Assembly (NCBI RefSeq): GCF_000702165.1
Contig: NZ_JNKU01000004.1
Coordinates: forward strand, 1-64,000
DNA from: Sharpea azabuensis DSM 18934
GTDB taxonomy: Bacteria; Bacillota_I; Bacilli_A; Erysipelotrichales; Coprobacillaceae
DNA length: 64,000 nucleotides
Reading direction: 5' to 3'
Shown here: piece by piece, positions 1 through 64,000 of the stretch
How positions within the stretch are numbered: position 1 is the stretch's first letter
Layout: every line of letters begins with the position of its first letter
Notes under the pieces: generated by a model
Told to the model about the DNA's origin: nothing
Databases searched by the model: none
The model's input: the letters and a program-made list of their open reading frames with translations, nothing else
Position numbers and translations under genes: made by a program

Positions 1-76
1 TTCGATCAAACTCCACATTTTTGATCTTGATACAATTGACATTGAGGATAGATTTTAGTAATTTTTTAAGTGCCAT
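1..76 (-). CDS. N-terminus of probable ISL3-type transposase (partial)
   Basis: A reading frame starts with ATG at 76, has AAAGGA about 8 bases upstream, and stays open to the window edge (25 codons seen). It begins MALKKLLKSILNV and continues with a CIKIKNVEFD-like stretch. That pattern (basic start, 'LLKxILNV', then 'I..V..D') resembles the first residues of ISL3-family transposases, but the fragment is too short to prove it. Its start codon lies inside a 12-bp inverted repeat. The rest lies outside the window. Confidence 0.35.
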   Translation of the reverse strand, partial: MALKKLLKSILNVNCIKIKNVEFDR

Positions 77-122
77 ATGGTATTCCTTTCTAAGTTTGGA
101 CGCTATAGAAAATACCATATGG
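73..122. repeat. 12-bp inverted repeat around a start codon
   Basis: CCATATGGTATT at 73-84 is repeated inverted as AATACCATATGG at 111-122, with a 26-base loop. The left arm contains the start codon of the minus-strand frame, so in that transcript the start region could be paired. On the plus strand the right arm is followed by six T, so it could also act as a plus-strand terminator. Confidence 0.6.
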
Positions 123-218
123 TTTTTTATTTATCAAATCCTTCAATAATCACCGATAACTAAAGGAGATATTCATCATTTTTTATAACAATCTACCCAC
201 ACATAGTGCAGAAGAGTC

Positions 219-257
219 AAAAAAAACAACTATCAGTTATTTCACTAATAGTTGTTG
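219..257 (-). terminator. Rho-independent terminator of the flavoenzyme gene
   Basis: AACAACTAT (225-233) pairs with ATAGTTGTT (248-256) and the minus-strand transcript continues into a run of T. It lies seven bases after the stop codon of the OYE-family gene. Confidence 0.85.
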
Positions 258-263
258 AATAAT

Positions 264-2195
264 TTAAAGCTTAAGTGCTGCTTCCATTCCTTCTCTTGTT
301 GCAGTTATGGCATTACCTGCCTTAATAGCACCACCAACGACATATACTTCTTTACAGTTAGCTTTCGCAATGTCTTCAAGAGGGTTATAAGCCTTATATC
401 CAAATGCTGAGACGACCTGCACAGCTGGTAATGTTGCTGTATGACCATTTGCATCTTCGCCTACGACACCATCACTTGTAATTTCTTTGACTTTGAAATT
501 TGTATGTACTTGAACGCCTGATTCATGAAGCATATTCATGAGACATTCTCTTGTCATTGGCATCATATCATTAAGAATATCCTGCTGCATTTCAACGATT
601 GTAACTTGATGATTCTTTTCCTGCATATAATGAGCAGTTTCACCACCAACTTCACCACCACCACATACAACAACAGGACCATTCGCGATATCGACATGTC
701 CAAGTAATATATCTTCTGCATAGACTACTTGATCTAAATCCATGCCTTTAATTGGTGGTGTTAATGGTTTAGCACCAGTAGCTACAATAATGGCATCAGG
801 TTTTACTTCTTGAATAAGTTCTTCTGTTACTTCTGTATTGAGATGAACAGGAACATTGAGAGCTTCTAAATTAGCACGATATGAGGATGTCATTGTAGAG
901 AGTTCACCTTTTCCAATTGGATAAGCAGCTGATTTAAATTGACCACCAAGACTATCCTTTGCTTCAAAGAGTTCTACTTGATGACCTTTAATGGCAGCTG
1001 TTCTTGCAGCCATCAAACCTGCTGGTCCACCGCCAATAACCATAACCTTCTTAGGCTGATTTGTAGGAGTAAGATCACATTCATATTCTCTTCCTACTCT
1101 AGGATTGACAAGACATGTCACAGATTCATTTTTAAGTAATGGCCATTCACATCCCTGTAAGCAGCCAATGCAGTAATTAATCTGATCAAACTTTCCTTCT
1201 TTGGCTTTCTTAGGAAGATATGGGTCTGCTAAAGAACCTCTACCCATCGCAATAAAGTCACACTTTTCCATATCAAGTAGAATATCAGCCATACCTGGTT
1301 CATTAATTCTATTGGCGAGAATGACAGGAATGTTGACAACTTTCTTGACATTCATAGCGGTTTCCATATTAAGTGCATGTTCAGTAAACATAGGAGCAAT
1401 AATTTGTCTCACTGCTCTTGCTGCATAGACACCATTCGATACATGAATTGCGTCAAATCCTATTTGTTCTAGACGTCTGGCAAGCTGATATGTTTCAGCT
1501 TCAGTACGTCCCCCCTGGACATATTCATTACCTGAAATACGTACTTGAATAGGGAAATCACCAACTTGTTCACGCATTGCTTTGAGAATTTCTTCAACAA
1601 TACGTACTCTATTATCAAAGCATCCACCATATTCATCCGTTCTCTTATTGACATAAGGAGATAAGAATTCCGCAAGTAAATAGCCATGAGCACAATGAAG
1701 TTCGATACCATCAAAACCTGCTTCTTTACAACGCTTTGCAGCCATAGCAAAATCTTTTACTAATTGATGGATTTCTTCAATAGTCATTTCTCTTGCTAAA
1801 TCCATACACATTGGATCTTTAGTACCTGAAGGAGCTAAAGGCATGACATTCCCATTGATATTATGATTAGATTGTCTTCCTGGATGATACATCTGACAGA
1901 AAATTATTGAACCATGTTTATGAACACGTTTTGTAAGTTCTTTATTTAATTCAACATGCTCATCCTTCCATAAACCTGGTATTCTTTCATATCCTTTACC
2001 ATGTTCACATACAGCATAATCTTCAGTGATTAATAATCCCCAACCACCTCTTGCTTTCTCTTCCATATATTCCATATAACGTTCTGTTAAAAAGCCATTA
2101 GGTGTACAGTAGTTTGTGACCATTGCTGGTACAACAAGTCTATTTGGGATTTCAACATCACCAATATTCATTGGTGTAAATAATTTTGTAAACAT
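264..2195 (-). CDS. NADH:flavin oxidoreductase, old-yellow-enzyme / 2,4-dienoyl-CoA reductase type
   Basis: This is a flavoprotein of the FadH/BaiCD/enoate reductase group that reduces activated C=C bonds. The N-terminal half is the FMN TIM barrel (LFTPMNIG start, HCAHGYLLAEFLSPYVN active-site region). A 4Fe-4S cysteine cluster follows (NYCIGCLQGC and a later C about 12 residues on). The C-terminal half is an FAD/NAD(P)H disulfide-reductase-like fold with VIGGGPAG and VCGGGEVGGE. The frame can be extended upstream to 2216, but GGAGG sits 7 bases before the ATG at 2195 and the predicted transcription start is near 2216, so 2195 is the start (643 aa). The substrate cannot be read from sequence. 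The neighbouring MerR gene is the likely regulator. Confidence 0.9.
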   Translation of the reverse strand: MFTKLFTPMNIGDVEIPNRLVVPAMVTNYCTPNGFLTERYMEYMEEKARGGWGLLITEDYAVCEHGKGYERIPGLWKDEHVELNKELTKRVHKHGSIIFCQMYHPGRQSNHNINGNVMPLAPSGTKDPMCMDLAREMTIEEIHQLVKDFAMAAKRCKEAGFDGIELHCAHGYLLAEFLSPYVNKRTDEYGGCFDNRVRIVEEILKAMREQVGDFPIQVRISGNEYVQGGRTEAETYQLARRLEQIGFDAIHVSNGVYAARAVRQIIAPMFTEHALNMETAMNVKKVVNIPVILANRINEPGMADILLDMEKCDFIAMGRGSLADPYLPKKAKEGKFDQINYCIGCLQGCEWPLLKNESVTCLVNPRVGREYECDLTPTNQPKKVMVIGGGPAGLMAARTAAIKGHQVELFEAKDSLGGQFKSAAYPIGKGELSTMTSSYRANLEALNVPVHLNTEVTEELIQEVKPDAIIVATGAKPLTPPIKGMDLDQVVYAEDILLGHVDIANGPVVVCGGGEVGGETAHYMQEKNHQVTIVEMQQDILNDMMPMTRECLMNMLHESGVQVHTNFKVKEITSDGVVGEDANGHTATLPAVQVVSAFGYKAYNPLEDIAKANCKEVYVVGGAIKAGNAITATREGMEAALKL

Positions 2196-2222
2196 ATCTT
2201 TTCCTCCACATTTCACATCTTA

Positions 2223-2253
2223 AGTATAAGGTATGAAATATTATGAAGGTCAA
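2223..2253 (-). promoter_or_regulatory. MerR-type promoter with 19-bp spacer
   Basis: On the minus strand, TTGACC (248-253 of the 2200s) and TATACT (2223-2228) are separated by exactly 19 bases. This over-long spacer is the hallmark of promoters activated by MerR-family proteins. The spacer contains TTCATA twice. Just upstream, TTTCACA/TGTGAAA (2262-2283) forms another inverted repeat. It drives the flavoenzyme gene. Confidence 0.7.
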
Positions 2254-2336
2254 GAGAGATTTTTCACATGTATTCTTGTGAAATATTCCTAATTCTTGAA
2301 TTATTTGGATAAAAAAGTATGAAAGTATTTGAGGGT

Positions 2337-3131
2337 TTACTGTTCTACAGGTATTTGTATTTCCATTACTCTACTAAACTTTCCTGCCTCATAACCACGC
2401 CCAATTATTACTCCACGCACCTCTCCATTAATAATATAGTGGTTTTCTTCCACATATTTCATAATAGAAGAAAGTGATGCAGAGCTAAATGAACCAATTG
2501 CTCCCATATCTATTGTTGTGCATATACATAAACCACCCTTTAATTCCTTAAACTGATTATATTGTATATCTAAGTCTTTAATATCTTGTTGATCAAAGCC
2601 AAAATACCAATTCTCTTGGTTCTCTTTAAATAAACAGAGAGATTCTGCAAAGGCCATATGATTATTGCTGTTAAGCATTTGTGATGTTTCCTGATCAAAC
2701 GCTATACGACTATATTGTTCATGATGACTATGACAAATAGAAATTAATTTGTAATGATTTATTTTACGGAAATAGTAATGACCAATATTATATCTTGCAC
2801 TTTGTGCTCTTTGTGTTAGCTCATGAATATGTCTTTCCAGGATCATTTTATATGCAATCTCTTTTCTAAGACTACTTTCATATTTTTCAAGATATCCAGC
2901 ATAGTTTTCCATATAATTATTTGAAAGCATTTCTGCAATATCGGCAACATGGAAATTCATAGCTTGATATTGAACAATTTCAAAAAGCAAGAAGATATCC
3001 ATCTCATCATAAACACGATAATTATTCTCATCAATACGCTTAGGATGCAATACGCCCTTCTTCTCATAATAACGTAACATCTCTTTTGAGATATTAAACA
3101 TCTTTGAAACTTCACCTATTTTATAATTCAT
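2337..3131 (-). CDS. MerR-family transcriptional regulator
   Basis: Residues 1-70 form the MerR winged helix (YKIGEVSKMFNISKEMLRYYEKKG), then a helical dimerisation segment, then about 150 residues that end in a basic/hydrophobic strand pattern (VMEIQIPVE) like GyrI-type effector-binding domains. This is the BmrR/TipA-like layout of a ligand-sensing activator. A GTG start nine bases upstream is possible, but ATG at 3131 has GGTG at good distance. It is followed by the flavoenzyme gene, whose promoter has a 19-bp spacer, so local control is likely. The effector is unknown. Confidence 0.85.
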   Translation of the reverse strand: MNYKIGEVSKMFNISKEMLRYYEKKGVLHPKRIDENNYRVYDEMDIFLLFEIVQYQAMNFHVADIAEMLSNNYMENYAGYLEKYESSLRKEIAYKMILERHIHELTQRAQSARYNIGHYYFRKINHYKLISICHSHHEQYSRIAFDQETSQMLNSNNHMAFAESLCLFKENQENWYFGFDQQDIKDLDIQYNQFKELKGGLCICTTIDMGAIGSFSSASLSSIMKYVEENHYIINGEVRGVIIGRGYEAGKFSRVMEIQIPVEQ

Positions 3132-3167
3132 TATAATCACCGTTATTATTATAGCTAATTCATGTAC

Positions 3168-3195
3168 AAAAAAGGAAGATAGAAACCTATCTCCC
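3168..3195 (-). terminator. Terminator of the tagO-like gene
   Basis: On the minus strand, GGGAGATAG, a GTTT loop and CTATCTTCC (one G-U pair) are followed by six T. The stem touches the last base of the stop codon at 3195. Confidence 0.85.
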
Positions 3196-4910
3196 TAATC
3201 ATCATTTGTTTTTACATATGGTCCATTATAACTATATGACACAACATAATATTTATGATTCTTATCAATCAATCTTACTGTCACACTCATATCTTTTGTA
3301 TCCAGTATTTGACTCTTATGATTAAATTTTAAATGTAAAATGACATCATAATAATTATAGTCTTCTAAGCCAGCTAGCTTTGTTTCACTCTCAGTATTTG
3401 AGAGTACTTCATAAGCAACAATATTATCTGTATTCTTGCCATCAATTATTAATTTATTGACTGTAGCATAATAATCCTTTTTTGCATAATCCTGGAAATC
3501 GGATAACTTGTCTTGATAGAAATAGTTTATTCCACCAATTTCATCTTTTTCCTTGTTTTTAAGAGAATAGAAATCCGCTGCAAAGTATGCTGCAACATAT
3601 TCACGAAGAGCTGTTCGATCACGCGTACTTTCGATATCTTTGTAGATTGTTTTCATTAATTCCGTGCCATCAGTCACTTCGACATATGTAATTGGTTTGA
3701 TCTTTGGACCTGTATCTCTATGGTAATATTGATAACCGTAATAACTTGCGATTACAACAGCGACAACTAATAATAAATATTTCAGCTTCCCTCTTAGATT
3801 TCTTACAATCTTGCGATATGGCTCACTTTCTTTAATCTTTGGTAAATCATCACGATGTAAGAAAATATTAATAATAGTCAACAATGGTTTATATTTTCTT
3901 GAAATCATATTGGTATATTCTACAAAGATTTCAAAGACGATCAATAAAGTAATAAAGAGAATTCTTGCATAATCAGGATGATTAATATTCAAGTATGAGC
4001 ATAAGGAGAAAAGTGCTGTTGCTGCATAGAGAATAAGTACAGATTTTGTTTGTCCTAATTCTAAGGAGAACATGAGCTTATGATGTAAATGCCCACGGTC
4101 TGCTTCATCAAAGCGTTTATGATGAACTTTTCTTCTTATAATTGCTATAAGCGTATCCATAATTGGTACTGCTAATACAACTATTGGTGCACCTAATGTA
4201 AAGAATGTTGATCCCTTATAGCCAAAGCCAAGTAAAGAAATAACGGAAATCATGAAGCCAATAAAGAGTGCTCCACAATCCCCCATAAAGATCTTTGCTG
4301 GATGAAAGTTATAAAGAAGAAAGCCTGTTATACTACCAGCTAAAAGCATACTTAATGAAGCAATATCACTTCGCCCCGTACTGATTGAAGTAAAGGTAAT
4401 TGTCACAAGTACTATAATTGATATACCAGCACATAATCCATCCAAACCATCAATTAAGTTAACAGCGTTTGTTATTCCAATAATCCATCCTATTGTAATA
4501 ATAATTGCAAGGACTGTTGAGATATTTGTTGGAACATTAGGTATCATGAAGTCTTTGAGTGATATACCACCATAGAGAATAACCACTAATGCTGCTAAGA
4601 CTTGCCCAGCTACCTTTGCTTTTGGCGGTAGTTCATGAATATCATCATAAAAGCCTACCAAGAAGATAATGAATCCACCAATAAGTACGGAATTAATCTG
4701 AACATCCGTCTTTAAAAAGATCATTGCTCCAATAAGAAAAGCTATGTAAATGGCATAGCCTCCAGTTCGAGGAATAATACCATGATGTATGGTTCGTTTA
4801 TTCTCGTGAGCAATAATTCCCATGTTTCTTGTAACCTTTCCAACTAACGGGACTAGAAGTGCCGAAATGATAAAGGTCACTAGAAATGATAATATTGTAT
4901 GTATAGACAT
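3195..4910 (-). CDS. tagO: Undecaprenyl-phosphate GlcNAc-1-phosphate transferase (TagO/WecA type) with extra C-terminal domain
   Basis: This membrane enzyme starts teichoic-acid or other wall-glycan synthesis by moving a HexNAc-1-phosphate to undecaprenyl phosphate. Residues 1 to about 330 form the multi-pass GT4 fold with the family motifs FYDDIHELPPKAK, NLIDGLDGLCAG, FMGDCGALF and GHLHHKL. Family members are usually about 350 residues. This one has 571, adding a cytoplasmic linker, one further membrane segment (about 378-396) and a 175-residue tail, probably outside the cell, that I do not recognise. ATG at 4910 has AAAGGAG at 8 bases. It ends in its own terminator. Confidence 0.85.
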   Translation of the reverse strand: MSIHTILSFLVTFIISALLVPLVGKVTRNMGIIAHENKRTIHHGIIPRTGGYAIYIAFLIGAMIFLKTDVQINSVLIGGFIIFLVGFYDDIHELPPKAKVAGQVLAALVVILYGGISLKDFMIPNVPTNISTVLAIIITIGWIIGITNAVNLIDGLDGLCAGISIIVLVTITFTSISTGRSDIASLSMLLAGSITGFLLYNFHPAKIFMGDCGALFIGFMISVISLLGFGYKGSTFFTLGAPIVVLAVPIMDTLIAIIRRKVHHKRFDEADRGHLHHKLMFSLELGQTKSVLILYAATALFSLCSYLNINHPDYARILFITLLIVFEIFVEYTNMISRKYKPLLTIINIFLHRDDLPKIKESEPYRKIVRNLRGKLKYLLLVVAVVIASYYGYQYYHRDTGPKIKPITYVEVTDGTELMKTIYKDIESTRDRTALREYVAAYFAADFYSLKNKEKDEIGGINYFYQDKLSDFQDYAKKDYYATVNKLIIDGKNTDNIVAYEVLSNTESETKLAGLEDYNYYDVILHLKFNHKSQILDTKDMSVTVRLIDKNHKYYVVSYSYNGPYVKTNDD

Positions 4911-4974
4911 GTAAATAGCTCCTTTAATGACATCATTATAATATATTTATTATGAAAATGGTACTTCTATTCTA

Positions 4975-5002
4975 TTGAGCATAATCACCTCAATGTTATA
5001 AT
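4975..5002 (+). promoter_or_regulatory. Promoter of mupG
   Basis: TTGAGC (4975-4980), a 16-base spacer and a perfect TATAAT (4997-5002) stand 25 bases before the start codon. Confidence 0.7.
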
Positions 5003-5026
5003 TTAGATATATATAGGAGGAAAAAA

Positions 5027-6118
5027 ATGCATAGACTAGGTATTTCCGTTTATCCAGAAAAGTCTTCAAAAGAAGAAATTTATAACTATCTCACATTAGC
5101 ATCTCACTATGGCTTTACTAGAATTTTTACATGTTTACTTTCTGTTACGAAATCAGCTGATGAAATGATGCAAGATTTTACTGAATTTATGAATCAAGCT
5201 CATCAACTTGGCTTTGAAGTTGCTGTTGACACAAACCCTGAAGTTTTTAAGAAGCTCAATGCTTCATATAATAACTTAGAACCTTTTGCAAAAATGGGTG
5301 TTGATATACTTCGCCTTGATGGTTCATTTGGAACAGCGCAAGATATCGAAATCACACACAACCCCTATCATATCAAAATTGAATTCAATGGTTCTGTTGA
5401 TCAAGGTGCAGGATTAATGGTCGAACATGGTGCCAATCGCGAACAAATGACTATTTGCCATAATTTTTATCCTGAACGCTATTCTGGATTAGATTGGGAT
5501 CTGTTCAACAAGCTCAATAAACATTGGAAATCATACAACTTGACAACTGCTGCTTTTGTTAGTTCCAATGCTGTAAAAACACATGGTCCTTGGAATGTTT
5601 TTTGTGGTCTACCTACTGTCGAAATAATGCGTGGTCTACCAATTGATTTACAAGCAAGATACTATCTTGCAACTGGACTAGTAGATGATATTATCATCGG
5701 TAATGCCTTTGCAACAGAAGAAGAACTGAAAGCTTTATCTGAAGTAGAGATGCATTGTATAAGTTTAAAAATTGATGAAGAAGAAAGTATGACGGATATT
5801 GATCGTGCTATTGTTTATGACTACGCTCCACATTGGGATCGTCATGATCATTCATCCTATTTTCTAAGAAGCTCTATGGTCCGCCTTCTCTACAAAGATA
5901 CTTCTATACCACCTGTTCCCTATAAGCAGGATCATTTTAAGAAAGGTGATATTCTTATTGTCAATGACAATCTTGCTCACTATCGTGGTGAGCTTGAAAT
6001 AGCTTTGAGAGACATTCCTAATGATGGTGAACGGAATTGTGTTGGTCATGTGAAGGAAGAAGAACTCATGCTTCTTGATTATATTCAGCCTGGTGCTTAT
6101 TTTAAAATGTTAAAGTAA
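5027..6118 (+). CDS. mupG: 6-phospho-N-acetylmuramidase, MupG family (DUF871)
   Basis: A 363-residue protein with the TIM-barrel start typical of MupG/DUF871 (MHRLGISVYPEKSS, then YGFTRIFTCLLS) and a small C-terminal cyclophilin-like domain (GDILIVNDNLAHYRGE). MupG splits MurNAc-6-phosphate-GlcNAc taken up during wall recycling into MurNAc-6-phosphate and GlcNAc in the cytoplasm. AGGAGG lies 6 bases before the ATG. It is a single-gene unit with its own promoter and terminator. The usual partners murQ and a MurNAc PTS are not beside it. Confidence 0.85.
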   Translation: MHRLGISVYPEKSSKEEIYNYLTLASHYGFTRIFTCLLSVTKSADEMMQDFTEFMNQAHQLGFEVAVDTNPEVFKKLNASYNNLEPFAKMGVDILRLDGSFGTAQDIEITHNPYHIKIEFNGSVDQGAGLMVEHGANREQMTICHNFYPERYSGLDWDLFNKLNKHWKSYNLTTAAFVSSNAVKTHGPWNVFCGLPTVEIMRGLPIDLQARYYLATGLVDDIIIGNAFATEEELKALSEVEMHCISLKIDEEESMTDIDRAIVYDYAPHWDRHDHSSYFLRSSMVRLLYKDTSIPPVPYKQDHFKKGDILIVNDNLAHYRGELEIALRDIPNDGERNCVGHVKEEELMLLDYIQPGAYFKMLK

Positions 6119-6122
6119 TTAA

Positions 6123-6146
6123 AAAGATGCTCGTTTGAGCATCTTT
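6123..6146. terminator. Bidirectional terminator between mupG and the DUF2812 gene
   Basis: AAAGATGCTC, a GTTT loop and GAGCATCTTT form a perfect 10-bp stem with T-rich ends on both strands, between two convergent genes. Confidence 0.85.
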
Positions 6147-6149
6147 TCA

Positions 6150-6755
6150 CTATTTTATGAAATATAATGATATGGCTATTGCAAACCAAGTGATTATCCC
6201 TGCTAATACACATATTGGGTAATATAGAGTATTCTTTGTTTCACGTGTAACATGTATCCAATTGAATAAAGATAATAACGCAAAGATTGAAGCAAAGCTT
6301 ACGACAATAATCATATCCGCCTTACTAAGCTTAAACATAAAGAACGAAAAGAGAATAAAGCCAAACATCATCGCCCAGGCAATCACATTATTCCTATATC
6401 TTTTAGAAAAGATTGTTTTAATGGCTTCATCTTTCTTTGCTTGTTTTTCTCTTTCTAAAGGACGATCTTTCGTTGTTGTAAAGATGTTGAACTTGAGGAA
6501 GTGATTTTTATAGTCCCATCCATTCTTTCTATATTTCTTTATTTCTGAATTTTTCGGCATGCTATAAGGTGTTTTTTTCTTAAACTCTTCTAAATTAAAA
6601 TCAACTAAATAATGAACAGGTTTATCTGTCTTGGAAAATTTAAATAGACGTGTGAAGTAGATATCTTCCAGCATATATCCCTTCTCACCTATTTTATTTA
6701 ATCGATCCTGTAATGTTTTATAATCATCCTCTGGAACTAGAATCATTCTAAACAT
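6150..6755 (-). CDS. DUF2812 domain membrane protein
   Basis: The first 100 residues follow the DUF2812 pattern (LVPEDDYKTLQDRLNKIGEKGYMLE, a '..YLVDFN' strand). Three hydrophobic segments make up the C-terminal half (about 125-200). Function is unknown; DUF2812 proteins often accompany PadR regulators, which are not seen here. GGAGG lies 8 bases before the ATG. It follows the HAD gene by 49 bases on the same strand, so the two may be co-transcribed. A one-mismatch parS site lies inside it. Confidence 0.7.
   Translation of the reverse strand: MFRMILVPEDDYKTLQDRLNKIGEKGYMLEDIYFTRLFKFSKTDKPVHYLVDFNLEEFKKKTPYSMPKNSEIKKYRKNGWDYKNHFLKFNIFTTTKDRPLEREKQAKKDEAIKTIFSKRYRNNVIAWAMMFGFILFSFFMFKLSKADMIIVVSFASIFALLSLFNWIHVTRETKNTLYYPICVLAGIITWFAIAISLYFIK
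6237..6252. promoter_or_regulatory. parS: parS-like site (one mismatch)
   Basis: TGTTTCACGTGTAACA matches the 16-bp ParB site TGTTTCACGTGAAACA at 15 of 16 positions. It is inside the DUF2812 gene. Perfect copies lie at 10217 and 12986. Confidence 0.65.
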
Positions 6756-6804
6756 TGCTATTACCTCCAGTACTCTATGATAATATCATTAAAACTGTCT
6801 ATCT

Positions 6805-7587
6805 TCAATCTAATAAAAACAGACGCTTTAGTTCTTTCGCAACACCATTATCATAAACAGATTCACAAATAAATTCAGCTTGTCTCTTTAAATCTTCACT
6901 AGCATTTTTCATTGCTATTGGATGAGCAACTGCTTCAAACATTCCAATATCATTTGCTCCATCACCAAATGCATAACTGTCATTTAATGATAAATGCAAA
7001 TACTGTATTACATTTTTAATAGCAGTCCCCTTATTTACATCTCTTCTTGAAATCTCTGCTACACCACTTCCACTAGGCAACATTATGAAAAATTCATCAC
7101 CTAATATTTCTACAAAGGTTTTGTATTGCTCTTCTGATTCTGGATGTAGTTCAATCTTAACGATATGATCAATGACATCTTCATTATGAAAATCAGTTAT
7201 GAAGTGTGTAGGATCAACATGAGCCATCGGATAAAATTTACGTAAGTAAGAACAGTCCTTACGTAAATAACCTTCATTTTCAGTCAATAAGATATATTCA
7301 ATATGATGTGAATCACAATAGTGAAGAAGTTGTTTAACTGGATCTATAGGCAAATACTTATTGGTTATCATTTTATCTTCGAAAACTACCGTTGCGCCAT
7401 TCGCAAGTATATATCCATCAAAGCTAATATCTAGAACATCCTGATTCAAAAAGCTAATTGGTCTTCCACTGGCAATAAAGCAATAATGTCCTCTTTTTTG
7501 TGTTTCTTTAATTGCATCTATGACTTCTTGATGAATCTTTGTGCCATCAAAAATCGTTCCATCTATATCAAAAAATATTGCGCTCAT
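6805..7587 (-). CDS. HAD-IIB (Cof-type) phosphatase
   Basis: A 260-residue protein with HAD motif I FFDIDGTIFDG at the start, a Cof-type C2 cap, and motif IV YAFGDGANDIGMFEA near residue 205. Such enzymes dephosphorylate sugar phosphates or flavin precursors in the cytoplasm; the substrate is not evident. AGGAG precedes the ATG. The DUF2812 gene follows on the same strand. Confidence 0.85.
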   Translation of the reverse strand: MSAIFFDIDGTIFDGTKIHQEVIDAIKETQKRGHYCFIASGRPISFLNQDVLDISFDGYILANGATVVFEDKMITNKYLPIDPVKQLLHYCDSHHIEYILLTENEGYLRKDCSYLRKFYPMAHVDPTHFITDFHNEDVIDHIVKIELHPESEEQYKTFVEILGDEFFIMLPSGSGVAEISRRDVNKGTAIKNVIQYLHLSLNDSYAFGDGANDIGMFEAVAHPIAMKNASEDLKRQAEFICESVYDNGVAKELKRLFLLD

Positions 7588-7614
7588 AATAATCTCCTAA
7601 AATGAAAATAAACA

Positions 7615-7640
7615 AAAAGATGACCCGAAAGTCATCTTTT
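7615..7640 (-). terminator. Terminator of mreB
   Basis: AAAAGATGAC and GTCATCTTTT form a 10-bp stem around CCGAAA, with T-rich sequence after it on the minus strand, four bases past the mreB stop. Confidence 0.85.
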
Positions 7641-7643
7641 ATA

Positions 7644-8633
7644 TTACTGTAAGTATTCTGTGTTTTCAAGCATTACGCCGCAACCTTCAGCGACACAATC
7701 AAGAGGTTCATCAGCTACAAATACAGGTACTAATAAACGTCTTTCCATGAACTTATCTAAGTTCTTTAATAATGCTCCACCACCAGTTAAGAAGATACCC
7801 TTGTTGACGATATCAGCTGATAATTCTGGAGGTGTCTGTTCAAGAACCTGTTTAGATGAGATTAAGATTGTTTCACAAGTTTCCTTTAATGCTTCCTGTG
7901 TTTCAGTTTCATTCATTGTGATTGTCTTAGGTAAACCAGTAACTAAGTCTCTACCGCGAACTTCGAAAGTATTAGATTCATCAGCATCTACAGCACATCC
8001 AATATTAACCTTGATTTCTTCAGCAGTAGATTCACCGATTAATAACTTATACTTATCTTTTACATACTTAATAATATCCTGGTCCATCTTGTCACCAGCA
8101 ATCTTTAATGACTGTGATGTAACAATATCACCTAATGATAATACTGCGATATCAGTAGTACCACCACCAATATCAATAACCATATTACCAGATGGTTTAG
8201 AAATATCTAAGCCAGCTCCAATAGCAGCAACTTTTGGTTCTTCTTCGATATATACTTTCTTTGCTCCACATCTTAAAGCTACGTCCTGGATGGCACTCTT
8301 TTCAATTGAAGTGATATTTGATGGACAGCAAATCAAGATTGTTGGTCTTGAGAAGATACCTTTTAAATTTAATTTATTGATAAAGTGAGTCAGCATAATT
8401 TCAGTAATCTGGAAATCTGCAATAACACCATCCTTCAAAGGACGAATGGCTTGAAGCTTACCAGGAGTTTTACCGAGCATTTCACGTGCTTCTTCACCAA
8501 CAGCAACCGGTCTATTAGTCTCAGTATTGATTGTGACTACGCTTGGTTCATTAACTACAATTCCTTCACCTTTTACATAAATTAGGATGTTTGCAGTACC
8601 AAGGTCAATACCGATTTCTTTTGATAATTTCAT
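7644..8633 (-). CDS. mreB: Rod-shape actin homologue MreB/Mbl
   Basis: Bacterial actin that guides lateral cell-wall synthesis at the inner membrane face. At 329 residues it is close to family length and has phosphate-1 GIDLGTANILIYVKG, phosphate-2 IDIGGGTTDIAV and adenosine motif LTGGGALL. The ATG has AGGAGG at 8 bases. mreC and mreD are not adjacent, as is common for the Mbl/MreBH paralogues. The DUF1146 gene upstream matches the mbl neighbourhood of Bacillus, so Mbl is the likelier paralogue. Confidence 0.9.
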   Translation of the reverse strand: MKLSKEIGIDLGTANILIYVKGEGIVVNEPSVVTINTETNRPVAVGEEAREMLGKTPGKLQAIRPLKDGVIADFQITEIMLTHFINKLNLKGIFSRPTILICCPSNITSIEKSAIQDVALRCGAKKVYIEEEPKVAAIGAGLDISKPSGNMVIDIGGGTTDIAVLSLGDIVTSQSLKIAGDKMDQDIIKYVKDKYKLLIGESTAEEIKVNIGCAVDADESNTFEVRGRDLVTGLPKTITMNETETQEALKETCETILISSKQVLEQTPPELSADIVNKGIFLTGGGALLKNLDKFMERRLLVPVFVADEPLDCVAEGCGVMLENTEYLQ

Positions 8634-8705
8634 CTTTTTTTCCTCCTATAATGCATTCTTATTGTACCCTTATGTTTTTTGTAAATCAAGCAAATTATTT
8701 GCTTG

Positions 8706-8912
8706 TTACAAATGACTACTGAAGGTACCAAAACTCAAAATAAATTGGGCAAATAAATACCCAAATACACAAGATGCCATTATATAAAATAGATAGAATT
8801 CTTTCTGTTTTCCTTTTCTTAAAAAACGATCAAAATGAAAACAATTCAATGCAATCATGGCTAGAAAAATGGAAATAATATAAACAATTAAATTAACTGC
8901 ATAATATGTCAT
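8706..8912 (-). CDS. DUF1146 family small membrane protein (YwzB-like)
   Basis: 68 residues with two membrane segments (about 5-24 and 40-62) separated by the basic FDRFLRKGK linker, as in B. subtilis YwzB. In Bacillus ywzB lies between the ATP-synthase operon and murAA, not far from mbl. Here it stands just upstream of mreB/mbl. AGGTG is 7 bases before the ATG. Function unknown. Confidence 0.7.
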   Translation of the reverse strand: MTYYAVNLIVYIISIFLAMIALNCFHFDRFLRKGKQKEFYLFYIMASCVFGYLFAQFILSFGTFSSHL

Positions 8913-9001
8913 GACATATCACCTACCTCTAAATATTTTACAACCTTAAATTTAACATATATACTAGTTACAGTTAAGAATGAAAAGGAGAATTTGAATA
9001 T

Positions 9002-9511
9002 ATGGACATTAGAAAGGCAAAAATGGAAGATATCGATCAAGCACTTCAGCTTGTTGATGCAGCAAAAGCTTATTTTAAAGCAAATGATATTAATCAATGG
9101 CAAGATGGCTATCCTAACAAAGAGAGCTTAATGCATGACATTGAACAAGAGAAAGGATTTGTTCTTTGTGATGAAAATCATGTAATTGGTTACTGTTATG
9201 GTGCATATGAGCATGAAGCTAACTATGACTATATTGAAAATGGTCAGTGGCTAACAAAAAGCGAACAATATTTTGTTATTCATCGCGTTGTTATCTCAGA
9301 CGTCTATAAAGGTAGAGGTTTAGCTGCAATGTTCATTAATTATTTCATTGACATTTGCCATAAAGAACATATTCATTCTATCAGAATGGATACTCATGAT
9401 GATAACCTTTCTATGCAAAGATTCCTAGCGAAAAATGGATTTAAACAATGTGGCAGAATCTATCTTGCAAATGGTGATCCAAGAATTGGTTATGAATTCG
9501 TTCTAGACTAA
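9002..9511 (+). CDS. GNAT family N-acetyltransferase
   Basis: 169 residues. The acetyl-CoA loop VISDVYKGRGLAAMFI (around residue 98-113) follows a beta strand, and MDTHDDNLSMQRFLAKNGFKQCG is the typical C-terminal GNAT motif B region. AAGGAG precedes ATG at 9002. The acceptor substrate is unknown. A strong terminator follows. Confidence 0.85.
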   Translation: MDIRKAKMEDIDQALQLVDAAKAYFKANDINQWQDGYPNKESLMHDIEQEKGFVLCDENHVIGYCYGAYEHEANYDYIENGQWLTKSEQYFVIHRVVISDVYKGRGLAAMFINYFIDICHKEHIHSIRMDTHDDNLSMQRFLAKNGFKQCGRIYLANGDPRIGYEFVLD

Positions 9512-9554
9512 TTTTTTACAGCTATTTGTTAAATTTTATATACAGAATTCGATT

Positions 9555-9597
9555 AAACTGCAAAATAAGTAGTATTGCTTATCTTTGCAGTTTTTTT
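9555..9597 (+). terminator. Terminator of the GNAT gene
   Basis: AAACTGCAAA and its complement near 9581-9593 form a long stem with a small internal mismatch, followed by seven T. Confidence 0.85.
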
Positions 9598-10216
9598 ATA
9601 CTTTGTATTGCTCTACCCACTCATACATATCTCTTATATCTTATTCAAATTTATCTGTTAATAAGTATCAATATTATCCAATTATAAGAAGTAGGAACGT
9701 CTCATATATCTATGACTATTGAAATTTATCATGTCAATCTAATGAGAAGGTGCATTTTTCTTATTCTTTGTCCATCATATCATTTAAAGACATTTTTATA
9801 CTTCATTTAGGCTTTCGTATTATTAATTGTGTTAATTTCACCTCCTATTGCTTGAAAGAATTCTTTTAAGAATTATAACTTTACAATATTTATTTCTTCA
9901 ATAAAGTTAATCTTTTTATATAAGCAGAAATGATTGTTTAATTAGATAACCTAAATGAATTTGATTATTATTTTTAAATGATTGAATTTAAATGAAATAT
10001 CATTATCTCTAATGATTACTATACTTAGTCTACATTAATGGCCTTAGTACTTCTATATGCATATGAAATGGCTGGTTGTTATTATGAGCCTGAAAATTCA
10101 TCCTTTTTCTTTGACTAAGAAAGCAAGTAAATCTTTCAGTATCTTTCAAATACAGGTCATTTTTATAGTGCCTAATTTCTACAATTGAACTCTATAACAT
10201 ATTTATTATATTTCAT
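9598..10216. other. AT-rich intergenic stretch, no gene seen
   Basis: About 620 bases with stop codons in all frames. I see no tRNA-like cloverleaf, no long repeat and no recognisable gene remnant. It ends at a perfect parS site. Confidence 0.6.
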
Positions 10217-10232
10217 TGTTTCACGTGAAACA
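10217..10232. promoter_or_regulatory. parS: parS, perfect ParB-binding palindrome
   Basis: TGTTTCACGTGAAACA is a complete 16-bp palindrome identical to the bacterial parS consensus. ParB (Spo0J) loads here as a CTP clamp to organise the origin region. It abuts the rsmI terminator. Confidence 0.9.
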
Positions 10233-10261
10233 AAAAAGAGCATCATTTTTTATGATACTCT
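10232..10261 (-). terminator. Terminator overlapping the end of rsmI
   Basis: On the minus strand, AGAGTATCAT and ATGATGCTCT (one G-U pair) are followed by T6. The stem overlaps the last codons and stop of rsmI and the T run touches parS. Confidence 0.8.
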
Positions 10262-11091
10262 GCATAGACTTCGTTCTTACCTACTTTTCTAATTTTTGCT
10301 ACTTCTTTGATAGCATCCTTTGTTGACATGCCCTTAGCAATATATTCATTAACATGTTCAGTAATAGATTGCTCAAAGACAACTTCATCCTCGATTTTTG
10401 TGCCGCCTTCAACTACAACAACCATTTCACCCTTAAGTTCATTAACAATATCAAGTATTTCACTAATATGTCCCCTAATGATTTCTTCATGTTTTTTTGT
10501 AAGTTCACGGCATAATGCTATATTACGATCACCAAATATTTGTAACATGAGTGATAATGTCTTTTTTATACGATGAGGTGCTTCATAGTAGATTGTCGTC
10601 ATAGTAATGTTTTTATTAGCTTCAAGTTCCTTCTTTTTGGTCTTGTCATCATGTGCTAAGAAACCATAAAAAACAAACGGCTGAGGTGTAATACCTGAAA
10701 CTACTAATGCATCAAGAGCAGCATTACAGCCAGATATTGGTACTACCTTATACCCTTCATCTATCACTGCTTTGACCAGTTCAGCACCAGGGTCACTGAT
10801 AGCTGGATAACCAGCATCACTCACTAATGCAACGTTATGTCCATCTTTCAACATATTAATTATTTTAGGGATAGCAACATTGGTATTATGCTCATGATGG
10901 GAAATCATTGGCGTATGTATTTCGAAATGATTAAGTAGTTTTATGGTATTTCTTGTATCTTCAGCAGCAATATAGTCAACATCTTTCAATACCTGTATAG
11001 CACGTTCACTAAATTCTGATAGATTACCAATGGGTGTTGGAACAAGGTATAGCGTTGGCATGTTATTTTCAAAACTCTTTTGTCTAATCAT
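10243..11091 (-). CDS. rsmI: 16S rRNA (cytidine1402-2'-O)-methyltransferase
   Basis: SAM-dependent tetrapyrrole-methylase-fold enzyme that 2'-O-methylates C1402 of 16S rRNA. 282 residues with LYLVPTPIGNLSE, the AAEDTRNT motif, VALVSDAGYPAISDPG and PFVFYGFLAH, all characteristic of RsmI. AGGAG is 6 bases before the ATG. The start overlaps the end of the upstream methyltransferase gene by 8 bases, so the two are translationally coupled at the end of the dnaX-to-rsmI gene string. Confidence 0.95.
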   Translation of the reverse strand: MIRQKSFENNMPTLYLVPTPIGNLSEFSERAIQVLKDVDYIAAEDTRNTIKLLNHFEIHTPMISHHEHNTNVAIPKIINMLKDGHNVALVSDAGYPAISDPGAELVKAVIDEGYKVVPISGCNAALDALVVSGITPQPFVFYGFLAHDDKTKKKELEANKNITMTTIYYEAPHRIKKTLSLMLQIFGDRNIALCRELTKKHEEIIRGHISEILDIVNELKGEMVVVVEGGTKIEDEVVFEQSITEHVNEYIAKGMSTKDAIKEVAKIRKVGKNEVYAEYHKK

Positions 11092-11812
11092 CTTGATCTC
11101 CTAAATACTTCATTACTTCATCAGTATAACTTCCATCTTCATTATGAGCATATAGTGGCTGTTCTATCTTAAGCCCTGTATTACCTTTATAAACACTCTC
11201 TATTAAGAAAACATTAGCGTCTTTGTGTGGCTTTGGATAAACAAATCTTATTCGTTTAGGCTCTAAATCATATTTTTTCATGAAATCCAATATTTCAATC
11301 ATACGATCAGGTCGATGTACCATTGCAAATTTACCACCAAAAGACAACATCTGACTCGCTGCTTTGATAATACCTTCAAGATTGATCGCAATCTCATGTC
11401 TTGCTATACGTAAATATTCATTATCATTTACATTGCTTTCCTCATCTACTTTAAAGAATGGTGGGTTACATACAATCATCTTTACACTAGATTTATGATT
11501 TTCAGCATAGTCTTTTATATCGGCATGTACAATTGAAATCTGGTTTTCTAATTTATTGATAGCTACACTTTTTTTAGCTACCTCAACAGCTTCTTTTTGA
11601 ATTTCTATTCCAGTTATATGCTTTTTTGTTCTTCTTGATAATAAAAGTGGAATAGCAGCGTTATTTGTACCAAAATCTACTATTTCTTTTACATCCTTTG
11701 TAATAGAACAAAAATTAGCTAGCAATACTGTATCGAGAGAAAATGTAAACATATCAGTTCTTTGAATGATATGCATATTCTTAAAGCCTAAAAGATAATT
11801 AATTTCTTCCAT
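11084..11812 (-). CDS. tRNA1(Val) (adenine37-N6)-methyltransferase-like protein (YabB type)
   Basis: Rossmann SAM methyltransferase of 242 residues with the FGTNNAAIPLLLS glycine-rich region and the N6-adenine signature CNPPFF (about residue 125). In Firmicutes this gene regularly sits between yaaT/ricT and rsmI, exactly as here. It overlaps ricT by 14 bases and rsmI by 8. Confidence 0.85.
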   Translation of the reverse strand: MEEINYLLGFKNMHIIQRTDMFTFSLDTVLLANFCSITKDVKEIVDFGTNNAAIPLLLSRRTKKHITGIEIQKEAVEVAKKSVAINKLENQISIVHADIKDYAENHKSSVKMIVCNPPFFKVDEESNVNDNEYLRIARHEIAINLEGIIKAASQMLSFGGKFAMVHRPDRMIEILDFMKKYDLEPKRIRFVYPKPHKDANVFLIESVYKGNTGLKIEQPLYAHNEDGSYTDEVMKYLGDQDD

Positions 11813-12806
11813 TTGTGTTATTACCTTTTGGATGATGTTTTTTGTGGTTGTTGTGATGTGGACGATGAGAAGGATTTTGTTTTGTTGTTGATGCAGTTTT
11901 CTTTGATTGTGATTCTAAAGGCTGTTCTGTTCGCTTTAATGCATCTTTATTACGAGGTTTCTTATTAAATTCTCTTTCTTCCTTCTTATGTCTATTTTCA
12001 TTGTTATGAGGCTTTGCTTCTTTTTCAATTTCATCCAAGCCAATAAATGAAATGTTACCATTATCATCAATCTTAACTAAATCACTTATGACATTTAAGC
12101 CAACAACCTTAACACTCTTGCCATCATAATTAACTCTTGACCCAATCTTTGGGAACTTTTTCTTTAACTCTGTATAGGCTTCATCTTCATATTTTAAGCA
12201 ACAGAGTAATCTCCCACAAGCACCTGAAATCTTATCTATGTTAATAGCTAAAAGCTGATTCTTTGCCATATTAATAGATACACCATCAAACTCACCAAGA
12301 AATGAATTACAACATAATGGTAAGCCACAAGTTCCTAACCCACCAATAACCTTTGCTTTATCTCTTGGCCCGATTTGTCTAAGCTCAATTCGACACTTGA
12401 ATACAGCCGCTAATTTTTTCAACAACTCTCTAAAGTCTACTCTTTCGTCAGCCGTATACATAAAAATAACTTTTGAAGCATCTAAAGTATACTCACAACT
12501 AATCATGCGCATATCTAGTCCACTTTCACTGACAATTTCTTTACAGATTTGGAATGATTTTTCCGCCTTTATTTTATTTATTTCATAGACTTCTAAATCC
12601 GCTCTATTAGCTCTTCTCTTAACTTCTTTTAATTCTGTATTCAGATTGAATTCAGACATATCTTTAAGATCAGCTATAACTTCGCCTAATTCTAATCCTC
12701 TAATTGTTTCTACTACAACTTTATCACCCTTGATGAGATCCAAGGTTGTAGAAAAATAATAGCTCTTCGCACTATTATTAAAACGTATAGCTGCTAATCT
12801 ATCCAT
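11799..12806 (-). CDS. ricT: PSP1-domain protein RicT (YaaT)
   Basis: 335 residues. The PSP1 domain contains the cysteine sets GTCGLPLCC and ACGRLLCC that hold iron-sulfur clusters in the RicAFT complex, which helps RNase Y process mRNA. The last 70 residues are a Lys/His/Asn-rich low-complexity tail that may bind RNA. AGGAG is 9 bases before the ATG, which overlaps the holB stop. In non-sporulating bacteria the role is RNA maturation rather than sporulation control. Confidence 0.9.
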   Translation of the reverse strand: MDRLAAIRFNNSAKSYYFSTTLDLIKGDKVVVETIRGLELGEVIADLKDMSEFNLNTELKEVKRRANRADLEVYEINKIKAEKSFQICKEIVSESGLDMRMISCEYTLDASKVIFMYTADERVDFRELLKKLAAVFKCRIELRQIGPRDKAKVIGGLGTCGLPLCCNSFLGEFDGVSINMAKNQLLAINIDKISGACGRLLCCLKYEDEAYTELKKKFPKIGSRVNYDGKSVKVVGLNVISDLVKIDDNGNISFIGLDEIEKEAKPHNNENRHKKEEREFNKKPRNKDALKRTEQPLESQSKKTASTTKQNPSHRPHHNNHKKHHPKGNNTNGRN

Positions 12807-13776
12807 TCATTAGTTCTCCTCTCGTTATTTTATAGGCCATTCCATCTAACAATAGCCCAATATTTGCATTTGTATCGATAAGATAAAGTGTATTAAGTAC
12901 TTCATCGATTCTATTTGTAATATACACGTCATCTGGACATTTATCAAATATCTTCTTGTGTTCCTCAAATGTAAGTGGAACAGAATGTTTCACGTGAAAC
13001 ACATCTCGCAATGCAAGTACAAGCATGTTCAAATACAGCCTTATAACATTCTTATCATTCTTATAATCCTTCGCTATGTGTATTTGCTGGGTAATCATTA
13101 TATTATAAGGATGTTCATATAAATCCTCAATAAAATTAAGCACCTGTAATTTTACATAAGCATACTCTTCGGTATCTTTAGCTTCAGATGCTGCCTGATA
13201 AGAAGTATAGAGCTGAGACATGATTTTTGCATCTTCGTTTGCCACACCATCTTTAATGAGCGATAGTCTAATGGACTCTTTCGACTCTGGCAATAAGTGA
13301 ATGACCTGGCATCGTGACTGTATCGTAGGAAGCACTTTATTGATATTACGTGTAGTGAGAATGGCGTAAACACCTTCAACTGGTTCTTCTAGGAATTTCA
13401 ACAAAGCATTCATTGCAACATTACTTGCATTTTCTATGCTCTTGAGAATATAGATTTTTGCTTTGTTTTCGAATGACGATTTATAGAATTCCGTTTGAAT
13501 ATGTTCTATATCTTCTTTCTTTATAGATGTTTCATTTCCATCAAATACTATCATATCAGGATATAAGCGTTCTTTTATACGACGACAATCATTACATTCT
13601 TCACACGCTAGAACCTCTTTTCTACAGACAAGTGATTGAGCAATGAATGTTGCAGCATCATCAGTGTTATTACCCACTAGAAGATATGCGTGAGGTACAT
13701 TTCCTGAAGTAAAGCTTCTTGTTAGTATACGATAGAAGACAGGTTGAGTAGATTTTAATATTTCTTGATATTTCAT
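12799..13776 (-). CDS. holB: DNA polymerase III delta' subunit
   Basis: 325-residue clamp-loader subunit. The N-terminal AAA+ fold carries a four-cysteine zinc module (C-x8-C-x2-C-x2-C around residues 51-65) and the SRC sensor motif (TIQSRCQV). There is no intact Walker A, as usual for delta'. It lies between tmk and ricT with 4- and 8-base overlaps. A perfect parS is embedded in the gene and encodes the FHVKH stretch. Confidence 0.9.
   Translation of the reverse strand: MKYQEILKSTQPVFYRILTRSFTSGNVPHAYLLVGNNTDDAATFIAQSLVCRKEVLACEECNDCRRIKERLYPDMIVFDGNETSIKKEDIEHIQTEFYKSSFENKAKIYILKSIENASNVAMNALLKFLEEPVEGVYAILTTRNINKVLPTIQSRCQVIHLLPESKESIRLSLIKDGVANEDAKIMSQLYTSYQAASEAKDTEEYAYVKLQVLNFIEDLYEHPYNIMITQQIHIAKDYKNDKNVIRLYLNMLVLALRDVFHVKHSVPLTFEEHKKIFDKCPDDVYITNRIDEVLNTLYLIDTNANIGLLLDGMAYKITRGELMNG
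12986..13001. promoter_or_regulatory. parS: parS, perfect, inside holB
   Basis: TGTTTCACGTGAAACA, identical to the copy at 10217. parS sites inside coding genes near oriC are normal in Firmicutes. Confidence 0.9.
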
Positions 13777-14393
13777 AGAACCTTCTCTATTTCCTTTAAG
13801 GCTTGTTGTAACACTTCTTCAACAGATTGTGCTGCATTAATTGTTTTTATGCGATCAGGATACATGGACACTACTTTTTTATAGCCATTGTAAACTGATT
13901 GATGAAATGAAAGACTTTCAAGATCTAAACGATTGACTTCTCTTTCATCATCCATATTGATACGTTTCAGTGCTTCTTCAGGTTTGATATCAAAGAATAG
14001 CGTTAAGTCAGGCATAACACCTTCTGTCGCAAAAAGATTCATGTTATAGACATTCTCAATGCCCAATCCTCTACCAATACCCTGATAGACAAGTGATGAA
14101 TCAATGAAACGATCACAAATAACAATACCGCCTTGAGCAAGCACTGGCATCACTTTTTCAACAAGATGCTGTCTTCGACTTGCAGCATAAAGTAATGCTT
14201 CTGTACGTGCATCCATCTCTGTATTATTAACATCTACAATTACATTTCTAATTTCTTCAGCTATTTTTACACCACCAGGTTCTCTTGTAATGACAACATG
14301 TTTCTGGGGTTCCAATGCTTCCTTAAGCATTTTCGCAATAGTGGTTTTACCACTGCCTTCTCCGCCTTCTAATGTAATAAAAATTCCCTTCAT
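13773..14393 (-). CDS. tmk: Thymidylate kinase
   Basis: Phosphorylates dTMP to dTDP. P-loop EGGEGSGKTT at residues 8-17, the TREPGG motif, DRFIDSSLVYQG and a LID region follow. The frame is open further upstream, but GAGG lies 8 bases before ATG at 14393 and homologues start with MKG, giving 206 residues. It overlaps holB by four bases. Confidence 0.92.
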   Translation of the reverse strand: MKGIFITLEGGEGSGKTTIAKMLKEALEPQKHVVITREPGGVKIAEEIRNVIVDVNNTEMDARTEALLYAASRRQHLVEKVMPVLAQGGIVICDRFIDSSLVYQGIGRGLGIENVYNMNLFATEGVMPDLTLFFDIKPEEALKRINMDDEREVNRLDLESLSFHQSVYNGYKKVVSMYPDRIKTINAAQSVEEVLQQALKEIEKVL

Positions 14394-14444
14394 ATTTTCT
14401 ACCTCGCATACCTTATTATACCTAAAATTCACCTATAAAGCCAA

Positions 14445-14470
14445 AGAAAAAGAAGGTCGTAACACCTTCT
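14445..14470 (-). terminator. Hairpin terminator after recR
   Basis: AGAAGGT and ACCTTCT pair around a 6-base loop; on the minus strand TTTTTC follows. It lies at the recR stop, so tmk may be transcribed separately or by read-through. Confidence 0.7.
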
Positions 14471-15062
14471 AAAGCTTTTGACGACCTTCAAAAGATCTCA
14501 ATAATGTTAGTTCATCAGCATAATCAAGTGAACTTCCAACCGGCAATCCATTAGCAATTCTTGTGACTGTAACATTCTTCTTACTTAGAAGTTTCGCAAG
14601 TAAGAGTGCTGTTGTCTCCCCTTCTCTAGTTGGATTAGTAGCAATGATGACCTCTTTCACTTCATCGTTTAAACGATCAAAAAGACTTTGAATATTTAAA
14701 TCCTCCATACTCTTACCATCCATGATAGAAACAGTTCCTCCCAAAACATGATAAAGACCATGGTATTCTTTAAGCTTTTCCATCGCAAAGACATCTCTAG
14801 GAGATTCAACAACACATATAGCACTACGATCACGAGTTTGATCAGAACAGATATCACATTGATCTCCTTCACATATATGTCCGCATGTCTTACAATAATG
14901 AATTTTCTTTTTAAAATTCACGAGTGCATTAGAAAAACGATCAACAGATTGATTGTCCATTTCTAATACATGATAAACTAATCTTTCTGCACCTTTATTA
15001 CCAATACCTGGTAACATCTTAAAACATTCAATAAGTTCTTCAAAAGATTCTGGATAATTCAT
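14469..15062 (-). CDS. recR: Recombination mediator RecR
   Basis: 197 residues: helix-hairpin-helix (LPGIGNKGAERL), four-cysteine zinc finger (CKTCGHICEGDQCDIC), Toprim domain (CVVESPRDVFAMEK) and a C-terminal GSSLDYADELTL motif. It loads RecA with RecO/RecF. The gene is 11 bases after dnaX; the YbaB/YaaK gene often found between them is absent here. Confidence 0.95.
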   Translation of the reverse strand: MNYPESFEELIECFKMLPGIGNKGAERLVYHVLEMDNQSVDRFSNALVNFKKKIHYCKTCGHICEGDQCDICSDQTRDRSAICVVESPRDVFAMEKLKEYHGLYHVLGGTVSIMDGKSMEDLNIQSLFDRLNDEVKEVIIATNPTREGETTALLLAKLLSKKNVTVTRIANGLPVGSSLDYADELTLLRSFEGRQKL

Positions 15063-15073
15063 TTTATTCCTTT

Positions 15074-16912
15074 CTATTCATCATCATCTGTAAATTCAAC
15101 GATTTCTTTTCCAAATGTCTCTAAAGCAAACTTCTGTGCTTCATTTAATTGGGATGTGTCATCTAAGTTATGGGAATCAATATGCTTTAATGCAATTGGT
15201 CCTGGTTGTGGAAGTTTATGTTGACGCATTAGGACAATAAAATGTTTTCGTAATTCTAACCACTGGTCCATTTGCATTGCAACAAAGCGATATTTTTTAC
15301 CAAATACCTCTTCCAACAATGATTCTAAAGCACGATAATTCTTATAATAATTGACTGCATTGACATCAGGCATGAATTCATAAGCAATGACAATCGCCTG
15401 GCTACAGGCTGCCACAGGCTTACCAACACTCAGCATATTGGCATACTTTGCAACCTTTAATTGTGTCATATAGTTTCTAATGACAGGCCACTTCTCCTGA
15501 ACATCTAAGAGGACATGTTTATCTGCCTGAACGAGAATATTCATAATATCATCGATATCAACCTGAATATCTAAATCAGAATAGTCTGTTGTCTCATCTT
15601 CCTGTTCATTTTCATAATGAAAAACAGGTGGTTTCTGGCTATCAATTTCATCAATAGAATTTATCATTGGTTTGTCAGCTTGATTTGTGATTGGCTGAAC
15701 ATCCTCTTTAACAATTACTTCTTCAGGTTCAGTAACTGGTTCTATCTCTTCAGTAGTTAAAGTATCAATCACATCATCATGACTGTCTTCATTAACTTGA
15801 GCTATTTGTTTTTTTGGCATATTGACAACTTTATGATCATGGTCCTGATTACATACCTTGAGAACTGCTAATTCAAAATAAATATGTGGGTTAACTGCTC
15901 GTACATACTTCTCAGAGGCGTCAACAAAAAGATGAATAAAATCTAGTGCTTCATCACTTGTAATATAAGGAGCTAAGCTTTCAGCCTGTTTCTTTGTAAG
16001 ATTAAAGAGAATACTATCATTATGGGTATTCTTATAAATAATGATGTCTTTAAGTATATCAATAAGGTCATATGTTAATCGTTTGATATCTGTACCATTA
16101 TGGTCCATTTTATCAACAAGCTTTAAAGCCTCTTCCATATCTTGTGAAAGCATAACTTTAATAAAGCGCAGTTTATCATCCATAGAAAGAATGCCATAGA
16201 TGGAGTTTACATCATCAACTGATAAATGATCATCATTATAAGCAAGACATTGCTCAAGTATTGAAAGTGCATCACGCATACCACCATTTGCAAGTTTTGC
16301 GATTTGTGCAAGAGCTCCCTCTTCATAAGTCTTTCCTTCTTGCTTCATCACATGTTCCATGCGTGAAATCATCTCTTCATCCGTAAGTGAAGTAAAGTCG
16401 AAACGCTGACAACGAGAGATAATCGTTGATAAAATACGTTGTGGTTCAGTTGTTGCTAGTATGAAGATAACATGAGCTGGAGGTTCTTCAAGTGTCTTTA
16501 ATAAGGCATTAAAAGCTCCTGAAGACATCATATGAACTTCATCAATAATATAAACTTTATAACGTCCCTGTACTGGGGCATATTTAACTTTGTCAATTAA
16601 ATCTCTGACCTGTTCAACACCATTATTACTTGCGGCATCGATTTCAATTACATCTGGGTGTGTACCATTTTCAATAGCCTTACAGCTTTCACATTCACCA
16701 CATGGCTTTGGTTCATGATCACAATTAACTGCCTTTGCAAATATCTTTGCGACTGTCGTCTTCCCTGTACCTCTTGGTCCACAAAAGAGATAAGCGTGGG
16801 CAATCTTATTTTCTTCAACAGCATGTTTTAATGTAGTAATGATCGCTTCCTGTCCAGATACATCATCAAAAACCTGCGGACGGTAGGCGCGATATAATGA
16901 TTTATATGCCAT
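15074..16912 (-). CDS. dnaX: DNA polymerase III subunits gamma/tau
   Basis: 612 residues. AAA+ clamp-loader ATPase with Walker A GPRGTGKTT (about 45-53), zinc module (C-x8-C-x2-C-x2-C), DEVHMMS Walker B and SRCQRF sensor. An acidic linker (about 390-460) leads to a tau domain that contacts the polymerase. A TATAAT on the minus strand at 16934-16939 may serve as its -10. Confidence 0.95.
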   Translation of the reverse strand: MAYKSLYRAYRPQVFDDVSGQEAIITTLKHAVEENKIAHAYLFCGPRGTGKTTVAKIFAKAVNCDHEPKPCGECESCKAIENGTHPDVIEIDAASNNGVEQVRDLIDKVKYAPVQGRYKVYIIDEVHMMSSGAFNALLKTLEEPPAHVIFILATTEPQRILSTIISRCQRFDFTSLTDEEMISRMEHVMKQEGKTYEEGALAQIAKLANGGMRDALSILEQCLAYNDDHLSVDDVNSIYGILSMDDKLRFIKVMLSQDMEEALKLVDKMDHNGTDIKRLTYDLIDILKDIIIYKNTHNDSILFNLTKKQAESLAPYITSDEALDFIHLFVDASEKYVRAVNPHIYFELAVLKVCNQDHDHKVVNMPKKQIAQVNEDSHDDVIDTLTTEEIEPVTEPEEVIVKEDVQPITNQADKPMINSIDEIDSQKPPVFHYENEQEDETTDYSDLDIQVDIDDIMNILVQADKHVLLDVQEKWPVIRNYMTQLKVAKYANMLSVGKPVAACSQAIVIAYEFMPDVNAVNYYKNYRALESLLEEVFGKKYRFVAMQMDQWLELRKHFIVLMRQHKLPQPGPIALKHIDSHNLDDTSQLNEAQKFALETFGKEIVEFTDDDE

Positions 16913-16949
16913 ATTTTATCAGCTCCTTGCTTCATTATAATATATATTG

Positions 16950-17837
16950 CTAAGCTCTTCTACCTAGAGCCATAATAAAAGAAAGAACTTCTTTAGTAGG
17001 ATGAAGTGGATAAAGAATGCCATAAGGTTGTTTAAATTCCCACTTTACAGGGATGTGTTTAAACATTGGATGGGTATGCTTCCAGGCTTCATGACTAAAG
17101 AGCAGCTTATTTTGAGCAATGGCTATATTATAGGTCTCATAATTATAATGTGCTATTGTTTCGAACTGCACAGTATTCTTACATTTTGTAGTTATGGTAT
17201 CAAAGATATTATCAATTGTTGGACTAAAGCCCCTTTTTGGAATAATAATGGTCTCATGCATAAGTTCACTAGGATCAATGATATCTTTATTGGCTAAAGG
17301 ATGTGATATTGGTACGGCAAGTAATACAGGTAATAGAGTAAGCTGGAAGGTATTGACTCTATCTCTTAGATAACTTGCATCCGTAATATCAGAGATAATA
17401 TCAATCTTCTCTCCTAAATGATTGAGCAAATTATAATAATCCTCAGTATTATCACTAATTGGGACATAAGAGAATTCAAAGTTTTTAGCATAGGCTGCGT
17501 TTTTATTCCAATGTTTTAATAAGATATCATATGAATGTCCAAGTGAAACTCCCACTCTTATAATATTCTTTTTATTTTCTTCAAGTCGTTTAGCTTCATC
17601 AACAATACGATTACTCTCTTCAATAATATGTTTTGCACCATTATAAATAATTCTTCCTTCATCTGTTAAAGTGACACCACGATGACTTCTATTCAAGAGC
17701 TTTAATCCTAAATGATCTTCAAGAATATTAATTTGTTTTGTGACGGCATTAGGAGAAATATAGAGTCTTTGTGCAGCCTTAATAAAACTCCCTGCCTCCA
17801 CAACTGTTATAAAAGTTATAAGATGATGATTATACAT
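16950..17837 (-). CDS. LysR-family transcriptional regulator
   Basis: Winged helix at the N-terminus (FITVVEAGSFIKAAQRLYISPNAVTKQ; LLNRSHRGVTLTDEG) and a periplasmic-binding-like effector domain. An upstream ATG at 17879 is open, but its first codons include a TATAAT likely to be this gene's -10, so I use ATG at 17837 (295 aa). It is divergent from the flavodoxin/Spx-like pair, the usual layout for a LysR regulator and its target. The effector is unknown. Confidence 0.85.
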   Translation of the reverse strand: MYNHHLITFITVVEAGSFIKAAQRLYISPNAVTKQINILEDHLGLKLLNRSHRGVTLTDEGRIIYNGAKHIIEESNRIVDEAKRLEENKKNIIRVGVSLGHSYDILLKHWNKNAAYAKNFEFSYVPISDNTEDYYNLLNHLGEKIDIISDITDASYLRDRVNTFQLTLLPVLLAVPISHPLANKDIIDPSELMHETIIIPKRGFSPTIDNIFDTITTKCKNTVQFETIAHYNYETYNIAIAQNKLLFSHEAWKHTHPMFKHIPVKWEFKQPYGILYPLHPTKEVLSFIMALGRRA

Positions 17838-17870
17838 ACCTACCCACCCTTTCTTTAGTATTATATCATA

Positions 17871-17894
17871 AGTACACACCTAAAGGTTAGTACT
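17871..17894. promoter_or_regulatory. Candidate LysR operator
   Basis: AGTAC (17871-17875) and GTACT (17890-17894) form an inverted repeat around a CCTAAAGG core, in the intergenic space between the divergent LysR and flavodoxin genes. Assignment is by position and symmetry only. Confidence 0.4.
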
Positions 17895-17960
17895 ATAAGA
17901 ACTTTTATGAAATTCACTTGTGTGCAATTTAATGGTACATTGTAGACACGAGGTAAGACA

Positions 17961-18479
17961 ATGAAATCAGTAATCGCATATTTTTCCCATCGTGGTTATA
18001 ACTGCGTAGATGGAAAAGTAAAATATTTAGAAAAAGGAAATACAGAAATAGTAGCTCATATGATTGCCTGTGTAAGTCATCTTCCCTTATTTAGAATTGA
18101 GCCTGAATCAGAATCAAATTACCCAGATAATTTCTATGAGTACTTAAATATCACACAACAGGAACTTGCCAATAAAGCCTACCCCCAATTAAAAGGCTAT
18201 CTACATGACCATTATGACGAGATATATCTTGGCTTTCCAAACTACTGGGGAACAATGCCAAGAGCAGTATTTTCTTTTCTAAAAGAGCTAGATGATAACA
18301 ACGTAGTCATTCATCCCTTCATTACTCATGATGGTGGTGATTATGGCAACAGTCTTACCGATATAAAAACATTATGCCCACATGCCACGATAACTGAGCC
18401 TTTATCCTTGAAATGTACACACATTAAATGCCAGTTAAGTGCCATCGAAACATGGGTCAAGAAAGGAAGTCATGATTAA
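17961..18479 (+). CDS. Flavodoxin-family protein
   Basis: 172 residues with a flavodoxin fold: VIAYFSHRG start, a long insertion before the FMN phosphate site (GNTEIVAHMI), LGFPNYWGTMP as the 50s/60s loop and HDGGDYGNSL as the later flavin loop. It probably carries electrons or reduces quinones using FMN. GAGGTAA precedes the ATG. Its stop overlaps the next gene (TAATG), so the two are coupled. The divergent LysR gene is the likely regulator. Confidence 0.8.
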   Translation: MKSVIAYFSHRGYNCVDGKVKYLEKGNTEIVAHMIACVSHLPLFRIEPESESNYPDNFYEYLNITQQELANKAYPQLKGYLHDHYDEIYLGFPNYWGTMPRAVFSFLKELDDNNVVIHPFITHDGGDYGNSLTDIKTLCPHATITEPLSLKCTHIKCQLSAIETWVKKGSHD

Positions 18480-18829
18480 TGGTTAAGATTTACACAAGTC
18501 CCGGTAGCCAATCTTCTAGAAAGGCTATTAATTGGTTTAAAGAAAACAACATTCCATACAACGAAAAGAATATTGTAAGTACTCCTCTAGAGGATAGTGA
18601 TATCCTTGAGATCTTTAAACGTTCAGAAAACGGTACTGAAGATTTTATTTCTACAAGATCTAAAGTCATTAACGAAACAAAAGTCGATATTGATTCAATG
18701 TCACTTAATGAATTGATGCATTTTATTAAAGATAACCCAACTGTACTCAAAAGACCTATCATGATTGATGATCGACGTTTCCAGGTAGGCTATAATGCAG
18801 AAGAAATTAGAAGCTTTATCCCACGTTAA
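18479..18829 (+). CDS. Spx/ArsC-family protein lacking the CxxC pair
   Basis: 116 residues aligning by eye with Spx over the whole length (VKIYTSPGSQSSRKA start, KRPIMIDDRRFQVGY near residue 92). In Spx the redox switch is C10-x-x-C13; here both positions are serine. The protein could therefore not form the Spx disulfide and may bind RNA polymerase constitutively or have another role. The start codon shares its A with the flavodoxin stop. Confidence 0.8.
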   Translation: MVKIYTSPGSQSSRKAINWFKENNIPYNEKNIVSTPLEDSDILEIFKRSENGTEDFISTRSKVINETKVDIDSMSLNELMHFIKDNPTVLKRPIMIDDRRFQVGYNAEEIRSFIPR

Positions 18830-18856
18830 AAGATGATCGAAATGATCATCTTTTTT
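18828..18856. terminator. Bidirectional terminator between spx-like gene and tadA
   Basis: AAAAGATGATC and GATCATCTTTTTT pair perfectly around GAAAT. It lies between convergent stop codons and overlaps the end of tadA. Confidence 0.85.
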
Positions 18857-19283
18857 CATGAAAATATGATTTTAATAATGACTGACAAATAGCACTTAGC
18901 TTACTAATTTCAATACGTGGAATATAGTTCAGTTCATAATCGCGCATATAATTAATGAGCCCAGGCCATCTCGTATCCCTTGTCCCAATAATGACACGGC
19001 GAATACGACTTTGGTAGATTGCCCCACTACACATCATGCACGGTTCCAATGTCACATACATATCACAACCATCTAAATGCCAGTTATGGAGTTCTAAAGA
19101 GGCTTGTTTTATAGCAAGCATTTCGGCATGAGCAATGACATTTTGGTGGTGTTCTTTCATATTATGAGCACGCGCAATAATCATGCCATCTTTGACAATA
19201 ATACATCCTACAGGTACTTCATCGATTGAAGCTGCTTTCTTAGCTTCCTTTATGGCTTCTTGCATATATTCTTCATCAGTCAT
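18846..19283 (-). CDS. tadA: tRNA-specific adenosine deaminase
   Basis: 145-residue zinc deaminase that converts A34 to inosine in tRNA-Arg(ACG). Zinc ligands and catalytic Glu in HAEMLAI and PCMMCSGA. AGGAGA precedes the ATG. It lies just downstream of the SRP RNA gene, as in other Firmicutes near dnaX. Confidence 0.93.
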   Translation of the reverse strand: MTDEEYMQEAIKEAKKAASIDEVPVGCIIVKDGMIIARAHNMKEHHQNVIAHAEMLAIKQASLELHNWHLDGCDMYVTLEPCMMCSGAIYQSRIRRVIIGTRDTRWPGLINYMRDYELNYIPRIEISKLSAICQSLLKSYFHEKR

Positions 19284-19301
19284 ATTCTTCTCCTAACAAA
19301 A

Positions 19302-19386
19302 AGGCCACTACACACGAACAGGGATCCTTAGTGCTGCTACCTTCCGGTCCTGACACGGTTCAGATATGTCCGTTGTAATGGCAAGA
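19302..19386 (-). ncRNA. ffs: Small signal recognition particle RNA (4.5S type)
   Basis: On the minus strand the invariant domain IV core GTGTCAGGACCGGAAGG followed by TAGCAGCAC is present. The ends GCCATTACAAC and GTGTAGTGGC pair to close the hairpin, and T5 follows. This is the short bacterial form of about 80 nt that binds Ffh. A consensus promoter lies seven bases upstream. Confidence 0.95.
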
Positions 19387-19389
19387 AAT

Positions 19390-19417
19390 ATTATAACATA
19401 CATTTATGTGTTGTCAA
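19390..19417 (-). promoter_or_regulatory. Consensus promoter of the SRP RNA gene
   Basis: Minus strand TTGACA (19412-19417), 16-base spacer and TATAAT (19390-19395): both hexamers are perfect, as expected for a strongly expressed stable RNA. Confidence 0.9.
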
Positions 19418-19489
19418 TTAGATGTTTGAAGTCCTATTTGACTATGTTAAAATAATCAATAATCAAACTCTTTCAAAGGAGATATAATC

Positions 19490-22027
19490 ATGAAAAATAT
19501 CGTAACAGGTTTTGTTGCCCATGTTGATGCAGGTAAGACAACATTATCAGAAAGCCTCCTCTATATAACTCATACAACAAGACATCAAGGACGTGTTGAT
19601 CATAAAGATACGCTTTTAGACTTTGATCAACAAGAAAGAGATAGAGGTATTACTATCTTCTCCAAGATATCCAATATTAACTATTTGGATACACATTTCA
19701 CTTTTCTAGATACCCCAGGTCATGTCGATTTTTCTGGTGAAATGGAACGTGCTTTATCCGTTCTTGATTATGCTATTTTAATTGTTTCAGGTATTGATGG
19801 CCTTCAAGCCCATACAAAGACAATTTGGAAACTACTATCACACTATCGAATACCTACATTTATCTTTGTCAATAAAATGGATATTAGTCCTTATACAAAA
19901 CATGAACTTCTCGATAATCTTCGAGAATTATCCGATAACATCATTGATATAGAAAAGATGAATTATGAAGAAATGGCTATGGCTGATGATGCTTTATTAG
20001 AAGAATACATGCAGACAAATGCTCTCTCTAAAGAAAGTCTCGTAAAGGCTATTCAAGAGAGAAAACTCTTCCCTGTCATCTTTGGTTCAGCACTTAAAAA
20101 TGATCATGTACAAGAGTTACTGGATATGTTGGATACATATACAATACCCCACTCTACGCAAAATGAACTCTCTGCTTCTGTCTACAAGATAGATCATGAT
20201 GATAAAGGTGAACGCTTAACGTATGTACGTATTTATGATGGAATGCTTCACGTGAAACAATTGATCAACGAAGAAAAGATCAATCAAATCAGACTCTATC
20301 AAGGAAACAAATATACATTACTAGAAGAAGCAGGAGCAGGAAGTGTCGTCGTATTAACCGGCCTCAAAGAAACTCAATCTGGAGATATTATTGGTAGAGG
20401 TAAACCGCATACGAGCTATCTCCAACCCTATATGCATTATCAGTTACATCTTGCCGATAATGAGAACCAAAGCAAAATGTTGGAAAACTTAAAGTTACTA
20501 GCTCAGGAAGAACCTCTATTGAATATGAAGATTCAAGATGCACAACACATAGAAGTCTCGTTGATGGGTGAAATACAAATAGAAATACTCAAAGAAATCA
20601 TTAGAGAAAGATATCATGAAGAAGTGACGATTGATTCTAAACAAATTTCTTATAAAGAAACAATCTTGGATTCCGTTGAAGGTGTTGGTCATTTTGAACC
20701 ATTACGTCATTATGCTGAAGTCCACATTCTTCTTGAACCACTACCAACTGGAAGTGGTATTGAATATGAGAATCGTTGTATGAATAACTTACCTGAAAAC
20801 TATCAACGTTTAATCATGACACATTTACAAGAGAAAGTGCATTTAGGTGTCCTTACAGGTTCCCCTTTAACAGATATCCGCTTTGTTTTATTAGGTGGAA
20901 AAGCTCATGATAAACATACAGTTGGTGGTGATTTTAGAGAAGCGACTTATCGTGCTGTAAGACATGCATTAATACGTACAACGTCCATTCTACTAGAACC
21001 ATATGGAAAATATGTCTTGAAGATTCCTTCTGCCTTTATCTCTAAAGCATTCTATGATCTTGATTCAGAACAACCTCCTATCATCACAGATGATAATGGC
21101 ACAACAGCCACAATAAAAGGACAAGCACCAATAGAAATGCTTTCAAACTATACTCAAGAAGTTCTGAATTATACAAAGGGAGAAGGCAGCCTTTCTATTG
21201 AAGAAACCTACTATGCTCCAGTTAAAGAACCAGAAGAAATCATTGAACAATTCCATTACAATCCAGAACAAGATTTAGAGAACCCAACTGGTTCAATTTT
21301 CTGCACGCATGGTGCAGGCTATTATGTCCCTTGGCAGATGGTTGAAGAGAAAATGCATCTTGATTATTTCATCAAAGAAGAAAAAGAAGCTGCTCCTATA
21401 ACACATCGTAAAATGCATATTAGCGATGAAGAAGTGAAACGCGTATTTGAAAATACTTATGGAAAGCAGGAAAGAAAACTTGCGAAAGATTTCTATGGTT
21501 CAAAAAAGAAAGAACATACCCCTACTGTTTCAAGCAACACATACCAACAAAAGCCTGAATGTTTATTGGTAGATGGCTATAATATCATCTTCGCCTGGGA
21601 TGAACTCAATAAGATTGCAAAGACAAACCTTGGTGCTGCAAGAGATAAACTTCTTGATATCATGAGTAGTTATCAAGGCTATCGTGATAATACTGTGATT
21701 GTTGTATTTGATGCGTATAAAATTCCTGGAAATCCAGGTTCAAAAACACAATATCATAATCTCTATGTCGTCTATACCAAAGAACAACAAACAGCTGATG
21801 CCTATATTGAAAAAGCGACAAAAGAAATAGCCAATCACTATCGTGTTGTTGTCGCTACAAGCGACAATGCCGAACAAACAATCGTAGTAGGACATGGCGC
21901 CACACGTGTCTCTTCAAGAGAACTCAAGGAACTTGTTGAACACACAAACGCCTATGAACAAGCTGAATATCATAGAAAAAATCCAATCGTGCCTGATACA
22001 CCATTGGATCATCTTAAGAAGGACTAA
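19490..22027 (+). CDS. TetM-like ribosomal GTPase fused to a Rae1/YacP-like NYN nuclease
   Basis: 845 residues. Residues 1 to about 650 have the EF-G/TetM layout: G1 AHVDAGKTT (10-18), G2 RGITI (52-56), G3 DTPGHVD (74-80), G4 NKMD (128-131), then domains II-V. A charged linker leads to a NYN/PIN-like domain at about 689-845 beginning PECLLVDGYNIIFAWDEL, with VVFDAY, TADAYIEKA and ATSDNAEQ acidic motifs, closely like B. subtilis Rae1, a nuclease that cuts mRNA in the ribosomal A site. TetM-type proteins are about 640 residues and act at the same site. Whether it gives tetracycline resistance is unknown. It stands alone on the plus strand with its own terminator. Confidence 0.85.
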   Translation: MKNIVTGFVAHVDAGKTTLSESLLYITHTTRHQGRVDHKDTLLDFDQQERDRGITIFSKISNINYLDTHFTFLDTPGHVDFSGEMERALSVLDYAILIVSGIDGLQAHTKTIWKLLSHYRIPTFIFVNKMDISPYTKHELLDNLRELSDNIIDIEKMNYEEMAMADDALLEEYMQTNALSKESLVKAIQERKLFPVIFGSALKNDHVQELLDMLDTYTIPHSTQNELSASVYKIDHDDKGERLTYVRIYDGMLHVKQLINEEKINQIRLYQGNKYTLLEEAGAGSVVVLTGLKETQSGDIIGRGKPHTSYLQPYMHYQLHLADNENQSKMLENLKLLAQEEPLLNMKIQDAQHIEVSLMGEIQIEILKEIIRERYHEEVTIDSKQISYKETILDSVEGVGHFEPLRHYAEVHILLEPLPTGSGIEYENRCMNNLPENYQRLIMTHLQEKVHLGVLTGSPLTDIRFVLLGGKAHDKHTVGGDFREATYRAVRHALIRTTSILLEPYGKYVLKIPSAFISKAFYDLDSEQPPIITDDNGTTATIKGQAPIEMLSNYTQEVLNYTKGEGSLSIEETYYAPVKEPEEIIEQFHYNPEQDLENPTGSIFCTHGAGYYVPWQMVEEKMHLDYFIKEEKEAAPITHRKMHISDEEVKRVFENTYGKQERKLAKDFYGSKKKEHTPTVSSNTYQQKPECLLVDGYNIIFAWDELNKIAKTNLGAARDKLLDIMSSYQGYRDNTVIVVFDAYKIPGNPGSKTQYHNLYVVYTKEQQTADAYIEKATKEIANHYRVVVATSDNAEQTIVVGHGATRVSSRELKELVEHTNAYEQAEYHRKNPIVPDTPLDHLKKD
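20244..20259. promoter_or_regulatory. parS: parS-like site (one mismatch) inside the GTPase gene
   Basis: TGCTTCACGTGAAACA matches 15 of 16 bases of the parS palindrome found at 10217 and 12986. It encodes LHVKQ in the GTPase frame. Confidence 0.7.
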
Positions 22028-22040
22028 ATCCTTCTTTTTT
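22016..22040 (+). terminator. Terminator of the GTPase-nuclease gene
   Basis: AAGAAGGA and TCCTTCTT pair around CTAAA, followed by T. The stem includes the stop codon. Confidence 0.85.
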
Positions 22041-22800
22041 ATTCATTATATATATAAAGTTTCAAATAATTGCGAAAATTATCCATCACATCAGTATTAT
22101 GGTATCCAAGAGAATACATTCTTGTCATAGTATCATAATCATTAATTGTTAAATAGTCGGAGAAAAATAAGAGTGGTATAAGATCAGTAGAATGAGGAGT
22201 GTATGCGTTATAAGATATATTTGTGTTTAAATTGATTCTAAATCAACAGTAGATTTTCTAAGTCTTTCAACCAAGAATGCTAGAAACAAGTATGTGTTTT
22301 TAAGGGTATTGAAATCACTAAAGATTGAGAGATTAGAATACGTAGTTACGCCTGTAAAAAACTAAATTGAATATAGTCATCCATGTCTTTCATTGTTGAG
22401 AAGAGTCTTCGATTCAACTCTTACTGTTCTCCATTTACACACATTGTATCGATAAGAGGTTTATCATATTCATCGACAAGAATAACGATTTTTTTACAAG
22501 TCTTCTGATATAATCCTTCAATATCTCTGCAAAATTGGGAAGAAAGATTCTGATTCTCAGTATTTATTAAAGTAAGGTGATATTGGGTTATATCTTTCTC
22601 TAAGACATAATTCAGTACAATAGCTAATCCCCATGAGAAATATTATATTCCTCTCCTGACAATGAAAAAAAAGAATAGGATATTGATCACAATTATATTC
22701 ATACTGATCAATATAAAACCCTTTGAATAATTCTTTCTTTCATTCAAAGTAAGATTAAAGCTTTGATACAAATAAGCTTTTTCCAAATCTTCTAGGTCTA
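22041..22800 (-). pseudogene. Decayed AAA-ATPase-like / PD-(D/E)XK family gene
   Basis: Minus-strand fragments in several frames match the AAA-ATPase-like (DUF1703-associated) family in the correct order. About 22425-22650 encodes WGLAIVLNYVLEKD and later KKIVILVDEYDKPLID, the Walker B region. About 22330-22400 encodes a DDYIQFSFLTGVT-like stretch. About 22080-22160 encodes SDYLTINDYDT and YSLGY. Stops and frame changes separate them and the C-terminal nuclease part is missing. These genes occur in many copies in gut bacteria and decay often. Boundaries are approximate. Confidence 0.7.
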
Positions 22801-22851
22801 CTAAAAAATAGGAATCACCATTTCTCTAATATCATACCCTGAAACATTATA

Positions 22852-22881
22852 AAAAGAAGATTCAAGCGAATCTTCTTTTTT
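22852..22881. terminator. Terminator of serS
   Basis: AAAAGAAGATTC and GAATCTTCTTTT pair around AAGC with T-runs on both strands, directly after the serS stop. Confidence 0.85.
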
Positions 22882-22882
22882 A

Positions 22883-24169
22883 TTAATCCTGAGGAACAAT
22901 CTTTGTCTTACCACCCATGTAAGGCTGTAATACCTTAGGGATGTTGATTGATCCATCTTCATTATAGTTGTTTTCAATAACTGCAATCATACCTCTAGGA
23001 GAAGCTACAACTGTGTTATTTAATGTATGTAAGTAATATGTGCCCTTTTCGTTCTTAGCACGGATACCAAGTCTTCTTGCTTGTGCATCACCAAGGGTAG
23101 AACATGAGCCTACTTCAAAATACTTTTGCTGACGTGGTGACCATGCTTCAACATCACATGATTTCACTTTTAAGTCAGCTAAATCACCAGAACAACATTC
23201 TAACTGTCTAACTGGGACGTCCATATTTCTAAAGACATCGACAGTATAACGCCACATCTTTTCATATTCTTCCATTGAATTTTCTGGTTCACAAAGAACA
23301 ATCATTTCTTCCTTTTCAAACTGATGAACACGGTATAGACCTCTTTCTTCTAGACCATGTGAGCCACCTTCCTTACGGAAACATGGTGAATAAGATGTCA
23401 TTCTGATTGGAAGCTTATCTGAATCCACGATCTGTCCTTGGAAACGGCCAATCATAGAATGTTCTGATGTACCAATTAAATAAAGGTCTTCTCCTTCAAT
23501 CTTGTACATCATGGCATCCATTTCTTCAAAAGACATAACCCCATTAACGACATTACTTCTGATCATGAATGGTGGTACACAATAAGTAAAGCCTTTATCA
23601 ATCATGTAGTCTCTTGCATAGGCAATCATGGCTTCATGTAAACGGGCAATATCACCAATTAAATAATAGAATCCTTCACCTGAAGTACGACCTGCAGATT
23701 CTTTATCCATACCATTGACTCTATGAATAATATCGGCATGATGAGGAATTTCATATGGTGGAACAACAGGTTCACCAAATCTTTCCACTTCAACATTTTC
23801 TGAATCATCTTTTCCAATTGGGACTGATGGATCAATGAAATTAGGAATCTGGTACATCACTTCAAGAAGTTTCTGTGTTGTTTCTTTCTGTGTTGCTTCT
23901 AATTCAGGAAGCTTTTCATTAATTTCCTTAACTCTAGCCTTGGCAGCTTCAGCTTCTTCTTTCTTGCCTTCTCTCATCAACTGACCAATTGACTTAGAAA
24001 TCTTATTCTTTTCTGCTCTTAATTCAGAACCTTCTGTTTCTGAAGCTCTTTTAGCCTGATCGAGCTTTAATGCTTCATCTACTAATGGTAATTTATGATC
24101 CTGGAACTTTTTACGAATATTCTCTCTGACAGATTCAGGATCTTCTCTTAATCTTGCAATATCAATCAT
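22883..24169 (-). CDS. serS: Seryl-tRNA synthetase
   Basis: 428 residues: N-terminal coiled-coil arm (about 30-105) that grips tRNA-Ser, then the class II core with motif 2 FRKEGGSHGLEERGLYRVHQF and motif 3 (NNTVVASPRGMIAVIENN). It charges tRNA-Ser and supplies the precursor of selenocysteyl-tRNA where used. A TATAAT on the minus strand at 24199-24204 leaves a leader of only about 25 bases, so there is no T-box. Confidence 0.95.
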   Translation of the reverse strand: MIDIARLREDPESVRENIRKKFQDHKLPLVDEALKLDQAKRASETEGSELRAEKNKISKSIGQLMREGKKEEAEAAKARVKEINEKLPELEATQKETTQKLLEVMYQIPNFIDPSVPIGKDDSENVEVERFGEPVVPPYEIPHHADIIHRVNGMDKESAGRTSGEGFYYLIGDIARLHEAMIAYARDYMIDKGFTYCVPPFMIRSNVVNGVMSFEEMDAMMYKIEGEDLYLIGTSEHSMIGRFQGQIVDSDKLPIRMTSYSPCFRKEGGSHGLEERGLYRVHQFEKEEMIVLCEPENSMEEYEKMWRYTVDVFRNMDVPVRQLECCSGDLADLKVKSCDVEAWSPRQQKYFEVGSCSTLGDAQARRLGIRAKNEKGTYYLHTLNNTVVASPRGMIAVIENNYNEDGSINIPKVLQPYMGGKTKIVPQD

Positions 24170-24257
24170 GACTTTCTCCTTTGACTATATACATGATGAT
24201 TATACAACAATCATATCTAAAAAAAAAGACAGTTATCTTGAACTCAATTTCATATAA

Positions 24258-24288
24258 ACAGAAAAGTCAGAGATATTATCCCTGACTT
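24258..24288 (-). terminator. Terminator of gyrA
   Basis: On the minus strand AGTCAGGGAT, an AAT loop and ATCTCTGACT (one G-U pair) run into TTTTC. It overlaps the last gyrA codons. Confidence 0.8.
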
Positions 24289-26765
24289 TCTTCTGTTTCA
24301 TTTGTTTGTGCTGTTTCTTCAGACTCATCTGTTTTATCAACAACAGAAATGGAAGAGACAACAGAACCACCATTAACTCGAATGAGGCGTACACCTTGTG
24401 TTGCTCGACCTGCTTCTTTGACCTGTTCCATTGGTAATCTAATGACAATACCTTCACTTGTCATAATCATGAGGTCTTCATTACCTTCAACAGCCTTAAT
24501 CGCTACAAGATCGCCATTCTTACTTGTAACATTAAGTGTCTTAACACCCTTACCACCACGGTGAGCGAGACGATATTCATCAGCAGGTGAAATCTTCCCA
24601 TAACCATATTCCGTTACGACAAGCACTTTGCTGCCTTCAAGCGATGTTGTCACACCAACGATATGTGCGCCATCAACATTCATGCCACGCACACCACTCG
24701 CTGTTCTGCCCATTTCACGGACATCATTCTCATCAAAGCGAATTGCTTTACCATTTGAGGCAGCTAAGAGAATCTCAGATTCACCATTCGTTAATTTCAC
24801 ATCAACAAGCTCATCATCATCTCTTAAGCTAATTGCAATCTTACCTGATGTACGAATATTCTCAAATTCAGTAATCTTTGTACGTTTGACAATACCATTC
24901 TTTGTGACAAAGAATAAGAAGCATTTTTCACTGACTTCATCACGATGAATAGAAATCATAGTTTTGACATTCTCATTTTTATCCATGTTGAGAAGGTTAA
25001 CGATTGGTAATCCTTTAGCCGTACGTCCAAATTCAGGAATATTATATCCCTTCATACGATAAACCTTACCAAAGTTCGTAAAGACAAGTAAATCATCATG
25101 GGTAGACATGTTGATAATATCTTTGACAACATCATCATTGTTTGTAGCCATACCTTTGACACCTTTACCGCCTCTGTTTTGGGCTTTATAAGTATCTACT
25201 GGCATTCTCTTGACATAGCCATTTGTCGTCATCGAAATAATAACGTCTTCTTCTGGAATAAGATCTTCATCTTCGATATCAAATGTACCTTGAATGATTT
25301 CTGTACGACGTTTATCACCATATTTATTTTTGATTTCAGTAAGTTCATCACGAATAATTTCCAGAACACGTTCTTCATTCGCAAGAATGTCCTTTAAGTC
25401 CGCAATAAGCTCTAATAACGCCTTTAATTCATTTTCAATCTTTTCTCTTTCCAAACCTGCTAGACGCTGTAACTGCATTTCACGAATAGCTTTAGCCTGA
25501 CGATCAGACATATTGAATTCATCCATTAATCTTTGTTGGATGATTTCTGTCGTACGAGAAGAACGAATTAAGGCAATAATGGCATCAATATTATCAATGG
25601 CACGTTTTAAGCCTTCTAAGATATGTGCACGGTCTTCTGCTTTCTTTAAATCAAAGGCTGTTCTTCTACGAATAACATCTTCTTGGTGATTCAGATAGAT
25701 ATCCAACATATCTTTAAGTGTTAATGTCTTTGGTTCATCATTGACAATAGCTGTGTTATTGACACCAAATGTTGTTTGGAGTGAAGTGAGTTTGTAGAGC
25801 TGGTTGAGAATAACTTCTGGCTGTACGTCACGGCGTAGTTCAATGACAATACGAATACCTTCTCTACTTGATTCATCACGTAATTCTGTAATACCATCAA
25901 TATTTTTATTCTTAACATGTTCAGCTATCTTTTCAATCAGTCTTGCTTTATTGACCATGTATGGAATTTCTGTGACAATAATGGCTTTCTTGTTTGAACC
26001 AATATCTTCGATCTCAGATCTTGCACGCATGACAATGAGGCCTTGACCTGTTTCAAAAGCTTTCTTGATAGCTGACTTACCGAGAATATAAGCACCTGTT
26101 GGGAAATCAGGTCCCTTGATATATTCCATCAGTTCAGCTACTGACATATCTCTATTTTTTGAATATGCCAGTAATCCATCAACAACTTCACCTAGGTTAT
26201 GTGGAGCCATATTTGTTGCCATACCGACGGCAATACCGGTTGTTCCATTAATAAGCAAGTTTGGTATTCTTGAAGGAAGTACGGATGGTTCTTTTTCTTC
26301 ACCATCATAGTTAGGGACAAAGTCAATGGTATCTTTGTTGATGTCTCTGACCATTTCCATACAAATCTTGCTCATACGTGATTCGGTATAACGCATAGCG
26401 GCTGCACCATCACCATCGATTGAGCCAAAGTTACCATGCCCATCGACAAGCATATAACGATAAGAGAAATCCTGCGCCATACGGACTAGGGCTTCATAGA
26501 TGGAACTGTCTCCATGAGGGTGATATTTACCCATAACATCCCCGACAATTCTTGCCGACTTCTTAAATGGTTTATCACTATAACAACCAAGCTCATTCAT
26601 GCCATAAATAATACGTCTTTGAACTGGCTTTAAGCCATCTCTCGCGTCGGGAAGGGCACGAGAGATAATAACTGACATTGCGTATTCAAGGAAAGACTTA
26701 CGCATTTCGCTCGTAAGATTAATATTACGAACGCCTTTTTCTTCAATATTGTGTTGATCGTCCAT
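24276..26765 (-). CDS. gyrA: DNA gyrase subunit A
   Basis: 829 residues. The winged helix has the quinolone region [15 protein letters not shown] and the catalytic tyrosine in [10 protein letters not shown]. The C-terminal beta-pinwheel opens with the GyrA box [12 protein letters not shown], which separates it from ParC. The two usual quinolone positions read Ser and Glu, the drug-sensitive state in Gram-positives. The last 25 residues are acidic. It starts 14 bases after gyrB. Confidence 0.96.
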
Positions 26766-26779
26766 TTCATACTCCTTCC

Positions 26780-29789
<3,010 letters not shown>

Positions 29790-29799
<10 letters not shown>

Positions 29800-30002
29800 G
29801 CAATACGATACGTTTCGCCATCATAACCAAATACATCACCATCATGAAGCTTCTTACCACGGTGAGTATCAACTTCACCATTCACAGTGACTTCTCCTTC
29901 TTGAATGAGTGCCTTAGCCTCAAAGCCAGAAGAAGCAGCACCAGAAAGCTTCATCGCTTGTCCTAATGTAATATATTCAGTTGATATTTCTAAATCTTTC
30001 AT
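29790..30002 (-). CDS. yaaA: S4-domain RNA-binding protein (YaaA/RlbA)
   Basis: 70-residue S4 domain: YITLGQAMKLSGAASSGFEAKALIQEGEVTVNG pattern (given here only in part: LIQEGEVTVNG, HRGKKLHDGD). It is the small gene between dnaN and recF in most Firmicutes and has been linked to ribosome assembly. AAGGA lies upstream of the ATG. An extended -10 lies 30-40 bases upstream, so the gyrase operon likely starts here. Confidence 0.9.
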
Positions 30003-30033
30003 GAAACTACACTATCCTTTCTCATACTCGCCC

Positions 30034-30042
30034 ATTATAGCA
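30034..30042 (-). promoter_or_regulatory. Extended -10 promoter for the yaaA-recF-gyrB-gyrA operon
   Basis: Minus strand TGCTATAAT, an extended -10 element. No good -35 is present at 17 bases, which is normal for TGn promoters. It lies after the terminator of the inserted upstream gene. Confidence 0.6.
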
Positions 30043-30107
30043 CAAAAATGCGTATTTTAGTACAGAAAAAGCATTCTATGAAAACCATATTCCACCATTA
30101 CTTTACC

Positions 30108-30142
30108 CAAAAAACGCTTAAAAAAGAAATTTAAGCGTTTTT
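30108..30142 (-). terminator. Terminator of the endonuclease/phosphatase-fold gene
   Basis: AAAACGCTTAAA and TTTAAGCGTTTT pair with an A-rich loop; T6 follows on the minus strand. Confidence 0.85.
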
Positions 30143-30161
30143 CAAACATTATTCTCATAAA

Positions 30162-31190
30162 TTAATAACTATATTCAACATATATAGCACAATGATCAGA
30201 CTCTCCTAAATCCATCACTGAAACATTTTTCACTTTACTATCACTTGGTATAAGTATGTGATCAATAGAAGAACGAATAAAACAAGGCATCTTGGTATGC
30301 CAAGTCCCCCTCTTCCAGAATGGTAAAACATTAAGGACATCTTTATGTGTCTTAATAGTACTTAAGCTACTATGACGCATGGTTGCATTGAAATCACCAA
30401 GAATAATGGCATCAGGATACTTCTTAATCAATTTCTCACTGATCAATTGTAAATCATTCTGCCATTCATTTTTCAGCATGGCTAAAGGTGGTGCTGTATG
30501 CAAGGCAATTATTTCAGGAGCATGCTTACTCTTTAAATGAAGAGTACCAAAGGTTGTACTATAGGTGAAGTTATCATCCATTTGATAGTTCAATGACTTT
30601 CTTGTGATGACTGTCACAGGTCCAATAGCACCATCCGCTGTTCCTAGGACTATCTTTGACATGAAAAGATCATAGTTATTGATGTTTATATTTGCCTGTT
30701 TCATCAATGTTTTTACAGCAGTGAAGTCAGCTTCATTCTGGGCATCATATTGTCCATATTCACATAAGACTACAACATCATTACCTTTTAGCAGTTTATC
30801 TAAGCTCTTATATGTTAAGTGATTACCGACATTATAAGACACAATACGTAATCCTTTTTGTGAAGTCGTCGTTTTAGATTCTTGAAAAGGCATTGATGTT
30901 ACGCTAAGGAATATCATGAGTATGATGGCCATCATGATAAATCTCATATTCTTCTTATGCTTATAAGCATATATAGCACATACAAAGAGAATAGCGATAT
31001 AAAGACAACCAAATAATAATGGAAATGCATAAATATAAGTAAATGGAAGTGTTGTTGTGAGTTTTTGATTAAATGGAGAAGAAGGAAAAAGGCTGTAAGG
31101 AAGAGCTATTAAGAGCGGGATAGTCATGAGTATAAGCATTAGTATGGATTTCTTATGCATCGTGTTTACCTCTTTTTTTGTAGTATCCAT
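30162..31190 (-). CDS. Membrane-anchored endonuclease/exonuclease/phosphatase-family protein
   Basis: 342 residues. Three hydrophobic segments at the N-terminus (about 15-32, 46-70, 80-100) anchor an EEP domain outside the membrane. Catalytic motifs are VSYNVGNH, CEYG, GDFNATM, SSIDHILI and the final SDHCAI. The fold includes phosphodiesterases and nucleases acting on DNA, RNA or lipids; the substrate is unclear. It sits between dnaN and yaaA, a place where no gene is usual, with terminators on both sides. ATG-proximal in-frame alternatives exist (MHKKSIL at residue 11). Confidence 0.8.
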   Translation of the reverse strand: MDTTKKEVNTMHKKSILMLILMTIPLLIALPYSLFPSSPFNQKLTTTLPFTYIYAFPLLFGCLYIAILFVCAIYAYKHKKNMRFIMMAIILMIFLSVTSMPFQESKTTTSQKGLRIVSYNVGNHLTYKSLDKLLKGNDVVVLCEYGQYDAQNEADFTAVKTLMKQANININNYDLFMSKIVLGTADGAIGPVTVITRKSLNYQMDDNFTYSTTFGTLHLKSKHAPEIIALHTAPPLAMLKNEWQNDLQLISEKLIKKYPDAIILGDFNATMRHSSLSTIKTHKDVLNVLPFWKRGTWHTKMPCFIRSSIDHILIPSDSKVKNVSVMDLGESDHCAIYVEYSY

Positions 31191-31237
31191 AGATTATCAA
31201 ACGTAAAATCAATAGGCAATATGTCTTGGATAAATGC

Positions 31238-31268
31238 AAAAAAGAGATCTTTTAAACAGACCTCTTTT
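31238..31268 (-). terminator. Terminator of dnaN
   Basis: On the minus strand AAAGAGGTCT and AGATCTCTTT pair (one G-U) and T6 follows. It isolates dnaN from the inserted gene. Confidence 0.85.
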
Positions 31269-31279
31269 GGGAGAAACCT

Positions 31280-32383
31280 TTAATAAGTTCGTACAGGTAA
31301 AACTACCTGAATATTATCATCTTTTTCTAAGTCTTTGACAATGAATGGACGCATTGGTCCAGAGAATTCAAGTTTGACTTTATCAGAGTTAATTGATCTA
31401 ATGGCATCCGATAAATATTTACCGGAGAATGAGATATTTAGAGGATCACCTTTATAGAAAGCTTTAGGCAAATCTTCTTCTACAGAACCGACTTCCTGGC
31501 TATTAGATGTCATAAGAACTCGATCAGGATTCATTGTGAGGGTTACAAGATTCTTTGCTTCATCGGATAAAAGTGTTGTTCTATCGATTGCTCCAAGCAA
31601 TGCTGTTGACAATACAGTCATTTCAAAATCATAGTAATCTGAAATAAGACGTGAAGTATCTGGGAATGTACCATCAATTAAACGTGAAAGAACCATATAA
31701 TCATCAATAATAAATAATACTTTCTTGTCTTCTACATAAATATCCACAGTTTCATCTTTTTCAATAATACGAGAAATTTCGACAAGAGATTTCTTTGGAA
31801 TAATAATATTAAAAACTGTTTCTTCAGATAAAGGACTTGAAGCCTGGGCTAAACGATAAGAATCTGTCGCAATACATGTTAACTGATTGTTGGCAGCATG
31901 GAAATTAACCCCTGTCAATACAGGGCGTGTTTCATTTTCACTTGTCGCAAAGGAAGTTTCTTCAATAAGTCTTTTAAGAATAGCTGAATCTGCCTGAAGT
32001 AAAGTCCCCTTTTTCGCAAAATCAATTCTTGGATAATCAAAGGCTGGTGTTCCATTTAAATTGAATTGAGAGCTTCCTCCATCAATACGTGTTAAAGCAC
32101 CATCTAAAATTTCAAAGCTAATTGTATCACTTGCGATTTTTCGCACAATTTCCAAAATATATTTTGATGATAAAACAACAGAACCTGTTTCAATAATTTC
32201 AATATCATCAGTTACTTTTGTCTGTATAGAAATATCGCTGTCACTACCAGTTAATACAAGACCATCAGTTTGTAAATCAAATTTGATACCTGTAAGTACA
32301 GGAAGTGGACTCTTTAATGAGACAGCTCTTGATACTCTAGACAGGGCATTCAGTAAAACTGTTCGTTTGATATTAAATTTCAT
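31280..32383 (-). CDS. dnaN: DNA polymerase III beta subunit (sliding clamp)
   Basis: 367 residues in three clamp domains; typical strings are LPVLTGIKFDL in domain 1, RPVLTGVNFHA in domain 2 and a C-terminal VVLPVRTY ending. AAGGAG is 7 bases before the ATG. The usual partner order dnaA-dnaN is kept, with DnaA boxes between them. Confidence 0.96.
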   Translation of the reverse strand: MKFNIKRTVLLNALSRVSRAVSLKSPLPVLTGIKFDLQTDGLVLTGSDSDISIQTKVTDDIEIIETGSVVLSSKYILEIVRKIASDTISFEILDGALTRIDGGSSQFNLNGTPAFDYPRIDFAKKGTLLQADSAILKRLIEETSFATSENETRPVLTGVNFHAANNQLTCIATDSYRLAQASSPLSEETVFNIIIPKKSLVEISRIIEKDETVDIYVEDKKVLFIIDDYMVLSRLIDGTFPDTSRLISDYYDFEMTVLSTALLGAIDRTTLLSDEAKNLVTLTMNPDRVLMTSNSQEVGSVEEDLPKAFYKGDPLNISFSGKYLSDAIRSINSDKVKLEFSGPMRPFIVKDLEKDDNIQVVLPVRTY

Positions 32384-32399
32384 TTCAAATCTCCTTTTT

Positions 32400-32557
32400 T
32401 CTTTTTTATTTATTTCTCTATAACTTTAATAATCATAATAATAGGGTGTGAATTATGTGCATAACTCAAAATATCATGATGAATAGAGAAGAAATACTGT
32501 GATTTATGGTGTGAATAAGTGGTGAATAACGGTGCGTAACTTAAAAAGTTATTCACA
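32400..32557. other. oriC: oriC, dnaA-dnaN part: DnaA boxes and AT-rich unwinding region
   Basis: Five DnaA-box-like 9-mers: TGTGCATAA (32456), TGTGAATAA (32510), GGTGAATAA (32521), GGTGCGTAA (32531), TTATTCACA (32549). Next to them is a T-rich tract (32400-32430) and an ATAATAATAG string (about 32436-32444) that could be the unwinding element with DnaA-trios. Box calls are direct; the unwinding role is inferred from the Bacillus layout. Confidence 0.75.
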
Positions 32558-32560
32558 GTT

Positions 32561-33901
32561 TTAAACAAGCTTACTTTTTATTTCCTCAACCGCTTTACGG
32601 TAATTAGGATCTTTTTTCATATTCTTTTCCACCTTATCGCAGGCTTTCATAACAGTTGAGTGATCACGACCACCAAATTCCTTCCCAATCTGGATATAAG
32701 AAATACTCTCAATAAGATTTCTTACTAAATACATGGCAATATGTCTTGCCACAATAAGATTGGATGTACGCGATTTAGAATTAATCTGCTGTACAGATAA
32801 ATTATAGTACTCGGCAACCACTTTCTTAATCTTATCAACACTCAGTTCTTCATTTTTAGCAGTATTGATCGTTGTATGGTAGTCCTCTTTGAATGCTTCA
32901 AGAGCACATTCCATATTGATATGATCATATTCCTGACCTGTAACGACTTTATAGAAGAATAAACGCTTTAAACTGCCTTCTAGTTCACGAACATCACGAT
33001 TGAAGTGTGAGGCAATAAAATCGAGGACTTCTTCATCAATCGGATAGTCCACTTTCTCAATTTCAATCTTTTTACGTAAGATAGCTTTGGCAGTTTCAAA
33101 TTCAGGCGTATCAATAGAAACAGTTAGTCCGTTGGTAAAACGTGAAACGAGACGGTTTTCCATACCTTTAAGATCTTTTGGTGGTTTATCGGATGATATG
33201 ACGATTTGTTTATTATCATTTTGTAACGCATTAAAGATATTAAAGAACATCTCACTACTTGATTCTTTTGTTGCAATAAACTGAATGTCATCAATCAAAA
33301 GGACATCAACATTACGATAGCGAAAGTTGAAGTCATTGATTGTATGATTTGATAAAGATGAAATATAGTCATTAACAAATTGTTCAGAAGTTGAATAAAG
33401 CACCTGTAAATGGGGCTTTTTTTCTTTAATATAATTCCCAATCGCATTCAATAAGTGCGTTTTACCAAGTCCACTGTTCGAATAAATAAACAACGGACTA
33501 TAGGCTGCACCTGGTTTCATTGCCACAGCAAGAGAGGCATTCTGGGCAATACGGTTGGAGTTCCCTACAACGAAGTTCGTGAATGTGAAATCCGGTCTTA
33601 AGTGATCTTCAAAATGCACTGGTGTATTGGTTGATGCATGTTGCTTTAAATAAGCCTCTTCACTCATGATTGTCAGCTTGATATGGCTATCGGTGATTTC
33701 ATTGTAGATCTTTTCAAGTTCATCAGCATACTCACTGACGATAGGAACATTAAATTCAGCTTCTATTGTTGCAATAAGCTCATGACTATTAACTTCCTGA
33801 GCCTTTAATAAGGTGATGATAGATTCAAAAATGACCTTATCTTCAAAGTTATGACCAAAGATATTGAGGGTTTTCTCCCAATTCGATTCTAATGTAGTCA
33901 T
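32561..33901 (-). CDS. dnaA: Chromosomal replication initiator DnaA
   Basis: Helical domain I, a short linker, AAA+ domain with Walker A YSNSGLGKTH and Walker B VLLIDDIQF, and a C-terminal DNA-binding domain with the DnaA signature GGRDHSTVMKACDKV. The frame can start at 33922, but ATG at 33901 (446 aa) has AAGGTG upstream and gives the usual MTTLESNWE-type start. The -10 of its promoter lies at 33925-33930. Confidence 0.96.
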   Translation of the reverse strand: MTTLESNWEKTLNIFGHNFEDKVIFESIITLLKAQEVNSHELIATIEAEFNVPIVSEYADELEKIYNEITDSHIKLTIMSEEAYLKQHASTNTPVHFEDHLRPDFTFTNFVVGNSNRIAQNASLAVAMKPGAAYSPLFIYSNSGLGKTHLLNAIGNYIKEKKPHLQVLYSTSEQFVNDYISSLSNHTINDFNFRYRNVDVLLIDDIQFIATKESSSEMFFNIFNALQNDNKQIVISSDKPPKDLKGMENRLVSRFTNGLTVSIDTPEFETAKAILRKKIEIEKVDYPIDEEVLDFIASHFNRDVRELEGSLKRLFFYKVVTGQEYDHINMECALEAFKEDYHTTINTAKNEELSVDKIKKVVAEYYNLSVQQINSKSRTSNLIVARHIAMYLVRNLIESISYIQIGKEFGGRDHSTVMKACDKVEKNMKKDPNYRKAVEEIKSKLV

Positions 33902-33924
33902 AATGCACCTTACCTTTCCCATCT

Positions 33925-33953
33925 ATTATAGAGTAATTGTGAATAAAATTGAA
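33925..33953 (-). promoter_or_regulatory. dnaA promoter with a DnaA box in the spacer
   Basis: Minus strand TTCAAT (33948-33953), 17-base spacer and TATAAT (33925-33930). The DnaA box TTATTCACA (33938-33946) lies inside the spacer, so DnaA binding would block its own transcription. Confidence 0.65.
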
Positions 33954-34229
33954 GAATAAAAAAGTTATTCACAGCTTATTCACATAGTTATGCACAATTG
34001 AGAGGTATATATAGCAACATTTTCTCACTTATTCACAAGTTGTGCCTAAATATTCAATGTGCATAAGATAAAAATGCACTGTGCGTAACTTTTAAAAATT
34101 GTGGATAACTTTCTTATTCACACCCTTATGCACACCTCTCTATATATAATAAGGATGGGAAAATGAGTTATTCACCATTGTGAATCACTTTATGCATATG
34201 TGCGTAAGTTGTGATTAAGCGGTGAATAA
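33931..34229. other. oriC: oriC, upstream part: dense DnaA-box cluster
   Basis: About fourteen box-like 9-mers in 300 bases on both strands. TTATTCACA or its complement occurs at 33938, 33965, 33976, 34029 and 34114. TTATGCACA/TGTGCATAA occurs at 33988, 34058 and 34126. The consensus TGTGGATAA is at 34100. Variants lie at 34041, 34080, 34168, 34199 and 34221. With the dnaA-dnaN cluster it forms a bipartite origin, as in B. subtilis. Gene direction reverses here. Confidence 0.9.
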
Positions 34230-34262
34230 GTGCTTAGGATGGGGATTTTTAGGGATTTGAGG

Positions 34263-34291
34263 TTGACGAATAAATAATTCTTGAATATAAT
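34263..34291 (+). promoter_or_regulatory. Promoter of rpmH
   Basis: TTGACG (34263-34268), 17-base spacer, perfect TATAAT (34286-34291). Confidence 0.85.
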
Positions 34292-34353
34292 GATGGAGCA
34301 TATGTTAACGAAGTATAAAGCAATGAAAAAAGCAATCTAAAGGAGTGAATAAA

Positions 34354-34488
34354 ATGAAAAGAACATATCAGCCAAATAAAAGAAAAAGAGCTAAGACTCA
34401 TGGCTTCAGAGCAAGAATGGCTACAGTTGGTGGCAGAAAAGTTATTGCAAGAAGAAGAAAAAGAGGAAGAAAAGCTTTAACTGTTTAA
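34354..34488 (+). CDS. rpmH: Ribosomal protein L34
   Basis: 44 codons starting [18 protein letters not shown], continuing with [20 protein letters not shown] and ending KALTV: the full L34 sequence. AAAGGAG is 9 bases before the ATG. It is the first gene of the rightward rpmH-rnpA-yidC-jag set. Confidence 0.97.
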
Positions 34489-34492
34489 AAAG

Positions 34493-34518
34493 AGTCCACT
34501 TTAATGTGGCTTTTTTTT
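34493..34518 (+). terminator. Terminator-like hairpin between rpmH and rnpA
   Basis: AG(T)CCAC pairs with GTGGCT around TTTAAT, with one bulged base, then T8. It would let most transcripts end after rpmH, matching the large excess of L34 needed over RNase P protein. Confidence 0.65.
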
Positions 34519-34530
34519 CTAAAAAAAAGT

Positions 34531-34866
34531 ATGAAAAAGGCATATAGAGTTAAGAAAAACGAAGATTTTACGAAAATCATTCATCAACGCCAAAGTGTTG
34601 CCAATAAAGATTTTGTTCTCTATTACATGAAGAATGAGAGTCATTTAAGAGCTGGCATTTCTGTCAGTAAGAAGCTTGGACATGCGGTTGTTCGTAATAA
34701 GATTAAGCGTCAGGTAAGAATGATGGTTCATGAAGCATTTGATCATGAACTTGCTTGTGATTATGTCATTATTGTGCGACAGCATTATTTAACACAAGAT
34801 TATGCGACAAATAAGCAGTCCCTGCTTTCTCTATATGAGAAAACAAAGAAAAGGATGGGTAAATAA
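34531..34866 (+). CDS. rnpA: Ribonuclease P protein component
   Basis: 111 residues: KKAYRVKKNEDF start, RAGISVSKKLGHAVVRNKIKRQVR containing the RNR motif. It assists RNase P RNA in 5' tRNA processing. An in-frame ATG at 34504 lies within the preceding hairpin; homologues begin with MKK, so 34531 is preferred although no clear ribosome-binding site precedes it. Confidence 0.93.
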   Translation: MKKAYRVKKNEDFTKIIHQRQSVANKDFVLYYMKNESHLRAGISVSKKLGHAVVRNKIKRQVRMMVHEAFDHELACDYVIIVRQHYLTQDYATNKQSLLSLYEKTKKRMGK

Positions 34867-34867
34867 G

Positions 34868-35749
34868 ATGGTATTAGACAATCGTACAAAGAAATATCTT
34901 AAAGTCTTTGCATTGATCGCTTTTATGGTTGTTCTTGCAGGTTGTGCTAACAATCTTGATAAGTCAGGTAAACTAATTGCTGATAGAGCAATTACAGAGA
35001 GTACTAAGTGGTCTATTAATGCTGGATTTTTTGATTTCTTACTTGTAATCCCTATTGCGAAGGGAATTCTATTTATTAATTCGTTAACAGGTAATGTATT
35101 ATGGGGTGTCATTATTATGACAATTCTCATTAACTTGATTATTTTGCCAATCATGATTAAATCAACTGTTTCTACACAGAAGATGCAGCTTATTCAGCCA
35201 GAAATGGAAAAGATCCAGAATAAGTATCGTGGTATGAATGATCAGACAAGTCAGTTACGTATGCAAAATGAAATCATGGCACTTTATAAAAAGAACAATG
35301 TGTCAATGTTTGGTTCATTCATCACATTTATTACTTTACCAATTATGTTTGCGATGTGGCAGGCAGTCCAGAGAGTACAAATTCTCTATTCTACAACAGT
35401 ATTTGGAATGAACTTAGGTTTAACACCTATGTCTCAGATTACTAAAGGGCACTTTATTTATGTGATTCTTGTTGCGATTATGGGTCTTTCTCAGTTTGGT
35501 GCGATTGAAATCAACAACATCATGCTTAAGAGAAACAAGAACTATAAACCTTCAAGTACACAGAATTCTATGAAGTCTATGAATATTGTCATGACTGTCA
35601 TGATTATCTATTTTGGTTTAGTCATGCCTACAGCTATGTCATTCTACTGGATTACGACAAATATCATCACTGTTTTAAGAACAGTTTATATCCAGATTCA
35701 TTACATTGAAAAAGAACAGGCTGCTAAAGAAAAGAATGTTGTAAGATAA
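34868..35749 (+). CDS. yidC: Membrane protein insertase YidC/SpoIIIJ
   Basis: 293 residues. Lipoprotein signal peptide with lipobox VLAGC near residue 25, then the YidC/Oxa1 core with about five membrane segments (VLWGVIIMTILINLIILPI; ITLPIMFAMWQAVQRV). It inserts membrane proteins alone or with SecYEG. The frame extends upstream into rnpA, but ATG at 34868, just after the rnpA stop, is the sensible start. Confidence 0.95.
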   Translation: MVLDNRTKKYLKVFALIAFMVVLAGCANNLDKSGKLIADRAITESTKWSINAGFFDFLLVIPIAKGILFINSLTGNVLWGVIIMTILINLIILPIMIKSTVSTQKMQLIQPEMEKIQNKYRGMNDQTSQLRMQNEIMALYKKNNVSMFGSFITFITLPIMFAMWQAVQRVQILYSTTVFGMNLGLTPMSQITKGHFIYVILVAIMGLSQFGAIEINNIMLKRNKNYKPSSTQNSMKSMNIVMTVMIIYFGLVMPTAMSFYWITTNIITVLRTVYIQIHYIEKEQAAKEKNVVR

Positions 35750-35761
35750 GGTGGCGTGGAT

Positions 35762-36367
35762 ATGAAAAAAACTTTTGAAGCAAAAACAGAAGAAGAAGCT
35801 GTTGATTTAGCTTGCTTAGATTTAGGAATCACTTTAGAAGAATTACATTATAAAGTCATTGAAGAAAAGAAAGGTCTTTTCTCAAAGAAAACTGTTATTG
35901 AATGCTTTGATAACCAGATGGTTGAAGAATATATGAGTGCTTATATCAGACGTATTCTTGAAGATATGGGCTTTACAGTCGAAACGGCAACATTCTTCCA
36001 GGATCAGCGTTATTACTGTAATATCGATACTGACAACAACTCTATTCTCATCGGTAAGGGCGGCGTGATTTTAAGAACTTTGAACTTTGTCACAAAGCAT
36101 GCCGTACAAACAGAATTTGGTGAAAGATTAGAAATCTCTGTTGATATCAATGGTTATAAAGAAGAACGTTTCAAGAAAGTTGCAGCTTTAGGCAAGCGTC
36201 TTGGCAAACAAGTACAGCGTACACATGTCGATGTCAAGCTTGATCCAATGCCTGCTGATGAAAGAAAAGTCCTTCATTCAACGATTGCCCAGATGGATCA
36301 TTTAAGAACAGAATCACAGGGCGAAGGTAAAGATCGATTCATTACGATTTACTATGTCGAAGACTAA
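35762..36367 (+). CDS. jag: RNA-binding protein Jag/KhpB
   Basis: 201 residues: Jag-N domain (FEAKTEEEAVDLACLDLG), KH domain (ILIGKGGVILRTLNF) and R3H domain near the C-terminus (ADERKVLHSTIAQ). With KhpA it binds many RNAs and affects cell-wall growth. A GTG six bases upstream is open, but AGGTGG is 7 bases before ATG at 35762. It follows yidC, the standard pairing. Confidence 0.93.
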   Translation: MKKTFEAKTEEEAVDLACLDLGITLEELHYKVIEEKKGLFSKKTVIECFDNQMVEEYMSAYIRRILEDMGFTVETATFFQDQRYYCNIDTDNNSILIGKGGVILRTLNFVTKHAVQTEFGERLEISVDINGYKEERFKKVAALGKRLGKQVQRTHVDVKLDPMPADERKVLHSTIAQMDHLRTESQGEGKDRFITIYYVED

Positions 36368-36394
36368 ACCTCTTATTCAAGAGGTTTTTCTTTT
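36366..36394 (+). terminator. Terminator after jag
   Basis: AAACCTCTT and AAGAGGTTT pair around ATTC, followed by T-rich sequence. Confidence 0.85.
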
Positions 36395-36439
36395 GCCTCA
36401 AAATCTCACTCTCGCTATAATGGCATAAAGGAGATATTT

Positions 36440-37615
36440 ATGAAGAAGAAAATACCTTTTTTTCTATGTATGATATTATTTAATTTGGCGGCAAACTATG
36501 CCCATCCTGTCACCCCTACTCTATTTAAGATGTTGCAATTTCCTGCCAGCATGTTTGGTATATCATTTGCCTTGATGTCAGCAGGGATGTTTATCTCTTC
36601 GCCTTTCTGGGGTAAAATGACGGGGATGATCAATTCGAAAAGTGCCATGGCTATTGGTGGGATTGGTTATGGGATTGCTCAGGCTTTCTTTGGCTTTGGA
36701 CGCATACCATTCTTTATTGGGATTGCCAGACTTGTCGCTGGCTTGTCCTGTGGGGCATTCTTTGTCGGAGCTTTGACATATATTGCCAACATGTCGCTTG
36801 AAGATGAACGTGGCAGTTATCTCACTCTTAATGCAACGATTCAGACTGTTGCTGGGGCTATCGGTTATTTTGTCGGCGGGATGCTTGGTGAAATAAGTGT
36901 CTATCTTTCTTTTGTCATTCAAGTTATTCAATTGATTTTCACTGGCATACTTGTCTATTTTGTCTTAGATGAGGATTTAGAAGAACATGATATGACTTTA
37001 CCAGAAGTGCTTAAAGCTTCAAATCCCTTTAAAGCCTTTATTGATGGTCGTCTTTTTATGACCAAGTCTTTAGCTTTACTCTTTACTCTTTCAACACTCA
37101 TCTTCTTAGGCTATACAGCTGTTGATCAGTCATTCAATTATTATCTGAAAGATGTTTTTCAGTTTACGAGTCGTTATAATGGTATGATTAAGGGAACGGT
37201 TGGTCTTGTTTCATTAATATTCAATATGACAATCTGTATTTATCTGATGAAGAAAACAGATATTCGTAAAAGCAATATTGTGATCCTTTTCTTGGGCATG
37301 TTAAGTGTGAGTGCTTCATTAGTCATGAAGTCCCCTCTTCACTTCATTATCGCCATTATGATTTTCTATGGCTTTTATGCCATCATGATCCCACTTACCC
37401 AAACACTTATTACCAATCAGGGAGAAAAAAAGACCCGTAATCAGGTCCTTGGTTTCTATCAAGCGACAAAGTCTCTTGGTATGATTTTAGGGGCTTATAT
37501 TGCCGGAATGATTTATTCTATTAATGTGATGAATCCATTTATCTTAGGGGCAGTGACTTTTGCCTTAGCACTTATACTTTCAATGATATATTTAAGGAGG
37601 TCTATTCATGAATGA
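36440..37615 (+). CDS. Major facilitator superfamily transporter
   Basis: 391 residues with about twelve membrane segments. The loop 2-3 region FWGKMTGMINSKSAMAIGG corresponds to the MFS motif A and a second half-repeat begins near residue 210. It resembles proton-coupled drug exporters, but the substrate cannot be told. AAAGGAG precedes the ATG. It overlaps mnmE by 8 bases, an unusual partner. Confidence 0.85.
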   Translation: MKKKIPFFLCMILFNLAANYAHPVTPTLFKMLQFPASMFGISFALMSAGMFISSPFWGKMTGMINSKSAMAIGGIGYGIAQAFFGFGRIPFFIGIARLVAGLSCGAFFVGALTYIANMSLEDERGSYLTLNATIQTVAGAIGYFVGGMLGEISVYLSFVIQVIQLIFTGILVYFVLDEDLEEHDMTLPEVLKASNPFKAFIDGRLFMTKSLALLFTLSTLIFLGYTAVDQSFNYYLKDVFQFTSRYNGMIKGTVGLVSLIFNMTICIYLMKKTDIRKSNIVILFLGMLSVSASLVMKSPLHFIIAIMIFYGFYAIMIPLTQTLITNQGEKKTRNQVLGFYQATKSLGMILGAYIAGMIYSINVMNPFILGAVTFALALILSMIYLRRSIHE

Positions 37616-38942
37616 TGATATTATTGCAGCAGTAGCGACAAGTCGTTTAGAAGCCGCTATTTCCATTATACGTGTCTCAGGAAAAGACTGTATTGCCTTT
37701 GTACAGTCCTTCTTCTCAGGCAATCTGACAAACAAGAAATCCAATACCATCAACTATGGTTATATTATGGATGGTGATGAAAAAGTTGATGAAGTGATGG
37801 TTGCCATCTATCGTGGAACACATACATTTACAGGTGAAGAAATGGTTGAGATTGATTGCCATGGGGGTGTTTTCATCACCAATAAAGTGCTCTCCCTCAT
37901 TTTAAGAAAAGGCGCAAGAATGGCTGAACATGGCGAATTCTCCAAGCGTGCATTCTTAAATGGACGGATTGACTTATCCCAGGCCGAAGCCATCTCCGAT
38001 ATGGTCACAGCAACCAATGATGAAGCCAGCAAACTCGCCTTACGTGGCATTCAGGGCAACATTTCGCATTTTATCAAAGATTTGAAAGAAGATCTGATTC
38101 AGATTATTACCAATATTGAAGTCAATATTGATTATCCAGAATATGAAGATATTGAAGTCATGACAAACGAGAAACTCATTCCCATGAGTACAACACTGAG
38201 AAGTAAGATGGATAAGATTATCACTAAAAGTAAGAATATTCGTCTTGTGAAAGATGGTATTTCAACAGTTATTGTCGGTAAACCTAATGTCGGTAAGAGT
38301 TCTTTATTGAATGCATTACTTGAGGAAGATAAGGCGATTGTAACAGATATTGCCGGTACAACAAGAGATGTTGTGGAAGGATCAATACGTTTAGATAACA
38401 TTGTACTTAACATGATTGATACAGCAGGTATTCATGAAACAGATGAAAAGATTGAAAGAATGGGTGTAGAGAAATCTCTATCCCTTATTGATCAAGCTGA
38501 CTTAGTATTGGTTGTTGTAGATGGCAGTCAGCCATTAGATCATGAAGATGAGCTTATTCTAGAGAAAACACAGGATACTCATCGTATTATCATTATCAAT
38601 AAAGCAGACAAGGGCTGTGTTGTAGATTTAGAAGGCATTCATATCTCAGCAAAAGACAACAACATTGATGCCTTAACAGATTATATCAAGCATACATTTG
38701 ACTTTTCAGCATTATCAGGAAGTGATGCCAAAGTCCTCGCCAATCAACGCCAGCTACTGCTCTTAGAACAAGCATCACAAGCACTTAACCGTGCGATTAG
38801 CGCCATGAACATGCAGGTACCACCTGATCTAGTTGTCACTGATCTCTATGATTCATGGGAAAAACTCAAAGAAATCTTAGGCGAACAGGCAAAAGAAGAT
38901 TTACTAGATGAGCTCTTTGCCCGTTTCTGTATCGGAAAGTAG
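37608..38942 (+). CDS. mnmE: tRNA-5-carboxymethylaminomethyl-2-thiouridine GTPase MnmE
   Basis: 444 residues: N-terminal folate-binding domain (IAAVATSRLEAAISIIRVSG), helical domain with an inserted G domain (GKPNVGKSSLL, DTAGIHET, NKADK), and C-terminal FCIGK. It modifies U34 of tRNA with MnmG. mnmG, which often follows, is not next to it. AGGAGG precedes the ATG inside the MFS gene. Confidence 0.96.
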   Translation: MNDDIIAAVATSRLEAAISIIRVSGKDCIAFVQSFFSGNLTNKKSNTINYGYIMDGDEKVDEVMVAIYRGTHTFTGEEMVEIDCHGGVFITNKVLSLILRKGARMAEHGEFSKRAFLNGRIDLSQAEAISDMVTATNDEASKLALRGIQGNISHFIKDLKEDLIQIITNIEVNIDYPEYEDIEVMTNEKLIPMSTTLRSKMDKIITKSKNIRLVKDGISTVIVGKPNVGKSSLLNALLEEDKAIVTDIAGTTRDVVEGSIRLDNIVLNMIDTAGIHETDEKIERMGVEKSLSLIDQADLVLVVVDGSQPLDHEDELILEKTQDTHRIIIINKADKGCVVDLEGIHISAKDNNIDALTDYIKHTFDFSALSGSDAKVLANQRQLLLLEQASQALNRAISAMNMQVPPDLVVTDLYDSWEKLKEILGEQAKEDLLDELFARFCIGK

Positions 38943-38944
38943 GT

Positions 38945-39166
38945 ATGAATATGCAGTATAAAACACCAGGAGAACGCTATAAGGATTATAGTAAGAAAGT
39001 GCTCTTTGTTTTCATTCCAGCACTACTTGTTTTTCTCATTTCTACAGCCATCAATACAGGAAACAACCCCTATCTCTACTATATTAGCTTACTCACGCTC
39101 TTTCTCTCAGTGGCGACAGGTATTGAAGCCACCATTCTCTTTATCCTCTCTAAGATTGTCCATTAA
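38945..39166 (+). CDS. Small two-segment membrane protein
   Basis: 73 residues with membrane segments at about 19-38 and 45-68. It begins two bases after the mnmE stop and ends in a terminator, so it is the last gene of that unit. I do not recognise the family. The true start could be the second ATG (MQYKTPG) three codons in. Confidence 0.6.
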   Translation: MNMQYKTPGERYKDYSKKVLFVFIPALLVFLISTAINTGNNPYLYYISLLTLFLSVATGIEATILFILSKIVH

Positions 39167-39187
39167 CTGGGACTATTCCCAGTTTTT
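39165..39187 (+). terminator. Terminator of the mnmE unit
   Basis: AACTGGGA and TCCCAGTT pair around CTAT, followed by T5. Confidence 0.85.
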
Positions 39188-39288
39188 CATGTGATGTGTT
39201 ATAAAAGATACCTTTAATGAAATATCAATTATAGATATGAAAGAGGTTTAACAAAAAGATAATAGAAAATATAAAGGGGGACTATAAA

Positions 39289-39693
39289 ATGTCAAAAAAA
39301 AATAATATACTAATTTCTATTTTTATTCTTTTTTTTCCTTTTATGATAATTGTATTTACTATAGTAGATTTTCAGTCAGAACCAGTTGTTAACTATGATA
39401 ATGAAAAAATTTCAATGAAGGCACCATTATGTAGCGAAGAAAGTATTTATTATTCAGACATTAGTGAGATAAAATATATCAATGATTTGGATTATGGTGA
39501 GAAAATAAAGGGAGTATTTAATAAAAATTACACAGCAGGATGGTTCAATAATGCCGAATATGGAGATTATTATTTGATATCATGTAATGATGTGGAAGAT
39601 AGTAGGTATTTATATATAAAGTCAAATGATAAAATATTTATATTTAATTTAAAAACAAACGAAGTATTTTCAAAAATAAAACAATTAAAATGA
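39289..39693 (+). CDS. Membrane-anchored protein with bacterial PH-like domain
   Basis: 134 residues. One hydrophobic segment (about 7-28), then a beta-rich domain. The sequence around AGWFNNAEYGDYYL followed by YLYIKSNDKIFIFNL resembles the C-terminal strands of bacterial pleckstrin-homology-like domains (PF10882 type). GGGGG precedes the ATG. Very AT-rich, more so than mnmE. Function unknown. Confidence 0.55.
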   Translation: MSKKNNILISIFILFFPFMIIVFTIVDFQSEPVVNYDNEKISMKAPLCSEESIYYSDISEIKYINDLDYGEKIKGVFNKNYTAGWFNNAEYGDYYLISCNDVEDSRYLYIKSNDKIFIFNLKTNEVFSKIKQLK

Positions 39694-39821
39694 AAGTAGA
39701 ATTAATTCAATAGAAATAGCATTATAACATTAATATAGGTACTAATGGATTATGGCAATATTGCATTGTAATAGATATTGAATTTGTGGTAGAAATAATG
39801 TCACAATACATACAGGGAGTG

Positions 39822-40088
39822 ATGATTGTGAAGAATAAGTTAGGTTTCTTCAAGAACTGTTTTAGTATTATACTTGTAATCTTTTTTGTCATGGTTTATT
39901 TCTTGAATACGAATAAATATCATTTTATAGCACATTATATTCAAAGGCTTGCTTTTATGGAGATATTCTTTGGCTTAGGCACAATCTACTATACCTATAA
40001 ACAGGATCGTCATGAAATCATCCAGAATAGTTTTATTGTAGGGTGTGTGGTTATCTTCTTAAATATTTTTGCCTATCTCATTAAATAA
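39822..40088 (+). CDS. Small membrane protein, unknown function
   Basis: About 88 residues with three hydrophobic segments (SIILVIFFVMVYFL; the MEIFFGLGTIYY region; FIVGCVVIFLNIFAYLI). The frame is open from 39786, but AGGGAG lies just before, giving ATG at 39822 or GTG at 39828; the latter has the better spacing. No family recognised. Confidence 0.5.
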   Translation: MIVKNKLGFFKNCFSIILVIFFVMVYFLNTNKYHFIAHYIQRLAFMEIFFGLGTIYYTYKQDRHEIIQNSFIVGCVVIFLNIFAYLIK

Positions 40089-40114
40089 AAAGAGGATTCC
40101 GTCAGGAATCCTCT
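40086..40114 (-). terminator. Terminator of the PRD gene
   Basis: AGAGGATTCC and GGAATCCTCT pair around GTCA. T5 follows on the minus strand. It overlaps the PRD gene stop. Confidence 0.85.
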
Positions 40115-40793
40115 AATGACTTTCTGGACTATAGAATGCTGTTCCGAAATGTAGTGTGATATAGCCAAGTTCATTTTCATTGAAATCTTTGTTGTAATGC
40201 TTTTTGACAATATTATTCAGAATTTCAGCACACTGATATTCCTTTTCATGACTGGCTGATACCATATCTACTAATGGGTTGTCCATTAACTGATTATTAT
40301 GTTTTAATCTCTCTAATGCAGGATAGAAATGTAATGTCATGCCTTTATAGAATGTGTCATTAAGCTTAAGATCAACACCAAGCTTATCTTTAATTTCATC
40401 AAGAGCCTCATCCATAATAGAACCCATTTCATCATCAATAATATCAAATGTAGAATTAAATTCTAAATCCCATTGATCAAGATTGGATAAATACATAGCT
40501 GCGGTATAGAAGTCAAGTTCACTTGCGCCTGTATTATAATCATCTGCCAATTCCATCACTAATTTCTTAGCGATAGGATATGTAGGTAAGTCTTTACAGC
40601 TTTCTAACTGTGAATGACTTGTCTGAATATAGTTACCTGATAATTCTCTTGTGATTGAGAGTGCGAGGTGGATGGCTAGATTTTCTTTGGCATTTTGTTC
40701 AACGGACAGATTATATTCTTCTATATATTTATCTATTTTTTTTGTGACATCTTTTTCGATATTTTCGAATTCTTTCTGTACTGTGATAGTCAT
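40113..40793 (-). CDS. PRD-only protein (two PTS-regulation domains)
   Basis: 226 residues that appear to be two PRDs and nothing else. PRD1 has NLAIHLALSITREL and YPIAKKLVMELADDY; PRD2 has GMTLHFYPALERLK and YITLHFGTAFY. The paired histidines of PRDs, normally phosphorylated by HPr or EII proteins, are present. There is no RNA-binding CAT domain and no HTH, so it lacks the output part of BglG/LicT or MtlR-type regulators. GAGGG is 8 bases before the ATG. It may act by protein contact. Confidence 0.7.
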   Translation of the reverse strand: MTITVQKEFENIEKDVTKKIDKYIEEYNLSVEQNAKENLAIHLALSITRELSGNYIQTSHSQLESCKDLPTYPIAKKLVMELADDYNTGASELDFYTAAMYLSNLDQWDLEFNSTFDIIDDEMGSIMDEALDEIKDKLGVDLKLNDTFYKGMTLHFYPALERLKHNNQLMDNPLVDMVSASHEKEYQCAEILNNIVKKHYNKDFNENELGYITLHFGTAFYSPESH

Positions 40794-40929
40794 ATAATAC
40801 CCTCTCTTTTGAAGTATGTATTGATTAACTTCGCTAGTACTATAACGATTTTTAGAGAGGTTGTCTATAGCTTTTTCGTAAAAAGGGCGTCTTTTTGTAA
40901 GCGTTCACACACTTATTTGAATGTGTCAC

Positions 40930-42012
40930 TTACTTTTTACTAAATTGAAGGTTAATATCACAATATTCAGCTTGGGTACCAAGTCTGAATGGGAATCCCC
41001 AGCTCCCCATCCCACTAGTGACAATGATATCTTCATGACCATATTGATGTTGTCCATAAGAATAATCAAAGTAAAGGTTCATGAAGATATTGCCGGGGAA
41101 GATCTGACCATTATGGGTATGACCAGAAAGCTGTAAGTCTGTAAAGTCATGGTATTTTTTATAACGATCGGGGTTATGATCAAGGGTGATTGTTGGGAGG
41201 CTCTTGTTCATGTTGGCGATAACTTGATTGATGTTGTAGTGGTCATGACTTGTATGGTCATTAAAGCCAACAATATTAAATTTTCCATCAACCTCAACAT
41301 ACTGATTACGTAAGTAATGAATATGATACTTGTTGAGGTCGTTCAGGAAGTTTGTATTCTTGCGGTAGTACTCATGGTTGCCGGCAATCGCATATGTGCC
41401 ATAGGTGCTTTTAAGATGACTGAAGGATTTAAGACATTGTGGAATTAGTGCATCCGGTGTATTTTCATCAAAGATATCCCCCACCATCAAGATGGCATCA
41501 TAATGTTCACCATTGACACGATTGACAAAGTTATCAACTGTCTTGAGATAAGAACCAGTACCAATATGAAAATCAGAAACAACACAGAGCTTTAAGTTTT
41601 TCATACTGCTTTGTTTATTGATGGTGACATCATAGTGATGACGCCTTTTCATATAGTGTTCAGTGAAGCCTGAAGCAGTTAAAGTAATTGTTAGAATGAT
41701 GATTAAGATATGGCCTTTACGAAATGGTTTATGACGAATAAATGTAAAGAGAAAGCGGTAAAGAACAATAATCAAGAAGAGAATATAGAGGAACCAGAGC
41801 TGTACCTGGGTCGCAATGACAAAATATTCAAAGAGAAGATTATTGGGATGAAAGTAGAACTTCAGCCATATGCCATTGCCAGAAAATAAGGCAATCAATA
41901 CAACAAGACATTTATAGAACAGGCTTTCTCTTTTTAAGAGATGTAAAAAGTAAAGCATTGGAATAATGACAAGTAAGATATAGAGTATGATTTGTACAAG
42001 TTTCAAGATCAT
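40930..42012 (-). CDS. Membrane-anchored metallophosphoesterase
   Basis: 360 residues. Four N-terminal hydrophobic segments precede a calcineurin-like domain with the metal motifs SDFHIG, GDIFDE, GNHEYY and SGHTHNGQ. Related proteins (YaeI/YkuE group) act outside the membrane on lipid or nucleotide phosphates. ATG at 42012 has GGAG 7 bases upstream; the open frame before it overlaps a TATAAT and is unlikely to be coding. Confidence 0.85.
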   Translation of the reverse strand: MILKLVQIILYILLVIIPMLYFLHLLKRESLFYKCLVVLIALFSGNGIWLKFYFHPNNLLFEYFVIATQVQLWFLYILFLIIVLYRFLFTFIRHKPFRKGHILIIILTITLTASGFTEHYMKRRHHYDVTINKQSSMKNLKLCVVSDFHIGTGSYLKTVDNFVNRVNGEHYDAILMVGDIFDENTPDALIPQCLKSFSHLKSTYGTYAIAGNHEYYRKNTNFLNDLNKYHIHYLRNQYVEVDGKFNIVGFNDHTSHDHYNINQVIANMNKSLPTITLDHNPDRYKKYHDFTDLQLSGHTHNGQIFPGNIFMNLYFDYSYGQHQYGHEDIIVTSGMGSWGFPFRLGTQAEYCDINLQFSKK

Positions 42013-42073
42013 CACCTCACTCCTATTATACAATATAAAATCAGCACTTATTCAAGATATTTGAAATGCTTCA

Positions 42074-42102
42074 TTGTATTTTCATACGCTTTGTGTTAGT
42101 AT
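42074..42102 (+). promoter_or_regulatory. Promoter of the lysine operon
   Basis: TTGTAT (42074-42079), 17-base spacer, TAGTAT (42097-42102) with a TG just upstream. Transcription would start about 42109, right before the riboswitch. Confidence 0.65.
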
Positions 42103-42109
42103 TTGCCTA

Positions 42110-42264
42110 AATAGAGGCGCGGGTGCTAAGAAGACAGTATCAATGTTTACAGACAGGTATTGTTGGAGGAGAAACCGCCGAAGGTTGAATGAGGCTGTAA
42201 ACTTGTTTTTCCTGGTGATTTAGAGAATATCTACTTCACTGTCACAGGAATGTGGAGTGCTATT
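42110..42264 (+). promoter_or_regulatory. Lysine riboswitch (L box)
   Basis: AATAG (42110) pairs with CTATT (42264) as P1. Conserved L-box pieces follow in order: AGAGGCGCGGGTGC, GACAGTATC, CCGCCGAAGG, CTGGTG, ACTGTCAC and GTGGAGTGC. A terminator follows within 20 bases, and the genes downstream make lysine. Lysine binding should favour P1 and termination. Confidence 0.92.
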
Positions 42265-42282
42265 GAACTTATATGTTTTTTC

Positions 42283-42315
42283 AAGTACAGTAGCCCTCAT
42301 CTATTGTACTTTTTT
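42283..42315 (+). terminator. Riboswitch-controlled terminator
   Basis: AAGTACAGTAG and CTATTGTACTT (G-U included) pair around CCCTCAT, then T4. It is the off-state stem of the L box. Confidence 0.85.
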
Positions 42316-42335
42316 ATATATCAGGAGGAATGACA

Positions 42336-42800
42336 ATGGATAAGAAGGTTATTACACGTGTTGAAATTGATGAAGACATTATTCAGGTAAGAATGAAGAA
42401 TGTTGAAAAGAATTCATTATTTGTCGGACAGATCTTTGGTGTACTAGCAAGTCATGATATTAATATCGATATGATTTCTAGTGCAAACTTAGAAAATGAA
42501 ATGCAGATTGATTTCACCTGTGAAGCTAAAGACCAGTCCAAACTTAATCAGGCCATAAAACAGATTTTAGAGGATCACCCACGAATGGAAGTGTATTCCA
42601 GCAAGAATACTGGTAAACTAGTAGTTGAGGGTGAAGATATGAAGGATGAATCCGGTGTAGCTGCAAGAGTCTTCCAGATTCTCGGTAAAGCCCAGATTCC
42701 TTTCTATCAGATCACGACAAGTGAAATCTCTATTTCTTTAGTTATTGATAAGAAATATCTCAAGAAGGCACAAAAAGAAATCAAGGAGGGAATTGAATAA
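42336..42800 (+). CDS. Stand-alone ACT-domain protein like the aspartokinase regulatory half
   Basis: 154 residues made of two ACT modules like the C-terminal regulatory part of aspartokinase (VGQIFGVLASHDINIDMIS in the first; SGVAARVFQILGKAQIPFYQITTSEISIS in the second). No kinase domain is fused or adjacent. AGGAGG is 7 bases before ATG at 42336. As first gene of a lysine-regulated operon it may act as a lysine- or threonine-binding subunit of a separate aspartokinase. Confidence 0.8.
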   Translation: MDKKVITRVEIDEDIIQVRMKNVEKNSLFVGQIFGVLASHDINIDMISSANLENEMQIDFTCEAKDQSKLNQAIKQILEDHPRMEVYSSKNTGKLVVEGEDMKDESGVAARVFQILGKAQIPFYQITTSEISISLVIDKKYLKKAQKEIKEGIE

Positions 42801-43699
42801 TGGCATTATTTGAAGGTAGTGCAGTTGCTATGATTTTGCCTATGCATGATGATGGCAGTATTGATTTTGAAGGATTTAAGAAACATGTACAACGTATGAT
42901 TGATGGTGGACAGCAGGCTGTTCTTGTCAATGGGACAACAGGTGAACCAGCAACGATTACATGGGAAGATGAACAGGAATTAACGAAGATTGCTGTTGAT
43001 ATGTGTAAAGGTACAAAGACTAAGGTTATTGCTGGTGGTGGTTCAAATAATACAGCTGTGGCTGTAGAAAAGGCAAAATTTAATGCCGCTGTTGGTGCTG
43101 ATGCCAACTTGGTCGTTACACCATACTACAATAAGACAAGCCAGCGTGGCTTAATTGATCACTATAAGACAGTGGCCGCAGCAGCCCCTGAATTACCACT
43201 CATTATGTACAATGTACCAGGTAGAACAGGCATGAAGATTAGTGTTGATACAGTTGTTGAATTAGCGAAAGTTCCTAATATTGTCGCTATGAAGGATGCT
43301 ACAGATGATATTGCTTATGCCATGGAAGTCTTAACACGTACAAGAGACATGGACTTTAATTTATATTCTGGCTGTGATGACAATATCTTGCCATTTATTG
43401 CTGCTGGAGGAAAAGGTGTGATCTCAGTTCTTGCTAACCTTTATCCAAGAGAAACAGAAATGTTTGCCCAATATGCATTAAAGGGAGACTTAGAAAAAGC
43501 AAGAGAAATGGCTTTAGATTTCAATGATGTTTCTAAGTACTTATTTATTGATACAAACCCAATTATGCCTAAGGCTGCATTAAAACATATGGGTTATATT
43601 GAATCAGAAGCATTAAGAAAACCACTTATTCCTACGACAAATGAGAATAAACAGTTGTTGTTTGATGCGATGAAATCTTTTGAAAGTAAAGGATGGTAG
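42800..43699 (+). CDS. dapA: 4-hydroxy-tetrahydrodipicolinate synthase
   Basis: 299-residue TIM-barrel lyase condensing pyruvate with aspartate semialdehyde. GTTGEPATIT binding loop, catalytic Tyr in MYNVPGRTG and Schiff-base Lys in VAMKDAT. The start overlaps the ACT gene stop by one base. Confidence 0.95.
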   Translation: MALFEGSAVAMILPMHDDGSIDFEGFKKHVQRMIDGGQQAVLVNGTTGEPATITWEDEQELTKIAVDMCKGTKTKVIAGGGSNNTAVAVEKAKFNAAVGADANLVVTPYYNKTSQRGLIDHYKTVAAAAPELPLIMYNVPGRTGMKISVDTVVELAKVPNIVAMKDATDDIAYAMEVLTRTRDMDFNLYSGCDDNILPFIAAGGKGVISVLANLYPRETEMFAQYALKGDLEKAREMALDFNDVSKYLFIDTNPIMPKAALKHMGYIESEALRKPLIPTTNENKQLLFDAMKSFESKGW

Positions 43700-43702
43700 T
43701 TT

Positions 43703-44449
43703 ATGAGAGTTATTGTTGTTGGATATGGTGTGATGGGAAAGAAGGTATGTAAGGCTGTTAATGAAGATGAGACATTAACACTTGCAGCAGTTGTATCTCC
43801 TGTTTTTGATCAAACACCAGAAGTCCCTTATTATACAAATATCAATGATGTGAAAGAAGAAGCTGATGCTGTTATTGACTTCTCACATCCTGCTAATTTA
43901 GAAAGCATTATGACTTATGTCCGTGCACATAAGATTCCTGTAGTTCTTGCGACAACGGGCTTTAGTGAAGAACAGCTTCAAGCTATTCATGACTTAGCTA
44001 AAGAAGTTCCTGTCTTCCAGAGCTATAACACATCTTATGGTGTTGCCATGCTTAACAAGATGGTCAAAGAATTTACACAGGATTTCTACAATCACAATTT
44101 TGATGTCGAGATTACTGAAGCTCATCATCATCGTAAGATTGATGCCCCTAGTGGTACAGCTGTAATGCTTTACAATACCGCAGCTAGCTCTATTGATGGT
44201 GCTCATCCTGTTTATGATCGTCAATCTAAACATGTCGCAAGAGAACATAATGAAATTGGTATTCAGTCTATTCGTGCGGGGACAATTTATGGTGAACATA
44301 CTGTTCTCTATGGTGGCGATGATGAACTGATCGAAATTAAACATACTGCCTTAAGCAGAGACATCTTTGCAAAAGGTGCAGTTAGCGCCTTGAAAGCTTT
44401 ATCACAAAAAGAAGTTGGATTCTATAACTTAGAAACACTATATAATTAA
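43703..44449 (+). CDS. dapB: 4-hydroxy-tetrahydrodipicolinate reductase
   Basis: 248 residues. NAD(P)-binding VVGYGVMGKKV at the N-terminus and the DapB signature EAHHHRKIDAPSGTA. It reduces the DapA product. It starts four bases after dapA. Confidence 0.95.
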   Translation: MRVIVVGYGVMGKKVCKAVNEDETLTLAAVVSPVFDQTPEVPYYTNINDVKEEADAVIDFSHPANLESIMTYVRAHKIPVVLATTGFSEEQLQAIHDLAKEVPVFQSYNTSYGVAMLNKMVKEFTQDFYNHNFDVEITEAHHHRKIDAPSGTAVMLYNTAASSIDGAHPVYDRQSKHVAREHNEIGIQSIRAGTIYGEHTVLYGGDDELIEIKHTALSRDIFAKGAVSALKALSQKEVGFYNLETLYN

Positions 44450-44470
44450 TACATGAGAGGAAATGCAAAA

Positions 44471-45784
44471 ATGGTATTACAAACACAATTTGCGGATATA
44501 AGAGGTAACGACCTCTATATCGATGGCGTTAAAGCCACAGACTTAGCGAAAAAATATGGTACTCCACTCTATGTTATGAGTGAAGGACATATCAGACATC
44601 AAATGAATGAACTCAAAGAGAAGTTCATGGACAAATATGAAAACACATTACCATTATTTGCATCCAAATCATTTAGCTGTCTTGCCATCTATAAACTTGC
44701 AAGTGAATATGGCATTGGAATTGATTGTGTCTCTGCAGGTGAAATCAGCATTGCCCTAAGAGCAGGCTTTGATCCTGATAAAATCTATTTCCATGGCAAC
44801 AACAAATTACCTAGTGAAATCGAATATGCTTTAAAACACGGGGTTACACACTTTGTCGTTGATAACTTCTATGAACTAGAATTATGTGACAAGATTGCAG
44901 GTGAATTAGATACTGTAGTTAAAGCAACAGTACGTGTTGTTCCAGGTATTAAAGCAGGTGGACATAACTTCATTCAGACTGGCCATGTTGATACAAAATT
45001 TGGCTTCTCTAGTCATTATGGTATTTATCTCAAAGCGATCAAAAAGATTCTTGATAGTAAGAATATGGAATTTGAAGGCTTACATGCCCATATTGGTTCT
45101 CAGGTCTTTGACCTCTATGCTTATATTTCAGCGATGCGTACATTTATGGGATTTGTTGATGAAATCTATAAGACATTTGGGGTTGTTGTTAGGAAGATCA
45201 ATGCTGGTGGTGGTTATGGTATTGCCTACAATAAGCTAGACCACCCTCTTGACTTTGAAACTATTACAGAAGAAATCATGAATGTCATCAGTGAAGCTTA
45301 TGAAAAACGTGGCTGGGAAAGACCAATGGTCTTAATTGAACCAGGTCGCTGGGTTGTCGGCAATGCCGGTATTACACTTTATACTGTTGGTGCGATTAAG
45401 GAAATTCCTGATGTACGTACATATGTATCCATTGATGGTGGTATGGCTGATAATATTCGTACCCCACTCTATGATGCAAAGTATGATGGCGTTGTAGCTA
45501 ATAAAGCTGGTGAGACAAAGACAAAAGTTGTCACAATTGCCGGTAAGTGCTGTGAGTCTGGGGACCTGATTTGTAAGGATCTCCATGTCACAGGCAATAT
45601 TGAAGCAGGTGATATCTTTGCCGTCTTCTCAACAGGTGCTTATAACTATACAATGTCATCTAACTACAACCAGTTACCTAAGCCAGCTGTTGTCTTTACG
45701 TATAAAGGTAAAAGTAAAGTTGTCATTAGAAGACAGACATTTGATGATCTTGTTGAATATGATGAAGATCAGGCATATGAGTAA
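44471..45784 (+). CDS. lysA: Diaminopimelate decarboxylase
   Basis: 437 residues, fold III PLP enzyme: PLP lysine in FASKSFSC, HIGSQ, GGGYGI, EPGRWVVGNAG, and CCESGD with the catalytic Cys. It makes L-lysine from meso-DAP. AGAGG precedes ATG at 44471, which I prefer over 44453. The DapB-to-DAP genes (dapH/D, dapL etc.) are elsewhere. Confidence 0.95.
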   Translation: MVLQTQFADIRGNDLYIDGVKATDLAKKYGTPLYVMSEGHIRHQMNELKEKFMDKYENTLPLFASKSFSCLAIYKLASEYGIGIDCVSAGEISIALRAGFDPDKIYFHGNNKLPSEIEYALKHGVTHFVVDNFYELELCDKIAGELDTVVKATVRVVPGIKAGGHNFIQTGHVDTKFGFSSHYGIYLKAIKKILDSKNMEFEGLHAHIGSQVFDLYAYISAMRTFMGFVDEIYKTFGVVVRKINAGGGYGIAYNKLDHPLDFETITEEIMNVISEAYEKRGWERPMVLIEPGRWVVGNAGITLYTVGAIKEIPDVRTYVSIDGGMADNIRTPLYDAKYDGVVANKAGETKTKVVTIAGKCCESGDLICKDLHVTGNIEAGDIFAVFSTGAYNYTMSSNYNQLPKPAVVFTYKGKSKVVIRRQTFDDLVEYDEDQAYE

Positions 45785-45788
45785 GCTT

Positions 45789-45811
45789 AAGGTCGAGCAA
45801 TCGACCTTTTT
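45789..45811 (+). terminator. Terminator of the lysine operon
   Basis: AAGGTCGA and TCGACCTT pair around GCAA, followed by T. Confidence 0.9.
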
Positions 45812-45916
45812 GTGTTGAAAAATGCAAAAATAAAAGCAAAAAAGACAACATAGAATCAATAATTATCATATATACTATAAGTAAGAAAGTATTAGCTATG
45901 GGAGGAGGTCATTATA

Positions 45917-46120
45917 TTGAAAGGGAAAACAAGAGCTAATATCTTATCCGTCATTATGTTTGCCTATCCATTAGTATTGGTTCTAATGCGTACATTAGGT
46001 GAAAAGCTATCTTGGTCTTTAGAGGTAGAAGTCATTATTACACTTCTGATCCTTATCCCAATCTTAATCTTTGTAGACAGGCAGTTTAAAAAGATTAAAG
46101 AAGAACTGAATCAAAAATAA
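45917..46120 (+). CDS. Small two-segment membrane protein (TTG start)
   Basis: 67 residues with membrane segments at about 9-27 and 37-55 and a charged tail. GGAGGAGG is 8 bases before the TTG. Single-gene unit with its own terminator. No family recognised. Confidence 0.6.
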   Translation: MKGKTRANILSVIMFAYPLVLVLMRTLGEKLSWSLEVEVIITLLILIPILIFVDRQFKKIKEELNQK

Positions 46121-46126
46121 TAACAG

Positions 46127-46149
46127 AAAGTCCAAATTATGGACTTTTT
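46127..46149 (+). terminator. Terminator of the 67-residue membrane gene
   Basis: AAAGTCCA and TGGACTTT pair around AATTA, with T-rich tail. Confidence 0.85.
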
Positions 46150-46208
46150 CTTTTATACATATTTCAAATGAAACTAAATGTGTTAGAATACAAAAGAGGT
46201 AAAACAAT

Positions 46209-46955
46209 ATGAAAGAAAGACAAAATCGTATTCTTGACGCTCTTACAAAGCATGAAAAACTAGAAGTCAAAGAACTTGCAGAAATGATGGAAGTTTCCCA
46301 AGTCACTATTCGTAAAGACTTAGATGCCCTAACACAACAAGGTCTCATTATCCGTAATCATGGCTATGCGACATTAAATAACAGTGATGATATGAATAAT
46401 AGATTAGCGTATCACTATGAAATGAAACAGCGCATAGCTAAGAAAGTATGTGAAGATATCCATGATGGTGAAACCATCATGATAGAATCAGGTTCTTGTT
46501 GTGCACTCGTTGCATTAGAGATTGCCCAAAGCAAGAAAAACATCACCATTATTACTAACTCAGCTTTCATTGCTGATTACATACGTAATGAAGAAGTTAA
46601 AGTTATCTTGCTTGGTGGTGAATATCAAGCATCATCCCAGGTTCTTGTTGGACCAATCACAATAAATAATGCCAAGAATTTCTTTGTCGATAAGTACTTT
46701 ATTGGTGCAGATGGCTTTTCAGAGAAATCAGGCTTTACAGGAAAGGACTATTTACGCGCTGAGACTGTCAGAGAAATGGCAAAACAGGCAACCCAGGTTA
46801 TAATCGTGACAGAAAGTGAGAAGTTTGGCCATATCGGTACAGTCAATCTCCTGGATACAAAAAATGTCGCTAAGGTTTACACGGATACCCATATTCCTCA
46901 AGAAGATGAAATCTATCTCAATGAAATGAATGTAGAAGTCATCAAAGTTGACTAA
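46209..46955 (+). CDS. DeoR-family transcriptional regulator
   Basis: 248 residues. DeoR HTH at the N-terminus (ILDALTKHEKLEVKELAEMM; VSQVTIRKDLDAL) and a DeoRC sensor domain (ESGSCCALVALEIA; ADGFSEKSGFT). These repress sugar-catabolic genes and respond to a sugar phosphate. No obvious target beside it, so it may act elsewhere. Confidence 0.9.
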   Translation: MKERQNRILDALTKHEKLEVKELAEMMEVSQVTIRKDLDALTQQGLIIRNHGYATLNNSDDMNNRLAYHYEMKQRIAKKVCEDIHDGETIMIESGSCCALVALEIAQSKKNITIITNSAFIADYIRNEEVKVILLGGEYQASSQVLVGPITINNAKNFFVDKYFIGADGFSEKSGFTGKDYLRAETVREMAKQATQVIIVTESEKFGHIGTVNLLDTKNVAKVYTDTHIPQEDEIYLNEMNVEVIKVD

Positions 46956-46982
46956 GAGTGCTATATAAAGTAGCACTTTTTT
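46955..46982 (+). terminator. Terminator of the DeoR gene
   Basis: AGTGCTA and TAGCACT pair around TATAAAG, then T5. Confidence 0.85.
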
Positions 46983-47058
46983 CATACATTTTAAGCAATC
47001 TAAATTTTACTTTTGTTTAATAAGAATGTTGTTTGTTCAAAGCCTATTCAATAATAGC

Positions 47059-47090
47059 TTTTTTTATTCTTATAGGCTGTTGCACTTATT
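47059..47090 (-). mobile_element. Orphan IS30-type left end
   Basis: On the minus strand AATAAGTGCAACAGCCTATA and the next 11 bases match the left end of the intact IS30 element at 57598-57628 with one difference. No transposase follows, so only an end is left from an old insertion or deletion. Confidence 0.65.
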
Positions 47091-47131
47091 GTGATAATTT
47101 ATCTTGTGGAAAAAGCGTGATAGAGGGCGCG

Positions 47132-47166
47132 AAAAAATGAGTAATACCTTACGGTGATGCTCATTT
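47132..47166 (-). terminator. Probable terminator of rpoN
   Basis: On the minus strand AATGAGCATCACC and GGTATTACTCATT pair imperfectly around GTAA and run into T6. It is about 60 bases after the rpoN stop. Confidence 0.65.
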
Positions 47167-47225
47167 AGCAGGGACTTTCAACATTCTGTCCTTGACTTTT
47201 GAACCAGTTTAGATAAGCCACTGAC

Positions 47226-48449
47226 TTATTTAATAGCCTTACGTTTAGTAGACGAAGGAATATTCAATTGTTGTCTATACTTGACAATTACTCGACGTGA
47301 ACAATGTAGTTCTAATTCTTCTAGTTTTTTAAGAATCTGATTATCCGAAAGTGGATGTTCTTTATCTTCACTATCAACTAATTCCACAATAGCCTTTTTA
47401 ATAGAATCACTACTATCCCCTGAGGCAGTTTGAGAAACAAGAAGTTGTTTAAGAGGATAAACCTCACCATTATAGCTGTAGTACTTATTATTTAATGTAC
47501 GTGAAATAGTAGATTCATGGAATCCTGTTTCACTTGCAAGTTGTGATAAAGTACATGGATATAACTCATCATCGTATAAGAAATAACCACTTTGGATATG
47601 AACTAAAGCATTTGCGACAAATAATATTGTTTGATTTCTCTTTGTAAGATTTTCAATTAAGAAATGTGCATCATTAAAATAAGCTTTCATATTCTCATCA
47701 TTCTTTACCTTCTCATAAAGAAGATTATTTACTATGAGTTCAGGTTGATTGATAGGGGTAATCATGATATTGGAATCTTCTACCTCTATTAAAATATCTG
47801 GTGAGATATAATCATCCTGGGATGAACTATACATATTACATGGGAAAGGATTACAAGAACGTATTTCATAAAATAAATGGTCTATTTCTTCTTTTTTCAA
47901 TCCTGTTTTCTGTTTAATGAGTGAATAGTTCTGAGTTAAGATCACATCCTGATAATCTCTAAATAGTGTATAGCTTTTTGTTTTATTATTATTTTTTAAT
48001 TGAATGATAATTGAATCAATCGCATCAGCTGCACCAACACCATTTGGTTCAAAAGAATGTAATATATCTAAATGAGCATTAAGAATTTCTCTATCTATAT
48101 TCAAGTCAGTGATATATTGATCAATAGGGTAGGATAAGAACCCACTATCGTCTAATGATTCAATCAAATAATCCATCAAATCTTCATTATATGGACGAGT
48201 ACATGCACTTAATTGTAAATAGAGATCATCTTTTAAAGAACGTTTATTAGAAATACTTTCAATAAACTGCTGTGTATCATAGTTTTTAGGTGATTTCAGT
48301 TCTAAAAAAGGATTGGTTTCTAATACTTGTTGAACAACTTTATTGATATCATCAATGTTGTCAGTAAGGAAATCTAACGATTTTAATAGTTTTTGATTTA
48401 ATTTTAATGTTTGCTTTAATGTTTGAATATATTGCATTTTTTGTTTCAT
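47226..48449 (-). CDS. rpoN: RNA polymerase sigma-54 factor
   Basis: About 407 residues. Region I is Gln/Leu-rich and binds activators (KQKMQYIQTLKQTLKLNQ), then the core-binding domain, a HTH (SQLASETGFHESTISRTLNN) and a C-terminal RpoN box SRRVIVKYRQQLNIPSSTKRK-like segment. ATG at 48455 is also possible; GAGGGTGG has better spacing to 48449. It lies divergently from a LevR-type activator whose target PTS has a -24/-12 promoter. Confidence 0.9.
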   Translation of the reverse strand: MKQKMQYIQTLKQTLKLNQKLLKSLDFLTDNIDDINKVVQQVLETNPFLELKSPKNYDTQQFIESISNKRSLKDDLYLQLSACTRPYNEDLMDYLIESLDDSGFLSYPIDQYITDLNIDREILNAHLDILHSFEPNGVGAADAIDSIIIQLKNNNKTKSYTLFRDYQDVILTQNYSLIKQKTGLKKEEIDHLFYEIRSCNPFPCNMYSSSQDDYISPDILIEVEDSNIMITPINQPELIVNNLLYEKVKNDENMKAYFNDAHFLIENLTKRNQTILFVANALVHIQSGYFLYDDELYPCTLSQLASETGFHESTISRTLNNKYYSYNGEVYPLKQLLVSQTASGDSSDSIKKAIVELVDSEDKEHPLSDNQILKKLEELELHCSRRVIVKYRQQLNIPSSTKRKAIK

Positions 48450-48599
48450 ATTCATCCACCCTCACTATTATAGGTAGTGTCAAAAGTTTGCATGATGCAA
48501 TGAACATTCACTACCCCTCAATGTTCTCTATATAAGCAGCTGTTAACTGTACTTATCCTGTCAGGTTTATGTTTTTCCAAAACAAAAATGGATTATCCG

Positions 48600-49212
48600 T
48601 GCTATACTTGTTAGCAACTAAACCATCAAGAAAGACGGATAACCCACATGGCTAGTAAAACACAGATTAAGAAAGTAATTGATAAATTCTCTAAGCAGAA
48701 TTTCAAGTTCCTTAAGTTCATTGAGCTTCTGCTTCTCGTGAAGAACATTCCTGAAAACGTCAGTAACGCTCTCAAGGACACTGACCTCATCTATCACATT
48801 GATGAAGCGCACAATCATATCTCATGGATCATCGATTACTTCGACAGAAAAATCAATCCTGCCGTAAGATCTGGGCACGGTCACTTGGATCTAAGGAACG
48901 CATGCAGGAGTATGCCGACTTTACCGTTGACAGCAGGCCTCCTGTGTTCAGAAAACCTGAATCCCAGACATACAGGCAGATGAGCTTCGATGACTACAAC
49001 AGGGAGCACATTGAAAAGCACGGAGAGCCAATAAGAGAAGTCAGACGCCTCAGCGTGACACCCTCAATGCCGTCAAGTCCATTCACGACGTACTCATGCA
49101 CTACGATGAGATTCCTGACGACCTGGTGTTCATAACCGATGGGAACCCCATCTACAATGCAGATCAGCTCTTCTACCATATCAATGGCACTGACTATGCA
49201 ATGGAGTTCTAG
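48600..49212 (+). pseudogene. Frameshifted DDE-type transposase relic
   Basis: Three frames in succession make one protein: MASKTQIKKVIDKFSKQNFK from 48648, then RKIWARSLGSKERMQEYADF from about 48865, then HDVLMHYDEIPDDLVFITDG from about 49080, ending in a stop at 49212. The VFITDGNPIY segment with its Asp looks like a DDE transposase core. The stretch is visibly richer in G and C than its neighbours. The following 49213-49500 holds no gene I can see. Confidence 0.65.
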
Positions 49213-49548
49213 CATGAAGATTTCCTGAACATATGCTTGCCGGAAATAGCCTCCGGACAGACGATACCTTCATTATGCCCTGTTTCGGACGCTTTTTATC
49301 TTTTCAGCAGATGCATTGAATTTAGCAATTTTCAAAATCAAGTTGAAACCAGTTTTGGAAGAACTATCTGAGTGAATTTAGTCATGAAACAGGCACCTGA
49401 ACCTGGTTTTCATAAACTGTTTACTCTACCGATTATATAGCAAAATTCGTGCCAATTATTATCTAGATATTTATCAAAATAGTATACCGAATAACTATTG
49501 TTGCTCACATGTTTTATTTGTTTTATCATGAACTATGAGGTGATTTCA

Positions 49549-52227
49549 TTGAAAGAAAAAATCATGTTGTTGATCATTGGAAGAATGGATCAAAATTCAT
49601 ATGAAGAATGTCAATCTGTACAATTATCAAAAGAATTGAAACTAAGCAGAAACCAAGTAACAAAACTATTAAATGAACTATTTAATGACAAGAAGCTTAT
49701 TAAAATCAAAACAAGCCCTGTTTTATATCTTTCAAGAGGTTCTCTTGAAAGTAAATATAAGAAGAAGCTTTTATCAGATGAATACAAATCATTAGATGAA
49801 TTGGAAGCTGAATTAAACAATCAGACAGAATTAAAGAACTTTGAAAAGCTTATTGGGTCTAATGAAAGCATGTATCAGATTGTAGAGAAGATTAAGGCAA
49901 CAGTATCTTACCCACCAGTAGGATTACCTATGTTGTTTTATGGACAGACTGGTACTGGTAAATCATTTATGGCTAAACTTACGTATGAGTATTGTGTAGA
50001 TACAGGCCTAATTGATGCATCTAAGAATTTTGTACAGGTGAACTGTTCAGAATATGCAAATAACCCAGAATTACTCACAGCTAATCTGTTTGGCTATAAA
50101 AAAGGTGCTTTTACAGGTGCAGATAGTGATAACTTAGGTTTATTACATTTTGCGGATGGTGGTGTATTATTCTTAGATGAAGTGCATTGTTTAAATGCAG
50201 AATGTCAAGAAAAATTATTTCTTTATATGGACCAGGGAATCTATCATTTAGTAGGTGACAACAATAAATGGTATAAATCAAAATGTAGAATTATATTTGC
50301 GACAACAGAAGAGCCACAAAAAGCATTATTAAAAACATTCCTTAGACGTATTCCAGTTATTCTTACAATTCCATCTCTTGCACAAAGAGGAGAAAATGAA
50401 AAGCTAGAACTCATGTATAGCTTTTTGAAGAACGAAGAGAAGCGTGTGAATAAAACAATTCTTATTTCATCTAACGTTTATGAGTTGTTATTGAATCACA
50501 CATTTGTAGGTAATATTGGTGAACTGACTAATACTATTCAGGCAAGCTGTGTGAGTGCATTATATAAAAGTAATTCAAATACGTTAGAAATTCATGCTTA
50601 TGATTTACCTGAAAATATTAGAAATAGTATGGATGTTTCCTCTATGATTATGAAGAAGCATAAGCTTGTCTCTCTTAACACACTTCTTCCTGTATCAGAT
50701 CAGGGTATTGTTAAAGATTTTTATCAATCATTAATTAATCTTAAAAGAGATCAGTCATTTGCAGTAAATGCACAGAATACTGTAGATAGATATTTTGAGA
50801 AACTTATATTTAATGATAATCGTGCTGGTTCAATTGATTATCTTACAAACTATCTAGAAAAGATATTTAATAATATCACTGAACATTATGGCTTTAGGAC
50901 TTCACATAATGAGTTGATTGCATTGGCTACATATGTCTCAGAATTCTCTAAAAATACATATCTCACAAATAACTGGATCAATGAGAATTATGATGAAGTA
51001 AAAAACTTAAAGAAATATCTAAAACTTGAACTTCATCGTGAATATAAAATAGGACAGGATGTTTCTCATTACTTAAAGAATAATATGAATCAGGGTATTG
51101 ATGACTTTGTAGAATGTATTATCTGTATTTGTATGATTAAGTATTTTGTACATTCTGGTGAAGATCTCACAATTGCGATTATTATTGCACATGGTTATTC
51201 AACTGCAAGTTCTATTGCAGAAGCAGCCAATAGAATGTTGAATAGTTATATATTTGATGCGATTGATATGCCGTTAGATGTGGATGTTCAAACCATTACA
51301 AGAAAGATCAATGATTACATTGCATATGTTGGTAATATCTCAAAGCTTTATTTATTGGTTGATATGGGTTCTCTTGAAGAAATATATCAGGGATTAGATA
51401 CAAGTAATGCGGATATTGCCTTAGTAAACAATATTAATACTAAATGTGCGCTAGAAATAGGACAGGGAATTAAACTCAATAAAACAGTGACTGAAGTAAT
51501 CGATTCTATTCTTAAGGAAAACATCTATAAAACGCATGTAGAACTTAAGAAAAAGAAAGAACCTATTGTGATTTGTTCTTGTGCATCAGGTCTTGGAACA
51601 GCTGATAAGATCAAAGAAATCTTATTCAATTCTTTACCTGAAGATTCTAATCTAAAGATTATTACTTATGATTATCCTGCTTTAATACGTAAACAGGTAT
51701 ATGATCAGTTAATGAATGATTATGAGGTTGTATGTGTCATTGGAACACTTGATCCAAACATTGAATCTATGAAATATATAGGCATACAAGAATTGATTAT
51801 TAACGAAAGTCAGAATGCCATAGAAGTATATTTTGGAAAGTATATGACTCAAGTTCAGATGGAGATATTCGAAAAGAATATCTTGCGTAATTTCACATTA
51901 TCCAATGTCATGAATAACTTGACTATATTAAATCCAGATAAACTACTTGAACATGTTGCGAAAGCAATTGATTATTTACAGAATATCCTACATAAGAGAT
52001 TTAAGAATAGAACATGCTTTGGGTTATATGTTCATATTTGTTGTCTTGTAGAAAGATTAGTGACAAGACAACCTATTTCAAACTTTACTGATCTTGACTT
52101 TAAAGAAAAGCATCAAGAATTTATAGATCAAGTAAATATCTCAATGAAAGAAGTTAAGACATACTACAACGTTGAGATTCCAGATGAAGAAATAGAATAT
52201 ATATACAACTATATTATTAATGATTAG
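49549..52227 (+). CDS. Sigma-54-dependent LevR-type PTS activator
   Basis: 892 residues. N-terminal HTH (SVQLSKELKLSRNQVTKLLN), AAA+ domain with Walker A YGQTGTGKS, the sigma-54 contact loop GAFTGA and Walker B FLDEVH, then PRD, an EIIA-Man-like module (TIAIIIAHGYSTASSIAEAANRML), an EIIB-Gat-like module (ICSCASGLGTADKIKEI) and a final PRD. This is the LevR/GfrR domain order; phosphorylation by the PTS sets its activity. The frame opens at 49498, but GAGGTGA is well placed before TTG at 49549. Its target is probably the PTS operon directly downstream. Confidence 0.9.
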   Translation: MKEKIMLLIIGRMDQNSYEECQSVQLSKELKLSRNQVTKLLNELFNDKKLIKIKTSPVLYLSRGSLESKYKKKLLSDEYKSLDELEAELNNQTELKNFEKLIGSNESMYQIVEKIKATVSYPPVGLPMLFYGQTGTGKSFMAKLTYEYCVDTGLIDASKNFVQVNCSEYANNPELLTANLFGYKKGAFTGADSDNLGLLHFADGGVLFLDEVHCLNAECQEKLFLYMDQGIYHLVGDNNKWYKSKCRIIFATTEEPQKALLKTFLRRIPVILTIPSLAQRGENEKLELMYSFLKNEEKRVNKTILISSNVYELLLNHTFVGNIGELTNTIQASCVSALYKSNSNTLEIHAYDLPENIRNSMDVSSMIMKKHKLVSLNTLLPVSDQGIVKDFYQSLINLKRDQSFAVNAQNTVDRYFEKLIFNDNRAGSIDYLTNYLEKIFNNITEHYGFRTSHNELIALATYVSEFSKNTYLTNNWINENYDEVKNLKKYLKLELHREYKIGQDVSHYLKNNMNQGIDDFVECIICICMIKYFVHSGEDLTIAIIIAHGYSTASSIAEAANRMLNSYIFDAIDMPLDVDVQTITRKINDYIAYVGNISKLYLLVDMGSLEEIYQGLDTSNADIALVNNINTKCALEIGQGIKLNKTVTEVIDSILKENIYKTHVELKKKKEPIVICSCASGLGTADKIKEILFNSLPEDSNLKIITYDYPALIRKQVYDQLMNDYEVVCVIGTLDPNIESMKYIGIQELIINESQNAIEVYFGKYMTQVQMEIFEKNILRNFTLSNVMNNLTILNPDKLLEHVAKAIDYLQNILHKRFKNRTCFGLYVHICCLVERLVTRQPISNFTDLDFKEKHQEFIDQVNISMKEVKTYYNVEIPDEEIEYIYNYIIND

Positions 52228-52252
52228 TGTGCCATTAATTGGCACACTTTTT
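52226..52252 (+). terminator. Terminator of the activator gene, overlapping a -24/-12-like string
   Basis: AGTGTGCCA and TGGCACACT pair perfectly around TTAAT, then T4. The right arm plus tail reads TTGGCACACTTTTTGCTT (52239-52256), which also fits the sigma-54 promoter pattern (GG, 10 bases, GC). Confidence 0.75.
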
Positions 52253-52273
52253 GCTTGTTTAAAAGTGGAAGCT

Positions 52274-52308
52274 AGTTCTACAGATTAAGCGTAACTAATC
52301 TATAAACT
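52274..52308. promoter_or_regulatory. Inverted repeat upstream of the sigma-54 promoter
   Basis: AGATTA (52282-52287) and TAATCT (52296-52301) are the core of a longer imperfect dyad from AGTT to AACT. It could be an activator or repressor site; it ends right at the -24 element. Confidence 0.5.
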
Positions 52309-52324
52309 GGCACGAAGTTTGCTT
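52308..52324 (+). promoter_or_regulatory. Sigma-54 (-24/-12) promoter of the PTS operon
   Basis: TGGCACGAAGTTTGCTT matches the sigma-54 consensus (TGGCACG, 4 bases, TTGCW) at every defined position, 31 bases before the IIA start. rpoN and a sigma-54 activator lie within 5 kb. Confidence 0.9.
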
Positions 52325-52355
52325 GAACTAAGATGAGTGGAAAGGAGTGTAAATC

Positions 52356-52769
52356 ATGGCAAAAATCATACTTGCATCACATGGAGGATTATCTTCAGGA
52401 ATGCTTGATTCAGTAAAAATGATTGTTGGGGAATTAGCTGCTGATGTAGAAACATATAGTTTGTTACCAGGACGCAATCCTAACGAATATGTCAATGAAT
52501 TAAAAGAAAGGATCAGTACTTCTTTAGAAGAATTCATAATTGTATGTGATATCAAAGGGGGTAGCGTTTATAACGCTTTAATCCAGTTGCTGGATATGGA
52601 TAATGTAGAAATTATTTCAGGAATGAACATGAATATAATTTTAGAATTAGTTATTAAAAACAGTAGCGGATGTATTGATGTTGATAATGCCTTAAAAGAA
52701 GGAAAAGAAGGAATTCAATTAAAAAATAAAGATAATATTGTCGTTAATACAGAAGACGAAGATTTCTAA
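52356..52769 (+). CDS. Mannose-family PTS component IIA
   Basis: 137 residues. Phospho-accepting His9 in ILASHGGLSSGM and the EIIA-Man fold (CDIKGGSVYNAL). Receives phosphate from HPr in the cytoplasm and passes it to IIB. AAGGAG precedes the ATG. First gene of the sigma-54 operon. Confidence 0.92.
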   Translation: MAKIILASHGGLSSGMLDSVKMIVGELAADVETYSLLPGRNPNEYVNELKERISTSLEEFIIVCDIKGGSVYNALIQLLDMDNVEIISGMNMNIILELVIKNSSGCIDVDNALKEGKEGIQLKNKDNIVVNTEDEDF

Positions 52770-52786
52770 AAAAGGAAGGTGGATTT

Positions 52787-53254
52787 ATGTTAGTAGGGTT
52801 AAGAGTTGATCATCGTTTATTGCATGGTCAGGTAGCATTTTCTTGGACAAGTGCATTAGGAGCTGATTGCATCCTGATTGCAAATACAGCAGTTACTAAT
52901 GATAATCTTAGAAAAACAGCTATTAAAATGGCAAAGCCAGCAGGAACAAAATTAGTTATTAAGAATATTGAAGATTCAATCAAAGCATTAAATTCAGGAG
53001 TAACAGATAAATACAAGTTATTTATTATTGTTGAAAGCGTAAAAGATGCTTACGAATTGATGACAAAAGCAGATATTCATTCTGTAACACTTGGTGGAAC
53101 AAAGGCTACAAATGAAACAAAGAATATTTCTAAAGCAGTGAATCTAACTGATGAAGAAATTTCATTAGTAAAGGAACTAATCGAGAGAGGTGACGAAGTT
53201 GAAATTCGAATGGTTCCAACAGATAAAAAGATGTTAGCTAAAAACGTTCTATAA
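52787..53254 (+). CDS. Mannose-family PTS component IIB
   Basis: 155 residues; active His13 in VDHRLLHGQVAFSWT and the later SVTLGGTKATNETK loop. Transfers phosphate to the incoming sugar. AGGTGG precedes the ATG. Confidence 0.92.
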   Translation: MLVGLRVDHRLLHGQVAFSWTSALGADCILIANTAVTNDNLRKTAIKMAKPAGTKLVIKNIEDSIKALNSGVTDKYKLFIIVESVKDAYELMTKADIHSVTLGGTKATNETKNISKAVNLTDEEISLVKELIERGDEVEIRMVPTDKKMLAKNVL

Positions 53255-53269
53255 AGGAGGAAAAAGATT

Positions 53270-54046
53270 ATGATGTTGAAGGCGTTTTTACTAGGCTGTA
53301 TCGCATTCTTAGGGAAATGTGATTTAGCTACAGGTACAAATCAGTTACAAAGACCTATTATTTTGGGCCCATTAGTAGGGTTAGTGTTAGGTGATCTTGA
53401 TGCAGGAATTAAGATTGGTGCAACGCTTGAACTAGCATTCTTAGGTTCTTATTCAGTTGGTGCATTTATTCCGCCAAACGTTATTGTTGGTGGTGTATTA
53501 GGAACAGCATTTGCGATTGTTACAGGTAAGGGACCTGCAGTTGCATTTACAATGGCGTTCCCAATCGCTTTACTTGCAGTAGCAATTGATAATATCTTCT
53601 TCTCATTAGTTAGACCATTGCTTGGTAAAGTAGCTGATAACTATGCTGAAAAAGGTAATGTACATATGGTAAGTGTCATTCATATGGCTACAGGGTTCTT
53701 AACATGCACAGTACTATTTTTAATGGTGTTCATTGGATTCTCAGTTGGCTCAGATGCAATGAAGAAATTTGTAGAAGCTATTCCAGCTGTTATTACTAAC
53801 GGATTAACTATCGCAACAGGTTTATTACCAGGCATTGGGTTTGCTATGTTAGCTCAGATGATCATGAATAAGAAGGTCGTACCATTCTTCTTCTTAGGAT
53901 TTGTATTATCAGCATACTTCAAATTACCAGTAGTTGGTATCGCACTCTTAGGTCTTATTATCATTTTTACAACAATTGATTTCACAGGTAAAAAAACACA
54001 GTTAGCAACAGATGTAGTAGAGGAGGATGATGACGATGACTTCTAA
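53270..54046 (+). CDS. Mannose-family PTS component IIC
   Basis: 258 residues, about seven to eight membrane segments; LGPLVGLVLGDLDAGIKIGATLELAFLG is a family region (shown in part). It forms the sugar channel with IID. GGAGG precedes the ATG; the next gene overlaps its acidic end. Confidence 0.92.
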   Translation: MMLKAFLLGCIAFLGKCDLATGTNQLQRPIILGPLVGLVLGDLDAGIKIGATLELAFLGSYSVGAFIPPNVIVGGVLGTAFAIVTGKGPAVAFTMAFPIALLAVAIDNIFFSLVRPLLGKVADNYAEKGNVHMVSVIHMATGFLTCTVLFLMVFIGFSVGSDAMKKFVEAIPAVITNGLTIATGLLPGIGFAMLAQMIMNKKVVPFFFLGFVLSAYFKLPVVGIALLGLIIIFTTIDFTGKKTQLATDVVEEDDDDDF

Positions 54047-54884
54047 AGTAGGCACACCAATCAATGCTGAAAACGGTGGCGTTATTACAGAAAAAGATTT
54101 AGTTAGAATGTTCTGGAGATCATTACCAATGGAATTCTCATGGCACTATGAAAGACAGATGCATATGGGATTTGAATTCATGGTAGGTCCAGCTCTTAAA
54201 AAGATTTATAAAGATGATCCTGAAGGATTAAAAGAAGCATTACATAGAAACTTGGAATTCTTTAACTGTACAGCTCATGTCACACCTTTCATTGGTGGTA
54301 TCACACTAGCTATGGAAGAGATGAATAGAGCAAATGATGATTTTGATGCATCATCTATCAATGCAGTAAAAGCTGCGTTAATGGGTCCTTTAAGTGGTAT
54401 TGGTGATTCACTTATCTTAGGAACTCTTCGTGTATTAGCAGTAGGTATTGGTACATCTCTTGCTATTAAGGGTAATATTCTTGGACCAATCCTATTCTTC
54501 TTAATTTTCAATATTCCTACTTTCATCTTACGTTATGTATGTGCAATTAAAGGATATGAATTAGGAGCTAACTATTTAGAAAAAGTTCAGGCCTCTGGTT
54601 TGATGGAAAAATTCATGTTAGCAGCTGCAATTTTAGGGGTTATGGTCATTGGTGGTATGACAAACGAACTAGTTGTAGCTAAAACAGCATTAAAAATCGG
54701 TAGTGGTAAGTCAGCTACACAGATTCAAAGTGTATTAGATGGTATTATGCCAGGCTTATTACCTTTAGCGGCAACTGCAATCTATTATAAGTTGTTACAG
54801 AAAAAGACAAATGTCATTCTTATGATTATTGGTACAGCCATCTTTGGCATTATCTGTGCACAATTTGGAATCTTAGCAGCTTAA
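54036..54884 (+). CDS. Mannose-family PTS component IID
   Basis: 282 residues with the IID start (ITEKDLVRMFWRSLPMEFSW), GPLSGIGDSLILGTLR and C-terminal membrane segments. AGGAGG is 9 bases before the ATG at 54036, chosen over two earlier in-frame ATGs that have no room for a binding site. Confidence 0.92.
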   Translation: MTSKVGTPINAENGGVITEKDLVRMFWRSLPMEFSWHYERQMHMGFEFMVGPALKKIYKDDPEGLKEALHRNLEFFNCTAHVTPFIGGITLAMEEMNRANDDFDASSINAVKAALMGPLSGIGDSLILGTLRVLAVGIGTSLAIKGNILGPILFFLIFNIPTFILRYVCAIKGYELGANYLEKVQASGLMEKFMLAAAILGVMVIGGMTNELVVAKTALKIGSGKSATQIQSVLDGIMPGLLPLAATAIYYKLLQKKTNVILMIIGTAIFGIICAQFGILAA

Positions 54885-54918
54885 AAAAATATTTATAAAT
54901 AAAAAAGGAGAAAATTTT

Positions 54919-55914
54919 ATGTTTAATTTTGATGAAAAGAAAGTTTATACAGATCATTTGAATGGGGTAAATATGATTCCTCAGGTAGAAAAGGTAGTAG
55001 ATAAAATTTGTGAAGATGGATATAAGAATATCTTCTTAGTTGGTATTGGTGGAACACTATTATATGCAGGACAAATTTTCCATACAGCTAGACAGTTAGG
55101 ATGCTCTTTACCATTATATTTAACTAATGCTACAGACTTCTTATATGAAGGTGATGCAAACTTTACAAAAGATTCAGTAGTAGTTGTTGCTTCATTATCT
55201 GGTCATACAGTAGAAGTAGAACAGGCTATTGATAAAGCACATGAAGTAGGTGCTAGAGTTATTGGTTATGTAGAAGTAGTTGATACTCCAATCGCAAACA
55301 AAGTTGATGAATTAGTTACAACAGTAGGTGGAGAATATTACTGGTGGTATACAGTTGTCTTAAGATTCATGAAGAATGCTGGACAATTCGATAAGTATGA
55401 TGAATTAGTATCTGATATGCAGAACTTACCAAAAGATATCGTTCAGGTATATAAAGATGCAGATGCTCAGATGAAAGAATATGCAGATAAATACTGTGAT
55501 TCATCACTTACATACTTAGTAGCTTCAGGTAACCTTGAAAACTGGGCTCAATGTTATGGTATGTGTATTATGGAAGAAATGCAGTGGATGCGCACACGTC
55601 CTATTTCAGCAGCTAACTTCTTCCATGGTTTATTAGAAGTTATCGAAAGAGATACTACAGTATTATTAATCAAGGGTGAAGATAAGACTAGACCAGAAAT
55701 GGATCGTGTTGAAAACTTTGTTGGTAAAATTTGTGCAAATGTTACAACTATCGATACTAAGAACTTTGAATTACCTGGTATCAGAGATGAATTCAGAGGT
55801 ATCTTATCTCCAATCGTAATGAGATCAGCATTCATGAGACTTAATGTTCATCTAGAACACAACAGACGTCATCCATTAGACATCAGAAGATACTATAAGT
55901 GCTTAGAATACTAA
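54919..55914 (+). CDS. SIS-domain sugar-phosphate deglycase (FrlB/GfrF-like)
   Basis: 331 residues with two SIS domains (GIGGTLLYAGQIF and SLSGHTVEVEQAID in the first; LVASGNLENWAQCYG opening the second) and a conserved tail HNRRHPLDIRRYY. The length and pairing with a sigma-54-controlled mannose-type PTS recall the Salmonella gfr operon, whose GfrE/GfrF split phosphorylated glucoselysine and fructoselysine into a hexose phosphate and lysine. That substrate is an inference; other Amadori-type compounds or amino sugars are possible. Confidence 0.8.
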   Translation: MFNFDEKKVYTDHLNGVNMIPQVEKVVDKICEDGYKNIFLVGIGGTLLYAGQIFHTARQLGCSLPLYLTNATDFLYEGDANFTKDSVVVVASLSGHTVEVEQAIDKAHEVGARVIGYVEVVDTPIANKVDELVTTVGGEYYWWYTVVLRFMKNAGQFDKYDELVSDMQNLPKDIVQVYKDADAQMKEYADKYCDSSLTYLVASGNLENWAQCYGMCIMEEMQWMRTRPISAANFFHGLLEVIERDTTVLLIKGEDKTRPEMDRVENFVGKICANVTTIDTKNFELPGIRDEFRGILSPIVMRSAFMRLNVHLEHNRRHPLDIRRYYKCLEY

Positions 55915-55924
55915 AAAGAGAAAA

Positions 55925-55953
55925 CGGGCAAGGCATTATATAATGCCTGCTCG
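55925..55953 (+). other. Strong hairpin between the SIS and HAD genes
   Basis: The 18-base palindrome AGGCATTATATAATGCCT with a CGGGC/GCTCG extension forms a long stem but lacks a T run. It may protect or process the mRNA, or terminate weakly. Confidence 0.6.
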
Positions 55954-55964
55954 TATTTATAATT

Positions 55965-56609
55965 ATGATTAAAACTGTTATTTTTGATATGGATGGTGTG
56001 ATCTTTGATAGTGAAACCATGTATATAAATGATTTGATAAGATTTTTTAAACAGCATGATATAGAAATACAAGTAAGTGATTGTATTCCTCTCATTGGTA
56101 TTGATAGTAAATTATATTATGAACATGCATACACAATGTGGAATGGAAAAATTGATTTCATGACATTTAAAAATATGCTTCAAGAATATTTTCGTTCATT
56201 AGATCGTGATTATAAAGCGGTAGTTAGACCTCAGATCTATTCCGTTTTAGAACACTTAAGCAAACATTATAAAATAGCATTAGCGTCCTCTTCTAGGTTA
56301 TATACTATTAATAATGCATTGGATCAGGCTGGTTTAAGAAAGTACTTTTCACTTATAGTAAGTGGTGAACAATTCAAAGAAAGTAAACCAAATCCAGAAA
56401 TATATTTACATACAATCAAAGAGTTAAATGTGAATAAAGATGAAGCTGTTATTATTGAGGATTCACCTAAAGGAATATTAGCTGCAAATAAAGCTGGTAT
56501 TAAGGTATTAGCTTTAAAAGATGATAAGTTTGGCTTGGATCAGAGCCAGGCAGATATAATTATTGATGAATTAAATGATATTATAAAGTTTATAGAGAAA
56601 GGGTCATAA
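55965..56609 (+). CDS. HAD-IA phosphatase / beta-phosphoglucomutase-like
   Basis: 214 residues: motif I VIFDMDGVIFDSE, motif II SSSR, motif III ESKPNPEIY and motif IV IIEDSPKGI, with a helical cap between. It may remove or move phosphate on the hexose phosphate made by the PTS/deglycase pathway. No clear ribosome-binding site precedes it. Confidence 0.85.
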   Translation: MIKTVIFDMDGVIFDSETMYINDLIRFFKQHDIEIQVSDCIPLIGIDSKLYYEHAYTMWNGKIDFMTFKNMLQEYFRSLDRDYKAVVRPQIYSVLEHLSKHYKIALASSSRLYTINNALDQAGLRKYFSLIVSGEQFKESKPNPEIYLHTIKELNVNKDEAVIIEDSPKGILAANKAGIKVLALKDDKFGLDQSQADIIIDELNDIIKFIEKGS

Positions 56610-56613
56610 AAGT

Positions 56614-57252
56614 ATGAATGCTATGTTAATTGTCGTTATAGTGATTGCTATTATTGGTACTATTCCAGTAATCATCAGAAAGAAACTCCTAAATAATTAT
56701 CTAACATTACTCCAAAACAATGATATTAAGGCAATAGAAGACTTAATGGCAACTAAACTAGCTAAGATATGTATTCCCCAATTTAATAGAGAATACTTAC
56801 TTTTAAATGTTTATCTAAAGATAAATGATGACAAACAAATAGATACTCTAGTAAACAATATAATGGATCATGTTCCTATGAATTCTAAGCAGAAGTCTGC
56901 TCTTGCACAATCAGTATTCTATAGATATGTAGATAAGAAAAATGCATCTATGATTGATTATTTGTTGGAAATGGTTAGCACAACAAATAATCATGCCCTA
57001 TGTAGACAGATGGATATGGTCAATGATACTTTAATTAAGGGTGGAAATAAGTATTATGACGAACTAAAATCTAATCTTGCAGATGTAGAATATACTAAAA
57101 ACAATGAAGATACTCCCTATCTTGAATTCTTATTATCAGTTATCTATAAGAATATGGGTAATGAATCAAAGAGTAAGGAATATAAGAATAAAGCTTTAGA
57201 AGATAGTAAAGGAACTATATATGAATCTTTAATTCATTATCAAAATTATTAG
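56614..57252 (+). CDS. Membrane-anchored helical protein, unknown function
   Basis: 212 residues. One N-terminal membrane segment (about 4-21), then an all-helical stretch whose spacing (LLLNVYLKINDDKQ; LSVIYKNMGNESKSKEYKNKAL) resembles TPR-like repeats. It starts five bases after the HAD gene and may belong to the sugar operon. I do not recognise a family. Confidence 0.55.
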   Translation: MNAMLIVVIVIAIIGTIPVIIRKKLLNNYLTLLQNNDIKAIEDLMATKLAKICIPQFNREYLLLNVYLKINDDKQIDTLVNNIMDHVPMNSKQKSALAQSVFYRYVDKKNASMIDYLLEMVSTTNNHALCRQMDMVNDTLIKGGNKYYDELKSNLADVEYTKNNEDTPYLEFLLSVIYKNMGNESKSKEYKNKALEDSKGTIYESLIHYQNY

Positions 57253-57253
57253 G

Positions 57254-57521
57254 ATGATTGAAAAGATTCCTTACCGGAAAGACAGCCTAATTACAGTTGT
57301 GATGCCAAATTTAAATTACAATATCCCTCAGAAAAAAGATACCAATCCGTTGGAAATTCAAATATTGAATATGATAAAAAAGGATAATAAAATCAGTACA
57401 AAAAATGTCAATGACGTTAGGAGTAAGTTCCAAGACTATAAAACGTCACATTAAAAATATGGGTATTGTCCGATTTATTGGTCGTGGTTTCAATGGACTC
57501 TGAGAAATAATTGATGATTAG
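57254..57521 (+). pseudogene. Decayed C-terminal end of an AlbA/RecG-like ATP-binding protein
   Basis: The frame from 57254 begins EKIPYRKDSLI, recalling the 'YP..ALREALVNAL' start of the divergent-AAA/RecG-like HTH proteins. Around 57400 the match jumps frame to LGVSSKTIKRHIKNMGIVRF and GRGFNGL, then a stop replaces the expected Trp before EIID. The middle is deleted. The intact gene would bind ATP and DNA; this copy cannot. Confidence 0.5.
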
Positions 57522-57548
57522 AAATACAATTTAACATCATTTATAGCA

Positions 57549-57587
57549 AAGCTATAAGAATTCAATAAAATGAACCTTATAGCTTTT
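57549..57587 (+). terminator. Terminator before the IS30 element
   Basis: AAGCTATAAG and CTTATAGCTT pair, followed by T5. A second small hairpin (TTATAGC/GCTATAA) overlaps its left side. Confidence 0.7.
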
Positions 57588-57600
57588 TTGCGTAGATAAT

Positions 57601-58670
57601 AAGTGCAACAACCTATAAGAATAAAAAAGTTCATGGGTTCAATGATAAAATGTGAGTGACAAAACAAACATTTATCAAGGAGAATCCCATGAACTACAGC
57701 CATCTTAACATAAATGAGAAAACAGTCATATCTTTGCTTGCTTCTTCTGACGTATCGATTCGTGAAACAGCGAAGCAGCTTGGAAGAAGTCCGAGTACGA
57801 TTTCCAGAGAATTGAAACGTAACCAAACAAATGAACGAGATTCCCGGTATATCCCTTCGAAAGCCCAGGAAACATATCAAAACAGAAAACATCATTGTGG
57901 CAGAAAATATATTTCCTGTGAGGATACGCTATCCTACGTGAAATCCAGAATAGAAGATCATTGGTCGCCTGAACAAATCGCAAATAGAAAAACAGCACAC
58001 GAAGTTCCTTCTGCATCAACGATCTATCGAATGATTCACCAGAAAAGGCTTGGTCCTATCACAATGGCACGTCTAAGAAGAAAAGGAAACTTTACAAGAC
58101 CAGCCGAAACCAGGGGAAAATTCAATGATGGCGGCAGGACAATCAAAAAACGCCCCAAAGATGTCTATAAACGAAAAGAATTAGGACATTGGGAGGGTGA
58201 TACTGTTGTATCTGGTAAAATTGATCGCAAGTGCAAATCTTCAGCCTGTTTTGTGACGCTGGCAGAGCGAAAATCAAGGATGTATATTGCGATAAAGGTT
58301 CCAAACAGAACAGCCGAAATTGTCAGCCAGGCTATCATCAAAGCATTAAAAGATTTTCCCGAAGACATGGTCAAGACGATAACGTTCGACCGCGGAAAAG
58401 AAATCGCCGGTTATGAAGATATAGAAAATGCGCTGCATTGCAGTACCTACTTCTGCGATCCATACTGTGTCTGGCAAAAAGGAAAAAATGAAAACACCAA
58501 TGGACTGTTAAGAGAATTCTATCCAAAAGGAATGGACCTATCACTTGTCGATGAAGATGAGCTAAAGCATAATCTTGAACTGATGAATAATCGGCCACGA
58601 AAGTGCCTTGGCTATAAGACACCAAATGAAGTTATGAACGAAATAGACTCACATACATCGTGTTGCACTT
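57601..58670 (+). mobile_element. Intact IS30-family insertion sequence
   Basis: About 1,070 bases. The ends carry AAGTGCAACA and its inverse TGTTGCACTT, and AAT flanks both sides as a 3-bp target duplication. It encodes one full-length transposase. A matching solo end lies at 47059-47090. Confidence 0.8.
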
Positions 58671-58672
58671 AA
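57689..58672 (+). CDS. IS30-family transposase
   Basis: 327 residues. N-terminal HTH (SIRETAKQLGRSPSTISRELKRN, cited in part) and a DDE domain: LGHWEGDTVV with the first Asp, ITFDRGKE with the second, and KNENTNGLLREFYPKG with the Glu. AAGGAG precedes ATG at 57689. The stop codon uses the two A of the flanking target duplication. Confidence 0.92.
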   Translation: MNYSHLNINEKTVISLLASSDVSIRETAKQLGRSPSTISRELKRNQTNERDSRYIPSKAQETYQNRKHHCGRKYISCEDTLSYVKSRIEDHWSPEQIANRKTAHEVPSASTIYRMIHQKRLGPITMARLRRKGNFTRPAETRGKFNDGGRTIKKRPKDVYKRKELGHWEGDTVVSGKIDRKCKSSACFVTLAERKSRMYIAIKVPNRTAEIVSQAIIKALKDFPEDMVKTITFDRGKEIAGYEDIENALHCSTYFCDPYCVWQKGKNENTNGLLREFYPKGMDLSLVDEDELKHNLELMNNRPRKCLGYKTPNEVMNEIDSHTSCCT

Positions 58673-58761
58673 TTTGACAAATCATCAATACCAATTTTGG
58701 CCGTGAGTACAAAATGAATATATAAATTATTGGATATGAATAATTAAATAAATTGAATTCA

Positions 58762-58807
58762 ATTTACATTCTTGCTAATATAAATTATAATATTAGCAAG
58801 AATGTAA
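58762..58807 (+). promoter_or_regulatory. abiE promoter inside a perfect 19-bp inverted repeat
   Basis: TTTACATTCTTGCTAATAT (58762-58780) and its exact inverse (58789-58807) flank 8 bases. The promoter TTTACA, 17-base spacer, TATAAT (58785-58790) lies in it. AbiEi antitoxins bind inverted repeats at their own promoter, so this is the likely operator. Confidence 0.85.
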
Positions 58808-58821
58808 AAGGCGGTGAGAGA

Positions 58822-59400
58822 ATGAAAGGAGTAATGGATTCTAAAAAAATTGAGGTTTTGAATGTTAAAAAATTAAAGAATGTGAATGTATCGAGACAGT
58901 CTATTTATAATTTTATAAAAAAGAATTGTATGGAAAAAGTTGGCCCAGGTATTTATATTTCAAAAGATGTGTTGGAAGATGAAGCTTATGTTTTATCACA
59001 GCGTTGCCCAAAAGGAGTTATTTCTCATGATGATGCCTTATATTATTATGGTCTGGTTGATCGAGAACCTTTTGTGCATTGTATTACAATTTATAGTGGA
59101 TATAATCCTTCTGCTCTAACAAACTCTGGTTATAAGGTTTATACCGTGAAAAAGGGACTTTTAGATTTAGGAAAGACTAAAATCACAAATCAATTTGGTC
59201 ATGAAATCCCAATGTATGATTTGGAAAGAACAATTTGTGATTTAGTGAGAAGTAGACGTAATTTCGAAATTCAGGATTTTAATATGGCGATTAAAACTTA
59301 TTTACAAAGAAATGATAAGGATCTTAATCGTTTAATGGTGTATGCAAAAGCATTTCGAATTGAAAAGATAATTAGACAATATATGGAGGTTTTATTGTAA
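58822..59400 (+). CDS. abiEi: AbiEi-type antitoxin
   Basis: 192 residues. N-terminal winged helix (VSRQSIYNFIKKNCMEKVGPGIYI) and the AbiEi C-terminal domain with ISHDDALYYYGL and MYDLERTICDLVRSRR. It represses its own operon and counters AbiEii (type IV). The frame opens at 58753, inside the operator; GGTGAG before ATG at 58822 sets the start. The stop overlaps the toxin start (TAATG). Confidence 0.85.
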   Translation: MKGVMDSKKIEVLNVKKLKNVNVSRQSIYNFIKKNCMEKVGPGIYISKDVLEDEAYVLSQRCPKGVISHDDALYYYGLVDREPFVHCITIYSGYNPSALTNSGYKVYTVKKGLLDLGKTKITNQFGHEIPMYDLERTICDLVRSRRNFEIQDFNMAIKTYLQRNDKDLNRLMVYAKAFRIEKIIRQYMEVLL

Positions 59401-60239
59401 TGTATTTAACTCCAGCACAAATAAAAGGTAGAATTAAAAATGTCGCCAAACAAAATGAATCGGATCCTATAACTTTGTTACGTATTTATATGATGGAGCG
59501 TTTTCTTGAAAGAATAACGTATTCTAAATATAAAGACGATTTCATTGTTAAGGGTGGAATCTTGGTTACTTCTATGATTGGTATATCGATGCGATCGACT
59601 ATGGACATTGATACAACAATACGTAATTTTGATTTAACAAAAGAAGAAACTACAAGAATTATAAATGAAATTAAAGATATTTCTCTTGATGATCACATTG
59701 AATTTATCTTAAATGATATATCTGAAATCATGGACAATATGGAGTATCCAGGAATAAGAATTCATATGAATTCAAAATTAGAAAATTTAATAGTGCCAAT
59801 CAAAATAGATATATCAACAGGTGATGTGATTACACCTAGAGAAGTAAGATATGAATATCCGTTGTTGTTAGAAGACAAATCAATACAACTCTGGTCATAT
59901 AATTTAGAAACAATACTTGCAGAAAAAATTCAGACAATTCTTTCTAGAGGATTGTTGAATACACGTATGCGTGATTTTTATGACATAACGACTTTATTTA
60001 ATCGTTATAAGGATTCGATAAACTATAATGATTTATCATTGGCATTTGATAAAACATGTAGAAAAAGAGAGACACTTTCTTTATTGGAGCATTATGAAGA
60101 AATATTATGCTCAATAAGTGAAGATTCAACATTGCAGAATTTATGGAAAAATTATTGTCGCAAATATAAATATGCTAGTCATATTGAGTTTTCTACAAAT
60201 TTAGAAATAATAAAACAATTAGTGAGTAAAATGCTATAA
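59400..60239 (+). CDS. abiEii: AbiEii-type nucleotidyltransferase toxin
   Basis: 279 residues. Nucleotidyltransferase motif KGGILVTSM, RSTMDIDT, then a conserved KIDIST and LAEKIQTI motif, the pattern of AbiEii/AbiGii toxins. Related toxins modify tRNA 3' ends and abort phage growth. Coupled to the antitoxin by a one-base overlap. It lies next to an IS30, consistent with an acquired defence island. Confidence 0.85.
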   Translation: MYLTPAQIKGRIKNVAKQNESDPITLLRIYMMERFLERITYSKYKDDFIVKGGILVTSMIGISMRSTMDIDTTIRNFDLTKEETTRIINEIKDISLDDHIEFILNDISEIMDNMEYPGIRIHMNSKLENLIVPIKIDISTGDVITPREVRYEYPLLLEDKSIQLWSYNLETILAEKIQTILSRGLLNTRMRDFYDITTLFNRYKDSINYNDLSLAFDKTCRKRETLSLLEHYEEILCSISEDSTLQNLWKNYCRKYKYASHIEFSTNLEIIKQLVSKML

Positions 60240-60439
60240 ATTGAGTGAAACAATATTTTAATTGTATGTATTTTTAGAATGAAATGGTTTGTATTCAATA
60301 TGTACTTACAGTGACTCCAAAATGAGTGCAGAATATACATAAAAGATTTGGAATAAAAAATTATACCAGATTGCAAATAGAAATTGGAAATAAGGAAAAG
60401 TACCTTATTGTTAAATGTAATTGGAAATTAGGTTCAATA

Positions 60440-60470
60440 AAAGTCTGACAATGTATTGCCAGACTTTTTA
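60440..60470 (-). terminator. Terminator after the small membrane gene
   Basis: AAAGTCTG and CAGACTTT, with inner CAAT/ATTG pairs, form the stem; T-rich on both strands. The 200 bases before it (60240-60440) hold nothing I can identify. Confidence 0.7.
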
Positions 60471-60675
60471 CTACTTACGTTTAAATACAAGAAAGAGATG
60501 ATCACACCATAATGCAATGAGAATAAGAGGTCGACTGAAGACTGTAAAGCGATAAAAGTTAGAAAAGAAGACATCAAAATTTCTCAAATAGTATTCATAT
60601 GCGAAATGGTCAAACAGATAGAATGCAATAAATATGATGGAAGCTATGATGAAGAATAGGCGATGTTTTTTTCAT
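60471..60675 (-). pseudogene. Small membrane protein gene with +1 frameshift in an A7 run
   Basis: Starting at ATG 60675 with GGAG upstream, the first two codons MKK are followed by a run of seven A. With six A the frame would continue as KKHRLFFIIASIIFIAFYLF and on for 67 residues to TAG at 60471, two membrane segments in all; with seven it stops after 21 codons. It may be a broken gene, a sequencing error, or a gene rescued by polymerase slippage. It lies 67 bases after the activase gene. Confidence 0.6.
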
Positions 60676-60742
60676 AAAGACTCTCTCCTCTCTAAGAAAA
60701 TATTACCATAGCTGAAAAAATAGCCAGCTTATCATATGTGAC

Positions 60743-61639
60743 TTAGAAAAAACAATCAATGCCCTGATCAGTGAAGATTTGTTGGTAGGAAAGAAGGTCT
60801 TCGGGATGTAAGGCTTTTGTATTCTCGTAGGCATAATTGCGGTGAAGCAATTGATATTTCTTTTCACCCATTTGATGGAATGGTAAGAGCTGGACTTTCT
60901 TTAAGCCTAATTCTTTTAAGTATGTAGCAATTAACTTTGCATCGTCTAAAGAATCGTTGAAATGAGGAATAACAGGTATCCGAGGGAGGATTTCAATGTG
61001 TTGTTCAATAGCCCATTTGAGATTCTTTCTGATAAGCTCATTACCAACCTTTGTTCCTGCTTGATGTTTTTTAGAATCGGCATGCTTGATATCAAAGAGT
61101 AATAAATCAAACATCTGTGCTAATTCATGAAAGAGATCTTCTGGCACATATCCTGTTGTTTCAATCGCAAGATGAAGATTGTACTTTTTCAAGGCAGGAA
61201 GTAATTCACGTAGGAAATCAGGCTGACTCATGCCTTCACCACCGGATATCGTAATACCCCCACCGCTCTCTTCATAGAAAGGCAAGTCTTGAAGACAGAT
61301 TGCAACAACCTCCTCAACACTCTTATATTCCCCTTCATTACTTAAGGCATGTCCAGGACAATTCTTCACACATTCTAGACAACCGATACATTTATTGAAA
61401 TCTACATGTATGCATTGATCCTGATGTGTTAATGCATGCGTAGGACAAAGTTGAATACAATTGAGACAATGCAGGCAGTCTTCTTGATGATAGAGAATCT
61501 GAATCTTTGCTAGCTGGCTTTCTGGGTTTGCACACCATTGGCATCTTAAAGGACAACCTTTTAAGAATAGCGTTGTTCTGATACCAGGGCCATCATGAAT
61601 ACTGAATTTTTGTATATTAAATAAGATACCTTTACTCAT
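60743..61639 (-). CDS. Glycyl-radical-enzyme activating protein
   Basis: 298-residue radical-SAM enzyme: CxxxCxxC motif GCPLRCQWC at about 29-37, then two ferredoxin-like 4Fe-4S clusters (CLHCLNCIQLC; CIGCLECVKNC) as found in the activases of GCVE-type glycyl-radical enzymes, and GGITISGGEG for SAM. It places the glycyl radical on the divergent enzyme next to it. A promoter lies 23 bases upstream. Confidence 0.92.
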   Translation of the reverse strand: MSKGILFNIQKFSIHDGPGIRTTLFLKGCPLRCQWCANPESQLAKIQILYHQEDCLHCLNCIQLCPTHALTHQDQCIHVDFNKCIGCLECVKNCPGHALSNEGEYKSVEEVVAICLQDLPFYEESGGGITISGGEGMSQPDFLRELLPALKKYNLHLAIETTGYVPEDLFHELAQMFDLLLFDIKHADSKKHQAGTKVGNELIRKNLKWAIEQHIEILPRIPVIPHFNDSLDDAKLIATYLKELGLKKVQLLPFHQMGEKKYQLLHRNYAYENTKALHPEDLLSYQQIFTDQGIDCFF

Positions 61640-61661
61640 AAACTGTTTCTCCTTCGCAATT

Positions 61662-61690
61662 ATTGTAGCAGTTAGACGGTAAAGAGTAAA
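61662..61690 (-). promoter_or_regulatory. Promoter of the activase gene
   Basis: Minus strand TTTACT (61685-61690), 17-base spacer, TACAAT (61662-61667). Confidence 0.6.
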
Positions 61691-61820
61691 TATAAACTTA
61701 CGAATGAAACTGAAATATAATTTATATGAAATATAATATTGACTAATTTCTGAATGATGCTACGATATAGTTGTAGAAGAAAGTGATATGTATTTCAAAT
61801 GAAATTAAAAGGAGAAGCTT

Positions 61821-64000
61821 ATGGAAAACAAAGAACACTTTGGTCAGCTTACTGATCGTATGCAAGCATTCCGTGAAGAAGTACTTGATGAACGCCCTTA
61901 TATTGATGAAGAGCGTGCAATGATTGTCACAAAGGTTTATAAAGAAAATGAATATAAGCCTAGAGTGCTTTTAAGAGCCTTGATGTTAAAAGCTATTTTA
62001 GAAGAAATGACAATCTATATTGAAGATAAGACATTGCTTGTGGGAAATCAGGCAAGAAAAAACAAGAATGCCCCAATCTTCCCTGAATATACAATGGAAT
62101 TTGTGATTGATGAATTGGATAAGTTTGAAAAACGTGATGGTGATGTTTTCTATATTACCGAAGAAACAAAAGAGAACTTAAGAAGTATTGCGCCTTTCTG
62201 GAAGAATAATACGCTAAGAGATCGAGGGATGAACCTTTTACCAGAGTGTGTGCAGGTCTTTATGGAAACGGGTTTCTTTGGCATGGAAGGCAAGCTGAAT
62301 GCCGGTGATGCTCATCTTGCGGTTAATTATGAAAAGGTTCTGAAATATGGTCTTAAAGGCTATGAAGAAAGAGCTAGAAAACTGCAGTCACAACTTGACC
62401 TATGTGAACCTGATGCGATTGATCAAAATGTTTTCTATAACGCTGTCTTAATAGTCCTTGAAGCCGTTCATACTTTTGCCTTACGTTATAGCCAGCTTGC
62501 GAAAGAGATGGCAGAAAAGGAAAACAATGAAAAGAGAAAAGCAGAACTCTTAGAAATCAGTCGCATTTGTCAGAAAGTGCCTTATGAACCAGCCGATACA
62601 TTCTATGAAGCTATGCAGTCTGTCTGGTTTATTCAGTTGATTCTACAGATTGAATCAAATGGCCATTCTCTTTCTTATGGTCGCTTTGATCAATATATGT
62701 ATCCTTACTACAAACATTCAGTACTTGAAAAACAAGACATGACAAAAGAAGAAGCCTTAGAACTCCTATCTAACTTATGGATTAAGAGCCTTACTATCAA
62801 TAAAGTCAGAAGTCAGTCCCATACATTATCAAGTGCAGGAAGTCCAATGTATCAGAATGTCACTATTGGCGGACAGACGACTGATCATCATGATGCTGTT
62901 AATGAACTCTCTTTCACAGTATTACAATCCATTGCCCAAACAAGATTAACACAACCAAACTTAACGGTACGTTATCATAAGAATCTCAATCCAGTTTTCT
63001 TTGATGAATGTATTGAAGTTGTGAAGTTAGGATTTGGTATGCCCGCTTTCAATAATGACGAAATCATTATTCCTTCATTCATTGAAAAAGGTGTCAAGGA
63101 AGAAGATGCCTATAATTATTCAGCGATTGGCTGTGTTGAGACGGCTGTACCTGGTAAATGGGGATATCGTTGTACGGGTATGAGTTATATGAACTTCCCT
63201 CGTATTCTTCTTTGTGCCATGAATAATGGTATTGATATGACAAGTGGCAAGAGATTTACTAAGGGCTATGGCTACTTCAAAGATATGACTAGTTATGAAG
63301 AACTGATGAAGGCATGGGATTTAACGGTTCGTGAATTGACACGCTATTCAGTGATTACTGAAAATGCGATTGATAAGGCTAGTGAAAGAGATGTTCCTGA
63401 TATTCTCTGTAGTACATTGACGGATGATTGTTTAGGACGTGGTAAGACGATTAAAGAAGGTGGTGCTGTTTATGACTTTATCTCTGGGTTGCAGGTGGGT
63501 ATTGCGAATATGGCTGACTCTCTTTCGGCAATCAAGAAGCTAGTCTTTGATGAAAAGCGTATCACACCGGCCCAGTTATGGGACGCAATTGTCGATGACT
63601 TTAGTTCACCAGAAAATCAGAAGATCCAGGATATGCTTATTCATGATGCACCAAAATATGGCAATGATGATGATAGTGTTGATGAGCTTGTAGTAGAAGC
63701 ATATGATAGCTATCTTGATGAAATGAAGAAGTATAAGAATACACGTTATGGTCGAGGACCTATTGGTGGTGTACGTTATGGTGGAACATCTTCTATTTCT
63801 GCCAATGTCGGCCAAGGTATGGGTACTATGGCCACACCGGATGGTCGTCATGCTCATGAACCATTAGCTGAAGGCTGCTCCCCTGCTCATAATGCCGATC
63901 AGAATGGACCAACAGCAGTCTTCAAGACGGTTTCCAAACTACCAACCCATCTTATTACAGGTGGCGTCCTACTTAATCAAAAGATGACCCCAATAATGCT
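61821..64000 (+). CDS. Glycyl-radical enzyme (glycerol dehydratase/PFL2 group), 3' end outside window
   Basis: 726 codons seen of an expected 780-850. Motif YSAIGCVETAVPG holds the thiyl Cys at residue 438 and Glu at 440, the GCVE type of dehydratases and decarboxylases; pyruvate formate-lyase itself has a Cys-Cys pair. The glycyl loop lies beyond the window. AGGAG precedes the ATG. The substrate (glycerol, hydroxyproline, choline, isethionate or other) cannot be settled from the part seen; no microcompartment genes are visible. Confidence 0.92.
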   Translation, partial: MENKEHFGQLTDRMQAFREEVLDERPYIDEERAMIVTKVYKENEYKPRVLLRALMLKAILEEMTIYIEDKTLLVGNQARKNKNAPIFPEYTMEFVIDELDKFEKRDGDVFYITEETKENLRSIAPFWKNNTLRDRGMNLLPECVQVFMETGFFGMEGKLNAGDAHLAVNYEKVLKYGLKGYEERARKLQSQLDLCEPDAIDQNVFYNAVLIVLEAVHTFALRYSQLAKEMAEKENNEKRKAELLEISRICQKVPYEPADTFYEAMQSVWFIQLILQIESNGHSLSYGRFDQYMYPYYKHSVLEKQDMTKEEALELLSNLWIKSLTINKVRSQSHTLSSAGSPMYQNVTIGGQTTDHHDAVNELSFTVLQSIAQTRLTQPNLTVRYHKNLNPVFFDECIEVVKLGFGMPAFNNDEIIIPSFIEKGVKEEDAYNYSAIGCVETAVPGKWGYRCTGMSYMNFPRILLCAMNNGIDMTSGKRFTKGYGYFKDMTSYEELMKAWDLTVRELTRYSVITENAIDKASERDVPDILCSTLTDDCLGRGKTIKEGGAVYDFISGLQVGIANMADSLSAIKKLVFDEKRITPAQLWDAIVDDFSSPENQKIQDMLIHDAPKYGNDDDSVDELVVEAYDSYLDEMKKYKNTRYGRGPIGGVRYGGTSSISANVGQGMGTMATPDGRHAHEPLAEGCSPAHNADQNGPTAVFKTVSKLPTHLITGGVLLNQKMTPIM

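Follow-up and report, generated by a model that had tools for sequence, protein, structure and literature searches.

A translational GTPase fused to a Rae1-like nuclease in Sharpea azabuensis, the probable Rae1 of its lineage

The window analyzed here is a stretch of 64,000 nucleotides of Sharpea azabuensis DSM 18934 (contig NZ_JNKU01000004.1, positions 1 to 64,000). At positions 19490-22027 of the forward strand it contains a single intact ORF of 845 amino acids, which starts with ATG and runs in one frame with zero internal stops. Pfam assigns five EF-G-type domains to the encoded protein, followed by a NYN_YacP domain at residues 692-832. The gene, its control elements and the segments of the fusion protein are listed below.

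19426..19453, + strand: promoter-like site TTGAAG-16-TAAAAT with TG (consensus match only)
19475..19483, + strand: ribosome-binding site AAAGGAGAT (read directly)
19490..22027, + strand: whole fusion gene, 845 aa, stop codon included (ORF reading, Pfam)
19502..20143, + strand: GTPase (G) domain, residues 5-218 (Pfam GTP_EFTU 3e-51, alignments)
20168..20632, + strand: domains II and III, EF-G_D2 residues 227-301 and EFG_III residues 312-381 (Pfam)
20642..20974, + strand: domain IV, EFG_IV residues 385-495 (Pfam; decoding-center role by homology)
20897..20938, + strand: domain IV tip (loop III), residues 470-483, subfamily motif GxAHxKHTxGGDFR (alignments)
20990..21229, + strand: domain V, EFG_C residues 501-580 (Pfam)
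21293..21358, + strand: C-terminal extension, hairpin and helix, residues 602-623 (alignment, predicted model)
21380..21559, + strand: flexible linker, residues 631-690, pLDDT mostly <50 (AlphaFold2 model)
21425..21460, + strand: short helix 646-657 inside the linker, motif DEELxxIFxxTYG, also given as DEELxxIFxRTYG (model, alignment)
21563..21985, + strand: NYN_YacP/Rae1-like nuclease, residues 692-832 (Pfam, alignments, structure match)
22016..22036, + strand: intrinsic-terminator-like hairpin overlapping the stop codon (0 expected in shuffles)

With a promoter-like site upstream and a terminator-like hairpin at its stop codon, the fusion gene appears from its sequence to be monocistronic. 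The promoter-like site ends 36 bases 5' of the start codon, which leaves no space for a leader ORF or an attenuator, and neither was found between the two. No conserved operon partners of the fusion were detected, the most frequent neighbor cluster being present in 10 of 80 fused loci. The gene for the bacterial small SRP RNA (ffs; Rfam, 63 bits) lies at 19298-19385 on the reverse strand, divergent from the fusion gene, and has a promoter-like site of its own with a perfect TTGACA-16-TATAAT. On the other side, between the fusion and serS, a broken PF09820 (AAA-ATPase_like) remnant with interrupted frames occupies 22421-22860 of the reverse strand, the PF09820 piece itself spanning 22424-22642 (E 5e-8). 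Comparison of the fusion genes of Sharpea azabuensis and Sharpea porci gave dN/dS values of 0.075 for the GTPase, 0.044 for the linker, and 0.056 for the nuclease, which indicates that every part of the fusion is maintained.

A preliminary description of the locus had proposed that a GTPase and a Rae1-like nuclease are fused on one chain, and the single ORF, the Pfam matches to both halves and the full-length relatives bear this out; EFG_IV and NYN_YacP, the Pfam pair it had recommended searching for, occur together in this protein. It was also correct that the GTPase has all of the G motifs and domains, but the extent it gave, residues 1-650, was too long, as the GTPase reaches only to about residue 625 and the linker comes next. 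The G motifs are intact (G1 AHVDAGKTT, G3 DTPGH, G4 NKMD, and G5 GSAL) and nearly all invariant in an alignment of 53 fusions; with domains I-V present as well, this half is a translational GTPase of the EF-G/EF2 type. Its C-terminal extension sits where that of TetM does, which is also where unfused relatives stop. Directly after this extension begins the linker, of about 65 residues in Sharpea azabuensis and 63-135 aa across fusions. Structure prediction, likewise recommended, was carried out with AlphaFold2 from 53 homologues and yielded a model of the whole fusion with a mean pLDDT of 80, in which most of the GTPase part and of the nuclease is predicted with confidence and residues 631-686 of the linker fall mostly below 50, helix 646-657 excepted. 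The motif of this helix, set in an otherwise disordered linker, recurs in 59 of 76 fusions and is missing from the unfused relatives, which end ahead of it. The whole-fusion model matches EF-G and TetM structures, with EF-G structures scoring best.

The preliminary description had named two findings that would speak against it, an assembly error joining two genes and loss of the catalytic Asp residues. When one genome per species was scanned, at least 590 related stretches were found, and the best 80, which were kept, all cover the query, starting at about residue 1 and reaching at least residue 810. The copy in Sharpea porci, the closest named organism among the matches listed, is 93% identical over residues 1-845. 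Since both halves are aligned in the best 80 of at least 590 relatives, an assembly chimera is ruled out, and a degenerate nuclease is likewise ruled out by the invariant active site described below. Near-full-length fusions are also present in MT835563.1 (L195) and MT835514.1, two human faecal scaffolds that carry the name 'Bacteriophage sp.' and no annotation, and that may be bacterial. One of these two matches is labeled unverified, and they were not counted as evidence for a phage gene; a search of a viral structure library gave generic GTPase matches only.

The architecture has been known since 2015, when 'Tet proteins with YacP-like NYN domain' were described in ten species of Clostridiales and read as resistance proteins (Atkinson 2015, PMC4342817). 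Those proteins, Tet-like GTPases with NYN_YacP, almost certainly belong to the same group as the fusion. That study preceded the Rae1 paper of 2017. To it the present analysis adds that the fusion has apparently taken the place of Rae1, that its GTPase belongs to a subfamily of its own, that the fusion probably arose once, and that most fused copies have lost the C-terminal helix. A literature search, with the primary Rae1 papers outside its reach, found no functional test of the fusion.

The C-terminal part had been described as a Rae1/YacP NYN nuclease with acidic motifs, and this assignment held in sequence, fold, and active site. NYN_YacP matches residues 692-832 with 167 bits against a curated cutoff of 24.6 (3.5e-49), and the nuclease half matches the B. 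subtilis Rae1 crystal structures 5mq8/5mq9 by sequence at 3.5e-26. When the nuclease domain was folded alone with AlphaFold2, these two structures were the sole PDB matches at E<0.001 (5mq9, E 9e-12, TM 0.79). The active-site residues D695, N698, D741, D770, and D792 align with those of Rae1 and are invariant in 53 aligned fusions. Published accounts of B. subtilis Rae1 present it as an mRNA endonuclease whose activity depends on translation (PMC10100781, PMC11780869). Two traits typical of standalone members, which are not formal definitions of Rae1, are a C-terminal helix and the gene order rlmB-rae1-sigH. The standalone terminus is a conserved basic helix, LExxRR (FEKWRR in the W164-R166 region of B. 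subtilis), found in 18 of 18 standalone proteins (14 with exactly LE[KR]x[RK] and 4 with close variants) and in about 4 of 111 fused proteins drawn from two slightly overlapping sets. R166P was recovered as a loss-of-function allele of rae1 in B. subtilis (PMC6613710). Read most simply, the loss of the helix in most fusions and the effect of this allele suggest that the GTPase half may now do the job of the helix, probably ribosome docking.

To see how the nuclease is distributed, 196 genomes were sampled evenly across Clostridia, the class that includes Ruminococcus bromii. NYN_YacP scored over its cutoff in 133 of these, once per genome, as 59 standalone frames (168-216 aa), 70 fused frames, and 4 truncated frames that were counted with the fusions to give 74. 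Not one of the 196 genomes has both a standalone and a fused copy; independent occurrence would have given about 22 such genomes (hypergeometric 5e-16, a value that ignores shared ancestry). About a third of the sampled Clostridia have no NYN_YacP at all, and the function is thus dispensable. In a separate search, all 24 fusion genomes had a single NYN_YacP copy over cutoff, the fused one, and the same is true of the Sharpea azabuensis genome; its relatives likewise have a single copy, nearly all of their matches being fused frames, and two of them have short frames, one of 160 and one of 211 aa. Where rae1 stands alone, the gene order, with identities by Pfam, is cysS-mrnC-rlmB-rae1-sigH, often followed by tuf, and the sigH and rlmB clusters are found at 16/16 and 14/16 of the loci, respectively. 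The products of mrnC and rlmB act on 23S rRNA. The fusion gene lies outside the rlmB-rae1-sigH order. On contig C13 of Sharpea azabuensis, cysS, mrnC, rlmB, and a sigH-like gene follow one another in this order, with rlmB abutting the sigma gene and rae1 absent. That the fusion replaces standalone Rae1 is well supported, and it is likely that the fusion is the functional Rae1 of this lineage.

Both halves are monophyletic. In a maximum-likelihood tree the fused GTPases group in a single clade (99/100), whose sister group is made up of unfused Clostridia proteins of about 650 aa (98/92); the clade of fused and unfused proteins (100/99) falls outside Tet and EF-G, to which the branches are long, so that the deeper order is unsure. 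The unfused members match the GTPase half with E values of about 1e-131 to 1e-141, as compared to about 1e-75 for Tet-type proteins. In the NYN tree, the fused and standalone nucleases split cleanly (100/99). One clade for each half is consistent with a single ancient fusion that would have been inherited since, and the fusion is kept across Clostridia and Erysipelotrichales. A GTPase encoded on a Ligilactobacillus salivarius megaplasmid (L174:6001-7920) branches from inside the fused clade, in a group supported at 96/94, and ends after the C-terminal extension, with no nuclease; the L. salivarius lineage evidently undid the fusion, losing the nuclease and keeping the GTPase. An rpsN (S14) gene lies near this megaplasmid gene, and the nuclease-less GTPase is present in 33 Ligilactobacillus plasmid records, which are mostly annotated as tetracycline resistance. 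A literature search on the tetracycline phenotype of L. salivarius found nothing usable. Among 20 genomes with standalone Rae1, only 5 were found to have an unfused relative of the GTPase, and one such relative occurred in the absence of Rae1, a patchy pattern indicating that the GTPase has no strict link to the nuclease. An adjacent unfused pair was considered as the ancestor and rejected, as in the genomes that have both genes the unfused GTPase and standalone rae1 lie on different contigs or >300 kb apart.

GTPases of the EF-G/TetM type bind the factor site of the ribosome and place domain IV in the decoding center. In TetM, the helix of the C-terminal extension is important for function (PMC4750697). 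Based on these two points and on the start of the linker right after the extension, our current proposal is a tethered nuclease. We consider it reasonably probable that the fusion is the only Rae1-type nuclease of its lineage and is delivered by its own GTPase to ribosomes with an empty A site, and we lean, by a slighter degree, toward a GTPase half that controls or delivers the cut. In the proposed sequence of events, the GTPase half in its GTP state would bind the factor site of empty-A-site ribosomes, whether these are paused, starved, or stalled by a drug, and would direct domain IV and the C-terminal extension at the decoding center. During or after GTP hydrolysis domain IV would withdraw, and the tethered nuclease would reach the A-site codon and cut the mRNA. 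The cut mRNA would then be degraded, and the truncated ribosome complex would pass to tmRNA-SmpB; tmRNA and SmpB are both encoded in the Sharpea azabuensis genome. Ribosome binding, GTP dependence, A-site cleavage, and feeding of tmRNA by the fusion are all putative. Domain IV and a docked Rae1 probably compete for the 30S A site, where simultaneous action would not be feasible, and because both halves want the same space a hand-off is assumed. This hand-off is the weakest step of the mechanism. That GTP binding and hydrolysis gate the entry of the nuclease into the A site, such that GTP-gated cleavage on stalled ribosomes replaced free Rae1 in many gut Clostridia and Erysipelotrichales, is a tentative prediction to which we give slightly less than an even chance. 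The preliminary proposal that the fusion both clears and cleaves at the ribosome is possible, although the present analysis yielded nothing in favor of tetracycline clearing.

The GTPase and the nuclease could instead have independent ribosomal functions and merely be co-produced on one chain. The long and flexible linker, the occurrence of unfused GTPases without Rae1 as well as with Rae1 encoded elsewhere, and the survival of the L. salivarius GTPase after loss of its nuclease are what such a chain could show. We regard this as unlikely, however, since a fusion of one origin has remained intact throughout Clostridia and Erysipelotrichales, the linker evolves under purifying selection and has a motif that recurs among fusions, and the fused nuclease has mostly lost its own C-terminal helix.

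A distinctly less probable reading is that of Atkinson 2015, in which the fusion is a tetracycline ribosomal protection protein with an accessory RNase, the GTPase removing tetracycline and the NYN domain adding RNase-based resistance. Tet is the nearest named family, the best curated model for the GTPase half being NCBIfam tet_protect, and public records name the fusions 'translation factor GTPase family protein' or, in some cases, 'TetM/TetW/TetO/TetS family'. However, the tet_protect score is 390 bits against a cutoff of 775, while a TetM/W-type ribosomal protection protein of 639 aa from the same genome (L002, contig C35:22965-24815), used as a positive control, passes both this model (819 vs 775) and the M/W model (1273 vs 1100). 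The clade is separate from Tet, and identity to TetM/O is about 30%, a level that for the unfused sister clade extends to TetB(P), Tet(Q), and Tet(36). Loop III reads AHDKHTVGGDFR in the Sharpea azabuensis fusion, YYSPVSTPADFR in Tet, and SYHDVDSSE in EF-G, and the loop of the fusions is itself highly conserved, K475, H476, T477, and the stretch G479 to R483 being the same in all 53 fusions aligned. TetM P509 aligns with K475 of the fusion. A TetM S508A/P509A/V510A triple mutant is still active (PMC4750697), so a differing loop III alone is no bar to tetracycline removal. Replacement of a housekeeping nuclease would be unexpected of an acquired resistance gene, and a regulated resistance gene was rejected on the grounds that no leader or attenuator precedes the fusion. 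The label 'TetM-like' in the preliminary description was therefore imprecise: the EF-G/TetM layout stands and membership in Tet does not, the GTPase being of a separate translational subfamily outside Tet and EF-G. Its suggestion of a rescue or antibiotic-response factor rather than a resistance gene fits the replacement of standalone Rae1, the failed Tet models, and the non-Tet domain IV tip, and its interpretation as a whole is partly supported.

Least probable is an rRNA- or tRNA-processing enzyme whose GTPase brings the nuclease to assembling ribosomes, which would fit the first proposal of NYN domains as rRNA/tRNA maturation factors (cited in PMC4342817) and the position of standalone rae1 beside mrnC and rlmB, but the papers on B. 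subtilis Rae1 describe an enzyme that cuts mRNA in a translation-dependent manner (PMC10100781, PMC11780869), and EF-G-type GTPases target whole 70S ribosomes.

Taken together, the findings suggest that the fusion is the Rae1 of the cell and not an antibiotic-resistance gene. If so, a protein of gut genomes that is often annotated as a tetracycline-resistance factor would be an mRNA-surveillance enzyme, which bears on resistance-gene surveys, and a translational GTPase would deliver a nuclease to the ribosome. The recruitment of Rae1 to stalled ribosomes and the role of this GTPase subfamily would thereby become testable.

Among known systems, Rae1/YacP of Bacillus subtilis (5mq8, 5mq9) shares with the fusion the NYN fold, the acidic catalytic residues, the DGYN and TSD motifs, and a single copy per genome, whereas the fusion has a GTPase, mostly lacks the basic C-terminal helix, and lies outside the rlmB-rae1-sigH operon. 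Tet(M)/Tet(O) resemble the fusion in their EF-G-like arrangement of five domains and in the C-terminal extension, and differ from it in clade, in curated-model scores, in loop III of domain IV, and in having no nuclease. Elongation factor G shares the fold and the GTPase motifs and differs in the domain IV tip; Sharpea azabuensis has its own EF-G besides the fusion. The unfused 'translation factor GTPase family' proteins of about 650 aa from Clostridia, Paenibacillus, and L. salivarius share the type of domain IV tip seen in the fusion and are sister to the GTPase half (Clostridia) or nested within its clade (L. salivarius), but terminate right after the C-terminal extension, without a nuclease.

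Follow-up and report, generated by a model that had tools for sequence, protein, structure and literature searches.

The 64,000-nucleotide stretch of Sharpea azabuensis DSM 18934 DNA analysed here (henceforth referred to as the window) contains what we consider, with a probability of roughly 0.75, to be a horizontally acquired, self-contained sugar-uptake cassette whose sigma-54 is a private, operon-specific factor. A first-pass annotation had proposed that rpoN, a LevR-type activator, a -24/-12 promoter, a mannose-type PTS and a SIS gene form one module, and ORF and domain searches located all of them within 9 kb. The rpoN gene (47226-48455, minus strand) encodes a 409-aa protein with the RpoN box SRRVIVKYRQQL and all three Sigma54 Pfam domains (AID, CBD and DBD), which in a profile search exceeded the cut-off of the sigma-54 equivalog TIGR02395 (281.7 bits against 277.35). 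The activator (49498-52227, plus strand) combines a Sigma54_activat domain (127.8 bits) with EIIA-man and PRD domains and, as the annotation had read, carries GAFTGA, at residue 203 counted from the listed start; an AAA+ domain with GAFTGA and C-terminal PRD and EIIA-man domains is the make-up of a LevR-type bEBP. On the same numbering, His565 (EIIA-like) and His846 (PRD2) lie in the domains expected for phosphorylation control, and their positions only suggest control by HPr/EIIB phosphorylation. The listed start is probably too early, a TTG at 49549, preceded by the ribosome site GAGGTGAT, being likelier. Also on the plus strand, ORF and domain matches identify a mannose-family EIIA (52356-52769), a sorbose-subfamily EIIB (52787-53254), EIIC (53270-54046) and EIID (54027-54884). 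These are followed by a GfrF-like SIS-domain enzyme (54919-55914; profile and structure-sequence matches), a HAD-family sugar phosphatase/mutase-like protein (55965-56609; domain match and relatives), which is the last conserved enzyme of the cassette, and a 212-aa protein without a Pfam match (56614-57252) that is present too in loci L064 and L063.

The perfect -24/-12 promoter expected ahead of the PTS is indeed there: TGGCACGAAGTTTGC at 52308-52322 (plus strand) lies 48 nt ahead of the EIIA start and is presumed to be the main PTS promoter. Two further perfect sites go beyond the one originally named. TGGCACACTTTTTGC at 52240-52254 (plus strand) lies 68 bp before it, giving EIIA a 67/68-bp tandem promoter array, and TGGCACGAATTTTGC at 49440-49454 (minus strand) points to rpoN and recurs 31-33 bp ahead of rpoN in L064 and L062. 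In four relatives the promoter array counts 2, 6, 6 and 2 units. In the window this rpoN promoter is displaced, since a decayed remnant of ~0.96 kb (48469-49431) lies between it and rpoN; the remnant is missing from the same interval in genomes G012, G010 and G027, and the intergenic regions of G010 and G012 cease to align where it lies. We infer that it derives from an insertion sequence (IS), one without a match to a named family: the ORF list and a domain search held no intact transposase ORF, and a 73-aa piece of it had no match in the plasmid collection. The rpoN promoter, the EIIA array and the IS remnant, like the insert and the order-wide pattern described below, are new relative to the first-pass annotation. 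At the two-mismatch level the window holds 54 matches to the -24/-12 pattern where 34 are expected, a marginal excess that was left unused.

The usual picture of sigma-54 is of a single global factor on which many activators draw. To judge the proposal that this one could be dedicated to a single operon, the 2.41-Mb draft genome (91 contigs) was scanned for consensus sites, a scan that overlooks any sigma-54 promoters elsewhere that are weak or depart from the consensus. The genome has one rpoN gene and one true sigma-54 activator; no other GAFTGA activator was found in it, the second PF00158 match being a Clp ATPase. Perfect TGGCACN5TTGC sites number six in it: a 3-kb stretch of the module has three, and the remaining three all lie within ORFs. 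By comparison, relatives without a full-length rpoN have 86 such sites in 38 genomes (mean 2.3 per genome), and the looser TGGCAYN5TTGC occurs 32 times here and 25 times in an rpoN-less congener. There is hence no excess of promoters outside the module, and together with the single activator these background counts support a self-contained module with a dedicated sigma factor. By our working definition a dedicated cassette is one whose genome has neither a second sigma-54 activator nor a second set of sigma-54 promoters, and for consensus sites in this draft neither is present; we infer that sigma-54 serves nothing else in this genome.

The arrangement recurs across the order Erysipelotrichales. 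Among 315 genomes, 265 lack rpoN, and the others contain 67 rpoN genes, at 66 of which the locus was read (that of G138 was left out); 19 rpoN matches of at most 31.9 bits and 10 activator matches of at most 68 bits were omitted from these counts, and two split matches were merged. An activator lies within 10 kb of 62 of the 67 rpoN genes, the other five being on contigs without one, and rpoN, a LevR-type activator and a mannose-type PTS occur together in 51 of the 66 loci. Up to five rpoN copies, only 25-38% identical to one another, are found per genome, while 25 of 87 activators have no paired rpoN. Of 43 genomes of the family, 5 have a full-length rpoN, and these 5 are also the ones with strong activators, the two being equally numerous in each (1, 2, 1, 1 and 1). 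Sites at -24/-12 precede most PTS operons (33 perfect and 10 one-mismatch of 48) and few other ORFs (7 and 8 of 459), an enrichment whose p-values are overstated by the relatedness of the loci; the background of 459 is if anything too high, because it includes some unrecognised module genes. RpoN and activator sequences co-vary across 52 modules (Mantel r 0.71; 0 of 2000 permutations). Sampling 247 members of the class and 149 of the phylum revealed no rpoN outside the order.

Compared with the congener genome G031, the module lies in an insert of 13,451 bp (46986-60436) whose flanks are contiguous in G031: window 42207-46985 corresponds to L180 16000-11221 (93.8% identity) and 60437-64000 to L180 11219-7654 (89.9%). 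By itself, the empty site fits loss from the congener as well as gain here. Positions 47224-57293 align with a cassette in Faecalibacillus faecis (L064) at DNA identities of 85.9% (rpoN), 92.6% (activator) and 95.4% (PTS to 57.3 kb); the rpoN, activator, PTS and SIS proteins are 88-98% identical to their F. faecis counterparts, as against 77% for ClpC. The empty site and this identity far above that of ClpC make horizontal acquisition the probable origin of the cassette. Kandleria vitulina DSM 20405 has the cassette too. Comparison with a further relative gives 94-95% identity over the regulatory half, while the PTS half has been exchanged (66%). No plasmid home emerged from the 25 plasmid records listed out of 187, in which rpoN matches were at most 32.3% identical, and matches in the phage collection (15 records) were all below 60% identity. 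Outside the order, rpoN-activator linkage was viewed in three plasmid-collection regions: one of Lactobacillus amylovorus with a short EIID, SIS and rpoN amid IS elements, one of Aerococcus tenax with rpoN divergent from EIIABCD and activator, and one of Priestia with rpoN in a glycolytic neighbourhood without activator or EIIABCD.

From this gene content the following working can be proposed. When the sugar is absent, the cognate EIIB would phosphorylate PRD2 of the activator and switch it off; when it is present, the phosphate would go to the sugar instead, and the activator would oligomerise and open RNA polymerase-sigma-54 at the -24/-12 sites ahead of EIIA. Transporter and SIS enzyme would then be made, and the latter would split the sugar conjugate that is imported and phosphorylated, for which fructoselysine-6-P and glucoselysine-6-P are candidates. 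Ancestrally, this activator would also have fired rpoN from its own sigma-54 promoter, giving a positive loop; in the window strain the IS remnant lies between that promoter and rpoN. Such autoregulation is not general, because only 13 of 64 rpoN upstreams have a sigma-54 promoter (12 of 23 within the window's clade).

Two other accounts of the locus were weighed. Since the remnant stands between rpoN and its promoter, and the window has no sigma-70-like site listed just ahead of rpoN, the cassette may be poorly expressed in this strain, and it could be a decaying relic whose induction has been lost. Terminator-like minus-strand stems inside the remnant fit such decay, as do weak rpoN-like fragments in two relatives, G005 and, interrupted by three stops, G011. 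However, the ORFs of rpoN, the activator, the PTS and the SIS enzyme are intact throughout, at the F. faecis identities given above, the RpoN of G010 shares 95.6% identity with that of the window, and IS remnants can carry an outward promoter; we regard a relic as unlikely. That sigma-54 is an ordinary global factor which by chance adjoins one of several target operons appears more improbable still. Other Bacillota do use one rpoN for several activators, Enterococcus faecalis having four intact bEBPs (PMC8262876, in excerpt), and the unpaired activators of some order genomes point the same way, but the single activator and absent promoter excess here, the closeness of rpoN to activators, the several diverged copies per genome and the absence of rpoN from most of the order all argue against it and for the private factor.

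What the cassette takes up is less clear. The suggestion of a sugar-amino (Amadori-type) substrate held in that the nearest PDB chains of the SIS protein are 2a3n and 8glr (205 and 202 bits), which we take to be Salmonella STM4540, that is GfrF, far above GlmS-type chains, which reach 31 bits at most; 3eua, annotated as a fructose-amino-acid-6-P deglycase, reached only 106 bits. Glu220 and His236, presumably the catalytic pair, are invariant in nine aligned sequences. A LevR-type activator, a sigma-54 promoter, EIIABCD and a GfrF-like SIS enzyme thus occur together as in gfr-type operons. The suggestion did not hold in that the SIS protein scored 78.8 bits against the NCBIfam cut-off of 430 for fructoselysine-6-P deglycase, and the module has a single SIS gene in place of the two-deglycase gfrE/gfrF pair. 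The best family match of the activator, DagR, likewise stayed below its NCBIfam cut-off (457.8 against 1400 bits). These shortfalls favour a substrate other than an Amadori compound, with the SIS protein acting on another amino sugar as a glucosamine-type isomerase or deaminase; against the GfrF likeness and the conserved Glu/His pair, we consider this a real possibility somewhat short of an even chance. The catalytic residues of FraB were not found in the excerpt of PMC12051030.

The closest known system, Salmonella gfrABCDEF/GfrR, shares a LevR-type bEBP, a sigma-54 promoter, a mannose-family PTS and a SIS deglycase (excerpts of PMC4987338 and PMC12675984). However, Salmonella has one rpoN regulon with many bEBPs and two deglycases, whereas here rpoN travels with the operon, beside one SIS gene and tandem promoters. 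According to the excerpt of PMC3162934, mannose PTSs are tied to sigma-54 in all Firmicutes; in Bacillus LevR-lev and the Lactobacillus and Enterococcus mannose PTSs a PRD-domain activator likewise adjoins its operon, but sigma-54 is shared genome-wide there, as in E. faecalis with its four bEBPs, rather than carried one per operon in a cassette. Proteobacteria such as Rhodobacter, rhizobia, Ralstonia and Xanthomonas have up to four rpoN copies with partly separate jobs (PMC12316311, in excerpt), though with wider functions (nitrogen, flagella, symbiosis); in the order each copy, of up to five per genome, has an activator of its own next to it and in most cases a PTS operon. The same excerpt reports enrichment of sigma-54 promoters ahead of rpoN in Erysipelotrichia and other classes and is silent on a tie to a single activator and PTS, on arrays of promoters and on the exchange of cassettes, and titles and abstract openings of the open-licence literature yielded no description of one sigma-54 per PTS operon. 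Sigma-54 behaves here as a pathway part: a single factor goes with a single activator and a single transporter operon, the set is moved and swapped as a whole, and some genomes have several. The cassette also illustrates how a commensal of the gut can acquire a sugar pathway without depending on host regulators.

In a few modules the promoter core co-varies with the RpoN box, which suggests private promoter codes. The box is SRRVIVKYR in the window protein, and just two modules have another residue in place of its second Arg, L125 (SRSAIAKYR) and L150 (SRQLIAKLR; its rpoN is frameshift-split in the assembly and was omitted from the tree), the very two whose promoters have TGCCA in place of TGGCA. 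In L152 and L154 (SRRRIA[AD][YV]R) promoters read TGGCGC. A tentative wider reading, to which we give rather less than even odds, is that Erysipelotrichales lack a resident sigma-54 and host mobile PTS cassettes whose private sigma-54s have drifted to separate codes and coexist in one cell. Sigma-54/promoter pairs that have diverged naturally in this way lend themselves to testing how DNA is read by the RpoN box and HTH, and they might supply orthogonal expression parts. Further leads to separate codes are ATGC at -12 in the rpoN and PTS promoters alike of L107, L117 and L129, TTTC in L144 and L148, and one additional spacer base in L065. In the window itself, a terminator-like intrinsic stem after the activator gene (52226-52248, plus strand; RNA fold -15.8 kcal/mol, z -3.68) forms site 1 of the array, TGGCACACTTTTTGC, with its 3' arm and T-run; a terminator-embedded promoter was rejected as a general design because a stem of at least 6 is found there in only 8 of 46 modules.

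Profile searches for domains and families recovered every gene that the first-pass annotation had assigned to the module: rpoN (47226-48455, minus strand; above the RpoN equivalog cut-off), an activator of LevR-type layout (AAA+ domain with GAFTGA, EIIA-man domain and C-terminal PRD) and, 3' of the activator gene, four PTS subunits of the mannose family followed by a SIS protein. The perfect -24/-12 promoter was also borne out, as an exact consensus match at 52308-52322, and two perfect sites (TGGCACN5TTGC) absent from that annotation were added: one at 52240-52254 (plus strand), where the 3' arm of a terminator-like stem that follows the activator gene doubles as the -24 half, and one at 49440-49454 (minus strand), directed toward rpoN. 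It had further been proposed that the sigma factor could be dedicated to one diet-derived sugar if the genome had no other sigma-54 promoter set, and a scan of the strain's whole genome (2.41 Mb, 91 contigs, listed completeness 100%) returned no second activator and no excess of promoters beyond the module. The profile search gave one strong sigma-54 activator match; a second match was a Clp ATPase. Six perfect sites were found, three in the module and three intragenic, in a permease (antisense), a cdsA-like gene and a glycosyltransferase (functions assigned by eye), compared with 86 sites (mean 2.3) in those 38 of 43 genomes of the family that lack full-length rpoN. The relaxed core TGGCAYN5TTGC occurred 32 times, versus 25 in the rpoN-less congener G031. 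Since there is a single activator and site counts are near those of rpoN-less relatives, no further sigma-54 regulon is visible by consensus-site and activator scan of this 91-contig assembly.

Across the order Erysipelotrichales, 50 of 315 genomes hold 67 rpoN genes (one copy in 37, two in 11, three in one and five in one), and none was found outside the order in samples of 247 class and 149 phylum genomes, which include order members. The five RpoN proteins of one genome (G052) share only 25-38% pairwise identity and so are not fresh duplicates. A sigma-54 activator lies within 10 kb of 62 of the 67 rpoN genes (within 4 kb of 54), and the contigs with the other five carry no activator at all; 25 of the 87 activators kept have no paired rpoN. 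Among the 66 of 67 loci read (window included), 56 have a LevR-type activator and 51 a mannose-type PTS as well, and six, all from one genus, show a variant pairing of rpoN with a convergent activator, a PrpR_N domain being present in the one such activator scanned. In the interval from -150 bp to +40 bp relative to the first PTS start, perfect sites were present for 33 of 48 PTS operons 3' of an activator and one-mismatch sites for 10 more; the corresponding counts among 459 other ORFs were 7 and 8. Distances between rpoN genes and between activators were correlated (r 0.71, 52 modules, 0 of 2000 permutations). In one genome that lacks full-length rpoN, Pfam shows a 937-aa protein (L066:5821-8634, minus strand) in which a DNA-binding domain of the RpoN-box type is fused to AAA+, PRD and EIIA domains as in LevR, apparently a sigma-54 reading head reused in an activator.

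In three relatives a perfect site lies 31 bp (G012), 33 bp (second module of G010) and 24 bp (G027) upstream of the listed rpoN start; in the window, the same rpoN-facing site is followed by a putative IS remnant of ~0.96 kb and then the rpoN ribosome site. Overall, a perfect site was present in 9 of 64 rpoN upstream regions and a site with one mismatch in another 4; 12 of these 13 regions belong to the 23 rpoN genes most closely related to that of the window. The sites 5' of EIIA form an array spaced 67/68 bp, with two sites in the window, two in G027, six in G012 (two of them one-mismatch) and six plus a degenerate one in G010; more than one perfect site precedes EIIA in 7 of 46 modules. An imperfect palindrome between the array sites (AGATTA-N8-TAATCT in the window, by eye) is a candidate activator site. 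In G010, a single-contig genome, the second module (C1:1964000-1982000) has overlapping activator and rpoN genes in one operon and adjoins a PTS and a DUF2961 protein.

Positions 46986-60436 are an insert relative to G031 (ClpC 98% identical), in which the two flanks adjoin. The stretch 47224-57293 shares 86-95% DNA identity with Faecalibacillus faecis, whose EIIB, EIIC and SIS proteins are 98% identical and whose ClpC is 77% identical. We infer that the cassette is a mobile unit. Against G010 (ClpC 84%), DNA identity is 94.4% for rpoN, 94.9% for the activator with the first promoter and 94.5% for the available part of the HAD gene, yet ~66% for the PTS part, with the SIS protein at 39%, which shows that the PTS half has been swapped within a constant regulatory frame. 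The insert also houses a toxin gene of AbiEii type (PF08843) together with a partner gene upstream of it (within 57656-60239) and an IS30-like transposase (57656-58672; type assigned by eye).

The sigma-54 HTH and RpoN box contact the -12 and -24 regions (PMC6028918, available text), and a few cases, picked out post hoc, offer a lead that RpoN box and promoter core may co-vary as private promoter codes. The Arg pair of the box is retained in 62 of 66 proteins; the box is missing in two, and the second Arg is replaced in two, from L125 and L150, the only modules with TGCCA promoters. These two cases look independent of each other, because the L150 rpoN (frameshifted) shares no more than 36% identity with any other and is nearest to that of L106, not L125. 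There are other variant cores: a TGGCGC core accompanies an altered RpoN box in L152 and L154, both promoters of L107, L117 and L129 (one clade) have ATGC at -12, L144 and L148 have a TTTC variant core, and the spacer is one base longer at two sites of the G029 cassette (L065). L140, whose HTH is ordinary, also has ATGC, and this speaks against a simple code.

LevR-type activators are activated by HPr-mediated phosphorylation near PRD1 and inhibited by EII-mediated phosphorylation on PRD2 (PMC4987338, available text). The window's activator has candidate phosphorylation histidines at 565 and 846. The SIS protein, a putative deglycase below the deglycase equivalog cut-off, best matched PDB 2a3n and 8glr (205 and 202 bits; next 3eua, 106). 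We take 2a3n to be STM4540 (GfrF). As the available text of PMC12675984 and one of its figure legends give reversed substrates for GfrE and GfrF, we favour neither fructoselysine nor glucoselysine. In the G029 cassette, a NanE-like protein (L065:15469-16242, plus strand; family by eye) follows the PTS and suggests another sugar.

The link of sigma-54 to mannose-type PTS in Firmicutes is already known (PMC3162934, in part), and the accessible portion of PMC12316311 describes Erysipelotrichia as scarce in sigma-54 and EBPs, enriched in PTS and with autoregulated rpoN; it also reports as many as four rpoN genes in a single organism. In Faecalibacterium prausnitzii, a fructoselysine PTS operon has been reported to be variable and possibly mobile (PMC12136445, excerpt). 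Among the papers listed, our literature search found no account of one sigma-54 per PTS operon, PTS-half exchange or covarying cores. Outside the order, Aerococcus tenax has the same design, with rpoN divergent from EIIABCD and activator. A Lactobacillus amylovorus plasmid carries a short EIID, SIS and an unnamed rpoN amid IS elements and tet(W), and a conjugative plasmid of Enterococcus faecium carries a SIS fragment (64.6% identical) adjoining IS1216, with a second SIS/PTS operon close by.
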